From NCBI GenBank assembly GCA_903844665.1, contig CAIMUS010000057.1, positions 1 to 39,031 on the forward strand: a stretch of DNA of 39,031 bases, given 5' to 3'. Numbering within the stretch: the first letter of the stretch is position 1; each line of letters opens with the position of its first letter. Positions 1-39,031 of this stretch are shown here, piece by piece. The position numbers were made by a program, and so were the translations under genes. The notes below the pieces were generated by a model. That model did not search any database. It worked only from the letters and a program-made list of their open reading frames with translations, and was not told the origin of the DNA. Source of the stretch: an uncultured Pseudomonadota bacterium. GTDB taxonomy: Bacteria; Pseudomonadota; Gammaproteobacteria; Competibacterales; Competibacteraceae.

Positions 1-142
1 CATCCCGATGATTTGGATGATTTTCATGGTGCTTTAAATACTCTTGGATCATTTCATCGGTCACATGACCAGAACTGAAAGCAGCATACCCAATGCCCCA
101 AAAATGCTTACCCCAATAGCGTTTTCCCAATTGTGGAAACTT
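1..142 (-). pseudogene. IS200/IS605-family TnpA transposase, C-terminal fragment
   Basis: Read on the minus strand, this stretch gives KRYWGKHFWGIGYAAF followed by SGHVTDEMIQEYL. This is the characteristic C-terminal part of the single-domain Y1 (HUH) transposase of IS200-like elements, which cut and join single-stranded DNA. The frame meets a stop (TAG, complement of 143-145) immediately upstream, so the N-terminal half with the HUH motif is missing. The fragment runs off the left window edge. The break lies next to the IS5-type transposase that starts at 160, which suggests one element landed in or replaced part of the other. It is an inactive remnant in the part that can be seen. Confidence 0.8.
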
Positions 143-159
143 CTATTCGAGGTTGATGT

Positions 160-998
160 ATGGCTTGGCCAAAAGAAATTCCTTTTAAGAGATACCACAG
201 CGATCTAACGGATGAAGAATGGGATATCCTGGAACCGATTTTAGAAAAGGCCGATCCTTATACGACGGGCCGGCCACGACAAGTCGATCTTCGTGAGGTA
301 GTAAATGCTATCTTTTACCTCAACAAAACGGGTTGTCAGTGGCGGTATCTGCCTACGGATTTTCCCCCTTATACCCTGGTGAGCTACTATTACCATAAAT
401 GGGTTGACAACAATACTTGGGAGCAGATCAACACAGCAATTCGCCAGCAACTCCGAAAAGAAAGTGGTCGAAATGAGAATCCTAGTGCGGGTATTATCGA
501 TAGTCAGACGGTCAAAGGGACACCAGAATCCGCACAAGAATCAGGATTCGATGGGGGTAAGTTGACAAAGGTCGCAAGCGACATATTGTAGTCGATACAA
601 TGGGTTGTCTTCTTATCGTGCTGGTTCATGCGGCGAATATCCACGATAGTCGTGCCGCTTATAAGGTATTGCCTGCGTTATTCTTGTTGGTCAGTACCCT
701 CAAAATAATTTGGGCAGACAGCGCTTATAAAGGCAAGGAGTTCATTCAATGGGTGAAAAAACAATTTGACTGTGATTTTGAAGTTGTTGAAAAGAAAAAA
801 ACGGATAAAGGATTTCACGTTTTACCTAAGCGATGGATTGTGGAACGAACCTTTGCTTGGCTCGGTCGATCCCGGCGATTAAGTAAAGATTATGAGCGAA
901 AAACGACATCCAGTGCTAGCCAAGTTTATGCCGCTGCCAGTCGATTAATGCTGCGACAAATTTGCAAGCAGAGAGCATTATTAGAGGGGGCTGTTTAG
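160..998 (+). pseudogene. IS5-family (IS1031/IS427-like) transposase, split by a -1 frameshift
   Basis: Two adjacent reading frames together encode one DDE transposase. The first (160-591, 143 residues) has the N-terminal domain typical of the IS5 group (LTDEEWDILEPIL, GCQWRYLP) and the first catalytic block (IIDSQTVKGT). The second frame continues from about 560 to 998 with RKRHIVVDT, then WADSAYKG and WIVERTFAWLGRSRRL, which hold the second Asp and the final Glu. The switch is to the -1 frame at about 556-562, in DNA reading gacaaaggtc. Some IS5-group elements use programmed frameshifting, but no clear slippery heptamer is visible, so a simple base loss is equally likely. A good ribosome site (gaggtt) precedes the ATG at 160. 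Only about 15 bases separate that ATG from the IS200 fragment, and no left copy of the right-end sequence (near gagcctttttaaac) was found, so the left end appears truncated. Confidence 0.85.
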
Positions 999-1005
999 AG
1001 CCTTT

Positions 1006-1275
1006 TTAAACAATCGGGTTTTTATACAGCCTCTCAATCGTGCCCGGAGCGCCATCTAAATTAGAATTGAGAGGAGGTCCATCGACCCATACCGCACTTC
1101 CCTCTTGCCAGATGCGTATGATTCTACGCTCGCCGGATTGCGGGAAATGTACCAGATCACCTACCTTAAGCGTGGATAGTATGCCTGGATCGAGCATGAT
1201 AAAGGCTGCCTCGCGGCGATAGATTCCCCGATCCCAGTTTGTATCGGTGAAATCTTTGATGGAAATTCGAAGCAT
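1006..1275 (-). CDS. Small hypothetical protein, probably a C-terminally truncated remnant
   Basis: An 89-residue frame with no named family that I recognise. The central part (VGDLVHFPQSGERR, then IIRIWQEGSAVWVDGPPL) looks like a small all-beta module: alternating hydrophobic residues around an R-x-I-x-x-I turn and a V-D-G-P-P-L strand. A loosely similar pattern (VG..I.F....R.I..I......I.I.G..I) occurs in the ectodomain of the membrane protein at 6447-8012, so it may be a fragment of a periplasmic domain of a GT-C-type protein. Its stop codon (1006-1008) lies inside the probable right terminus of the IS5-type element, which suggests the original C-terminus was cut off by that insertion. It is the last gene of the minus-strand operon. 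Function unknown. Confidence 0.45.
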   Translation of the reverse strand: MLRISIKDFTDTNWDRGIYRREAAFIMLDPGILSTLKVGDLVHFPQSGERRIIRIWQEGSAVWVDGPPLNSNLDGAPGTIERLYKNPIV

Positions 1276-1327
1276 AAATTATAGCCTTTAGAGTTTTTAA
1301 ACGGCAGTCCAACCTTTGAAGGAATAC

Positions 1328-2137
1328 TCAAGGGTTATATCGACCTATGCAGACTCTCAAAAGAACCTGAAGTACAGACAAATTCCCTTTGACACTACTA
1401 ATCTTCGTGGGAATCTTGCCAGACGCCGGGTAACGCCTGGCTGTCGGCAGTTCAATACAGCGATAACCCAATCTCGGCACTCGGTAGGAAAGGTACGCCA
1501 ACAATTCGTAGCCCTCAAAAATATCTCTGAAAGGCGCCACCCTGGGGTCCAGTAGCAATTTTCGGCTATAGGCCCGAAACCCTTGGGTCGTATCGGTCCA
1601 GTGAAAGCCTGAAAACCAACTCAGTAGCGGCGCATGAATCCACCGAATAGCCAGCTCTCTTAATTTCGGCGTATTTTCGGCAATCCCACCAGGAATGTAG
1701 CGGGATGCCTGCACAAAATCGACCCCATCCTTCAAGGCTTCGATGAAGCGCGGAATGGCCTCCGGATCGTCCTTATCGTTGCCGTCGATCGTGATGATGC
1801 CTGCATAACCCTGCTCGAGCGCGAAGGCATAGCCACAACGCAACTGCGCGCTCAGCTTGCCTGGCCCGGTCTTGATCAACAATCCGCGTACACTCAGGGC
1901 CTGAAGCGCAGTCGGCTCAAGCGAGCCATCGGTACTGCCCCCATCGACAATGATAATGTCGGCCCGTGTCGGAATGCTGAGCACCGCCATGCGCCTGAGT
2001 AGATTTCTGATTCGATCCCCTTCATTAATGACTGGAATCACCACGCACCATTCCTGCTGCCGCCCCAGCCAAAGGGGTAGATCATAAGCTGGTACTTGCC
2101 AGTTCGCCTGCATGGGTTGACTACGTTCTATTGTCAT
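1328..2137 (-). CDS. Glycosyltransferase family 2 (soluble, DPM1-like)
   Basis: A 269-residue GT-A-fold transferase. The N-terminal Rossmann-like half shows CVVIPVINEGDRI (about residues 31-43), DIIIVDGGSTDGS (about 61-73) and the acidic metal/nucleotide loop IDGNDKDDPEAI (about 117-128), followed by ASRYIPGG as in dolichol-phosphate-mannose-synthase-like enzymes. No transmembrane segment is visible, unlike the GT2 at 5304-6362 in the same operon, so it should act at the inner face of the membrane as a soluble or peripheral enzyme. Substrate and acceptor cannot be read from the sequence. It starts 13 bases after the stop of the EamA-type transporter gene and is clearly co-transcribed with it. 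It may make a polyprenyl-phosphate sugar or add a sugar to a lipid-linked intermediate. Confidence 0.85.
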   Translation of the reverse strand: MTIERSQPMQANWQVPAYDLPLWLGRQQEWCVVIPVINEGDRIRNLLRRMAVLSIPTRADIIIVDGGSTDGSLEPTALQALSVRGLLIKTGPGKLSAQLRCGYAFALEQGYAGIITIDGNDKDDPEAIPRFIEALKDGVDFVQASRYIPGGIAENTPKLRELAIRWIHAPLLSWFSGFHWTDTTQGFRAYSRKLLLDPRVAPFRDIFEGYELLAYLSYRVPRLGYRCIELPTARRYPASGKIPTKISSVKGNLSVLQVLLRVCIGRYNP

Positions 2138-2150
2138 GATTTTTCCTGTT

Positions 2151-2507
2151 TCAGCCTACCCGTAACGTGATGAGCACCACCCCCGCTATCACCAATAAGA
2201 TACCCAGACCGGTCGTCCAATACATCGGCTCTCTAAAGATCAGGACAGAGAGCAAGGCGACCATCCCCACGGCGCCGGAGGTGAGCACGGGGTGCGCCAC
2301 ATTCAGTGGCAACCTGGCGAGTGCTGCCGCATAAAGCAAAAACGCGGCGCCATAGAGCGTAAGCCCAAGCCAGAAGGGCCAATTCGTCAATGCACCCCAA
2401 GGATCACTGAAAGATGGAAATTTCCGCGGCGGCAGCATCGCCAGCTTGACCAGCACGCTGGCGGATGCATTCGAGGTAATACCCAGGACCAAGATCAACC
2501 ATTTCAA
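2151..2507 (-). CDS. EamA/SMR-type four-helix transporter (possible lipid-linked sugar flippase subunit)
   Basis: A 118-residue protein with four predicted transmembrane helices: residues about 2-22, 46-66, 69-89 and 95-115. This is the size and layout of half-EamA/SMR proteins such as ArnE and ArnF, which flip undecaprenyl-phosphate-aminoarabinose. Recognisable features are the N-terminal SVLVKLA helix, the AHPVLTSGAVGMVALLSVLIF stretch around a conserved Gly, and a final GLGILLVIAGVVLI helix. It sits 13 bases from the downstream GT2 and 11 bases after the isomerase gene, in an operon of sugar-modifying enzymes and membrane transferases. A role in translocating a lipid-linked sugar is therefore the best inference. 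A generic small-molecule exporter is the alternative. Proteins of this type work as dimers; no obvious second half-size subunit is present. Confidence 0.75.
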   Translation of the reverse strand: MKWLILVLGITSNASASVLVKLAMLPPRKFPSFSDPWGALTNWPFWLGLTLYGAAFLLYAAALARLPLNVAHPVLTSGAVGMVALLSVLIFREPMYWTTGLGILLVIAGVVLITLRVG

Positions 2508-2518
2508 ACCGGCACATC

Positions 2519-3346
2519 CTACTTTTCAGTTTCAACTCGGTAATAACGCGTGGCCACTTGCAGCGCACGCTCGATCGCAATAAGGTGAGGTTCGGTCTTC
2601 GCGGCCAGCATTTCGATGGAGACCACCCTGTCCGGCAAATCCGCTTTCAAGGCTACCGCCACGTCCGCGTGTCTGGCGCTGCCATCCCCCAGGGTGACCA
2701 GATTGGGCTCACTGGCATGGATATGCCCGACAATATCCCGATGCCGTGCTATTACCTCCTTGGGATATTCTTCATTGATCGCCATCGCCCCCGTATCCAA
2801 CTGGAGCCGGATCGCCGGATGAGCGACCTGTCGAACGATCCCTGCCGTCTCCATGGTCGTAGTCATAAAGTTGCACCCATAAACCGGAGGATTCGGCTCA
2901 AGGCAGATCACGACACCGTGCCTGGCCGCGATGTCTCCAAGCTGCCGAAAAAAAGCGGTGGCGATGGTATCGGCCTGCTCATCGGTCAAGCCCGTCCGGT
3001 CCCGGTTCCTGGGAGAACCAAAGACCAGCCGGACTGCGCCCAATTCGGCGCCGATGCGGCAAACCGCCACCAGATGCGCCAGCATGGCTTCCTGAACTGC
3101 CGCCGGACCAAACAGATTCAGACCGGTCGTGCCGAACAGCAACGCCTGCATTCCGGTCATGGCCATACCCCGCTCCGCCCACCACTCCTTAACCCGCTGG
3201 ATCTCGGCCCTTGCCACTTTCGCCGGATCAGGGAAGTATTTCCCTGGCGCAATATCAATCGCATCCACCTTATAACGGTGTAAGAGATGAGCGACATCTT
3301 GGTCTTCCGTCACTTCCCAGGCGATATTGGAGATCGCAAGTCTCAT
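2519..3346 (-). CDS. Sugar phosphate isomerase/epimerase (AP-endonuclease-2-like TIM barrel)
   Basis: A 275-residue protein of the xylose-isomerase-like TIM-barrel family. Visible family features are the N-terminal strand MRLAISNIAWE, VRLVFGSPRNRDRTG, VVICLEPNPP with the metal-binding Glu (about residue 150), IRLQLDTGAM with the metal-binding Asp (about 183), and VGHIHASEPN with the metal-binding His (about 209), then VVSIEM with the last Glu. The metal ligands of the family thus appear intact. These enzymes interconvert sugar epimers or ketose/aldose forms by proton transfer with a divalent metal. The start codon overlaps the stop of the dehydrogenase gene at 3343-4137 by four bases (ATGA-type), so the two are probably translationally coupled and act on the same sugar. 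The exact substrate is unknown. Confidence 0.8.
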   Translation of the reverse strand: MRLAISNIAWEVTEDQDVAHLLHRYKVDAIDIAPGKYFPDPAKVARAEIQRVKEWWAERGMAMTGMQALLFGTTGLNLFGPAAVQEAMLAHLVAVCRIGAELGAVRLVFGSPRNRDRTGLTDEQADTIATAFFRQLGDIAARHGVVICLEPNPPVYGCNFMTTTMETAGIVRQVAHPAIRLQLDTGAMAINEEYPKEVIARHRDIVGHIHASEPNLVTLGDGSARHADVAVALKADLPDRVVSIEMLAAKTEPHLIAIERALQVATRYYRVETEK

Positions 3347-4137
3347 GCAGCAACCTCCTGATCCTTCTTCAGGGTGACAGGTTCCGATTGGGCATAAGCG
3401 CGAATGGCGAGCAGCGTCTCGCGCCGGCTGTATTGATAGCCCTCCTTACCGCCAAACAGCGTGGCATAACGTGAACGCAAATCGTAGGCCGCCGGAGCCG
3501 ACGCCAGCGCCTGGTCGAAGGGCCTGCCGAAGCCCTGGGCGGCCACCTCGGCTACGCTGATCGGTTCAGCGCTCAAATGTACCAGCTTGCGGCCAGCCTG
3601 GAGTGCCGTTTGAAGGTCGTACCACAGGTTCACCATCGGATAAAACTGAAAAACGCCGCGGCTATCGATGGCATGCAGATTGTTGTCGTTCAGAAAATCG
3701 AAGATCACATTCTTCCGCAAGCCGGGTCCGACCAGCCCTGGCAAGCGGACAATGAGATGATCCGGAAACTGCTGCTCGACGAATTGCTCCAGCATCCGCC
3801 GGTGCAGACCATACGGTTGCAGTCCTGCCTCCTCGACAATGGTGGTCTCGTCAACTTCAACCGGCGTCTTGAACACGTCTATCGTACTGATCAAGATAAA
3901 CTGCCCGCAGCGGATCGTGCGGAGAGGTTTAATCAAGCTCTCTATTTGCTTGCGATCCCCTTCCGGGTCACGATTGGCAATCCACTTTTGCGCTGGCGCC
4001 CCGGCACACACGACGAGATTGAACTCCTGGCCCGCGATGTCGTTAATGTTGGTGGAACGGTAGCGCCGCTCGAACGCGCGTTGCTTCAGCAACGTAGTCC
4101 CAACAAAACCCGTGTACCCAATCAAAGCATCAACCAT
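3343..4137 (-). CDS. NAD(P)-dependent sugar dehydrogenase/epimerase of the extended SDR family (RmlD-like)
   Basis: A 264-residue SDR-type enzyme. The N-terminal nucleotide-binding turn is atypical but readable: LIGYTGFVGTTLL (about residues 5-17), in place of the classic TGxxGxxG. LVVCAGAPAQKW follows (about 41-52), then FILISTIDVF (about 81-90), where the catalytic Ser/Thr is expected. YGLHRRMLEQ (about 109-118) supplies the Tyr, but the usual YxxxK lysine is replaced by Arg (Y-G-L-H-R). LIVRLPGLVG follows. The protein is short for a sugar epimerase (usually 300-340), resembling reduced RmlD-like dehydrogenases. It overlaps the downstream isomerase gene by four bases and lies next to an FAD oxidoreductase, so a redox-type conversion of a sugar is likely. 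The substrate is not determinable. Confidence 0.75.
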   Translation of the reverse strand: MVDALIGYTGFVGTTLLKQRAFERRYRSTNINDIAGQEFNLVVCAGAPAQKWIANRDPEGDRKQIESLIKPLRTIRCGQFILISTIDVFKTPVEVDETTIVEEAGLQPYGLHRRMLEQFVEQQFPDHLIVRLPGLVGPGLRKNVIFDFLNDNNLHAIDSRGVFQFYPMVNLWYDLQTALQAGRKLVHLSAEPISVAEVAAQGFGRPFDQALASAPAAYDLRSRYATLFGGKEGYQYSRRETLLAIRAYAQSEPVTLKKDQEVAA

Positions 4138-4175
4138 GTTAATCCTCCCAATAGGCTGGTGAGAAGGTCCAGCCT

Positions 4176-5300
4176 TTAACCTGATGAGAAGGATTCCACA
4201 TCCAATTTTTCCAATACATCATAGATATTATCGATCTTTCCACCCATAATCGAATAGCAGTTGGGCAGTGTTGCATGCCGCTCGAACAGGATCGGTCTGC
4301 CGTCATCGCTCTCGTTTTTGACTAGTACCGTCTTAACCTCGAACAGCGAGTCCACCTGCCGTACATCCAGTAGGGCGGGCAGATAGCGTGCCGCATCCCG
4401 CACCATTCGCTCGACCCGCGACTCCTTGGCATACTGTTCCAGCCGTTGATACGGATCTACGCCCGCCTGATCGAACCAGTGCAGGTGGGGAGTATAACGG
4501 ACATGCGACAGACTGTGCAGATTCCTAGCCGGGAATGGCATAATCGAGAAAAAGGGGCCATCCATGACCGTCACTCCCAGGTCTTGCAGCGCGGTCGGGA
4601 CTGCCATCAGACCCATCTCGGTAATTTCATGCTTGAGCCTGATTTTCGTGGTCGTGAAATCCCCACCGAATTGATTTAGTCCACTATAGGTACAGTTGAA
4701 CACATAGCGTGTGGTGAAGTGATTAACCTCGCCGGCGGCCGTGACGCATTGCAACGAGTGGCTGCGGGTTGAAACATCGCCGTGGATGGCGGTGACTCGG
4801 ACACCCAGCCGGACTTCCATACCATGCCGGCGCAGTTCTTCCTCCGCCCAGCCGCGCAGCCGGAGGGCGTCAAAGGCATATTCCTTAACCAGGAATACGT
4901 CCTCGATCAATTTGGGTTCAAACAACTGCTTCAGGGCTTGAGGAGCCGGTTCAATCTCGGCGCCGATTTCGTGGCAGAAGCGGACGAATTGTCTGGCGGT
5001 CACTTTCGAGTTGCGCCTTGCGATGGCATATACCTTGGTGAAATCGGTTTTCACGGCAAAGGGGAAATCGCGCACGAAGCGCGGCAGATTCACCCGGCTG
5101 CGGTAGGCCGTGGTATAACTGCGTGGATAGTGATAGCCGTAATGCACCCGAGCCTGATTGTTGTAGGAAGCACGAGTCAGAAGTTCTGCTTCCCGCTCAA
5201 TCAGGAGGACACCGGCGAACTGACGCTGCGTCCTCAGATAGAGGGCGAGCACGGCGCCATAGAACCCACCTCCAATGATGATGGCGTCATACATAGGCAT
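4176..5300 (-). CDS. FAD-dependent oxidoreductase (DAO family)
   Basis: A 374-residue flavoprotein. The first residues form the dinucleotide-binding motif DAIIIGGGFYGAVLALYL (about residues 5-22, GxGxxG type), followed by LLIEREAELL with the Glu that binds the ribose of FAD. The segment NNQARVHYGYHYPRS (about 47-61) resembles the substrate-side histidine/tyrosine region of D-amino-acid-oxidase-like enzymes such as L-2-hydroxyglutarate oxidase. A late GGKIDNIYDV completes the FAD site. No signal peptide is seen, so it should be cytoplasmic. It lies 3 bases from the GtrB-like GT2 gene upstream in the operon and is followed by an SDR and an isomerase. I infer oxidation of a sugar, possibly while lipid-linked, but an amino- or hydroxy-acid substrate cannot be excluded. 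Confidence 0.8.
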   Translation of the reverse strand: MPMYDAIIIGGGFYGAVLALYLRTQRQFAGVLLIEREAELLTRASYNNQARVHYGYHYPRSYTTAYRSRVNLPRFVRDFPFAVKTDFTKVYAIARRNSKVTARQFVRFCHEIGAEIEPAPQALKQLFEPKLIEDVFLVKEYAFDALRLRGWAEEELRRHGMEVRLGVRVTAIHGDVSTRSHSLQCVTAAGEVNHFTTRYVFNCTYSGLNQFGGDFTTTKIRLKHEITEMGLMAVPTALQDLGVTVMDGPFFSIMPFPARNLHSLSHVRYTPHLHWFDQAGVDPYQRLEQYAKESRVERMVRDAARYLPALLDVRQVDSLFEVKTVLVKNESDDGRPILFERHATLPNCYSIMGGKIDNIYDVLEKLDVESFSSG

Positions 5301-5303
5301 TAA

Positions 5304-6362
5304 TTAATCAACTGGCTGGGTAATGCCAGACGCTCTAACAGGGTTTACATTATCGAACTGTTCCATCTGCCCGGTCGAGACAGGATGTTCCACATTCAAT
5401 TTCTGGCGGCGGGTGATGACCGCGCTGGTAAACTCCTGAGCGACATGGTAAAGCGGACCCTCATTAGATAGGCTGGCCATCTGCAGAATGTACTCGCCGA
5501 GCACCAGCAATACCAGCGATATCAGGAAGAACATCCCCGACTGTTGCAGCGAGAGAGTAATCCAGCCGGGGGCGACATCGGTTTTCCAAATTGCGATGGC
5601 GATGACATAGAGCGAATAAATTACGTTTGCAATCGCTCCGAACAAGGCAAGCGAAGTGACCAGCCGCATTGGCGCCCGCGTCGTCGATACCAGCAGGCGC
5701 ATGCCGCGGTCGATGCTCTCCAGAAGCGATTTTCTTCTGGACTCTCTGGGTGTTGCACTGTAACACAGGTTGATGCGCGTGAATCCACCCGTTGCCGGCA
5801 GATAACGATAGGTGATGACCGGCGAGGGGTGCTGCAGGATGAAATTCACCACCTGTTTGCTCAACACCCGGTACTGTGGGGCTTCATTCGTCAAATCGAT
5901 CCCATTGAGCCAGCGGTAGATCGCATTGAAAGCAGCGGAGCAGGCACGGTAGGAAAACTTTTGCCGTGGTTTCTGCTGATTGGCGGCAAATACCACATCG
6001 GTCCCCCCGACTGCATGCTCCAGCAAGGCGGGTAAGAAATTAATATCCTCGGCCAGAGGGTCGATGATGGCGACAAAGTCTCCCAGTGCATTCTCGATTC
6101 CCGCCCAACAGGCCGTATCCAGATCGACTTCCTTGGTGAGAGCAAAAATCTGCAAGTTGGGCAGACCATTCGCTCCTGTCAACTTCTTTAAGATCCCGAC
6201 ACTCTCATCCTCGGAGGCGTTATCGACCACGATCAACTCGTAATCGGCGGCAAGGCCAGACACCGTCCCAGTAAACTGTAGCAAAATTTCTTTCAGGCTG
6301 GCCGCTTGGTTGTGTACGACCAGCACCACCGATAGAAAAATCGGAAAACGGCTAGTAATCAT
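5304..6362 (-). CDS. GtrB-like membrane-anchored glycosyltransferase family 2
   Basis: A 352-residue polyprenyl-phosphate glycosyltransferase candidate. The GT-A domain shows LSVVLVVHNQAASL (about residues 10-23), YELIVVDNASEDESV (about 41-55) and AIIDPLAEDINFLP (about 95-108) in place of the usual DADLQDPP. Two transmembrane helices follow (about 231-257 and 272-295), with LGEYILQM at the end of the second, matching the GEY signature of the GtrB/DPM-like class. Such enzymes move a sugar from a nucleotide donor to undecaprenyl phosphate on the cytoplasmic face. The degenerate acidic loop is unusual for GtrB and could indicate a different donor. The gene follows the large GT-C-like membrane protein (85-base gap) and precedes the FAD oxidoreductase. 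Confidence 0.8.
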   Translation of the reverse strand: MITSRFPIFLSVVLVVHNQAASLKEILLQFTGTVSGLAADYELIVVDNASEDESVGILKKLTGANGLPNLQIFALTKEVDLDTACWAGIENALGDFVAIIDPLAEDINFLPALLEHAVGGTDVVFAANQQKPRQKFSYRACSAAFNAIYRWLNGIDLTNEAPQYRVLSKQVVNFILQHPSPVITYRYLPATGGFTRINLCYSATPRESRRKSLLESIDRGMRLLVSTTRAPMRLVTSLALFGAIANVIYSLYVIAIAIWKTDVAPGWITLSLQQSGMFFLISLVLLVLGEYILQMASLSNEGPLYHVAQEFTSAVITRRQKLNVEHPVSTGQMEQFDNVNPVRASGITQPVD

Positions 6363-6446
6363 CTGTTAATTTATCCAGTAGTGTCTCAATTCTCAGATCA
6401 GGCAATCGACTCAAATGTTGCTTAGAACCGATAAATTTTGATTTAG

Positions 6447-8012
6447 TCATACCTCGTCCAACCTGGTTTTTAAAGCCCACGCGCTGACAGAAATAGTGAA
6501 AAGCTTCAACCCATTGAAGCAAATGTGTAAAAGAGCAGCAACGAAGCCGAAGTACCACAGAACGTAGTTTATGTGCGTGTGAATAGCCGAGTGACCTTTG
6601 GCAAGAATCAACCAGGAAACCGGGGGCAAAATGAAAGCAACAAAAATAGCCAGATCCGCAAAGCTCTTATGAGTCTTCAGAATTAAATAACGACAAAGAA
6701 GCGTCAAAATTGCACCCAATAACAAAATAACAAAAGCACCACCAGGAAGAAAGCGTAATAATTCGGTATGCCAGCTAAAAACGTACATGCGCAGGATATC
6801 AACTGGAGTTGAGGAGAGTGCAGTAAAATACTCTGGACCAAAAGCAGCTGGATTCCCATAGGTACGCCTTTTTACATCAAACTCGTAAATTGACTGCAAT
6901 CCAGACCATATCGTTTCTCCCCTGATATCGGCATGAATTAACAAAGCCGTTATAAAGGCTGCCACTCCTACAAGGCAAACTAGCATGAAGCGCTTGAACG
7001 GCAACCGCCATGCACCATTTTTGCTGCTTAGCAGCATCTGGAAAACAAAAGGACAGGCCGCAAGTAGAATAATGGCTGATATGTATTCATAACCGGCAAG
7101 ACATTTAAATAAAAATGCAAGATATAAAGAAAAAAGACAAAGCCATTTCTTTAAACTTGATGTAGTTAAAAGATAGCCAGCCGAAAATACCGCTGGCAAA
7201 AACCAAGAGAATGGGATCCAGTACAGATTTTTACCAAAGGATGTCATCCATGGCGACAACAAAATGCTGATAAGGAATATTACAGCAAACTGCTTTGGGA
7301 ATATCTTTAAGTACAAAACAAAAAGAACAACAATTGCAAGAGCGAGCAAAGCTGAATTTACTTTATACAAATCATTAATCTTACCTCTCATAACCTCGTT
7401 CAGTTTTGAGAAAATTACCCCTTGAATCCCAAACTGAGAAATATACGGTTCCAAATGAATATCCGACGAATCATATTTATCGCCAGAAATTCTAATATTG
7501 AGCACCTCCCCTTTTTGGGGCGCAGCTATTTTTTCCCCGGAGATGTAAATGTTTGTGAACCCACCACCATGAGTTATCGAAGTGATGATACGGGATTGGT
7601 TGTCAACAAAAATTTTTCGACCGACGTAGGCGTCAAGTCCAGGGTTTTGACTAATGACTAACCCAGAGAAGTTTTTGGCTACACCGCCACTCCAGTTCTC
7701 ATCATTAATATTCAGAGTAGTTACCGACAAATCTTCAAGAACTCGGTTACCTACTAAGGCGTAACCTTGGTATATATATGTCGGGTTATAGCTGAAATCG
7801 CGAATTGATGAAAAACCAAGATTCGTCTCTTTGGGGAAAGCTAGGCCATTTTGATCTGCAACAATTCTTCCTATTACCAGAGACTCCGAATCATGTTGGA
7901 ACCTAGCATAAAATTCATCAGCAGCAATACCGAATTGATTCCTATAGAACGAAAGGAATAAAATTATAAATAGCGCAAAAAACAGCAGCAACTTTCTTTT
8001 AGGCGAAGTCAT
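6447..8012 (-). CDS. Large polytopic membrane protein with N-terminal ectodomain, GT-C-like
   Basis: A 521-residue membrane protein. An N-terminal hydrophobic anchor (about residues 8-22) is followed by a roughly 180-residue hydrophilic, beta-rich segment that should be periplasmic, including RIITSITHGGG and IYISGEKIAAPQKGE. From about 215 on there are some nine transmembrane helices. Late motifs are SWHTELLRFLPGG and LAKGHSAIHTHINYVLWYFGF; the HxHxN loop could be functional. The layout suits a GT-C-type glycosyltransferase that uses lipid-linked sugars outside the cytoplasmic membrane, but I do not see a definite DxD or ExD motif in the first loop, so the enzyme class is inferred. It is the first gene of the minus-strand operon and is noticeably AT-rich compared with the genes after it, which suggests a separate origin. 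Confidence 0.65.
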   Translation of the reverse strand: MTSPKRKLLLFFALFIILFLSFYRNQFGIAADEFYARFQHDSESLVIGRIVADQNGLAFPKETNLGFSSIRDFSYNPTYIYQGYALVGNRVLEDLSVTTLNINDENWSGGVAKNFSGLVISQNPGLDAYVGRKIFVDNQSRIITSITHGGGFTNIYISGEKIAAPQKGEVLNIRISGDKYDSSDIHLEPYISQFGIQGVIFSKLNEVMRGKINDLYKVNSALLALAIVVLFVLYLKIFPKQFAVIFLISILLSPWMTSFGKNLYWIPFSWFLPAVFSAGYLLTTSSLKKWLCLFSLYLAFLFKCLAGYEYISAIILLAACPFVFQMLLSSKNGAWRLPFKRFMLVCLVGVAAFITALLIHADIRGETIWSGLQSIYEFDVKRRTYGNPAAFGPEYFTALSSTPVDILRMYVFSWHTELLRFLPGGAFVILLLGAILTLLCRYLILKTHKSFADLAIFVAFILPPVSWLILAKGHSAIHTHINYVLWYFGFVAALLHICFNGLKLFTISVSAWALKTRLDEV

Positions 8013-8045
8013 GAGTTGTCCACCGGAGTCGTTTGTAAATGCTCA

Positions 8046-8454
8046 TTAAGTGCAGGCAGGCCCATGTCGAGAGGCCGCCGCCCGACGGATCAAGTCAGCG
8101 AGAGGTGGTATCACCTTCAGCCCCGATACCCGATCTTTGAGGTACTCCCAAAACGAGAGGCCATGTTTGCGACACGTCTTTTTGAGACTGACGAAGGTGT
8201 CGCGACATCCCCCGGTTAAACCGGGGGATCGCCCCGCCTCGCTGCGGGTACCGGCACTGATCTTGCGTTTCTTGACCATATCGCGCAGGTCATTTTCGCT
8301 ACAGTTGTTGTGTAACGGCAGTTCCGGCCGCTCCAACACACGGAGGAGTTCAGACTGTTTGGCCTGGAAGTGCTGCAGCACGTGATTCAACGGCTCACCG
8401 GTGGTCTCCGTGGCGCACAGGGCCTCAAAGGCCGCGGTGAGCTTCGACAGATTC
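8046..8454 (-). pseudogene. IS66-type transposase, C-terminal fragment
   Basis: The minus strand encodes KLTAAFEALCATETTGEPLN, then LLRVLERPELPLHNNCSEND and, after a short insertion, CRDTFVSLKKTCRKHGLSFWEYL. This is the C-terminal part of an IS66-family DDE transposase, including the SEND block that carries the last catalytic acidic residue. The N-terminal three quarters are missing and are replaced by IS1595-type sequence upstream, in the same frame. Between the residues GR and CRDTF there are seven extra residues (SPGLTGG) encoded by a palindrome (8207-8229). The piece is a dead remnant, probably a product of recombination between two insertion sequences. Confidence 0.75.
8207..8229. repeat. 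Short perfect hairpin inserted in the IS66 remnant
   Basis: A 23-base palindrome with 10-base arms (atcccccggt / accgggggat) around a 3-base centre (taa). It interrupts a conserved stretch of the IS66 transposase, adding about seven codons without breaking the frame. Hairpins of this kind occur at the ends of IS200/IS605-like elements and in REP-type repeats; which applies here cannot be decided from one copy. Confidence 0.7.
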
Positions 8455-8739
8455 AGCCCCATCAGGTACAGGTAGGCGAACCAAACCGACAAGGGCTGAT
8501 GCCGCCCCATGAGACAAGGGCTGATGCCGCCCCATGAAGAGGGTCCCGGTGAGGTCGTCAAACCGCTTCCCACAGTTCTTACAGGTGTATCGTCGGCATG
8601 CTTGTTGCCGGTGGTTGCGGCCGCGTTTGGCGATTTTGTTGGACGTGCAACCCGGACAACACACCCCGTTGGGCCAGCGTATCCGTCCGACTTCTTCGTA
8701 ACATTTTTCTTCATCGATGAGGTTGTTGAGGCGGCACAT
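8455..8739 (-). pseudogene. IS1595-family transposase, N-terminal fragment
   Basis: The minus strand starting at 8739 encodes NLIDEEKCYEEVGRIRWPNG, then a zinc-ribbon with paired cysteines (CCPGCTSNKIAKRG and RRYTCKNCGKRFDDLTGTLF). This is the hallmark N-terminal domain of IS1595/ISSpo8-type transposases. After GRHQPL the frame is broken by an exact 25-base tandem duplication (8488-8537), then resumes in another frame with VWFAYLYLMGLNLS before switching to IS66-type sequence. The ISXO2-like catalytic domain is absent. It lies between the first gene of the minus operon and the divergent intergenic region. Confidence 0.8.
8488..8537. repeat. Perfect 25-bp tandem duplication
   Basis: Two adjacent identical 25-base units (8488-8512 and 8513-8537) beginning gacaagggctgatgcc. 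Because 25 is not a multiple of three, the duplication shifts the frame of the IS1595-type transposase and is the direct cause of its inactivation at this point. Confidence 0.9.
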
Positions 8740-8828
8740 GGCGGACAGGCACAGAGTGGACAGAGTCCGAATTTTATCACGTCCTCAAAACCAATATGAG
8801 CTACATAAGATTTTCTTTTATATTTCAA

Positions 8829-9288
8829 TGAGTTAAAAAAATTTTTCGGTTGATTTTTGAATAAGTTATTGAATTTTATAATATTTATTTCTTACATGTT
8901 CTGAATCGCTGCGTGTAAGTCAGCTTCTTGCCTTGGTTGTGTTTAAGCGTTTAGAATTATAAACTATACGGCGAAAATTGAACCGCAGGCCATGATCATC
9001 GTTTCGGCCACCGCTTGGTGGGCAGTGCCCACCCTACAAATCCAAGCTGTTGATTTCCTGACTTTTGTAGGGTAGGTATTACCCACAATTCCGTATTGGT
9101 TGGCGGCACGTGGCCCAAACGATGATCAAGGCCGAACCGCAACCTAATTCCCGAATGTTTCCTCCTTCAGGTGAAAAATGATATAGACTGTGAATAGGGA
9201 TCCATTTTTGCAATTTAGACACAACGGTTCCTGCCTCGCGCTGCCTCATGGCACCTGAACCCAAACCTTTAACAAGAGATTCCATGTT
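8829..9288. other. Divergent intergenic region between minus- and plus-strand gene sets
   Basis: About 460 bases without a gene, lying between the IS scar upstream of the minus-strand operon and the first plus-strand gene at 9289. The left part (8845-8895) is very AT-rich (ttgaataagttattg, then tataat near 8876), which could hold a promoter, but the spacing of any -35/-10 pair is poor. The centre is filled by the 146-bp imperfect palindrome listed separately. The right part (9134-9288) shows no repeat or conserved site. No function can be assigned beyond probable regulatory space. Confidence 0.5.
8988..9133. repeat. 146-bp imperfect palindrome (MITE/REP-like)
   Basis: The outer arms pair almost perfectly: ggccatgatcatcgttt at the left end against the reverse complement of aaacgatgatcaaggcc at the right end. 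Inner arms also pair: gtgggcagtgcccaccctac (9018-9037) with the complement of 9067-9086 (gtagggtaggtattacccac). The middle between them is a 20-25 base loop. The left arm is shorter than the right by about 18 bases. The gtgggca...cccaccctac motif is of the kind seen in abundant intergenic repeats of proteobacteria and cyanobacteria (general knowledge, not checked here). Confidence 0.8.
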
Positions 9289-9969
9289 ATGTTGACGCCT
9301 AATGATTACCTGGCAAGAGGTTGGGAAGTTGTTCCCTGTTTTTTAGTAAATGATTTGGATAAAGATTTATTTATGCAAATAGAAAACCATCCGGAATCTC
9401 CTGGTAAATCCTCTTGGGGCACAAGAAATATTCTTTATTCTTTTATTCTTTCAATGAGGCCCAAATTAATTCTTGAGATCGGTGCTCATATCGGTTCAGC
9501 AAGTATAATAATGGGAACTGCTTTAAAGTCCAATAAATTTGGAACCCTTTATGCATTAGAACCTCAGGAGCATTACTTTAAACTTCTATGTCATTTTATT
9601 CATCAAGCTAATTTAGATGACTATGTAAAATCATTAAAGATTTTTTCAACGGATCCATCACTAAGAAATTATTTAGTTGAGCCAGTAGATTTCATATTTC
9701 TTGATGCTAACCATTCCTATAGTAGTGCATTAGCAGACATTAGGCTCTCGGCTGAGTTACTCAGTGAGAATGGTATTTTGTTTCTTGATGATGTTGGATA
9801 TCCCGAATCATCGGAAATGTGTTCTGAAGGCAAAGGAGGAGTAAGGCAAGCACTGAAAGATTTTATTAGTGTAAATAGTGATTGCTTTAAATGTATATTT
9901 TTAGAGCATCCTTTCTGGCTCAATCCCTGTGGCATGGCTATAGTTTGCAGGCAAAATTATTCAAAATAG
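9289..9969 (+). CDS. Class I SAM-dependent methyltransferase (Methyltransf_24-like)
   Basis: A 226-residue protein with the SAM-binding motif I LILEIGAHIGSASIIMGTAL (about residues 60-79), an acidic residue after beta-2 (LYALEPQEHY, about 88-97), VDFIFLDANHSYSSALADI (about 128-146) as motif IV, and GILFLDDVGYPES. The IFLDANHSY block with paired Asp/His is typical of Methyltransf_24 / CmcI-like O-methyltransferases. Methylation of a sugar or glycan-linked hydroxyl is plausible in this locus, but the substrate is unknown. The gene is distinctly AT-rich (many aaa, tta, att codons) unlike most neighbours, suggesting separate acquisition. It stands alone between two repeat-rich intergenic regions. 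Confidence 0.8.
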   Translation: MLTPNDYLARGWEVVPCFLVNDLDKDLFMQIENHPESPGKSSWGTRNILYSFILSMRPKLILEIGAHIGSASIIMGTALKSNKFGTLYALEPQEHYFKLLCHFIHQANLDDYVKSLKIFSTDPSLRNYLVEPVDFIFLDANHSYSSALADIRLSAELLSENGILFLDDVGYPESSEMCSEGKGGVRQALKDFISVNSDCFKCIFLEHPFWLNPCGMAIVCRQNYSK

Positions 9970-9985
9970 CTTTAAACTTAACTAA

Positions 9986-10091
9986 TTCTACTTTATCAGA
10001 TTATAGCTAACCCATTGATTTGATTAGTTTTGTGAGTTTTTAATAACCCCTTTTTGAATCAAAGGGTTATGTTTAATCTGACAAAGTAGAA
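9986..10091. repeat. 106-bp inverted repeat with inner hairpin
   Basis: Left arm 9986-10013 (ttctactttatcagatta...) pairs with 10064-10091, whose reverse complement starts ttctactttgtcagatta; roughly 23 of 28 positions match. Inside, ataacccctttt and aaagggttat form a second hairpin at about 10043-10070. It lies just downstream of the methyltransferase stop and could end transcripts, but no T-run follows the stem in either direction. A mobile palindromic repeat is the better reading. Confidence 0.65.
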
Positions 10092-10140
10092 GTAAGTGCT
10101 CTGAGCAACCCTTTACCGCAGACATCAGGGCCTTAGCTCG

Positions 10141-10256
10141 CAGGGCTTTAAAAGGCGCCAAGAATAACCCATTGATTATTTTATGAAAAATTTTGGTGCA
10201 GTGCACAAAATGGCGTTATAACCTATTGATTTATATAGGCCATCTTTAAAGCCCTG
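10141..10256. repeat. Second inverted repeat, part of a hairpin-rich block
   Basis: Arms cagggctttaaaaggcgcc (10141-10159) and 10238-10256, whose reverse complement is cagggctttaaagatggcc; 15 of 19 positions pair. The motif aacccattgatt occurs three times around here (10009, 10166 and, with one change, 10220), linking this block to the preceding 106-bp repeat. No gene is present. Confidence 0.55.
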
Positions 10257-10261
10257 GTATT

Positions 10262-10498
10262 GTGCCGGAAGCGCTGGGTTCATTGCAACGAAAATTTATC
10301 TTGGCGGAAAGAACGCCAACGGCGCTCACCAATACTATCAAACAAGTTGCATCAAACCCTGATTTACTAACGAAACTGTCATGCGAAAACTTGGTTCAGG
10401 TGAAAAAATGGGATTGGAGCATACAGACAGATGCCTATCGACGGTTCTTTAAGAAGCATGTCAAGACCCGTGGCACGACGGCGGTTGTGGGGAAATAG
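10262..10498 (+). pseudogene. C-terminal stump of a GT4 glycosyltransferase
   Basis: The frame encodes TPTALTNTIKQVASNPDLLT, then LSCENLVQVKKWDWSIQTDAYRRFF. This is the usual last helix region of GT4 enzymes: allotment of a range of residues, 'ALANAI..LL.DP.L...L...A......FDW......Y...Y'. The donor-binding E-x7-E region and the whole N-terminal domain are missing; upstream there is only repeat DNA. No start codon with a ribosome site precedes it. I read it as the remains of a deleted glycosyltransferase, with the deletion end next to the hairpin-rich block. Confidence 0.65.
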
Positions 10499-10597
10499 TA
10501 GAGATGTGGTGCAATGAAAGAACTGTAGGCAACATAAAGAGCCTAATTCCGCGGAAACGAATCCAGATCCGCTTGTCCGGTCCTGTGGGGATGACGT

Positions 10598-13500
10598 ATG
10601 AGTGTGTTTAAAAGGTTGCTTACTGCACGTCCGAAACTTAGTGTTGTTCCCGGTGATGCCAGCCACAGGCTCTCTGGCATTTGGTTAATTATTCTGGCCT
10701 GTTTTGCAGGCTTCCTGTTCAGTGTGTTGGCATTTTTTCCAGGTTGGATGAGTCCCGATTCTCTTGCACAGTATGATCAGGGGAAACATGGAATTTATTA
10801 TGACTGGCATCCGGTACTGATGGCCTGGTGGTGGGGAAAGCTTGATCAAATCTATGAGGGCCCTGCCTTGATGCTAATGCAGCATCTGGTTTTGTATTGG
10901 GGCGGATGGGGGCTAATGGCATTGTCCAGTAGGCGCTGGACGGGGTGGTATGCCTATCTCGTTCCAGCCCTTGGATTTTGGCCTGGGCTGCTATATCCAC
11001 TGGGGCAGATATGGAAGGATATTGGCTTTGCCACCGCGATGTTTTTCGCATGGGGGATTCTCCTTAACGCTTATTCCCAATCAAGAAAGACGCAGTCGTG
11101 GGAAGGTGCTGTGGTCTTGGTCCTAGGCTTATATGCTTTTGGCGTTAAAACCAATGGATTGGTAGCGCTTCCATTCCTTTTTGGCTTCTGGATATTAGCC
11201 GAAGGGTGGCAGAAAAACAGTTGGATAGGCAAAGCCATCTTTAGCTTAAGCCTGACAGCGTTGGTTGCTTTGGCGGCAATGCTGATAGTGCCAAGTGAAC
11301 GCGTGATCAAAACCCACTCCTTCCAGTATATACAGACCCATGATTTGCTCGCGATTTCGGCAAAAACCGATCAGACGCTGTTGCCTCCTTACATCACAAA
11401 ACGTGTCGGCGAGAATCCTGAACAGTTGAAAAAGCTGTACTTCCCCGGCAGCAACGACTTTCTTTATTACATGACGGTTGGCGACTTGACGACCGTTGAT
11501 GCAACTGAACTTGCCGACCTTAGCCAGCGCTGGCGGGACGCCATAACTAAAAACCCTGTCATCTATTTTGAACATCGAATAGCTGTTTTTAAGCAGCTAC
11601 TTCGCTGGGGAGAAAAATTATCTGCTATGGTTGCTGCTCCAAGAATTGTTGAAAATTCATACGGGCTTTCCTTTCAAAAGAACAGTTTTTCTGACTGGCT
11701 GGCTGCGCAACCCGTCCAACATCCATGGATGTTCTTCCCATGGATTTATCTGGTAGTGCTCTTATCTTCCATGGTCTTGCTATTTGTTCTGAGATGGCAT
11801 CGAGCGTTAGCCTTCACCATGGGTGGTTCTGCCATTGCGTTTGTCCTGCCTCATTTATTTATCGGTCCCGCTGCCGATTTTCGTTATTTATACTACGCCT
11901 ATTTTTGCGCCTTAATACTCGCTTACTTTGCAGTATATGCTCTACTGCGAGAAATTGCCAACCGTAAAGCATCTACAGGGTGGAAAATGACAGTACTTTA
12001 TCAAGCTATCGAACGCCGCATGCAATATGCAGGCCGCATTTTGGCAAAAATAATCCAGTACCGCCGCGACCATGGTACACATGCCTTAGTAGGCGCAATC
12101 AAGCGCCGGCTTAATAATCATACTAATACTTCCACCTTTCAACAACATTCTTCAATCGAGATACCAGTCACAAAAATTAAGCCACGGCAATTAAATGAAG
12201 CCTACGATCTGATTATGGCAATCGGCTGCTGGGAGGGCGAATCCAAACGTTACCGTATCTATAACATCGCGGAAGGCTTGACAGCGATGGGCTATAGCGT
12301 ACTAACAATTCCGTACTCAGAAGCCGAAAAAATCGTACAGTACGAACTTAAAGCATCGGCTATCGTGCTGTTCCGTGCACCCTATGACCTCATCATCGGT
12401 ATTGACGAAGTGCTATCGTATGCAAAAGCCCGGGGCATCAAGGTCGTATTCGATGTCGATGACCTCGTCTTCGAACCGGATATCGTCGATCAGGTTGATG
12501 GCTTTCGTCTTCTGAATAACAGTGAGAAAGCACAATACTTGGATGGTGTGCAGAAATACCGCCAACTTCTGCTGAGAGCCGATCTCGTAACGGTTCCTAC
12601 CGAGTACTTGCGACGGCAGGTTGAGACCCTCAGCAAACCGTGCGCCGTGGTACCGAATTCAATCAATTATACTCAGCTAAGCGTTGCCAAAGATCTAGTG
12701 CAAAAATCGCGTGAAGTACAGCCGTTCATCCGTATCGGCTACTTTAGCGGCAGTCACACACATAATAAAGATTTTGAGCAATGCGAGCAGGCGCTGCTGG
12801 ATATAATGTCAGCCTACCCCAATACAATTCTAAGGATCGTAGGCCACCTTGATCTAAAGATGTGCTGGGACCAATTTAGTGATCGTATCGAAAGGATTGA
12901 ATTTCAGCCCTACCAGGTAATGATGCACCTACTCGGCGGAATCGACATTAATATCGCACCACTGGAAATTGATAATCCTTTTTGTCAAAGCAAGAGCGAA
13001 CTAAAATTTTTCGAAGCGGCCTTACTCGGCATTCCCACTATCGCTTCGGCGACAGATGTATATATAGCCGCCATAGAGCAAGGTGTCAGTGGATTTTATG
13101 CTCGTAATCATGACGACTGGTTCTCCGCACTGGAGAAACTCGTCAATTCGGCTGTACTGCGCCGCGAGATGGGCGCGCGTGCGAAGATCAGCGCGCTCGA
13201 ACGGTTTGGCATCGACACGGTGGCGCGTATTGCTGCGATGACATTTGGACTGAAGCCGACTCAGGCGACGACAGTACCCCGGTCGACTGCGACCGAATCC
13301 ATGCCGCTATCCAAAAAGCTACGTATTGCCTGGATAATTCCCGGATTGATCATCGGCGGTGGCGGCCATCGTAATATTCTACGTGCGGCCTATTTTCTAC
13401 AGCAGTTCGGTCATCAGATCACGCTCTATTTCATCGGTACAGAACAAGATCCAATTGAACTTAAGCGGCTGATTAACGAGCACTTCTACCCTATAGATTG

Positions 13501-14362
13501 CCCCATTTTCTTGTATAACGGCGCCATCCAATCGACTGATGTCATTTTTGCCACCCATTGGTCCACTGTCAGTGCAGCGCTCCAAAACCAAAACCTGGTT
13601 CAGGAAGTCATGTATTTTGTGCAGGACTTCGAGCCGGCATTCGCGCCGATGGGCACGGAATATGTACTCGCTGAAAACACTTACCGTCAGGGGCTTTACC
13701 ACATTACGTCCGGCCCCTGGTGCGAGGTAACTTTGCGACGCGATTTCCAGGCTGATGCCGATCATTTCCAGTTCCCCGTCGATCGCTCGATATATTATCC
13801 AAGGCCTCGTCACTACGAGCGAAAAAATCTTATTTATTTTGCCAAACCAGAAATGCCGCGACGGTGCTTCGAGCTTGGACTAATAGCACTGCGTGAATTG
13901 CATAAACTGTGCCCCGATGTTGAAATCATTTTGTTTGGTTCGCCTCAAGCCGGCAAACAACGCTATGACTTTCCGGTCACCTTACGGGATATTGTGCCAA
14001 CCTTGGACGACCTTGCTGTACTGTACTCGAATGGTGATATCGGTTTGGTGTTCTCGACCACCAATCCAAGCTTGGTGCCTTATGAAATGATGGCTTGTGG
14101 CCTACCCGTGGTCGACTTGCGCCGTGCTAATAATGAAATAAATTATGATAACCGCTTCGATATCGCTCTGCTTGCCAATCCTTTGCCGGAGAAGATGGCT
14201 ATAGAAATCGCAGCGCTACTGGCCGATCCCTATGAACTCAGGGCACGTCGGAAAGCAGGCTTGGAATTCATCGATAGCTTCCCCTCAGAGGAAGAGATGG
14301 CGCGGCGTATTGAATCGCTGATTCTGAAGCGCCTGCACCAAAAGACCCAGCATAATGTTTAG
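10598..14362 (+). CDS. Three-part fusion: polytopic membrane domain + two GT4 glycosyltransferase domains
   Basis: A 1254-residue protein. Residues 1 to about 455 form a membrane domain with about ten helices and the motifs FFPGWMSPDSLAQYDQG, YDWHPVLMAWWWG, FGVKTNGLVALPF and DFRYLYYAYF, as in DUF6020/GT-C-like proteins. Met464 begins a basic linker (AIERRMQYAGRILAKI) typical of the start of glycosyltransferase modules. A GT4-type domain follows from about 535 to 890 (VVFDVDDLVFEPD, VPNSINY, IRIGYFSGSHTHNKDF, SELKFFEAALLGIPTIAS). A second domain, about 907-1254, matches WsaF-like rhamnosyltransferases (GLIIGGGGHRNILRAAYF, YFVQDFEPAFAPMGTEY, NPSLVPYEMMACGLPVVDLR). The catalytic parts should face the cytoplasm. 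The start has a fair ribosome site (gggga). It overlaps the upstream part of the following epimerase frame. The fusion could be natural or the result of a lost stop codon near residue 460. Confidence 0.85.
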   Translation: MSVFKRLLTARPKLSVVPGDASHRLSGIWLIILACFAGFLFSVLAFFPGWMSPDSLAQYDQGKHGIYYDWHPVLMAWWWGKLDQIYEGPALMLMQHLVLYWGGWGLMALSSRRWTGWYAYLVPALGFWPGLLYPLGQIWKDIGFATAMFFAWGILLNAYSQSRKTQSWEGAVVLVLGLYAFGVKTNGLVALPFLFGFWILAEGWQKNSWIGKAIFSLSLTALVALAAMLIVPSERVIKTHSFQYIQTHDLLAISAKTDQTLLPPYITKRVGENPEQLKKLYFPGSNDFLYYMTVGDLTTVDATELADLSQRWRDAITKNPVIYFEHRIAVFKQLLRWGEKLSAMVAAPRIVENSYGLSFQKNSFSDWLAAQPVQHPWMFFPWIYLVVLLSSMVLLFVLRWHRALAFTMGGSAIAFVLPHLFIGPAADFRYLYYAYFCALILAYFAVYALLREIANRKASTGWKMTVLYQAIERRMQYAGRILAKIIQYRRDHGTHALVGAIKRRLNNHTNTSTFQQHSSIEIPVTKIKPRQLNEAYDLIMAIGCWEGESKRYRIYNIAEGLTAMGYSVLTIPYSEAEKIVQYELKASAIVLFRAPYDLIIGIDEVLSYAKARGIKVVFDVDDLVFEPDIVDQVDGFRLLNNSEKAQYLDGVQKYRQLLLRADLVTVPTEYLRRQVETLSKPCAVVPNSINYTQLSVAKDLVQKSREVQPFIRIGYFSGSHTHNKDFEQCEQALLDIMSAYPNTILRIVGHLDLKMCWDQFSDRIERIEFQPYQVMMHLLGGIDINIAPLEIDNPFCQSKSELKFFEAALLGIPTIASATDVYIAAIEQGVSGFYARNHDDWFSALEKLVNSAVLRREMGARAKISALERFGIDTVARIAAMTFGLKPTQATTVPRSTATESMPLSKKLRIAWIIPGLIIGGGGHRNILRAAYFLQQFGHQITLYFIGTEQDPIELKRLINEHFYPIDCPIFLYNGAIQSTDVIFATHWSTVSAALQNQNLVQEVMYFVQDFEPAFAPMGTEYVLAENTYRQGLYHITSGPWCEVTLRRDFQADADHFQFPVDRSIYYPRPRHYERKNLIYFAKPEMPRRCFELGLIALRELHKLCPDVEIILFGSPQAGKQRYDFPVTLRDIVPTLDDLAVLYSNGDIGLVFSTTNPSLVPYEMMACGLPVVDLRRANNEINYDNRFDIALLANPLPEKMAIEIAALLADPYELRARRKAGLEFIDSFPSEEEMARRIESLILKRLHQKTQHNV

Positions 14363-14381
14363 GTTAAAAGCGGAACCCTCT

Positions 14382-15347
14382 ATGAACACTTTTATCACTG
14401 GTGTTGCCGGCTTTGTTGGCTGCAATCTAGCCGAGACTTTGCTGAAGCGAGGGCATCGTGTAGCAGGTTTCGATAATCTGTGCCGTGGCCGATTACTGAA
14501 TCTTGACCCTGTCATAGATAATCCCAATTTCACTTTCAAGAAAGTTGACCTTGCTGACCTCGATTCTTACCGCGAAGCACTGATACGGTTGCATGAACGC
14601 CATCCCATCTCTTCAATCTGGCACATGGCGGCAAATTCCGATATTCCTGCCGGTGTAACCGATGTCAGGGTCGATTTACGTGATACTTTCATGACTACAC
14701 TTAATACTCTGGAAGTCATGAAGCATCTAAATATCCAAACACTGGCATTCGCATCCACCTCGGCAATTTACGGCGATCTTCAGGGCATTAAACTAATTGA
14801 AGATATTGGCCCCCTCTTCCCTATTTCCAATTATGGGGCGATGAAACTCGCTTCCGAGGCTATTATAAGCGCTGCTGTGGAAAGCTTTCTCGAACGCACT
14901 TACATCTTCCGCTTTCCCAATGTGATCGGCACACCGGCCACCCATGGAGCGCTACTCGATTTTGTGCATAAACTCAATAAGACACCCAATAATCTGATGG
15001 TGCTGGGCGATGGCTCACAGCAGAAACCCTATCTGCACGTGGACGAATTAATCGACGCCATGATCTATATTTATGAGCATGCGACCGAACGACTCAACTA
15101 TTTCAATATCGGTGCGGACGATGACGGTGTTACCGTTAAATTTATGGCCGAACAGGTGGTTGCAATAGTCTCGCCGGGCGCCACCATTACCTATGGCGAA
15201 GGCAATAAGGGTTGGGTCGGTGATGTTCCAAGGTTTTCCTATTCTATTGAAAAGCTGCGGCGTCTGGGTTGGAAGCCAACCCTGGGATCAGCGGAAGCGG
15301 TTCGTCTCGCCGTGCGTCAGATCGCCGCGCAAGAGGCGAGCAAATGA
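14382..15347 (+). CDS. NAD-dependent NDP-sugar epimerase/dehydratase (GalE-like SDR)
   Basis: A 321-residue extended SDR. From the chosen start (ATG 14382) the protein opens directly into the NAD-binding motif FITGVAGFVGCNLAETLL. An earlier ATG at 14355 would overlap the preceding gene and add nine residues of no obvious value. IWHMAANSDIP, AFASTSAIYGD with the catalytic Ser/Thr, and NYGAMKLASEAI with the YxxxK pair (here Y-G-A-M-K) are all intact. LRFPNVIG-like FRFPNVIGTPATHG and RFSYSIEKLRRLGW near the end complete the sugar-binding part. It converts a nucleotide-activated sugar; which one cannot be told. Its stop overlaps the start of the next gene by ATGA, so the pair is translationally coupled. 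Confidence 0.85.
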   Translation: MNTFITGVAGFVGCNLAETLLKRGHRVAGFDNLCRGRLLNLDPVIDNPNFTFKKVDLADLDSYREALIRLHERHPISSIWHMAANSDIPAGVTDVRVDLRDTFMTTLNTLEVMKHLNIQTLAFASTSAIYGDLQGIKLIEDIGPLFPISNYGAMKLASEAIISAAVESFLERTYIFRFPNVIGTPATHGALLDFVHKLNKTPNNLMVLGDGSQQKPYLHVDELIDAMIYIYEHATERLNYFNIGADDDGVTVKFMAEQVVAIVSPGATITYGEGNKGWVGDVPRFSYSIEKLRRLGWKPTLGSAEAVRLAVRQIAAQEASK

Positions 15348-17254
15348 GTCAAGTCGTGATCCTGGCAGGTGGTAAAGGGACGCGGTTGCGTGAGCGTCTC
15401 GGCAATCTTCCCAAGCCTCTCGTTGACATCTGCGGCATGCCGCTGCTCGAGCGCCAGATTCTGCTGGCAAAGCACTACGGTTACACCGACGTGCTAATCC
15501 TGGTGAATTACGCAGCCAATTACATCATGGATTTCTGTGCTTCAAAAAATAATTGGGGCTTGATCCTCAGTTGTATCGACGAGGGCGAACCGCGCGGCAC
15601 GGCTGGAGCGTTACTGTCGGCTTACGATTATCTTGCCGACGAATTTCTGGTAATGTATGGCGATACAATGCTGGATGTAAACTTGCAACGCTTGCACGAT
15701 TTCCACCGCTCCTATCCGGAAGCGGCAGCAACTGTGTTTCTACATCCCAATGACCATCCGTACGATTCGGATCTGGTGGATATCGACGAGGATAACCGCA
15801 TCACTGCCTTCTATCCCTATCCCCATGATCAATCAAGTTGTTATCCCAATCTGGTCAATGCGGCACTTTATTGCATACGAAAAGCGACATTGGAAGCGTT
15901 TCGGTATAGAAATGGCCTGCTCGATTTTGGCAAACACCTCTTCCCCGAAATGTTGGCAAAAGGCTATTTATTATTCGGCTACAACAGCCCAGAATATATC
16001 AAGGATTGCGGCACACCCGCACGACTCGACAAAGTCTGCGCCGATTTTATTTCAGGAAAAATCACCCGCGCCAACCTGGATCACCCCCAGCAAGCCATTT
16101 TTCTGGATCGCGACGGCACCATCAACCGTGAAGTGAACTACTTAATACATCATAATCAATTTGAGTTGCTTGAGGGAACAGAGCAGGCTATCAAACGGCT
16201 GAATGCTTCGGAATATCGCACAGTGGTTATCACAAACCAACCTGTGCTGGCACGCGGGGAATGCAATGTAGACGATCTAAAGTTGATCCATAACAAGATG
16301 GAAACTCTGCTCGGTGCACAAGGGGCGTTCATCGATCGCATTTACTACTGCCCTCATCATCCGCATAAGGGTTATGCTGGTGAGATTCCGGAATTGAAGA
16401 TTGACTGTGATTGTCGTAAGCCTAGACCTGGCATGATCGAACGGGCTGTGGCCGATCTCAACATTGCGCTTGATCAGTCGTGGCTGATAGGCGATACTAC
16501 GGTGGATCTGGCAACCGCTAGAGCGGCGGGGATCAGATCTATCCTGGTCGAGACCGGCTATGCCGGACTCGATTACCGCATCATGGTGACTCCTGATTTC
16601 GTGGCGCCCAATTTGCTGGCAGCGGTGGAGTTTATTCTGGACGGCTATCCGCGCCTCATGAAACTGTGCGGACCGCTCGCCGTGCCTATCGTCGCCGGGA
16701 CATTCGTCTTGGTCGGGGGGCTATCCCGCAGCGGCAAGAGTTCATTCGCAGGCGGGCTCAGGGCAGCCCTGCAAGCGCGTGGGCTTGACGCGGTAGTGCT
16801 CTCTCTCGACCGTTGGCTTAAGAATGCGCCGGAGCGTACGGAAGGGGTATTCGGAAGATACGACCTCGCCGCCGTAAAGAGCTTGATCGGCCAACTCGTA
16901 GGCCGGCAGGCGCCGCTGGAACTCAGTCTGCCTGTCTACCACAAGTTGGAACTCCGGCGTATCGAAGGAGCGGAGCGTGTCGAGATAACCCCTTCCACCG
17001 TGGTAATCTTCGAGGGAACGGTGGCGCTCGCCCTTACCGAAAAGCTGCCTGCGGGCACCCACACGTTCTACGTAGAAATGGACGAGAATGAGCGCAAACG
17101 ACGGGTCATACACGAATACCTGTTGCGGGGAAAATCGAGGAAGGAGGCGGAAGCGATCTACCTGTCACGCCAGCAGGATGAAGTACCCGTAGTGGCTGCC
17201 AGCGCCATTATTGCCAGGCAGAGGATAACCCTACCACTCCCACCTATCAATTAA
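15344..17254 (+). CDS. hddC: Three-domain enzyme: heptose-1-P nucleotidyltransferase (HddC-like) + HAD phosphatase (GmhB-like) + P-loop kinase
   Basis: A 636-residue protein started at ATG 15344, overlapping the epimerase stop. Domain 1 (about 1-240) is a sugar nucleotidyltransferase: VVILAGGKGTRLRERLG, LPKPLVDICG, MYGDTMLDVN and YIKDCGTPARLDKV, as in HddC. Domain 2 (about 250-425) is a GmhB-type HAD phosphatase: FLDRDGTINRE (nucleophile Asp255, Asp257), VVITNQPVLARGE, a zinc-loop-like CPHHPHKG...CDCRKPRPGM, and WLIGDTTVDLATARAAG. Domain 3 (about 452-636) is a uridine-kinase-like P-loop domain with Walker A GGLSRSGKSS, LSLDRWLK and VVIFEGTVAL. With GmhA (32782) and HddA (31782) the first two domains complete the GDP-D-glycero-alpha-D-manno-heptose pathway. 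The role of the third domain is unknown, because HddA already supplies the sugar kinase. Confidence 0.85.
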   Translation: MSQVVILAGGKGTRLRERLGNLPKPLVDICGMPLLERQILLAKHYGYTDVLILVNYAANYIMDFCASKNNWGLILSCIDEGEPRGTAGALLSAYDYLADEFLVMYGDTMLDVNLQRLHDFHRSYPEAAATVFLHPNDHPYDSDLVDIDEDNRITAFYPYPHDQSSCYPNLVNAALYCIRKATLEAFRYRNGLLDFGKHLFPEMLAKGYLLFGYNSPEYIKDCGTPARLDKVCADFISGKITRANLDHPQQAIFLDRDGTINREVNYLIHHNQFELLEGTEQAIKRLNASEYRTVVITNQPVLARGECNVDDLKLIHNKMETLLGAQGAFIDRIYYCPHHPHKGYAGEIPELKIDCDCRKPRPGMIERAVADLNIALDQSWLIGDTTVDLATARAAGIRSILVETGYAGLDYRIMVTPDFVAPNLLAAVEFILDGYPRLMKLCGPLAVPIVAGTFVLVGGLSRSGKSSFAGGLRAALQARGLDAVVLSLDRWLKNAPERTEGVFGRYDLAAVKSLIGQLVGRQAPLELSLPVYHKLELRRIEGAERVEITPSTVVIFEGTVALALTEKLPAGTHTFYVEMDENERKRRVIHEYLLRGKSRKEAEAIYLSRQQDEVPVVAASAIIARQRITLPLPPIN

Positions 17255-17270
17255 TAGTAGAGCGTTTCCT

Positions 17271-18104
17271 ATGCTCCTACCCCTGCCCATTGTCGAGCGC
17301 TGCATGATGCAATCTAATAGCTATGGCCAGTTATGCATTAATGACCTGAAATCCTCTTTCGCAGGATGGCGGGTCTGGTACACGCTCGCTGTAAACGATG
17401 TGAAGCGTCGCTATCGACGATCCCGTCTAGGCCAATTCTGGCTGACACTCAGCATGGCGTTGACCATCGGCGGCTTGGGTTTGGTATATTCGGTGCTTTT
17501 CAAGATGAATGTTGCGGAGTATCTGCCCTATATCTCGGTGACATTTGTCTTCTGGGCGATCATTTCCAGCGGGATCATCGAGTCCTGCTCGGCATTTATC
17601 GAGAGCGAAGGTTTAATTCTTCACACTACGATTCCGCGCGCAACGCCTGTACTCCGGGTACAACTGCGATTATGGCTGATCGCACTGCATAATTTCGCGA
17701 TCATTCCGGTCGTGTTTCTGGTTTTTCAGTTTCCGGTGAATTGGAATCTGCTGTGGCTGATTCCTGGATTGGCTCTAGTCGCTGCAAACATCTTATGGAT
17801 CGGCTATTTTTTAGCGATCGTGTCCGCCAGGTTCAGAGATGTCCCCCAAATTGTTGCGAGCATAATGCAAATTGCTTTCTTTATTACACCCATAATGTTC
17901 AGACCGACCCAGCTCGGACATAATGGTTTAGTCCTGATGCTCAACCCGTTCGCCTATTTGCTGGAGATTGTGCGCGATCCGCTGTTAGGCACTACTCCAA
18001 ATGCCCTGGCCTTCGTCGTGTGTGCGATCATGGCCGTAGTTGGATGTCTTCTGATTCTGCCATTTGCGGGGCGTTATGCGCCGCGGGTCGTATATTGGTT
18101 GTAA
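17271..18104 (+). CDS. wzm: ABC-2 type polysaccharide exporter permease
   Basis: A 277-residue integral membrane protein with six helices and the short amphipathic N-terminal segment of Wzm proteins. Landmarks are WYTLAVNDVKRRYRRSRLGQ, which is the conserved cytoplasmic entry motif, FWLTLSMALTIGGLGLVY as helix 1, VSARFRDVPQIVASIMQIAF, FITPIMF and LNPFAYLLEIVRDPLLG. Together with Wzt it moves undecaprenyl-diphosphate-linked glycan across the cytoplasmic membrane. The first ATG (17271) is used here; ATG 17304 or 17307 would also suit, since the first twelve residues are not conserved. It follows the three-domain heptose enzyme by 16 bases and precedes wzt by seven. Confidence 0.9.
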   Translation: MLLPLPIVERCMMQSNSYGQLCINDLKSSFAGWRVWYTLAVNDVKRRYRRSRLGQFWLTLSMALTIGGLGLVYSVLFKMNVAEYLPYISVTFVFWAIISSGIIESCSAFIESEGLILHTTIPRATPVLRVQLRLWLIALHNFAIIPVVFLVFQFPVNWNLLWLIPGLALVAANILWIGYFLAIVSARFRDVPQIVASIMQIAFFITPIMFRPTQLGHNGLVLMLNPFAYLLEIVRDPLLGTTPNALAFVVCAIMAVVGCLLILPFAGRYAPRVVYWL

Positions 18105-18111
18105 CAACAAG

Positions 18112-18915
18112 ATGAACCTTCTGAACGTTGCCTTTACTAAGCCAACCATGTCGGACTCTCTTCCTTATATTCACCTTGACAATATCTCAGTCATACTTCC
18201 GATCTACAACGCGCGAGGGCGTGCGCTCAAGGCGGAGTTATTGTGGCGAACAGTCGGAGGCAATCTGGATAGCTCCACAGATCCCCATATTGTTATCGTC
18301 CGTGCTTTGGATGGAATCACGATTAATCTTGAACACGGCGACCGGATGGCCTTGATCGGTCGAAATGGCTCTGGAAAAACCACGCTGTTGCGCGTTTTCG
18401 CCGGAATTTATCCGCCCACCGGAGGCGCCATTTCGATCCATGGAAGGGTATCGGCATTGACGGACATGTCCATGGGCATGGATATGGAAGCCACCGGTTA
18501 TGAGAACATCTTTCTTCGCGGTGTGGTTATGGGCCTAAGCGCAGCACAGGCGGAATCGCTGATCCCCGATATCGAGCAGTTCACCGAGTTGGGTGAATAT
18601 CTGTGCCTTCCCGTACGGACCTATTCTACCGGCATGATGCTGCGGTTGGCCTTCGCCATCAGTACCGCCGTTCAACCGGAGATTCTGTTGCTGGATGAGA
18701 TGGTGGGCGCTGGAGATTCCGCCTTCGTTGCGAAGGCTAGAGACCGCATTGAAGGTCTGATTCACAAATCAAGCATTATGGTGCTTGCTTCTCATGCCGA
18801 CCAGTTAGTCACTCGATTGTGTACGCGCGCCATTTGGATGGATAGCGGTCGGGTACGTGCATTCGGCCCTGTGGAACAGGTCCTGGCGGATTACCACACT
18901 GAAGTTGGCTCTTGA
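18112..18915 (+). CDS. wzt: ABC exporter ATPase without a carbohydrate-binding domain
   Basis: A 267-residue nucleotide-binding subunit. Walker A is GRNGSGKTT (residues 83-91), the signature is YSTGMMLRLAF (171-181, in place of LSGGQ), Walker B is ILLLDEMVGAGD (191-202) and the switch His is in LASHADQL. The start at ATG 18112 follows the Wzm stop by seven bases; ATG 18148 is an alternative. The protein ends soon after the ATPase fold, so it lacks the C-terminal carbohydrate-binding module that Wzt has in capped O-antigen systems such as E. coli O9a. It is thus closer to KpsT or to Wzt of Klebsiella O1/O2-type systems. This is notable because capping-type methyltransferases are encoded downstream. 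Confidence 0.9.
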   Translation: MNLLNVAFTKPTMSDSLPYIHLDNISVILPIYNARGRALKAELLWRTVGGNLDSSTDPHIVIVRALDGITINLEHGDRMALIGRNGSGKTTLLRVFAGIYPPTGGAISIHGRVSALTDMSMGMDMEATGYENIFLRGVVMGLSAAQAESLIPDIEQFTELGEYLCLPVRTYSTGMMLRLAFAISTAVQPEILLLDEMVGAGDSAFVAKARDRIEGLIHKSSIMVLASHADQLVTRLCTRAIWMDSGRVRAFGPVEQVLADYHTEVGS

Positions 18916-19016
18916 TTGGCTTGCAGAGAATGGAATAGACATTATTGGGAATATGAGGTATCCTGACCAAAATGGACACGCCTGATTGGTTAAACTGACC
19001 CAATGAGGAGGTATGA

Positions 19017-19328
19017 ATGGAACGAAAACAAGACTACACGCCCGAATTCCGGGCCGAGGCTGTGAAGGTGGTACTGGCCGCCAGGGCTGTCTCTGGCCGA
19101 GGCGGCGAAGCGGCTGTCGGTGCCAAAGGGGACGTTGGCGAACTGGGTGGCCAGCGCCAAGGCATCAACGAGACCGGCTGCACCCGGAGCGCGCACGGTG
19201 GCAAGTTGGAGGAGGCTAAGCTGAAGCAATTGCGTAAGAATTTGGCCGAGGCCATCCTTGAGCGTGACATCTTAAAAACAGCGATGGCGCACTTTGCAAG
19301 GGAATCGCTGCAAGGTACGCGTTCATGA
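19017..19328 (+). pseudogene. IS3-family OrfA with two compensating frameshifts
   Basis: The start MERKQDYTPEFRAEAVKVVL is a typical IS3 OrfA (helix-turn-helix) opening, with a strong ribosome site (gaggaggt). The frame then goes out of register at about 19085. The correct sequence (LSLAEAAKRLSVPKGTLANW, then VASAKASTRPAAPGARTV) is in the +1 frame up to about 19205, after which the original frame resumes with LEEAKLKQLRKNLAEAILER and DILKTAMAHFARE. The open frame looks intact, but its recognition helix region is scrambled. The left end of the element may be near 18962 (ctgaccaaaatggacac). Confidence 0.8.
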
Positions 19329-19351
19329 AAGCGTGACGATTCGATTTTCCG

Positions 19352-19510
19352 GTGGAGGTTATGGTGCGTGTTCTCGATGTCTGCCGCAGTGGTTTCTATG
19401 CCTGGCTGGAGCGGCCGCCGTCGCCGCACGCCTTGGAAAATGAGCGGCTGAAAGTTGCCATTCTCGCGGCCCATGTGAAAATCCGGGAGACCTATAGCGC
19501 GAAGCGAACG
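19352..19510 (+). pseudogene. IS3-family OrfB, N-terminal fragment
   Basis: The frame gives MVRVLDVCRSGFYAWLERPP, then SPHALENERLKVAILAAHVK and IRETYSAKR. This is the N-terminal HTH-21-type segment of an IS3 OrfB transposase. Homology ends at about 19507; the DDE integrase core is missing. From about 19550 the DNA instead resembles the end of the glycosyltransferase genes found at 22-26 kb. The element was therefore truncated on its right side by a deletion or recombination. Confidence 0.75.
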
Positions 19511-19551
19511 GCGATGCAACCGGGTACTGACGCTCGAGCACGGAGCACTTG

Positions 19552-19667
19552 TCAAGGACGAGTTCTTGTTGCCTCATGACCAGAGTGCTAGCATGAAGCT
19601 TCCACACAAGTACGAGATGGATGTCTCCGCCATCCTAAATCTGCAACGTAAGGGGATCTTTGATTGA
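19552..19667 (+). pseudogene. Ghost of a GT2-GT4 glycosyltransferase gene junction
   Basis: The DNA gacgagttcttgttgcctca (19551 on) matches the end of the gene at 21948-24143 (gatgaagtcttgctgtctca). A few bases later ATG 19593 opens MKLPHKYEMDVSAILNLQR, clearly homologous to the starts MKRPGTYEFDVSVVLNLHR and MRRPDKYEFDVSVILNLHR of the two intact copies. The frame stops after 24 codons (TGA 19665-19667). So the last codons of one copy and the first codons of the next survive here. This indicates that the tandem array once extended further upstream. Confidence 0.75.
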
Positions 19668-19762
19668 GTGTTTGATGCGATACTTAAAAGTTTGATTTGG
19701 GTCCCCATAATGAGGGCCGTTCGCAGCACCCCAGTAAGAATCGTTTACTAAGGCTATCAAGT

Positions 19763-20503
19763 ATGTTTAATATATTCAAAAAACGAACCATTTTCGATCT
19801 AGGAGTCAATGATGGAAGCGATACAGCGTTTTATCTTGAGAAAGGATTTCGCGTTGTTGCAGTGGAGGCGAATCCTATCCTTGCGGAAGCAGTTCGCCTG
19901 CGTTTTTGCAACGAAATTCAGGCGGGGACACTAGTCTTACTGAATGTTGGTATTTGGCATGATAATAGGACGTTGCCGTTTTATATAAATCAAGCCAATG
20001 ATCATTGGAGCTCATTCGATCCTGAGTATGGATGTCGCAACGGCACTCCATTTACCGTAGTTGATGTCCCATGCATGACGATTGTCCAATTGTTAGAGAG
20101 CTACGGTTTGCCTTACTATATGAAGATCGATATCGAAGGAGCCGATAAGGTAGTGCTCGGACAGATGCAGAAAACACAATGGCGACCTAAGTATATCTCA
20201 GTGGAAGAGTACGGTGTAGTTGCAATCGATGATTTGCGAAGCCTTGGATACAAGAAATTCGCTATCGTTTCGCAGAGAGATAAAACTGTAAAAATAGCAC
20301 CAAAGATACCTCTCGAGGGTCGCGGGTTTTTCCTTAATCGCCAATTCAATGGAACTGTCAGCGGTGTCTTTGGGCGAGAAATACAAGATAAGTGGCTCGC
20401 ATACGATGATGCCCGTATGCATTTTATCAGATCGGTTCGTCGGGAAGACTACACCTGGGTTGGCCCTGATTACGAATGGTTCGACATTCACGCAAAGTTC
20501 TAA
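19763..20503 (+). CDS. FkbM-family SAM methyltransferase
   Basis: A 246-residue protein from ATG 19763 (the longer frame from 19697 adds residues without similarity). Motif I is TIFDLGVNDGSDTAFYLEKG (about residues 9-28), followed by VVAVEANPILAEAV with the acidic residue that binds the SAM ribose. LLNVGIWHDNRTLPFY, VPCMTIVQLLESYGLPYYMK and IDIEGADKVVL are the characteristic FkbM blocks; the KIDIEG motif holds the metal or SAM contact Asp. FkbM enzymes O-methylate sugar hydroxyls. In this locus it most likely methylates a residue of the glycan. It stands between the IS3/ghost region and a 355-base gap, without close partners. Confidence 0.85.
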   Translation: MFNIFKKRTIFDLGVNDGSDTAFYLEKGFRVVAVEANPILAEAVRLRFCNEIQAGTLVLLNVGIWHDNRTLPFYINQANDHWSSFDPEYGCRNGTPFTVVDVPCMTIVQLLESYGLPYYMKIDIEGADKVVLGQMQKTQWRPKYISVEEYGVVAIDDLRSLGYKKFAIVSQRDKTVKIAPKIPLEGRGFFLNRQFNGTVSGVFGREIQDKWLAYDDARMHFIRSVRREDYTWVGPDYEWFDIHAKF

Positions 20504-20858
20504 GGTTACTCGATTTCAATGTAATTTGGTTGTTTTTGGAGGGGGTTGAATGAAAAACGAGGGCTTGGTAATACAAATATGCCGAATTATGGAATATAGG
20601 GCAGCCGCATAAGGTTTAACAACATATTTTTTGCTCTATATTTTCATACTCGAATATAGCAATTGTAATGGAAAATTCTCTGATATTGCCACAATCCGAC
20701 TACCGAAATGTTGGGCAACGATGAAGACGCTACCCCCATGGCTTGACAGCGTCTCAATCTGAGCGTTTCATTTGTCCAGAATTGTCGGAAGTGTACATTG
20801 AAATTCCTAATATCCACAACTTTGCGAAATTGCTACGAGCAATTTGGAGGTTGGAAAA
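20504..20858. other. Intergenic gap with a 20-codon ORF and weak promoter-like sites
   Basis: No full gene is present. At 20550-20612 an ATG preceded by a strong ribosome-binding site (ggagggggttga) opens a 20-codon frame (MKNEGLVIQICRIMEYRAAA). This could be a leader peptide or, more likely, the start of a decayed gene. A -35-like ttgaca at 20743 has only tttcat at the -10 position. A 7-base inverted pair (agacgct 20725, agcgtct 20748) overlaps it. The rest is AT-rich DNA in which I see nothing. Confidence 0.4.
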
Positions 20859-21530
20859 ATGTCCATAATTAATGACGCATTAAAAACATCCAGAATATCA
20901 GAAGTCAGAGATGCTCTGACGAATGCGCACATTTCTAGCCCCTATTATGACAATGCTGAGTCCTGGCTTGGCACCTTCTGGGATGAAGACACAATATTTC
21001 GCAAATGCTTCAGGAGGCTTGATCTAACCGCGACACTTGACTTCGCCTGTGGTCACGGGAGACATACTGCACAATGCCATTATGAGGTCGGATCAATCAT
21101 TCTCACAGATGTCAACCAATCAAATCTCGAATTCTGCAGACAGAGATTTAGCACAAGTTCAAAAGTCAAATATGTGTTGTGCAATGGAAAAGATCTATCA
21201 GGCATACCAAGTACAACACTTACATCGCTCTTCTCTTATAATGCAATGGTACATTTTGAGGCATTGGATGTAGTATCCTATGTGTTTGAATTTGCTCGTA
21301 TCTTGGTGCCCGGAGGGCGCGCTTTGTTGCACTATTCGGTCAACAACTCCAATCCTGCCTCGGATTTCCGTGATGCCCCTCACTGGAGAAACTATTTTTC
21401 GGAGAGTCTTATGCACCATGTTGCCAATAGGGCGGGTTTCCAGGTATTATCTGCTCACAAGTTTAGCTGGCCGCCCGGTTCTCCGGGACGAGAAATTGAT
21501 GGCTTGGTGCTACTAGAAAAGCCGATATGA
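20859..21530 (+). CDS. Class I SAM-dependent methyltransferase
   Basis: A 223-residue methyltransferase. The start ATG 20859 is set by a good ribosome site (ttggagg, 8 bases upstream); the TTG at 20844 lies inside that site and is unlikely. Motif I is TLDFACGHGRHTAQ (about residues 58-71), the beta-2 acidic residue is in IILTDVNQSNLEF, motif IV is TLTSLFSYNAMVHFEALDVV and motif V-VI is LVPGGRALLHYSVNN. The late HWRNYFSESLMHHVANRAGF resembles small-molecule and sugar methyltransferases of Methyltransf_11/25 type. The substrate is unknown; methylation of a glycan residue is inferred from the locus. It is followed by a repeat-rich gap. Confidence 0.8.
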   Translation: MSIINDALKTSRISEVRDALTNAHISSPYYDNAESWLGTFWDEDTIFRKCFRRLDLTATLDFACGHGRHTAQCHYEVGSIILTDVNQSNLEFCRQRFSTSSKVKYVLCNGKDLSGIPSTTLTSLFSYNAMVHFEALDVVSYVFEFARILVPGGRALLHYSVNNSNPASDFRDAPHWRNYFSESLMHHVANRAGFQVLSAHKFSWPPGSPGREIDGLVLLEKPI

Positions 21531-21620
21531 CCAACGTATAGTGTTACGATAGGGTGATTTCGAACCCGGCAGTGTTCTAAATCTGTTGTTTTAGGCTTTA
21601 ACAGATAGAATTTTTGTAAC

Positions 21621-21724
21621 CGTTCAGACCCCCCACCCCAACCCTCCCCCACCAGGAGGGAGGGAGTTTTTGCAAAGCAGTAGCTTAGCCTATTCTCCCT
21701 CCCCTTGAGGGAGGGGTGTGAACG
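21621..21724. repeat. 104-bp C/G-rich inverted repeat
   Basis: The left half (cgttcagaccccccacccca, 21621 on, then accctcccccaccagg) pairs with the right half, which ends gggaggggtgtgaacg at 21724. Inner gagggaggg / ccctccct blocks pair too. Tracts of this composition are common intergenic repeats in proteobacterial genomes. It lies in the 417-base gap between the methyltransferase gene and the first intact GT2-GT4 gene; the rest of that gap up to 21850 shows nothing else. Confidence 0.65.
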
Positions 21725-21849
21725 CTTGCGAATTTTTAATATTCAGACAAAGGCCGCTTACCCGAAATCAAGCGATGCTCCTGACTCCTGTGTTTTAGAA
21801 AGCGGATCAGCTTAACAAGCGATCCATGGTGATCGATTGGAACCGGGTT

Positions 21850-21945
21850 TACTATTTCCTGGAAGCGATACGCGCACCCGTGCTGGGGAAGGAGGTGAGG
21901 AGTCACATCGACGAGGTTTTACTGTTTCATAACAAAGGTGCTTGA
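21850..21945 (+). pseudogene. C-terminal tail of a lost GT2-GT4 copy
   Basis: The frame ending at TGA 21943-21945 reads FLEAIRAPVLGKEVRSHIDE, then VLLFHNKGA. This is nearly the same as the end of the intact gene at 21948-24143 (KAIRAPLLGKEVGSHIDE, VLLSHDKGV). The junction to the next ATG (ttgagtATG) has the same two-base spacing as between the two intact genes (taagtATG). The rest of the copy is missing upstream. This is the trace of a further repeat unit of the tandem array that was deleted. Confidence 0.8.
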
Positions 21946-21947
21946 GT

Positions 21948-24143
21948 ATGAAGCGTCCAGGCACGTATGAGTTCGACGTCTCCGTCGTTCTAAATCTGCA
22001 CCGGGAGGCAGTCTACGTCGTCCGCACTCTCCGCTCCCTCAGCGAGGCGGCGAGCTATGCGTCGAATTGTGGGCTCCATGTAGAACTGGTGATCGTCTTC
22101 GACCGGTCGGACGACGCAACCCGTGCCGTAACTGAGTCGGCGGACAAGTTTGGTTTTGAGCGGGTGACTTCCATCGAGGTTGATCACGGATCTCTTGGCC
22201 TGTCCAGGAATTCTGGGATTGCTGTGGCGAGCGGGGAGTATTTATGGTTAGCCGATGCCGACGACCTGGTGTCGTTCAACTGCATAGAGCGCATGCATTT
22301 GGTTGCGCAGACCGAGGAGAAAACGGTGGTTATCCCGGAGTATTTGTTGGCGTTCGGGGTTGATTATTTTGTCCTCCGTTATTTCGATGATGCGGTGGTA
22401 GAGAGCGCTGACTTCGTATACGGGCACCCATATACTCTCCGCTTCATCCGCAGGAATGCCTTCGAGAATCTTCAATTTTTGGATCTTCGGCTCTCCAAGG
22501 GCTTTGCTTACGAAGACTGGCACCTGAATTGCGAGCTACGCGCTCGTGGCTATCGCTTCCGGATCGCGCCAAAGACCCTGTTTTTCTACCGGCAAAGAGA
22601 AGGAAGCCTGCTGAGACAGGCTAATGCGATGTCGGTTCGGCAGATTCCCCATTCCACGCTATTTGATCCCAACCACTTCGTCCGCATCGTGGAGGCGGAA
22701 AGACTGGCGCGTAACGAAGTTGACTTCCTGCGTCGGCGGGCCGAAGCGCGAATCTGCGTGCCTCGCGATGAACTGTTGGGAGACGCAACGTCCATGGAAC
22801 TCGTGACGGCTGCGGTGCAGATCGACCCGGGCATCAACCTGTACATGATCGAGCGGGGAAGCAATTGGACCAACGTCTTCCCGGATCAGCACTGGGGCCA
22901 CAGCTTTTTCGATGTATGCAGGCTCGTCAGATCCGAGAAGTTCACGGATGTGTTCCTACTCCCCTGGCTAATTGCTGGAGGGGCTGACCGCTTCATCCTC
23001 GACGTAATGACCTCTCTTCAGGAGTTGGAAGCTTCGGCGAACTTTCTTGTGATCTCGGGCGAGTCCATCGCCAAGTATGCCAAGCATACCTGGTTGCACA
23101 AACTCCCGAAGCAGTCAGTCTTCCTGGATATATACAACTTCTTTCCCTCGCTCTCGGAAGATGAGCGCGACCTGCTCGCCCTGCGTACGATCCTTGCGTG
23201 CGGCGATGGGGTGCGGCTGCATCTGAAACAAAGTGGCTTCGTGAATCGCATAATCAATAAGTTTTCTCATTGCCTGGGCGCGTTCAAAGCGATATTTTAT
23301 CGCTTCTCCGATCAACGCTACGTCCGTGGTGGCGAAGTTTTTGAACTCGGCTGGGGTTTCGACTTCATTTCTAATCACCTACCGCAACTTGGGCTGCTCG
23401 TCACGGATCACGAGCGAATCGCGAACAGTGATCGGCTGAGATTTGGAGTGGAACAGCAGAAGTGGCAATGTCTCTATGCAAAGTTCCTTTCCAAGCCCCC
23501 ACGTGGGGATGTCAAACCTTCAATGCGCCTGCTTTGGGTATCCCGGGTTTGCGCTGAGAAACGTCCGAAGCTCCTGGCGGGCATCGCGTCCGTTGCCTCG
23601 CGTTTGCTGCCGGGCATCTCGATTGATGCTTATGGAGCCCCTGAAAGCGGCGTGGATCTCAGCACAACCTTTGGTGGCGCCGAGGCATTGCGCTACAGGG
23701 GCAAGTTCCATGACTTCGACGAATTGAAACCCGAGGCGTACGACGCATTGATTTACACCACTCGCTTCGACGGGCTTCCGATTGTGGTCCTCGAGGCTAT
23801 GAGTTGGGGGCTACCCGTCATCGCGCCGGACGTGGGGGGGCTGGCTGAGACCGTGATGGACGGAAAGACGGGCTACCTCTTACCTGACCTCCAAGATGAC
23901 GACGCCCTGTGCGCTGCTTACGCGCAGGCGATTCAGAGGCTTTATGAGGACTGGAGCGCGACAATGGCCATGGGGCAAGCCGCGCAGGAACTTATTCGTC
24001 AACGACATAGCCCTGGCGCCTACAAACGCCGGGTAGCCGAGATATTTCTAGAGGAGCAGAAAGCGATACGTGCACCCTTGCTTGGTAAGGAGGTAGGGAG
24101 CCACATCGATGAAGTCTTGCTGTCTCATGACAAGGGTGTTTAA
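21948..24143 (+). CDS. GT2-GT4 bifunctional glycosyltransferase, tandem copy 1
   Basis: A 731-residue protein. The start ATG 21948 is chosen by alignment with copy 2; a TTG at 21942 would add two residues. The N-terminal part (about 1-260) is a GT2-like GT-A domain: DVSVVLNLHREAVYVVRTL, VELVIVFDRSDDATRAV and GEYLWLADADDLVS with the metal-binding DADD. The C-terminal part (about 520-700) is a GT4 domain: MRLLWVSRVCAEKRPKLL, ALIYTTRFDGLPIVVLEAMS with the E-x7-E region, and GLPVIAPDVGGLAETV. The middle segment (about 300-500) is similar in both copies and has no family I can name. It probably adds two sugars to a growing chain. Expressed in the same direction as copy 2, two bases away. GC-rich compared with 19-21 kb. 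Confidence 0.85.
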   Translation: MKRPGTYEFDVSVVLNLHREAVYVVRTLRSLSEAASYASNCGLHVELVIVFDRSDDATRAVTESADKFGFERVTSIEVDHGSLGLSRNSGIAVASGEYLWLADADDLVSFNCIERMHLVAQTEEKTVVIPEYLLAFGVDYFVLRYFDDAVVESADFVYGHPYTLRFIRRNAFENLQFLDLRLSKGFAYEDWHLNCELRARGYRFRIAPKTLFFYRQREGSLLRQANAMSVRQIPHSTLFDPNHFVRIVEAERLARNEVDFLRRRAEARICVPRDELLGDATSMELVTAAVQIDPGINLYMIERGSNWTNVFPDQHWGHSFFDVCRLVRSEKFTDVFLLPWLIAGGADRFILDVMTSLQELEASANFLVISGESIAKYAKHTWLHKLPKQSVFLDIYNFFPSLSEDERDLLALRTILACGDGVRLHLKQSGFVNRIINKFSHCLGAFKAIFYRFSDQRYVRGGEVFELGWGFDFISNHLPQLGLLVTDHERIANSDRLRFGVEQQKWQCLYAKFLSKPPRGDVKPSMRLLWVSRVCAEKRPKLLAGIASVASRLLPGISIDAYGAPESGVDLSTTFGGAEALRYRGKFHDFDELKPEAYDALIYTTRFDGLPIVVLEAMSWGLPVIAPDVGGLAETVMDGKTGYLLPDLQDDDALCAAYAQAIQRLYEDWSATMAMGQAAQELIRQRHSPGAYKRRVAEIFLEEQKAIRAPLLGKEVGSHIDEVLLSHDKGV

Positions 24144-24145
24144 GT

Positions 24146-26266
24146 ATGAGGCGTCCAGACAAGTATGAGTTCGACGTCTCCGTCATTCTAAATCTTCACC
24201 GTGAGGCGATCTACGTCGTCCGCACTCTCCGCTCCCTCAGCGAGGCGGCGAGCTATGCGTCGCAGTGTGGATTCCGAGTAGAACTGGTGATCGTCTTCGA
24301 CCAGTCGGACGACGCAACCCGGTCTGCAGCCGAGGCGGCAGAAAAGTTTGGTTTTGATCGGGTGACTTCCATTGAGGTTGAACACGGATCTCTCGGCCTG
24401 TCTCGAAACTCCGGGATCGCCGTGGCGAGTGGCGAGTATGTGTGGCTGGTCGATGCCGACGACTTGGTGTCATCCAACTGCATAGAGCGTATGCATTTGG
24501 TCGCGCAGACCGAAGAGAGGGTGACCGTTTTCCCGGAGTATTTGTTGGCGTTCGGAGTTGCTTACTTTGTCACCCGGCATTTCGATGATTCGGTGGTCGA
24601 GACCGCGGACTTCGTTTATGGGCACCCATACATCTCCCATCTCTTCATCCGCAAGGACGCTTTCGAGAACCTGCAATTTTCGGATCTGCGACTTTCCAAG
24701 GGCTTTGCCTACGAAGACTGGCACCTGAATTGCGAGCTACGCGCTCGCGGCTATCGCTTCCGGATCGCGCCAAAGACCGTGTTCTTCTATCGCCAAAGAG
24801 AGGGAAGTTTGCTGAAACAGGCCAATGCGATTTCGGTTCGACAGATTCCCCACTCCACGCTATTTGAGCCCAACCACTTTGTGCGCACCGTGGAGGTGGA
24901 AAGACTGGCGCGTAATGAAGTTGACTTCCTGCGCCGACGGGCAGATGCGCGAGCTAGCCTTCCTCGCGATGAATTGTTGGGAGATGCAACATGCATGAAA
25001 CTTGTGGCGGCCGCGGTGCAGATCGACCCGGGCATTAACCTAAACATGATCGAGCGGGGAGGCAACTGGATCAACGTCTTCCCGGATCAACACTGGGGTC
25101 ACAGCTTTTTCGATGTCTGCAGGCTTGTGGGGACCGAGAAGTTCACTGATATAGTCCTGCTCCCCGGGCTATCCGAGGGAGGGGGCGAGCGCTTCATCCT
25201 CGATGTGATGACCTCTCTCCACGAGTTGGAAGCTTCCGTGAACTTTCTTGTGATCTCGGGCGAGTCCCACGCCAAGCATACTTGGCTACATAAGCTCCCA
25301 AATCAGGCAGTTTTCCTAGACCTGTACAACTCATTTCCAAGGCTCACGGAAGATGAACGAGACCAGATCACCCTGCGCACGATCCTTTCTTGCGCTTGCG
25401 GTGATGGTACGCGCCTCCATTTGAAACCAAGTTGGTTCGCGCATCGTCTATTCAACAAGTTTTCTCATTGCCTGGGCGCGCTTAAAACCATATATTATCG
25501 CTTCTGCGATTGGCGCTACGTCCTTGGTGGCGAAATTTTCGAAGTTGGATCGGGCTTCGACATCATTTCTACTCAGCTCCCGCAGTTTTGGCTGCTCGTC
25601 ACGGATCACGAGCGGATCGCGATCACTGATCGGCGACGCTTTGGGCTTGAACAGCGGAAGTGGCAGTGCCTCTATGCAAAGTTCCTTTCCAAGCCGCCCC
25701 ATGGGGATGTTCAATCCACAATGCGCCTGTTGTGGGCGTCTCGGGTATGCGCTCAGAAACGTCCGGAAATCGTGATCGGCATTGCGTCCGCTGCCTCGCG
25801 TTTGCTGCCAGGCATCTCGATTGATGCTTATGGAGCACCTGAAAACGACGTGGATATCAGCGCGACCTTTGGCGGCGCCGAGGCATTACACTACAAGGGC
25901 GCGTATCTCGACTTCGATGACTTGAAACCCGAGGCGTACGACGCCTTTATTTACACCACCCGCTTCGATGGGCTTCCGAATGTGGTCCTCGAGGCCATGA
26001 GTTGGGGGCTACCCGTCATCGCGCCGGACGTGGGCGGGCTGGCTGAGGCCGTGATGGACGGAAAGACCGGCTACCTCTTACCCGACCTCCAAGATGACGA
26101 CGCCATGTGCGCCGCTTACGCACAGGCGATTCAGAAGCTGTATCAGGACTGGAGCGCGACATTGGCCATGGGGCAAGCCGCGCAGGAACTTGTGCGTCAG
26201 CGCCATAGCCCGGACGCCTACAGACGCCGGGTCGCCGCGATATTTCTAGAGGAGCAGACGGTATGA
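24146..26266 (+). CDS. GT2-GT4 bifunctional glycosyltransferase, tandem copy 2
   Basis: A 706-residue paralogue of the preceding gene, alike over the whole length at the DNA and protein level (for example YEFDVSVILNLHREAIYVV, then GFAYEDWHLNCELRARGYRF in both). The GT2 DADD (WLVDADDLVSSN) and the GT4 block (YTTRFDGLPNVVLEAMSWGL, PVIAPDVGGLAEAV) are intact. Differences cluster in the middle segment (GLSEGGGERFILDVM against IAGGADRFILDVM, and the loss of a few residues near SHAKHTW). It ends at IFLEEQTV and lacks the 26-residue tail of copy 1. The stop overlaps the next methyltransferase gene by ATGA, so translation is coupled. The two copies may differ in donor or linkage. Confidence 0.85.
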   Translation: MRRPDKYEFDVSVILNLHREAIYVVRTLRSLSEAASYASQCGFRVELVIVFDQSDDATRSAAEAAEKFGFDRVTSIEVEHGSLGLSRNSGIAVASGEYVWLVDADDLVSSNCIERMHLVAQTEERVTVFPEYLLAFGVAYFVTRHFDDSVVETADFVYGHPYISHLFIRKDAFENLQFSDLRLSKGFAYEDWHLNCELRARGYRFRIAPKTVFFYRQREGSLLKQANAISVRQIPHSTLFEPNHFVRTVEVERLARNEVDFLRRRADARASLPRDELLGDATCMKLVAAAVQIDPGINLNMIERGGNWINVFPDQHWGHSFFDVCRLVGTEKFTDIVLLPGLSEGGGERFILDVMTSLHELEASVNFLVISGESHAKHTWLHKLPNQAVFLDLYNSFPRLTEDERDQITLRTILSCACGDGTRLHLKPSWFAHRLFNKFSHCLGALKTIYYRFCDWRYVLGGEIFEVGSGFDIISTQLPQFWLLVTDHERIAITDRRRFGLEQRKWQCLYAKFLSKPPHGDVQSTMRLLWASRVCAQKRPEIVIGIASAASRLLPGISIDAYGAPENDVDISATFGGAEALHYKGAYLDFDDLKPEAYDAFIYTTRFDGLPNVVLEAMSWGLPVIAPDVGGLAEAVMDGKTGYLLPDLQDDDAMCAAYAQAIQKLYQDWSATLAMGQAAQELVRQRHSPDAYRRRVAAIFLEEQTV

Positions 26267-27750
26267 CTGTGGAGCGTCTTCATTTCGGCCATGGGGCAGA
26301 ACCGCTTAACGCGATGGATGCAGCCGAACACTTTGTGAGATACGCCGCCGCGAAGGGGCTGGCGCCGGGAAGGCGCGTGCTGGACATCGCCTGCGGAGAA
26401 GGCTACGGATCCTGGCTCCTGAGAGAGTGGGGCGCCAGCGAGGTTGTCGGCGTCGATGTGTCCGATGAGGCGATTGCTGCCGCAAATACCCAATTCGCGC
26501 GGGAGGGAGTGCGCTTTCTCCTCAGCGATGCGAGCCGTGTCTGCGATCTGCTTGGCGAGGAACGCTTCGATCTCATCGTCTGTTTCGAAACCATCGAGCA
26601 CGTCCCAGACCCCGCCTCACTCTTACGAGCGATCAGGTTGCTCGCCTCGCCCGAAGCGATCATTCTGGTGAGCTGCCCAAACGATCATGTTGCGACAGAG
26701 CCGGGAGAGAGTAACCCGTTCCATCTGCGAAAATACACATTCGCGGAGTTCAAGTCCCTGGCCGAATCCTGCCTCGACCCGGCCCAGGCCTGGCTGTTGG
26801 GCGCCAATGCTCAAGGCTTTGCCCTTATTCAGGAAGGGTATGCTCTGGCCGAACAAATCTGGACCGACCCAGCGGCATTTCTCAAGTCTGAGATGCTGCA
26901 TGCCGCCTATGTTCTACCAAGCCAGGTCAACATCCGCCCTGCCATCGACACAGTGTTATTCTACATGGGCGTTTGGGGTACTACGGACATCGCTCCTTTG
27001 GCCGCAGTATCGATGCAGTCCTACGCCGCCTTCATCGAGTCTTGGCGTGCCATAGAATGGTTCAGGGCGCAGTTAGCCGAGGCGGACGTGCGCCTGGCCG
27101 ACACCAAGACCCAGCTTGATGGAGCGCTAGAGCAGCTCGCGGGAGTTAATGAAAGACTGGCTGAAAAAGAGGCACAACTTGCTAAGCTGCATACCGAGCA
27201 TGAGATCGCGTGCAGCAAGGCTGGAGATCTCCAGAGGGAGTTGGCCGAGGCGGACGTGCGCCTGGCCGACACCAAGACTCAGCTTGATGGAGCGCTAGCT
27301 CAGCTCGCGGGAGTTAATGAAAGACTGGCTGAAAAAGAGGCTCAACTCGCTAAGTTGAATACCGAACATGAGTTCGCGTGCAGCAAGGCTGGAGATCTCC
27401 AGAGGGAGGTTGATCGTCTGCGCCGCAGATTGTTTGCGCTCAACGACATCGTGGCCGCTCTTGGGACCGAGCAATCGCGTTGGCATGAGGCGCAAGCCCG
27501 AGCGGACGAGGCCATTCGATTACGGGACGAAAAGGAGGCTGAACTGCAACGCATGCAAGCCCGAGCGGACGAGGCCATTCGATTACGGGACGAAAAGGAG
27601 GCTGAACTGCAACGCATCTTAGCCTCTCGGGGACGCCGCCTTCTGGACGCGCTCTATTACCGTCTTTATCGAATCCCGTATCTGGGTGGTCTAATGAACT
27701 CGATTCGTCGTGTTGTAGGAAAGGGACTTAGATGGATTCGCGGTCGATGA
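26263..27750 (+). CDS. SAM methyltransferase with long C-terminal coiled coil (WbdD-like architecture)
   Basis: A 495-residue protein. Residues about 15-220 are a class I methyltransferase: RVLDIACGEGYGSWLL, VVGVDVSDEAIAAA, FDLIVCFETIEHVPDP and ESNPFHLRKYTFAEF. From about 265 to 440 the chain is a coiled coil built of a 56-residue unit repeated twice (27073-27240 and 27241-27408) and a 21-residue unit repeated twice (27493-27555 and 27556-27618); 56 and 21 are 8 and 3 heptads. The C-terminus is basic and amphipathic (ALYYRLYRIPYLGGLMNSIR) and may bind the membrane. In E. coli O9a, WbdD joins a capping methyltransferase to a coiled coil that measures chain length. This protein has no kinase domain. 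A role as cap and ruler is inference. It overlaps the genes on both sides or nearly so. Confidence 0.85.
   Translation: MTVERLHFGHGAEPLNAMDAAEHFVRYAAAKGLAPGRRVLDIACGEGYGSWLLREWGASEVVGVDVSDEAIAAANTQFAREGVRFLLSDASRVCDLLGEERFDLIVCFETIEHVPDPASLLRAIRLLASPEAIILVSCPNDHVATEPGESNPFHLRKYTFAEFKSLAESCLDPAQAWLLGANAQGFALIQEGYALAEQIWTDPAAFLKSEMLHAAYVLPSQVNIRPAIDTVLFYMGVWGTTDIAPLAAVSMQSYAAFIESWRAIEWFRAQLAEADVRLADTKTQLDGALEQLAGVNERLAEKEAQLAKLHTEHEIACSKAGDLQRELAEADVRLADTKTQLDGALAQLAGVNERLAEKEAQLAKLNTEHEFACSKAGDLQREVDRLRRRLFALNDIVAALGTEQSRWHEAQARADEAIRLRDEKEAELQRMQARADEAIRLRDEKEAELQRILASRGRRLLDALYYRLYRIPYLGGLMNSIRRVVGKGLRWIRGR
27073..27408 (+). repeat. 2 x 168-bp direct repeat encoding 8-heptad coiled-coil units
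   Basis: Units 27073-27240 and 27241-27408 differ at only a handful of bases. Each encodes 56 residues starting LAEADVRLADTKTQL and ending ACSKAGDLQRE. The length is a whole number of heptads and of codons, so gain or loss of a unit keeps both the reading frame and the coiled-coil register. Confidence 0.9.
27493..27618 (+). repeat. 2 x 63-bp direct repeat encoding 3-heptad coiled-coil units
   Basis: Units 27493-27555 and 27556-27618 are identical except for the last base. Each encodes QARADEAIRLRDEKEAELQR plus one residue (21 residues, three heptads). Near identity at the DNA level points to recent duplication. Confidence 0.9.
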
Positions 27751-27848
27751 GTGTTCGTATCTGGGAGGCTTTGTGCGTGGCCCAAAACGAAAATTGCGTC
27801 TTGATGGATATACTTGACATAGCTACGATTAACAGCAGGAAAACCTCC

Positions 27849-28676
27849 ATGAATCTCACCGAAAATCGTGTCTTTGCGGATTACTTCAACTTTCTCGTTT
27901 CCTCTGGAGGACAGCAACTTTCACGGGCGATCTCCCTCTGGCGCTCGGGTGTCGAGTCCGAAGGTGACTTCTGGTCGCGCTGGTTCGAAACCAAGGGACT
28001 CGAATGGCCGGAAGACTATGCCATCCGAATCAGACCTGCACCGCTCGCGCCTTGGCTCGCGGAACTGCTTCCCAAACAGCACGGATCTGAGGTGGCTAAG
28101 ATTCTCGACGTCGGTGCAGGTCCCATCACGAAGGCAGGAACATTTCTCCCGGATCGACCGATCGAGGTAGTGGCGTGTGATCCACTCGCTCGGGTCTACG
28201 ACAAGATCATCGAACGCTGTGGTGTAAAGGTACCTCTGAGAACCGTCTTCTCGTTCGCTGAGGATCTAAGCGCTCGGTTTGAAGAGTCATCGTTTGACCT
28301 CGTATGCTGCACGAATGCTCTGGATCACTCGATCGAACCCGCCTGGGGCATTCTGGAGATGCTGATCGTTGTCAAGAAGGGAGGATTCGTATTTTTAAGC
28401 CACCGCCGCAACGAGGCCGAGTTTGAAAACTATGCGGGCCTACATCAGTGGAACTTGGATGAGGCTGACGGCGACTTCATCGTCTGGACTAAGGAGCGGA
28501 CGATCAACATTTCGGAGCTCACGGGCGGGTTTGCGGATATTCAATGCAGCGTTTCCGGTGACGGGCTCACCACTCGGATCAGAAAGACCAATAATATACC
28601 AATCGATTCAAACAGTTACCACCGAAAGTTAAGGGCCGCACTCCTCAATGCCTTGATTGATGATAGCGGCAGGTGA
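27849..28676 (+). CDS. SAM-dependent methyltransferase
   Basis: A 275-residue protein from ATG 27849, chosen because aggaaa lies nine bases upstream and the conserved sequence begins here (NRVFADYFNFLVSSGGQQ). The open frame extends to ATG 27747, which would overlap the preceding stop (ATGA) and add 34 residues without similarity; the true start is uncertain. The N-terminal part has LSRAISLWRSGVESEGDFW and WFETKGLEWPEDY, then motif I AKILDVGAGPITKAGTFL, the acidic beta-2 end VVACDPLARVYD, FDLVCCTNALDHSIEP and VVKKGGFVFLSHRRNEAE. The substrate is unknown; glycan methylation is likely from context. It lies between the two coiled-coil methyltransferase genes and is followed by a MITE-like insertion. 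Confidence 0.8.
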   Translation: MNLTENRVFADYFNFLVSSGGQQLSRAISLWRSGVESEGDFWSRWFETKGLEWPEDYAIRIRPAPLAPWLAELLPKQHGSEVAKILDVGAGPITKAGTFLPDRPIEVVACDPLARVYDKIIERCGVKVPLRTVFSFAEDLSARFEESSFDLVCCTNALDHSIEPAWGILEMLIVVKKGGFVFLSHRRNEAEFENYAGLHQWNLDEADGDFIVWTKERTINISELTGGFADIQCSVSGDGLTTRIRKTNNIPIDSNSYHRKLRAALLNALIDDSGR

Positions 28677-28796
28677 AAGTGTACTAATTTTGTTGTTTGC
28701 AACTTCAAACAGAAATATCAAACTCACAACGATTCACAAACGATCCGATGACAATATCATGCATTCGTTCTAATTTTGAGAAACAGATGGTTTTAC

Positions 28797-28888
28797 GGTA
28801 GTGTTCCGAAAGTGTTGTTGATTGTATGAAGAAGAGGATTGATCCAAGCGCCTCCAGTCTGCCACAACAACACTTCTGGAACACTACC
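28797..28888. mobile_element. 92-bp MITE-like element with 24-bp terminal inverted repeats and 8-bp target duplication
   Basis: The ends are ggtagtgttccgaaagtgtt at 28797 and, as reverse complement of the right end, ggtagtgttccagaagtgtt; 23 of 24 positions pair (arms 28797-28820 and 28865-28888). The 8-base sequence ggttttac flanks both sides directly (28789-28796 and 28889-28896), as expected for a target site duplication. The interior of about 44 bases has no coding capacity. It must have been moved by a transposase encoded elsewhere. It fills the 295-base gap between two methyltransferase genes; the rest of the gap shows nothing. Confidence 0.85.
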
Positions 28889-28971
28889 GGTTTTACGAGC
28901 AATCCGATTAATTCGAGTGCGTAGGGTCGAGTGCTTACGCTCTATTTTTTGAGTATGTTGCTTGCCAATAA

Positions 28972-30279
28972 ATGATAATACATGAGCGTTTTACCCTGAG
29001 TGACATTGACTGGCCGGAATTCCTGTTTCACATGCAACGCTATGCGCTGGCCCAGCGCTTCGCTCGCGGATTACAGGTGCTTGATTGCGCTTGTGGTGAG
29101 GGATACGGCACAGCTTACATAGCACAGGAGGCGGTGCATGTCACGGGTCTGGACATATCCATAGAGGCCATCACGCAATGTCGGGAAACTTTCATCGGGG
29201 TCGATAACATCGATTTCCAGATTGCCGACATGGCGCACATTCCGTTCCCCGAAGCTTCGTTCGATCTGGTTGTTTGTTTCGAGGCAATCGAACACATCGA
29301 TGCCGACAAGCAGGACCGGGCTCTTGCCGAAATGCGGCGTGTGCTAAAGCCGGAAGGAATCCTGCTGATCTCGACCCCGGATCGACTGGTCGGTGAAAAG
29401 CGCGGATATGCCAATCCATTCCATGTCGCCGAGATGACGATCACCGAGTTCTCCGAAAAGCTCGGTCGACATTTCCCCCATGTCGCTCTGTATAGTCAGG
29501 AACTGAACATGGTATCGGCGATGTGGTCTCTCGATACGAACGGGCAATCCGAAGGTATAGGCGAATGGATCGACCAGACCATACTCGAAGCGGATCGCAG
29601 CTTGCGCCCGATGGCTGGTAACAATGCCTTCTACTATGTCTTTGCAATCTGCAGTTCGAACCCGATCACGTTGCCGCATGCACACTATTTCTCATCGTAT
29701 CGGCGTGAACCAGCCCAGCAACTGTGGAACCGCATCGATGCCGCCGAGCAAAGGCTCCAGCAAGAAGTGGTTGAGTTACAGCGGCAACTGGTGGCAGCGG
29801 ATGAGCGGGCAGCCAATGCGGATCAAACGGCTTCCCGCCTGCGTGAGCAGTTCCTGATCGCGGAAAAGAATAACACAATGCTCGCGCGCGAGATTGTTGC
29901 CCTTGAACGGAATCGCGCCGAACTCGGCGAGGTACGCCAACAGCTCGACGCCACCTGTGCTGAACTCGGCGAGGTACGCCAACAGCTCGACGCCACCTGT
30001 GCTGAACTCGGCGAGGTACGCCAACAGCTCGACGCCACCTGTGCCGAACTCGGCGAGGTACGCCAACAGTTCGACGCCACCTGTGCCGAACTCGGCGAGG
30101 TACGCCAACAGCTCGACGCGGCTCGTGATCGGCTGCAGGTGACCGAGGCATTTTACGGATCGCGAGTGGGGCGCCTGGCACGACGGTATTACGCCATTTA
30201 CGATACGCCCCTAATAGGAGCAGTGATGCGCGCGATGCGCGCGGTCGTTCGAACTCTGCGTCCTGGACACGCACGATGA
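28972..30279 (+). CDS. SAM methyltransferase with C-terminal coiled coil made of 14-residue repeats
   Basis: A 435-residue protein. The methyltransferase part (about 1-225) shows LQVLDCACGEGYGTAYIAQE, VTGLDISIEAITQCR, FDLVVCFEAIEHIDADKQDR, KPEGILLISTPDR and YANPFHVAEMTITEF, close in type to the protein at 26263. From about 250 a coiled coil follows; residues 316-385 consist of five units of AELGEVRQQLDATC (two heptads each). The C-terminus (YGSRVGRLARRYYAIYDTPL, then IGAVMRAMRAVVRTLR) matches the end of the 26263 protein in pattern (SRGRRLL..YY..Y..P..G..M...R.VV). The two proteins therefore share one design with different ruler segments. Its stop overlaps the next frame by ATGA. Confidence 0.85.
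   Translation: MIIHERFTLSDIDWPEFLFHMQRYALAQRFARGLQVLDCACGEGYGTAYIAQEAVHVTGLDISIEAITQCRETFIGVDNIDFQIADMAHIPFPEASFDLVVCFEAIEHIDADKQDRALAEMRRVLKPEGILLISTPDRLVGEKRGYANPFHVAEMTITEFSEKLGRHFPHVALYSQELNMVSAMWSLDTNGQSEGIGEWIDQTILEADRSLRPMAGNNAFYYVFAICSSNPITLPHAHYFSSYRREPAQQLWNRIDAAEQRLQQEVVELQRQLVAADERAANADQTASRLREQFLIAEKNNTMLAREIVALERNRAELGEVRQQLDATCAELGEVRQQLDATCAELGEVRQQLDATCAELGEVRQQFDATCAELGEVRQQLDAARDRLQVTEAFYGSRVGRLARRYYAIYDTPLIGAVMRAMRAVVRTLRPGHAR
29917..30126 (+). repeat. 5 x 42-bp direct repeat encoding 2-heptad coiled-coil units
   Basis: Five consecutive 42-base units (starts 29917, 29959, 30001, 30043, 30085), each opening gccgaactcggcgaggtacg or a one-base variant (gct for gcc). The first four encode AELGEVRQQLDATC (one has F for L); the last ends in DAAR. 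Differences between units are single bases, so the array is young and could change unit number readily. Confidence 0.95.
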
Positions 30280-30608
30280 TCCAAGTGTGGTTGTTGACCA
30301 CGGAATTCCCGCCTTACGTGGGCGGCGGCATTGGAACATACTGCTTCGAGCTATCGGCCTGTGCAGCGCCCGCCGGACATGGCTATGGCGCTGTTGCCCT
30401 GCCGCACTTTCTGTTCAATTACCGGGTGCGCGTGGACTCGATGATGCACCGGGTGAATCGGGAAAATGATATCTACAGCTACGAGTGTATTGCCCACAAT
30501 AACGCCGCGCTGTTCGCGAAATACGCGGTTGCGATCGTTGGTCTGTTGAACGCGAATGGGCCGGGTTACAAGCATGACAATCCGTTGGTTCAAGCCAACC
30601 TCAATTGA
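30276..30608 (+). pseudogene. Truncated GT4 glycosyltransferase, N-terminal stump
   Basis: A 110-residue frame that starts like a GT4 enzyme: VWLLTTEFPPYVGGGIGTYC, then a degenerate AGHGYGAVALP where AGHxVTV would be expected. The following residues (NNAALFAKYAVAIVGLLNAN) recall the helix before the first domain's end. The stop comes before any donor-binding domain; full-length relatives have about 350-400 residues. The start overlaps the stop of the coiled-coil methyltransferase gene by ATGA, so it is probably still translated. The next gene starts nine bases on. I read it as the leftover of a deleted glycosyltransferase; a functional short protein cannot be excluded. Confidence 0.65.
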
Positions 30609-30617
30609 TCGACTTCG

Positions 30618-31676
30618 ATGAGCCGGAATTCCTTACGTTCAACGCCACTCGTGTCGGTGCTTATGCCGGTGTACAAGGATGCCGCGTTTATCGACGCGGC
30701 GCTCTCAAGTATGTTGCAACAAAGTTTTGGCGATTTTGAACTGTTGGCGCTGGCTGATCCGAATACCGACGAGCAGACTCTGACTATTGTTAAGGCCTGT
30801 TCCGATCCGCGTGTGCGCTTGGTGTATAGCGATATGCCGCTGACCATTGGAGGTAAACTCAATCATGGCATCGACGTGGCCCAAGGCCAATTCATCGCGC
30901 GGATGGATGCCGACGATATCGCGCTCGAGCAGCGATTTGAGCGCCAAGTGGCCTACTTGGAATCTCATCCCAATGTGGCTGTATGCGGTACTTGGTGCGA
31001 CCTGTTCGGCACTGAGAACTGGCAGTTCCGAACCCCAACCGACGACACCGAGTTACGTTTCTCGCTGGTCTTTGGCTGTGTGTTTGTCCATCCATCCGTA
31101 ATATGGCGGCGCGAGTCATTCGAGCATCACCGGCTACGCTATGACACTGCTCTACCTGTGACCGAGGACTACGACTTCTGGATCAGAGCAGCCCGTCTGG
31201 TGCGATTCGGCGCCGTACCTGAGGTATTGCTCCGCTACCGCAAGCACGAGCGGAGCATCACAAATCTGCGTGCCACGGAGGGGCGGGCGCAGTACCGTCG
31301 CCTCCAGAGACTCGCGCTACAGGATAATGGTTACCTCGTCGACGAAGACACGTTTGAGTTTCACCATCGGTACTGCACAGCGGGGCTTGCCGGCGACGAC
31401 GAGCTACCGCGGCTGCGGCATTGGTTGCACTGGCTTTGGCTGTCCGACCCTGGTGCAATACACCGTGATTCGGATGCCGTAGGACGTGTCTGCGCGCGTC
31501 GCTGGTTCGATGCATGTGCTGCGGCGTCCCGCTTGGACAAATACGTAATCTTCCGCTCGTCTGCCCTCACCAGCTTACTCGATCGTGCGGTCGTCGAGCA
31601 GTTTGCGATCGATTCAGGCACGGTGATCTTCCCGCGACGGCAAATTCCCTTGACAACCTATCCAGCGCCAGAGTAG
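30618..31676 (+). CDS. Glycosyltransferase family 2
   Basis: A 352-residue GT-A transferase: VSVLMPVYKDAAFIDAALSS (about residues 12-31), SFGDFELLALADPNTDEQT, GQFIARMDADDIALEQRFER with the metal-binding DADD (about residues 97-100), VHPSVIWRRESF and EDYDFWIRAARLVRFG with the catalytic-base region ED. It resembles chain-elongating GT2 enzymes of O-antigen clusters. After about residue 215 comes a helical C-terminal part without membrane segments. It should act at the cytoplasmic face on the lipid-linked chain. Donor and linkage are unknown. It closes the group that starts at 26263. A -35-like ttgaca at 31650 near its end could belong to a promoter for hddA, but the -10 match is poor. Confidence 0.85.
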   Translation: MSRNSLRSTPLVSVLMPVYKDAAFIDAALSSMLQQSFGDFELLALADPNTDEQTLTIVKACSDPRVRLVYSDMPLTIGGKLNHGIDVAQGQFIARMDADDIALEQRFERQVAYLESHPNVAVCGTWCDLFGTENWQFRTPTDDTELRFSLVFGCVFVHPSVIWRRESFEHHRLRYDTALPVTEDYDFWIRAARLVRFGAVPEVLLRYRKHERSITNLRATEGRAQYRRLQRLALQDNGYLVDEDTFEFHHRYCTAGLAGDDELPRLRHWLHWLWLSDPGAIHRDSDAVGRVCARRWFDACAAASRLDKYVIFRSSALTSLLDRAVVEQFAIDSGTVIFPRRQIPLTTYPAPE

Positions 31677-31781
31677 AAGCAGCCTTAAAAATCGATGGTT
31701 TTCCTTTATTCGGCAGGTGATTACCACTCTGATTTGTGTTATCCTTTACTTTATTGTATTTCTCGAGATTAACCGAAGATA

Positions 31782-32762
31782 ATGATTATTAGCCGAACCC
31801 CCTTGCGTATGAGTTTTGTTGGTGGCGGTAGTGATCTGCCCAGCTTCTACCAGAAACATGGTGGGGCGGTGATCAGCACCGCAATCAATAAATACGTTTA
31901 CGTAAATGTCAATAAAAAATTTGACAGTGGCATCCGTATCGCTTACTCTAAGACTGAGGAAGTCTCCAGTGTATCCCGGATAGAGCACAAGATTGTCCGT
32001 GCCACCATGGAATTCCTTGGCTTGCAAGGAGGGATTGAGATCACTACCATTGCCGATATTCCATCCAAGGGAACTGGTCTAGGGTCGTCCAGCACTTTTA
32101 CTGTGGGCTTACTGCATGCGCTCAATGCGTATAACGGTCAGTACGTCTCGAGCGAACAGCTTGGAGCCGATGCCAGCCATATTGAGATCGATGTGTGTGG
32201 TGAACCTATTGGCAAGCAAGATCAATATGCTGCAGCATTCGGGGGGTTCAACCTGATCGAATTTAATCCAGACGAATCGGTAGTCATAACCCCGATCATC
32301 TGTGCCAGGGAAACCTTGCAACAAATTGAGGAGAGCATACTCGTTTTCTATACTGGCATCACTCGTAGTGCCTCTGCGCTGCTCAAGCAACAATCAGAGG
32401 AAGTTATCAACAGTATAAGCAAACAACAGACACTGCGGAGTATGGTGGATCTTACCTATCAGCTATGGGCCGAGATCCAGAAAAACAATACCCTTGCCTT
32501 TGGTGAAATTCTGCATGAAAACTGGATGCTTAAAAAAGGAATCACTGCTGGAATCAGTACTAGTGACATCGATCAGTGGTATGAGCTTGCCAGAAAGACA
32601 GGCGCGATCGGAGGGAAGATTCTAGGTGCCGGAGCAGGAGGATTCCTAATGTTGTACGCGCCCCCCGATTCGCATCCAGCGATTAAGGCAGCACTCTCCA
32701 TGCTAAGACCTGTCGATATTGGTTTTGAGCGATTGGGTAGCCGTATTATTTTCTACCATTAA
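31782..32762 (+). CDS. hddA: D-glycero-alpha-D-manno-heptose 7-phosphate kinase
   Basis: A 326-residue GHMP-family kinase. It opens with IISRTPLRMSFVGGGSDLPS, the signature start of HddA-like sugar kinases. The ATP-binding motif 2 is PSKGTGLGSSSTFTVGLLHA (about residues 91-110) and motif 3 is GGKILGAGAGGFLML (about 282-296). GKQDQYAAAFGGFN is also typical. It phosphorylates D-glycero-D-manno-heptose 7-phosphate at C1 to give the 1,7-bisphosphate, the substrate of the GmhB-like HAD domain encoded at 15344. GmhA is encoded 19 bases downstream. The 105-base gap in front may hold the promoter of the hddA-gmhA pair, but no clear box is seen. Confidence 0.9.
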   Translation: MIISRTPLRMSFVGGGSDLPSFYQKHGGAVISTAINKYVYVNVNKKFDSGIRIAYSKTEEVSSVSRIEHKIVRATMEFLGLQGGIEITTIADIPSKGTGLGSSSTFTVGLLHALNAYNGQYVSSEQLGADASHIEIDVCGEPIGKQDQYAAAFGGFNLIEFNPDESVVITPIICARETLQQIEESILVFYTGITRSASALLKQQSEEVINSISKQQTLRSMVDLTYQLWAEIQKNNTLAFGEILHENWMLKKGITAGISTSDIDQWYELARKTGAIGGKILGAGAGGFLMLYAPPDSHPAIKAALSMLRPVDIGFERLGSRIIFYH

Positions 32763-32781
32763 ACTTCGGAGATTAATACCC

Positions 32782-33348
32782 ATGAATACCTACATAGGAT
32801 CAGCGGCAAACTACCTGGATAGACTCAGCAAAGTCTTGTCAGGGCTTGATCTGCAGCAAATTGACCAGGCAATTGCAATTATTGCTAATGCCTGGCAGAA
32901 CGAGCGGCAAATCATAACCCTAGGTAATGGTGGCAGCTCACTTACCGCCCTGCATTATATCAATGATTGGAATAAAAGTATCTATCTTGCTACCGGTAAA
33001 CCGTTCCGGGGGCGTAGTCTGATAGATAACATAGGCTTGATAATGGCTTATGCCAACGATGTTTCATTCCAAGATGTCTTTGTTGAGCAACTGAAAAATA
33101 TTCTACAGCCTCGGGATCTGGTTATTGCTATTTCTGGCAGTGGAAATTCTGAAAATGTAATTCGCGCCGTCAACTATGCGAATGAACAAGACGCAATCAC
33201 GCTAGGAATTTGCGGTTATAATGGAGGTAAGCTCAAACAAATTACACAGCACTACCTATGGGTGAATGTCAACGATATGCAGTTATCGGAAGATATTCAT
33301 TCCATTTTTGGTCATATTGTAATGCAAAAGCTGTGTGGATATTTTTGA
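32782..33348 (+). CDS. gmhA: Sedoheptulose 7-phosphate isomerase (SIS domain)
   Basis: A 188-residue protein from ATG 32782 (ggaga ribosome site); the longer frame from 32719 overlaps hddA and is discarded. It has the SIS-domain fold of GmhA: QIITLGNGGSSLTALHYIND (about residues 46-65), LIMAYANDVSFQDVFVEQL (about 90-108), VIAISGSGNSENVIRAVNYA (about 114-133), GGKLKQITQHYLWV and EDIHSIFGHIVMQKLC at the end, with the C-terminal His seen in GmhA. It turns sedoheptulose 7-phosphate into D-glycero-D-manno-heptose 7-phosphate, the first step of heptose activation. The usual GmhA A-D-S sequence after the GGS is changed to LTALH, as in some SIS paralogues, so assignment rests partly on the neighbouring hddA. 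Confidence 0.88.
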   Translation: MNTYIGSAANYLDRLSKVLSGLDLQQIDQAIAIIANAWQNERQIITLGNGGSSLTALHYINDWNKSIYLATGKPFRGRSLIDNIGLIMAYANDVSFQDVFVEQLKNILQPRDLVIAISGSGNSENVIRAVNYANEQDAITLGICGYNGGKLKQITQHYLWVNVNDMQLSEDIHSIFGHIVMQKLCGYF

Positions 33349-33500
33349 CAGTTATCCGCTTTCCTGTTTATCCAAACCCATTTCAAGTTAATACCGCTAT
33401 AGGTTGGTCTTTGAAGAGTTTGGTTGGAAAACTACCTATTAGCTTCTTGAGATATGTGAAAACACATAGCATTGGCAAAAAATAATCCAGAGAGGTATCA

Positions 33501-34511
33501 GTGAGATTATCAATGGAAAGTGGAGCGGTGAAAATGCCATTATTGTCAATAGTGATTCCTTGCTATAACGAGGAGGATGTCATCGGTGAAACCATGAAGC
33601 GACTCAAGACGTTTTGCTCTGAGCTGGTCAATCTCAATGTTGAACTCATTTTTGTCGATGATGGTAGCCGCGACTGCACCCGTGAACTTCTTAAAAACTA
33701 CGCATCAGAGGACACGCGAATTCGAGTGATTGGCTTTGCCCGTAACTTTGGCCACCAAATTGCGGTAACTGCTGGCATTGATGCAGCATCTGGTGACGCT
33801 GTTGTATTGATCGATGCCGACCTTCAAGACCCTCCGGAGGTGATACACCAAATGATTGCTAGATGGCGTGAAGGTTATGACGTGGTCTATGGAACACGCA
33901 CCGAACGTCCAGGTGAATCGGTATTTAAGCTCGTGACGGCTCGTGCATTTTATCGAATATTGAATTGGCTGTCCGACGTTTCAATCCCGCTCGATACGGG
34001 CGATTTTAGATTGATGAGCCGACCCGTAGTCGACACGCTTAGAGCCATGCCAGAATGCGATAGATTCGTGCGAGGCATGGCGAGTTGGGTTGGTTTCAAA
34101 CAGATAAATCTTCCTTACAAGCGTGCCGAGCGCTTTGCTGGAGAGAGCAAATATCCTCTGAGCAAAATGCTCCGTTTCGCAATTGACGGTATCTTGTCGT
34201 TTTCCACAAAACCTCTGCAAATGTCTGTTGTCTTCGGAATGATCTCGGCATTGCTGGCATTAATTGGAATTCTCTATGCTTTAGGATTGCGTATATTCAC
34301 CAATATCTGGGTTGAAGGTTGGACGGCATTAATGATTACTGTCCTCTTTCTTGGCGGGGTTCAACTCATCTGTTTTGGCATTCTCGGCGAATATATTGGC
34401 CGTATATATAACGAAGTTAAAAACCGGCCCCTTTACGTTGTGCAGGAGTATCTGGGCTTTAGCCAAGCTGGTCCGAAGATGTCCCGAAGTCCGGTAGTAA
34501 ACAAAAAATGA
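33501..34511 (+). CDS. GtrB/DPM1-like polyprenyl-phosphate glycosyltransferase (GT2)
   Basis: A 336-residue protein. GTG 33501 has a ribosome site (gagagg), while ATG 33534 (with ggag upstream) starts directly at the conserved MPLLSIVIPCYNEEDVI; either may be used. Blocks: VELIFVDDGSRDCTRELL, RVIGFARNFGHQIAVTAG, VVLIDADLQDPPEVI with the DxD (about residues 99-101), VVYGTRTERPGES, DTGDFRLMSRPVVDTL and RFAGESKYPLSKM. Two transmembrane helices follow (about 238-262 and 276-298), ending in ILGEYIGRIYNEVKNRPLYV. All hallmarks of the GtrB class are present, so it should make undecaprenyl-phosphate sugar from a UDP- or GDP-sugar on the cytoplasmic face. It overlaps the next gene by ATGA. Confidence 0.9.
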   Translation: MRLSMESGAVKMPLLSIVIPCYNEEDVIGETMKRLKTFCSELVNLNVELIFVDDGSRDCTRELLKNYASEDTRIRVIGFARNFGHQIAVTAGIDAASGDAVVLIDADLQDPPEVIHQMIARWREGYDVVYGTRTERPGESVFKLVTARAFYRILNWLSDVSIPLDTGDFRLMSRPVVDTLRAMPECDRFVRGMASWVGFKQINLPYKRAERFAGESKYPLSKMLRFAIDGILSFSTKPLQMSVVFGMISALLALIGILYALGLRIFTNIWVEGWTALMITVLFLGGVQLICFGILGEYIGRIYNEVKNRPLYVVQEYLGFSQAGPKMSRSPVVNKK

Positions 34512-35497
34512 CAGTCAAGCAGATACTCCGCCTTGCTACAGGAATAATTCTGGCCATATTTTTTACCTGGCTTATTGCTCGCCAGATCAATCTAGAGGAG
34601 ATCAAGAGGGCATTTTCTGGCACCAGCACAACATGGGTTATCATCGGGCTTGCTGCCTTTTCTGTCGGCTATGCCTGCCGGATTGAACGCTGGCGCTTAA
34701 TGTTAAAGCGTGACAACTTCAGCCTGAACTGGAGTCACTGTGCCGGGCCATTACTCGGCAGTTTCGCAGCAAACAATGTGCTTCCTTTCAGAGCGGGAGA
34801 TGTGCTGCGCGCGTTCGCATTCAATGGCCGACTTGGAGTCAGTTCAGGCGTCGTGGTGGCCACCTTATTCGTTGAGCGACTGCTTGATCTATTGATGGTT
34901 CTCGTACTTCTGGGAGTAGCGCTGGCTATATTTGGTCTTGACGTCAGTGGTTTTGCTGGCGTTGGAAGTGCTACACTTATTTTTATCGCGATTGGAATTT
35001 TGCTCCTTTTGCTGTTTCCACAGTTGTTTGCGCATGTCGCAATTGCTTCTGGCAAATTAGTTGCACTTATAGCCCCGCAACTGGGGGAAAAGCTACTTGA
35101 TGAAATCAATAAGAGCTTGGTAACACTGGGACACCTGTCCAAGGGAGACACAATGATCAGGCTTGTGGCGTGGTCGCTTGCTGCCTGGCTGGCTGAAGGG
35201 TGTGTGTTCTGGTTTGCTGCCTTGGCCTTGTCATCCATGGAAAATCCGGCGGCTGGCTGGCTGGCTCTGCCAGTTGGAACTTTAGCCACCCTTATTCCAA
35301 GCACTCCCGGATACGTTGGAACATTCGATTACTTCACTGTTCGAGCGATGAATGCGATGGGTAACAACCCCGCTGCTTCAACCGCCTATGCGCTACTAGT
35401 GCATGCCTTGCTCTGGATTCCACCCACACTTATTGGTGGGCTGTATCTACTGTTGCACCCAACAAAAAAACTGAACAAATCTAAAGTCTCTTGCTGA
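34508..35497 (+). CDS. YbhN/AglD-like flippase-like membrane protein (LPG_synthase_TM family)
   Basis: A 329-residue protein with about eight transmembrane helices. Family signatures are YACRIERWRLMLKRDN (about residues 56-71), LLGSFAANNVLPFRAGDVLR (about 83-102), VVVATLFVERLLDLLMVL (about 115-132) and TLATLIPSTPGYVGTFDYF (about 257-275). This family includes the flippase-like part of MprF and archaeal AglD; members next to GtrB-like transferases are suspected to help move lipid-linked sugars across the membrane, though the activity is not settled. Start and stop overlap both neighbours (ATGA upstream, TGATG downstream), so it is part of a tightly coupled set with the GT2 and the flavoprotein. 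Confidence 0.85.
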   Translation: MTVKQILRLATGIILAIFFTWLIARQINLEEIKRAFSGTSTTWVIIGLAAFSVGYACRIERWRLMLKRDNFSLNWSHCAGPLLGSFAANNVLPFRAGDVLRAFAFNGRLGVSSGVVVATLFVERLLDLLMVLVLLGVALAIFGLDVSGFAGVGSATLIFIAIGILLLLLFPQLFAHVAIASGKLVALIAPQLGEKLLDEINKSLVTLGHLSKGDTMIRLVAWSLAAWLAEGCVFWFAALALSSMENPAAGWLALPVGTLATLIPSTPGYVGTFDYFTVRAMNAMGNNPAASTAYALLVHALLWIPPTLIGGLYLLLHPTKKLNKSKVSC

Positions 35498-36825
35498 TGA
35501 ATCTAACACATAAGACCCAGGTAACCATTATAGGTGGTGGCTTCACTGGCCTATCTGCCGCCTATGAACTTGTAAAGCAAGGTATCGCTGTAACAGTCCT
35601 GGAGGCGGAACCTGAAATTGGTGGGCTGGCGGCCGCATTCGATGTCGGAGGCCAGAAGCTAGATCGGTTCTACCATCATTGGTTTACCAATGACATGGAA
35701 GTGATGGAATTGATTGGTGAACTAGATCTGAATGATCGGGTCGAGATCAACCCTACCAATACTGGCATCTATTACGCAAATAACTTCTTCAAATTGTCGA
35801 CCCCTCGGCATCTTCTAAATTTTACTCCGATTTCATTCATCGACCGAATTCGACTCGGACTGTTGACTTTACGTGCTCGCCGTGTTAAAAATTGGATGGA
35901 GCTTGAAGAAAAAACCGCACATGAATGGTTAAAAGAGATCGGCGGTGAAAACGTCTACCGAGTCGTTTGGGAGCCTTTACTCAAAGGTAAGTTTGGACCG
36001 TATTCGGAACAGGTTTCAGCCGTTTGGTTCTGGAACAAACTCAAGCTGCGTGGTGGCAGCCGCGGAAAAGGCGGAGAGGAGCGCTTAGCCTATTTCAAAG
36101 GCGGCTTCATTGGTTTGGCAGATGCTCTAGCGCAGAGAATTCTTGACCTAGGTGGACGGATTGAAACGAATACACCTGTTTCAACAATCAAGCCTGTTGA
36201 TAACGTTTGGCAAACGGCTATTCCAAACGGCGTGGTTACCTCGGACCGTGTTATCGCAACCACAGCATTACCTTTGGTTGCAGACATGGTACACAGTTGG
36301 GCTAGTCACGACTATGTGAAGAGTCTCGAACGAATTCACTACATTGGGAACGTCTGCTTGGTACTGGAACTTGATCGCCCCTTGTCTAGAACCTATTGGC
36401 TTAATGTTAACGACCCAAGTTTCCCATTTGTTGGGGTAATTGAGCACACTAATTTTGAACGGCCTGAGACCTATGGCGGTAATCATATTGTCTATCTCTC
36501 GAAGTATTTGCCACCTACTGATCCACTGTACTCCATGAATGCAGATGAGTTGCTGGACTACACCCTTCCTTATTTACAAAAAATGTTTCCCAGCATGGAG
36601 CGCAACTGGATCCGACGCCATCATCTCTGGCGGGCACGTTGGTCACAGCCGGTCGTGGAGAAACATTACAGTACTCTTATTCCGTCAGAAGATGGCCCTC
36701 TAAATGGCTTTCATATCTGCTCGATGGCCCAAATCTATCCGGAAGATCGTGGAACAAACTATGCGATTCGTGAAGGTCGGAAGATTGGCAATCGAATTTC
36801 TCTGGTAATCTCAAAAAAACAGTAG
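35497..36825 (+). CDS. FAD-dependent oxidoreductase (UDP-galactopyranose mutase / amine-oxidase-like)
   Basis: A 442-residue flavoprotein from ATG 35497, which overlaps the preceding stop by one base (TGATG). FAD binding: VTIIGGGFTGLSAAYELVKQ (about residues 9-28), VLEAEPEIGGLAAAF, then LDRFYHHWFTND, a histidine pair typical of the protoporphyrinogen-oxidase/UGM-like group. Further blocks are VWEPLLKGKFGPYSEQVSAV, LAYFKGGFIGLADALAQRIL and a C-terminal SMAQIYPEDRGTNYAIREGR. The class catalyses redox or redox-neutral rearrangement of sugars or polyprenoid-type substrates. Being locked between a flippase-like gene and a GT-C gene, it probably modifies a lipid-linked or nucleotide sugar. It is not a canonical UGM, so ring contraction is only one option. 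Confidence 0.82.
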   Translation: MNLTHKTQVTIIGGGFTGLSAAYELVKQGIAVTVLEAEPEIGGLAAAFDVGGQKLDRFYHHWFTNDMEVMELIGELDLNDRVEINPTNTGIYYANNFFKLSTPRHLLNFTPISFIDRIRLGLLTLRARRVKNWMELEEKTAHEWLKEIGGENVYRVVWEPLLKGKFGPYSEQVSAVWFWNKLKLRGGSRGKGGEERLAYFKGGFIGLADALAQRILDLGGRIETNTPVSTIKPVDNVWQTAIPNGVVTSDRVIATTALPLVADMVHSWASHDYVKSLERIHYIGNVCLVLELDRPLSRTYWLNVNDPSFPFVGVIEHTNFERPETYGGNHIVYLSKYLPPTDPLYSMNADELLDYTLPYLQKMFPSMERNWIRRHHLWRARWSQPVVEKHYSTLIPSEDGPLNGFHICSMAQIYPEDRGTNYAIREGRKIGNRISLVISKKQ

Positions 36826-36834
36826 GCCATAACG

Positions 36835-38625
36835 ATGAAGAATTTATTCTCTTCTTACCGATTAAGTATTCCCGATTATCTAATTGGTGGTTCATTTTTG
36901 GTGCTTTGCTATTTTTCCTTTTTTCATGGAGATATGTGGGGGGCAGGGTGGGATTCATTAAATTATTTGTTTGGCAACCCATTGGAGTTTTATGAGAATT
37001 GCAAGAAAATAAAAGGTGGTGGGGAAAATATGCTCGGTACCCCGTATCCGCCAACGATATATGTAATTTTCGCTGCATGGCTTTATCCATTCAAGCTTTT
37101 TGGCTTATTAACTGATCCTAATCATTTTCCCCTTTACCTTACATATTGGCTTAAGGTACTAACAACTCTAGTGTATGCTGCTTCAGGGTTGATTTTTTAT
37201 AAAATTACACAGCATTACTTTAGAAATAGAGATTGGGGTCGGTATGGAACTGCCATTTGGTTAACAACCCCGCTAGCAGTATTTTCTCAATTCATCTTTT
37301 CTCAGTATGATATTTTTTATGTCTTCCTGACCTTGGCGGGTTTTCTAATGTTTTTACGGGGAAATATATCAACAGCTTCTTTACTTTTTGGGATAGCAAT
37401 TACTTTTAAATATTTCCCTACGTTTGTGTTTATTCCGTTGCTTTTATTTTTTGAAAAACGAATTTTCAAAATTCTTGTTTCGTTGTTTATATTTTTAATT
37501 CCGACTTTATTGATTCAATACCTTTATGGTCAATCTCCAGCATTTATTGAAGGTGTAAAAAATCACAATGCAATTGACCGTGTTTTTGCTGCATCAATTG
37601 ATATTGGTGGTGGTTGGAAAATATATTATCTATTTGCACTATTTACTATATTGGCTGGAATTACATATTTATTAGAAGCAAGCAAAGAGAAGATGTTCTA
37701 TACTGCTGCTTATATTTTCCTGGTGGCTTCCATATTGCCTTTCCTTTTTATTCTCTGGCACCCCCAATGGGTAATGTTTTTTGCTCCTGCGATTGTATTG
37801 ACAACCATAATTGATAAGAGGTGCGATAGATTTTTGCTGCTCGACCTATTTGGCATGCTTTGTTTTATAGCAACTGTCTCTATAGCGTTTCAGAACAATG
37901 TAGATGCCGCAATGTTTAGGGGTGGATTATTAGGGTTAAATTTTAATAACTCATACAAGATGGCTAAGTTCTTTAACCTTTTTAGAGAGCACAGCAGTTA
38001 TGTATTTCTTTCTAGTTTCTGGGGCTATCTTGTCATTCAGCTTGTACTGAAATATAGACCTGTTATTAATTTAGGTTTAGGACAGGAAAATCGTTTTTTT
38101 GATTACAGAAATGTCAGGTACCGGTTTTATGTTGGCCTCTTAATTTTTATCTTTCCCGCGTGTCTTGCTATATACAAAGATTTTACGAACAAGCATCTTT
38201 CTATTGTTAATGAGGGGGCGGGAAAGCACTACGGAGAATTGCTAAAAGATAGAACCTTCGAGCAATCGTTTGTGGCAAAGGGACGCTTCATAAAAAAAGT
38301 TGATCTTCTGTTGGCAACCTTTGCTCGACAAAATTCTGGCTCTGTTTTTCTGGAGATAATTGATTCCAACAACCAATTTCTTGCAAAAGCTGAGCAGCCA
38401 ATTGAGTCTATAAATGACAATTCCTGGCAAACATTTAACTTTGACTCTATTAATGTGGTCAAGGATATGCCTTATAGACTCAGATTGACATCACCTACTG
38501 GACAAACTGGAAATGCGATTACCTGGTGGTCAACTCCAAACGATAGTTACTTGAAAGGCAATGCAATAATTGATGGTGTCTCGCAAGGTACTGATTTTGC
38601 GTTTAAGATAAAATTTGTAAAGTAA
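36835..38625 (+). CDS. GT-C-type membrane glycosyltransferase (GT87-like) with C-terminal beta domain
   Basis: A 596-residue protein. The first about 430 residues hold ten or eleven transmembrane helices. The first periplasmic loop has GDMWGAGWDSLNYLFGNPLE, including the D-rich start expected for GT-C enzymes, and GTPYPPTIYVIFAAWLYPFK. SQYDIFYVFLTLAGFLMFLR and FKYFPTFVFIPLLLFF follow, as in DUF2029/GT87 mannosyltransferases. From about 445 to the end the chain is soluble and beta-rich (LLLATFARQNSGSVFLEIID, YRLRLTSPTGQTGNAITWW) and should be periplasmic, possibly carbohydrate-binding. It likely transfers a sugar from polyprenyl phosphate. The gene is strongly AT-rich and starts nine bases after the flavoprotein gene. 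Confidence 0.75.
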   Translation: MKNLFSSYRLSIPDYLIGGSFLVLCYFSFFHGDMWGAGWDSLNYLFGNPLEFYENCKKIKGGGENMLGTPYPPTIYVIFAAWLYPFKLFGLLTDPNHFPLYLTYWLKVLTTLVYAASGLIFYKITQHYFRNRDWGRYGTAIWLTTPLAVFSQFIFSQYDIFYVFLTLAGFLMFLRGNISTASLLFGIAITFKYFPTFVFIPLLLFFEKRIFKILVSLFIFLIPTLLIQYLYGQSPAFIEGVKNHNAIDRVFAASIDIGGGWKIYYLFALFTILAGITYLLEASKEKMFYTAAYIFLVASILPFLFILWHPQWVMFFAPAIVLTTIIDKRCDRFLLLDLFGMLCFIATVSIAFQNNVDAAMFRGGLLGLNFNNSYKMAKFFNLFREHSSYVFLSSFWGYLVIQLVLKYRPVINLGLGQENRFFDYRNVRYRFYVGLLIFIFPACLAIYKDFTNKHLSIVNEGAGKHYGELLKDRTFEQSFVAKGRFIKKVDLLLATFARQNSGSVFLEIIDSNNQFLAKAEQPIESINDNSWQTFNFDSINVVKDMPYRLRLTSPTGQTGNAITWWSTPNDSYLKGNAIIDGVSQGTDFAFKIKFVK

Positions 38626-38641
38626 AGGTTTGCTCCTTTAC
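38622..38641 (+). terminator. Weak hairpin after the last gene of the plus-strand operon
   Basis: Seven perfect base pairs (gtaaagg 38622-38628, cctttac 38635-38641) around a six-base loop, starting within the stop codon of the GT-C gene. No run of T follows (ctatagtc), so it is at best a poor intrinsic terminator. Position at the end of the operon is the main support. Confidence 0.25.
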
Positions 38642-38811
38642 CTATAGTCTGTGTCATACGAATTCATACTCGAATCTAAACTTATTTTCTTTATCTACAA
38701 ATGCTTGTAGACAAAATCGGGTACGAAGTCATGTCTGGACTTTGGCCATTGAGTAGTTCTTGAAGTAGGAAGCAGAGGCAACGATGGGGTAAGCTAACGG
38801 GGTTCTCAAAC

Positions 38812-38843
38812 CAACCGGAGCGTCCCACAACCGGAGCGTCCCA
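38812..38843. repeat. 2 x 16-bp tandem repeat before a transposase gene
   Basis: The unit caaccggagcgtccca occurs twice in direct succession (38812-38827 and 38828-38843), ending in the first base of the transposase start codon. It could be a small slippage product at the edge of an insertion sequence. The remaining gap from 38642 to 38811 shows no gene; its part acgatggggtaagctaacgg may belong to the end of the element. Confidence 0.75.
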
Positions 38844-39031
38844 TGTTCCCTCTGCCAGAGATGATTATAGCGGTTCTGACCCAGTTTGCCGGGTTGTTTT
38901 CTGCACCCGTCTGGGGTCACGCCCAGGTGTTGTTGATTGGCGCCATCCTCTGCCAAGGCCCCCGCACGGTGGCCGCCATCCTGCGGGTGATGGGGTTGGG
39001 ACAGGACCCCCGGTTTGAACGCTATCATCGC
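38843..39031 (+). CDS. IS701/IS4-like DDE transposase, N-terminal part (cut by window end)
   Basis: An open frame of 63 codons without a stop runs from ATG 38843 to the last base. It reads FPLPEMIIAVLTQFAGLFSA, then VWGHAQVLLIGAILCQGPRT and VAAILRVMGLGQDPRFERYH. This is the typical N-terminal segment of DDE endonuclease-type transposases of the IS701/IS4 sort (LFS..VW.HA..LL.GAIL..G.RTV...LR.MGL.....F..YHR). The catalytic part lies outside the window, so intactness cannot be judged. It marks the right border of the polysaccharide locus, mirroring the IS debris at the left border. Confidence 0.75.
   Translation, partial: MFPLPEMIIAVLTQFAGLFSAPVWGHAQVLLIGAILCQGPRTVAAILRVMGLGQDPRFERYHR

What the first reader, a model, noticed from the sequence alone, without database searches (positions are those of the whole stretch)
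27073..27618. Methyltransferase with coiled coil built from whole-heptad DNA repeats (56- and 21-residue units)
The 26263-27750 protein has two sets of near-identical in-frame direct repeats, 168 bp x 2 and 63 bp x 2. Both unit lengths are multiples of 7 residues, so unit gain or loss lengthens or shortens the coiled coil without breaking its register. In E. coli O9a, WbdD uses a coiled coil attached to a capping methyltransferase as a molecular ruler for glycan length (established). A ruler whose length can change by recombination would be a genetic dial for polysaccharide length (inference).
Basis: partly seen in the sequence, partly recalled or inferred. Interest (0 to 1): 0.85.

Follow-up and report, generated by a model that had tools for sequence, protein, structure and literature searches.

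The report
Sugar-chain ruler built from repeats
This is a bacterial enzyme that probably caps surface sugar chains and measures their length with a rod-like protein arm built from copied, in-register DNA repeats; in a comparable plasmid gene, otherwise identical copies were found with 4, 6, 7 or 9 repeats, so the measuring arm really does change length in nature.

Summary
The 26263-27750 gene carries a 168-bp x2 array (158/168 identical) and a 63-bp x2 array (63/63), which are 56 and 21 codons. The segment is a predicted coiled coil (residues 265-456) whose heptad register runs unbroken through each array.

The protein is not WbdD (no kinase domain, only local similarity). It is homologous along its length to the E. 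coli O101/O162 methyltransferase, and its short Wzm/Wzt match that system's (39% and 44%). Published work shows that enzyme is needed for the terminal O-methyl cap and affects chain length, and suggests it is a ruler.

No second strain of the window's organism is available, so copy-number change could not be tested there. In an analogous Wzm/Wzt-linked methyltransferase on P. aeruginosa plasmids, seven records carry 4, 4, 4, 6, 7, 7 and 9 copies of an identical 84-bp (28-residue) unit, with no substitution in the other 2001 bp 5' of the array. E. coli WbdD shows no length change. That repeat number sets glycan length remains inference. I rate this a new variant of a known kind.

The parts
26263..27750 (+). 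Methyltransferase-coiled-coil protein (495 aa, P0001), the proposed capping enzyme and ruler
   Evidence: Translation; Pfam Methyltransf_23 and related; full-length similarity to the E. coli O101-type MT
26311..26802 (+). Class I SAM-dependent methyltransferase domain (about residues 17-180)
   Evidence: Pfam; AlphaFold2 pLDDT mostly above 90 over most of this stretch; Foldseek matches to solved class I MTases
27055..27630 (+). Predicted coiled coil (residues 265-456, 192 aa, about 28 nm if one continuous helix)
   Evidence: COILS-type score; 3.48-residue hydrophobic period; helices 244-367 and 373-454 (252-367 and 373-468)
27071..27406 (+). 168-bp (56-residue, 8-heptad) tandem duplication, 94% identical
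27492..27617 (+). 63-bp (21-residue, 3-heptad) tandem duplication, 100% identical
27628..27747 (+). C-terminal basic helical tail (residues 456-495), candidate membrane or polymerase docking segment; a similar tail ends P0002 and the E. coli O101-type MT
   Evidence: alignment; AlphaFold2 helices 456-470 and 472-494; function inferred
28972..30279 (+). Second methyltransferase-coiled-coil protein (435 aa, P0002), paralogous to P0001 (28% over 392 columns)
29713..30150 (+). Predicted coiled coil of P0002 (residues 248-393, COILS gap at 343-357)
   Evidence: 3.48-residue period
29917..30119 (+). 42-bp (14-residue, 2-heptad) array, about 4.8 copies, 97% match
17271..18104 (+). Wzm-type ABC-2 permease, 39% identical to the E. 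coli O89/O101/O162 Wzm
18064..18915 (+). Wzt-type ATPase, short form without Wzt_C, 44% identical to the E. coli O89/O101/O162 Wzt
21942..24143 (+). GT2-GT4 dual glycosyltransferase, candidate polymerase
   Evidence: Pfam; 84.8% DNA identity to the next gene
24146..26266 (+). GT2-GT4 dual glycosyltransferase, tandem paralogue directly upstream of P0001

Best explanation
P0001 (probably with its paralogue P0002) is a chain-terminating or capping methyltransferase of an ABC-transporter-dependent surface polysaccharide cluster. The N-terminal SAM domain methylates the non-reducing end of the growing chain. The long coiled coil holds that domain away from the membrane-side glycosyltransferases. 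The C-terminal helical tail docks it at the membrane or polymerase. The arm was lengthened by in-frame tandem duplications of 56, 21 and 14 residues, all whole heptads, which add about 8, 3 and 2 nm without breaking the coil. Such arrays can in principle gain or lose units by slippage or recombination, giving an evolvable length dial. Shown: repeats, frame, heptad register, homology to the O101-type MT and its transporter, and unit-by-unit variation in an analogous plasmid gene. Inferred: ruler function here, change of copy number in this species, and its effect on glycan length.
For: Arrays and register. Full-length similarity to the E. coli O101-type MT (31% over 375 columns, E 4e-50) plus Wzm (39%) and Wzt (44%) of the same system. 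The published E. coli enzyme is required for terminal O-methylation, its disruption changes chain-length distribution, and its authors propose a ruler: PMC13168486. Coiled-coil terminators set chain length in E. coli O9a and K. pneumoniae O12 (PMC11231755; PMC5082667). Natural unit-number series in the P. aeruginosa plasmid MTase gene next to Wzm and a Wzt with Wzt_C: 4, 4, 4, 6, 7, 7, 9 identical 84-bp units with 0 substitutions in the 2001 bp of gene 5' of the array and 3.4 kb upstream. Further near-identical units in relatives' coiled coils: 39 aa (L047) and 46 aa (L220). A 14-residue indel separates two E. coli O101-type MT alleles.
Against: No second isolate of this organism shows a different copy number. 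The Wzt lacks the domain that couples capping to export in the O9 system. No kinase. WbdD and the E. coli O101-type MT show no unit gain or loss among near-identical alleles in the rows listed. The P. aeruginosa repeat array is not called a coiled coil by the COILS-type score, and its 3.5-residue period is not better than unit-preserving shuffles (74 of 500). The genome has many unrelated coding tandem repeats, so the duplications may not be selected. Five methyltransferases in the cluster leave open which one caps.
Confidence: 0.62

Rival explanations
1. The coiled coil is an oligomerisation or tethering arm whose exact length does not matter. The repeats are neutral by-products of a repeat-prone genome, kept only because whole-heptad changes are the ones a coiled coil tolerates.
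For: The genome is rich in coding tandem repeats of unrelated kinds. Coiled-coil length differs widely between relatives, from 54 to 192 residues by the COILS-type score in the P0001-like group. Any coiled coil would tolerate preferentially 7n units.
Against: Coiled-coil length of terminators sets chain length in the two systems where it was tested (PMC11231755, PMC5082667). Both coiled-coil methyltransferase genes of this cluster carry arrays.
Confidence: 0.27
2. P0001 and P0002 methylate internal or side-branch sugars (for example heptose) and do not terminate chains. The coiled coil only recruits them to the assembly complex.
For: The cluster holds three further methyltransferases (19697, 20844, 27732) and GDP-heptose-type genes, so several methylations are likely. 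Wzt lacks a cap-binding domain.
Against: The full-length E. coli relative acts at the chain end, also with a Wzt lacking Wzt_C (PMC13168486).
Confidence: 0.08
3. The repeats are an assembly artefact of the draft genome.
For: 348-contig draft; identical 63-bp and near-identical 42-bp copies are hard for short reads.
Against: The 168-bp copies differ at 10 sites and the reading frame is intact. The 63-bp pair spans only 126 bp. Comparable arrays exist in complete plasmid records.
Confidence: 0.03

Closest known systems
E. coli O101/O162/Onovel32 rfb methyltransferase (PMC13168486)
   Same: MTase domain plus C-terminal coiled coil plus short basic tail; 31% identity along the length; Wzm and Wzt of the same family, Wzt also without Wzt_C
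   Different: The E. coli coiled coil is much shorter (about 80 residues called, against 192) and has no tandem DNA repeats; the neighbouring dual glycosyltransferase shows only weak local similarity
E. coli O9a WbdD coiled-coil ruler
   Same: Methyltransferase at one end of a long coiled coil in a Wzm/Wzt cluster; membrane-side C-terminal helices
   Different: WbdD also has a kinase and its Wzt has Wzt_C; only a short local MTase match to P0001; no repeat arrays, constant gene length in the full-length E. coli rows listed
P. aeruginosa plasmid MTase-repeat protein (WP_136342213 and alleles)
   Same: MTase of the same broad family, C-terminal array of 28-residue (7n) units, next to Wzm/Wzt; unit number varies 4-9
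   Different: Two MTase domains and a long middle region precede the array; the array is not called a coiled coil by the COILS-type score; its Wzt carries Wzt_C
K. pneumoniae O12 WbbB and O4/O7 coiled-coil terminators (PMC11231755)
   Same: Coiled coil separating terminator from polymerase modules
   Different: Different terminator chemistry; glycosyltransferases fused in O12 and O7

Membership tests
WbdD-type kinase-methyltransferase terminator | SAM methyltransferase domain | tested here: met
   Pfam and AlphaFold2 model
WbdD-type kinase-methyltransferase terminator | Kinase domain between MTase and coiled coil | tested here: not met
   No kinase match; the coiled coil starts at about residue 265, soon after the MTase
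WbdD-type kinase-methyltransferase terminator | Long coiled coil followed by membrane-side helices | tested here: met
   the membrane contact itself was not tested
WbdD-type kinase-methyltransferase terminator | Partner Wzt with C-terminal carbohydrate-binding domain | tested here: not met
   Window Wzt matches only ATPase models; the E. coli HS O9 Wzt matches Wzt_C
E. coli O101/O162-type methyltransferase group | Full-length homology: MTase, linker, coiled coil, basic tail | tested here: met
   31% identity over 375 columns, E 4e-50; tail aligned in the multiple alignment
E. coli O101/O162-type methyltransferase group | Genetic link to short Wzm/Wzt of the same family | tested here: met
   39% and 44% identity, no Wzt_C
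E. coli O101/O162-type methyltransferase group | Needed for terminal O-methylation of the polysaccharide | not testable with these tools
   Shown for E. coli in PMC13168486; needs an experiment here
Coiled-coil molecular ruler of glycan length | Coiled-coil length determines modal chain length | not testable with these tools
   Established for O9a and O12 by others (PMC11231755); inferred here
Variable-number tandem repeat locus | Copy number differs between closely related strains | tested here: inconclusive
   No close relative of the window's genome is held; shown for the P. aeruginosa analogue only

The most novel reading that the evidence does not exclude
A class of glycan-length rulers is encoded by genuinely variable-number tandem repeats: strains change surface-polysaccharide length stepwise and reversibly by gaining or losing coil-compatible DNA units in the capping enzyme, with no other mutation. 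The window's two rulers would be one instance and the P. aeruginosa plasmid alleles with 4-9 units another.
Probability: 0.35. Interest if true: 0.88.

Novelty: new variant of a known kind. Interest (0 to 1): 0.7.

Why it matters
Coiled-coil rulers are an accepted way to set polysaccharide length, but their length has been treated as a fixed, serotype-specific property. Repeat-built rulers would let one simple, reversible kind of mutation tune chain length, which bears on phage reception and envelope properties. The P. aeruginosa plasmid records already form a natural length series (4, 6, 7, 9 units) in an otherwise identical sequence, so the relation between arm length and chain length can be tested with existing isolates. 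I found no paper describing repeat-number variation in such a ruler, within the open-licence library searched.

Tried and rejected
1. WbdD as the direct relative: rejected; only a short local MTase match and no kinase.
2. Copy-number variation within the window's own lineage: untestable; 144 relatives held no orthologue and no second genome of the genus was seen, and nucleotide search of plasmids gave nothing.
3. Copy-number variation in E. coli WbdD (210 genomes covering at least 80%) and the O101-type MT (313 genomes): no unit gain or loss in the rows listed; for the MT mainly insertion-sequence and 1-bp disruptions. Two diverged MT alleles differ by 14 residues; I could not tell which O-serotype the shorter allele represents, so I draw no conclusion about chain length from it.
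4. 'All units are multiples of 7' as a rule: not universal. Units of 39 and 46 residues occur in relatives. Both are 4 mod 7, which fits a stutter (period 3.54). All six units being 0 or 4 mod 7 has chance 0.0005, but that grouping was chosen after seeing the data.
5. Near-identical units as a feature special to these genes: weakened, because the genome has many coding tandem repeats such as TPR-like ones.
6. Syntenic dual glycosyltransferase in E. coli and Rhizobium: only short local similarity.
7. Orthologues of the P. aeruginosa protein in 399 genomes of the phylum: one distant match; near-identical repeats were found only in the loci already named.
8. Single-sequence AlphaFold2 left the MTase unresolved; the 26-sequence alignment solved that.

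Full report
OBSERVATION. The 26263-27750 gene encodes a 495-residue protein. It carries two tandem in-frame duplications: 168 bp at 27071-27238 and 27239-27406 (158/168 identical) and 63 bp at 27492-27554 and 27555-27617 (identical). The ten differences in the long repeat fall in nine codons, three of them changing the residue, so that duplication is not brand new. The units are 56, 21 and 14 codons, all multiples of seven.

COILED COIL. A COILS-type score, with the matrix transcribed from memory and checked against the other proteins, calls residues 265-456 of P0001 continuously. The register is unbroken within each array and there is one three-residue jump (a stutter) between them. It finds coil in the expected region of E. 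coli WbdD and none in the glycosyltransferases. Hydrophobic periodicity peaks at 3.48 residues in P0001 and P0002, against 0 and 1 of 500 shuffles as strong. AlphaFold2 with a 26-sequence alignment gives a confident class I methyltransferase core and long helices 244-367 and 373-454, then two C-terminal helices. Foldseek matches are ordinary SAM methyltransferases.

WHAT IT IS. Pfam finds only a methyltransferase in P0001, with no kinase. Similarity to WbdD is a short local match. A protein search of annotated plasmids found two near full-length relatives: a Rhizobium rosettiformans plasmid protein and an E. coli plasmid-borne O89/O101/O162-type methyltransferase. P0001 aligns with the E. coli protein at 31% over 375 columns, E 4e-50, and the multiple alignment brings the basic C-terminal tails together. 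The window's Wzm and Wzt are 39% and 44% identical to the Wzm and Wzt of that E. coli cluster, and both Wzt proteins lack the Wzt_C domain that the O9 Wzt has. PMC13168486 reports that in E. [quoted passage not shown] This is a better anchor than WbdD. P0002 is a paralogue of P0001 (28% over 392 columns), so the cluster has two methyltransferases with repeat-built arms.

DOES UNIT NUMBER CHANGE IN NATURE? Not testable in the window's lineage: no orthologue in 144 relatives. It is visible in an analogue. On P. aeruginosa plasmids, a methyltransferase gene next to galE, Wzm and a Wzt carrying Wzt_C ends in an array of an 84-bp, 28-residue unit. Seven plasmid records carry 4 (RW109, 2017-45-169, 2021CK-01020), 6 (2017-45-85), 7 (PABL048, PS1793) and 9 (AR439) units. 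The 2001 bp of gene before the array and 3.4 kb upstream show no substitution at all. In 2017-45-85 an insertion sequence just downstream alters the end of the gene. The records may belong to one plasmid family, so this is recent variation. If helical throughout, one unit is about 4 nm. The caveat is that the COILS-type score does not call this array a coiled coil, and its 3.5-residue period is not better than shuffled units (74 of 500).

GENERALITY. Near-identical tandem units inside the arm region were found in five proteins among roughly two dozen coil-bearing relatives: P0001, P0002, a class relative with 39-residue units (L047), Lichenihabitans with a 46-residue unit (134/138 identical), and the P. 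aeruginosa protein. The count is approximate because duplicates were collapsed by a rough rule and the sample follows homology to P0001. The 39- and 46-residue units are 4 mod 7, and those arms have a 3.54-residue period, as expected for coils with one stutter per unit. So the constraint is coil compatibility, not strictly whole heptads. By contrast, WbdD is constant in the full-length E. coli rows listed, and near-identical E. coli O101-type alleles show no unit change. Two diverged alleles differ by a 14-residue indel in the coil.

LIMITS. The genome carries many unrelated coding tandem repeats, so duplication pressure is general, and neutrality of arm length remains a serious rival. The missing Wzt_C means capping and export may not be coupled as in O9a. 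Which of the five methyltransferases caps the chain is unknown. No paper on variable-number repeats in such rulers was found in the open-licence library; subscription papers, including the original ruler paper, are not held.

VERDICT. Real feature, sensible interpretation, partly supported and extended. New variant of a known kind: a coiled-coil terminator whose arm is built of tandem DNA units, with direct evidence from an analogue that unit number varies among otherwise identical genes.

Noticed in passing
   Followed up: yes
21942-24143 and 24146-26266: Two adjacent GT2-GT4 dual glycosyltransferase genes, 84.8% identical in DNA over 2.1 kb: a gene-scale tandem duplication next to the repeat-built ruler genes.
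   Followed up: partly
10598-14362: 1254-aa protein with WsaF_N and WsaF_C-like glycosyltransferase domains at its C-terminal end and other GT4-type matches upstream.
   Followed up: no
15269-17254, 31782-32762, 32719-33348: Nucleotidyltransferase-HAD fusion, GHMP kinase and SIS isomerase, which together look like a GDP-heptose-type sugar pathway; a similar set sits beside an MTase-GT protein on a Methylovirgula plasmid.
   Followed up: no
19697-20503, 20844-21530, 27732-28676: Three more methyltransferases (one FkbM type) in the same cluster, five in all.
   Followed up: no
8488-8537 and 38812-38843: Short perfect tandem repeats, 25 bp x2 and 16 bp x2.
   Followed up: no
other contigs of the same genome (L116-L215): Genome rich in coding tandem repeats, including TPR-like and low-complexity arrays.
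   Followed up: partly
L080-L085 and L078: P. aeruginosa plasmid gene with 4-9 identical 84-bp units; one record has an IS5-family insertion just downstream that alters the last residue.
   Followed up: yes
L079:3001-4149 versus L076:10001-11191: E. coli O101-type MT alleles differ by a 14-residue (two-heptad) indel in the coiled coil.
   Followed up: partly
L220:3932-6976: Lichenihabitans MTase protein with a long coiled coil containing a 46-residue tandem duplication.
   Followed up: yes
L031 and L007/L011: More diverged arms that by eye look built of repeated 21-residue units.
   Followed up: no

Follow-up and report, generated by a model that had tools for sequence, protein, structure and literature searches.

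The window analyzed here is a stretch of 39,031 nucleotides and contains an ABC transporter-linked polysaccharide locus encoding two paralogous proteins, P0001 and P0002. Both consist of a methyltransferase domain, a coiled coil built in part of tandem repeats, and a common basic C-terminal tail, and the coils of their relatives in other genomes differ in length by heptad steps. We propose, at slightly better than even probability, that P0001 is a membrane-associated, chain-terminating sugar methyltransferase, the coil of which serves as a spacer that sets the minimum chain length and evolves by duplication and loss of units. The S-adenosylmethionine (SAM)-dependent head would methylate the growing glycan at its nonreducing end, the coil would oligomerize and keep the head away from the membrane, and the basic helical tail would dock on the membrane or on the polymerase. 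Chains that reach the head would be capped and shorter ones would not, so that coil length would set the minimum chain length. A 14-residue, two-heptad cassette makes up part of the coil; each copy would lengthen it by ~2.1 nm, and whole units that keep the register would be duplicated or lost.

Domain layout and 42-bp array of P0001

P0001 (435 amino acids [aa]; positions 28972 to 30279, plus strand, as are its parts and, below, P0002, the coil-less methyltransferase, the ABC transporter genes, and the GT2-GT4 and GT2 glycosyltransferases) was delimited by its open reading frame (ORF), a Methyltransf_11 match, and AlphaFold2 modeling, and it comprises three parts. (i) The class I SAM-dependent methyltransferase domain covers about residues 1 to 240 (28972 to 29690) and is supported by Pfam (E value of 8e-26, residues 37 to 133), invariant residues, and a structure match. 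It keeps H20, R23, Y24, D38, G42, G44, G46, E104, E107, H108, S134, P136, H151, and E154, which are invariant across 64 relatives, and bears the signature of these relatives (HxxRY, VLDxACGEGYG, FETIEH, SxP, and NPFHVxEL). The best structure match is CgnL (7pd7; VIA-align Z of 20.6), which ties with other methyltransferases. In the AlphaFold2 model, residues 20 to 190 have pLDDT values of mostly 81 to 98; this model was based on a 64-row alignment and replaced a single-sequence model in which the methyltransferase came out unmodeled. (ii) The coiled coil, assigned from the AlphaFold2 models and the heptad register, covers residues 246 to 395 (29707 to 30156), that is, ~150 residues or ~22 nm if continuous. 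The C-terminal half was modeled as helices 246 to 296 and 302 to 395, a short helix at 399 to 407, and a tail helix, and the break near residues 297 to 301 matches a shift in the heptad register just ahead of the repeats. (iii) The basic tail (30163 to 30276), recognized by AlphaFold2, composition, and tail alignment, has 9 K/R versus 2 D/E residues and a predicted helix at 413 to 428. The Pfam scan found no kinase family in P0001, and the model leaves no room for one, since the methyltransferase runs straight into the coil.

Five in-frame 42-bp units of the AELGEVRQQLDATC type, two heptads each, were identified at 29917 to 30126 by Tandem Repeats Finder (TRF) and by reading in register; they lie in the frame of the 435-aa protein, and the coordinates proposed by a previous sequence-only reading proved exact to the base. 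The TRF match (29917 to 30119) has a period of 42, 4.8 copies, 97% matches, and a score of 385. Units 1 to 4 differ from each other by 0 to 2 bases and unit 5 by 4 to 5 bases, and the translation within the ORF at 28972 to 30279 reads AELGEVRQQLDATC three times, then AELGEVRQQFDATC, and then AELGEVRQQLDAAR. At 0.1485 nm per residue, a 14-residue unit corresponds to ~2.1 nm and all five units to ~10.4 nm. Chance origin of the array was ruled out, because the best TRF score in 500 codon-shuffled versions of the P0001 coil was 65, compared to the 385 observed.

The window makes up a complete contig in a draft assembly of 348 contigs for a 4.88-Mb genome, and the units of an array of ~200 bp can hence be counted only as reliably as they were assembled. 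The unit number, or even the whole array, might be misassembled: the genome is fragmented, the array (~203 bp) is at least as long as common short reads, and the contig of one relative (L087) ends within a 42-bp array of four units. We nevertheless consider such an artifact highly improbable, as the units bear their own differences (GCC/GCT, L/F, and the divergent unit 5), the reading frame is intact on either side of the array, and similar arrays recur across many independent genomes. The P0001 unit sequence was absent from the 38 other Competibacteraceae genomes searched, and no close relatives with the P0001 coil were found in its own genus (one genome) or family; searches for viral relatives and for relatives on plasmid DNA likewise returned none. 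Just 5' of P0001, at 28796 to 28889, lies a 94-bp hairpin-forming element with 25-nucleotide arms that are 92% complementary. The element is MITE-like, and related copies lie at four more sites of the genome (94% on C85).

A second coil methyltransferase in the same locus

P0002 (495 aa; 26263 to 27750), identified by Pfam, BLASTP, and tail alignment, has its parts in the same order as P0001 but a longer coil (~205 versus ~150 residues). The sequence-only reading had placed the two genes 1.2 kb apart and ascribed to their products a shared design of methyltransferase, coil, and similar basic tail. The distance measured from the P0002 end (27750) is 1,221 bp, and the design was confirmed. The two tails align locally over the pattern YYxxYxxPxxGxxMxxxRxVV, an alignment equaled by 2 of 5,000 shuffles, and a search with the P0001 tail across the 4.88-Mb genome returned the P0001 and P0002 sites and no third one. 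The same reading had called the two coil units unrelated. This holds for the units, which measure 14 residues in P0001 and 56 and 21 residues in P0002, and it does not hold for the proteins, which are paralogues with methyltransferases of 40% identity (BLASTP E value of 1e-32). TRF detected in the P0002 coil two copies of a 168-bp unit (56 aa, eight heptads) with 10 differences (27071 to 27408) and two identical copies of a 63-bp unit (21 aa, three heptads; 27492 to 27617), so that all three units of both coils are multiples of seven residues.

In a 78-row methyltransferase tree, the two proteins are not sisters: P0002 falls, on a long branch, among other sequences (95/77), and P0001 belongs to a separate, weakly resolved group. 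Local gene duplication as the source of the pair was therefore not favored. Judging from these sequence comparisons, P0002 is a deep, old paralogue of P0001; the tree position implies that the protein duplication would be old, or that the two genes arrived separately, and that the coil repeats would have arisen later and separately. The differing units and the tree thus bear out the view that heptad-multiple repeats expanded independently in the two coils. The expectation that two such proteins in one locus would be unusual was borne out as well, as none of 80 related loci has two: one P0001-like methyltransferase was found per locus in 80/80 loci, many of which are cut by contig ends.

Coil repeats and coil lengths in relatives

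The 80 named loci, from many phyla, were obtained in a contig scan of genomes, and further relatives came from genome searches. Their proteins show three layouts, namely, methyltransferase-short coil, methyltransferase-long coil-tail, and methyltransferase-coil-glycosyltransferase. A Wzt-type ATPase, as in ABC transporters of the O-antigen type, is encoded within 5 kb upstream on the same strand in 44 of the 67 loci with at least 5 kb of upstream sequence, and 43 of 48 Wzt proteins near relatives are long enough for a C-terminal domain. An end-of-coil motif, SWRLT, was dropped as proof, since it is clear in just part of the family (a strict pattern matches 16/80, two of these at wrong places) and is degenerate in P0001 and P0002.

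Arrays are present in the coils of many relatives. They include units of 63 bp (seven copies; L065), 117 bp (four copies; L019), 33 bp (5.6 copies; L083), 243 bp (L069), 159 bp (L093), 105 bp (L070), 84 bp (L038 and L100), 54 bp (L111), 42 bp (L087, L050, and L030/L046), and 21 bp (L101 and others). In a list compiled by hand of 21 arrays from 20 proteins with units of at least 7 aa, the unit measures 7n residues in 16 arrays and 7n+4 residues in 5, with no other value. These are steps that coiled coils accept, and coil packing is thus kept; a few weak coil arrays with units of 4 to 6 residues break this rule. Among coils of at least 60 residues, arrays were found in 10/37 family members versus 3/69 of the remaining coil ORFs in these loci (Fisher P value of 0.001, with L101 reassigned), an enrichment to be taken as indicative because the control set includes spurious ORFs. 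Since repeat-built coils are common in the family, two expansions in one locus tell less about selection there than the sequence-only reading took them to do. In L087, from a Nitrosopumilus metagenome-assembled genome, the coil methyltransferase gene leaves the contig inside its array, the four units of which are 100% identical; the assembly is broken at the repeat, and misbinning is possible. Heptad-repeat coils also occur in other enzymes of glycan loci, namely, in an FkbM-like methyltransferase of Planktothrix (L039, 6543 to 7958; LEQSQTE) and in a glycosyltransferase-coil-glycosyltransferase protein (L082, 5458 to 9885; LNQQHEN), and the pattern therefore reaches beyond the P0001 family.

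The sequence-only reading had named a lack of unit-number variation in all relatives as part of what would refute it, and variation among relatives was found. In four close pairs, with methyltransferases 80 to 91% identical, the coils differ by a single internal gap between conserved flanks: (i) 7 residues in Gallionella (L030/L046), inside a repeated LRTGQME unit; (ii) 7 residues in Mucilaginibacter (L073/L081); (iii) 21 residues in Stenotrophomonas L121/L122, inside LEQSQAQ repeats; and (iv) 7 residues in Stenotrophomonas L125/L127. In pairs (ii) and (iv) the extra heptad is no visible repeat copy. L125/L126 shows several coil gaps with a sum of 105, and the exceptions to multiples of seven are L120/L123 (5+10) and L032/L047 (3). 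The chance of obtaining multiples of seven is ~0.001 for 5/7 pairs and ~0.005 for 4/6 pairs, without the multigap pair. For one family of Lysobacterales, matches came from 59 genomes, and the members read have a coil of ~25 residues, which is uninformative on heptad-step indels. The sequence data suggest that coil length evolves mostly by whole, packing-keeping units, via tandem duplication.

An alternative explanation is a coil that is tolerated and nearly neutral. It might simply oligomerize or tether the methyltransferase, register-keeping duplications by slippage or unequal recombination would be harmless, and length would not be under selection. Consistent with this, repeat units are private to the relatives that carry them, coils differ greatly in length and sequence next to conserved flanking domains, the longer units all keep coil packing, as structure alone demands, orthologues of the Lysobacterales family retain just the ~25-residue coil, and repeats also occur in the coils of the FkbM-type and glycosyltransferase-coil-glycosyltransferase enzymes. 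We regard this explanation as somewhat unlikely, because coil length matters in the best-studied analogue, WbdD, in which coil insertions or truncations shift the modal chain length (PMC5082667). Furthermore, the E. coli O9-group WbdD gene measures 2,127 bp in 48/48 full-length strains among the matches listed, down to 90% DNA identity, and a length fixed despite 10% divergence resembles constraint rather than drift. At the other extreme, the 42-bp array might act as a contingency ruler that changes by slippage in in-frame steps of ~2 nm, with P0001 and P0002 setting two length classes per locus. We give this idea little credence; if true, the chain length of the glycan would vary heritably within a population.

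Coiled-coil terminators as a kind are already known. In the literature searched (open-licence texts), we found no description of (i) a coil of near-identical two-heptad units, (ii) two coil terminator-like proteins of unequal length in one locus, or (iii) family-wide coil growth by packing-keeping units. The known coiled-coil rulers of polysaccharide chain length belong to a handful of enterobacterial enzymes, and the evolution of ruler length is undescribed in the literature searched. On the sequence evidence, spacer change in whole coil turns suggests a route by which bacteria could reset the chain length of their surface sugars. The arrays and the differences of +7, +7, +7, and +21 residues provide a natural length series in matched proteins, with which the link between coil and chain length becomes testable outside E. 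coli.

Polysaccharide locus and known chain terminators

Upstream of the two coil methyltransferases, the window encodes a Wzm-type ABC transporter permease (17271 to 18104; ABC2_membrane, and the galactan Wzm model NF050109 with an E value of 2e-65, under the cut-off of the model) and a Wzt-type ATPase (18064 to 18915; 283 aa) that consists of the nucleotide-binding domain (NBD) only, with ABC_tran at residues 82 to 213 alone. Pfam identified two GT2-GT4 fusion glycosyltransferases, A (21942 to 24143), a candidate polymerase, and its near-duplicate B (24146 to 26266), with a putative role, directly 5' of P0002, as well as a GT2 glycosyltransferase 3' of P0001 (30618 to 31676). A third, coil-less methyltransferase (27732 to 28676; Methyltransf_11, E value of 1.1e-6) lies between P0002 and P0001. 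P0001 is ~10 kb from wzt and does not adjoin it. No C-terminal carbohydrate-binding (cap-reading) domain was detected in the Wzt protein or in the other window proteins scanned; for comparison, the Wzt gene of E. coli HS measures 1,296 bp (about 431 aa). Export control can therefore not exactly follow the E. coli O9 scheme. The Wzt proteins of L028 and L088 are likewise NBD only, and the Wzm/Wzt proteins of these loci are the most similar to those of the window. Directly 3' of wzt, at 18915 to 19600, we observed stop-broken remnants resembling an IS3-type transposase, and Wzt may possibly have lost a C-terminal domain.

Several features link P0001 to known chain terminators, for which a long coil is described as a marker and methyltransferase-coil-tail or -glycosyltransferase layouts are reported in PMC11231755. 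(i) WbdD of E. coli O9/O9a (K. pneumoniae O3) has, like P0001, an N-terminal class I methyltransferase, a long C-terminal coil, and a basic C-terminal region, and it is encoded in an ABC transporter-dependent polysaccharide locus with glycosyltransferases. Its coil separates the capping domains from the polymerase (PMC5082667 and PMC11231755). WbdD-type proteins are characterized at the C terminus by an amphipathic helix that associates with the membrane and by a site that recruits the polymerase; at this end, P0001 has its basic tail with the helix predicted at 413 to 428. However, WbdD of O9a/O3 has a kinase domain and P0001 does not; the likeness of P0001-type methyltransferases to WbdD covers 82 columns (hhalign, probability of 94%) of the generic SAM-binding Rossmann part only; and the alignment of the tails is not significant, with 543 of 5,000 shuffles as good. 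WbdD did not appear among the PDB sequence matches listed or among the structure matches listed, which excludes nothing. (ii) According to excerpts of PMC3482155 and PMC11231755, the WbdD homologues of E. coli O8 and K. pneumoniae O5 are kinase-less like P0001, the O8 protein being a methyltransferase alone (PMC3482155), they have a coil and a membrane-linked C terminus, and the cap there is a methyl group. These excerpts describe neither a repeat-built coil nor a second copy in the locus, and the likeness is one of descriptions, not of sequence. (iii) ORF6 of K. pneumoniae O7 and its orthologues share the modular layout, with a methyltransferase, an extra domain, a coil, and in some cases C-terminal glycosyltransferases. 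CgnL (7pd7) is the best structure match of both methyltransferases, tied in the case of P0001 (PMC11231755). Unlike in ORF6, no additional domain, kinase-like or CBM, separates the methyltransferase of P0001 from its coil. (iv) In WbbB of K. pneumoniae O12, a coiled-coil ruler parts the terminator from the polymerase (PMC11231755), as in the model for P0001; unlike in P0001, the terminator is a Kdo transferase and all modules are in one chain. The best reading of these comparisons is that P0001 would work like WbdD without being classed as a WbdD.

Several points count against the capping model: the Wzt protein has no cap-reading domain, so that licensing of export by the cap, as in the WbdD model, has no visible counterpart in the locus; wzt is ~10 kb away; the similarity to WbdD is generic; the tail does not align significantly with that of WbdD; and the length of E. 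coli O9-group WbdD is invariant among the matches listed. As an alternative, P0001 could be a decorating methyltransferase that modifies sugars within the repeat units or on side branches, its coil being a glycosyltransferase scaffold and not a ruler. The missing domain of Wzt would fit this function, two coil methyltransferases per locus exceed the need of one chain end, and the locus encodes further methyltransferases of other types (at 9289, 19697, 20844, and 27732), which makes nonterminal methylation plausible. We nonetheless judge decoration unlikely, since relatives lie next to wzt and, in many cases, show the terminator pattern of fusion to glycosyltransferases, and since PMC11231755 treats the long coil as a terminator marker.

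Two minor observations concern the remaining genes. A 110-aa ORF at 30276 to 30608, across the P0001 stop codon, resembles a GT4 N terminus (TTEFPPYVGGGIGTY) without a Pfam match and is probably a truncated remnant of a GT4 glycosyltransferase. At 15269 to 17254 and 31782 to 33348, there are genes like those of the GDP-D-glycero-D-manno-heptose pathway (nucleotidyltransferase-HAD fusion, GHMP kinase, and SIS isomerase), and, judging from these similarities, the glycan of the locus may contain manno-heptose.
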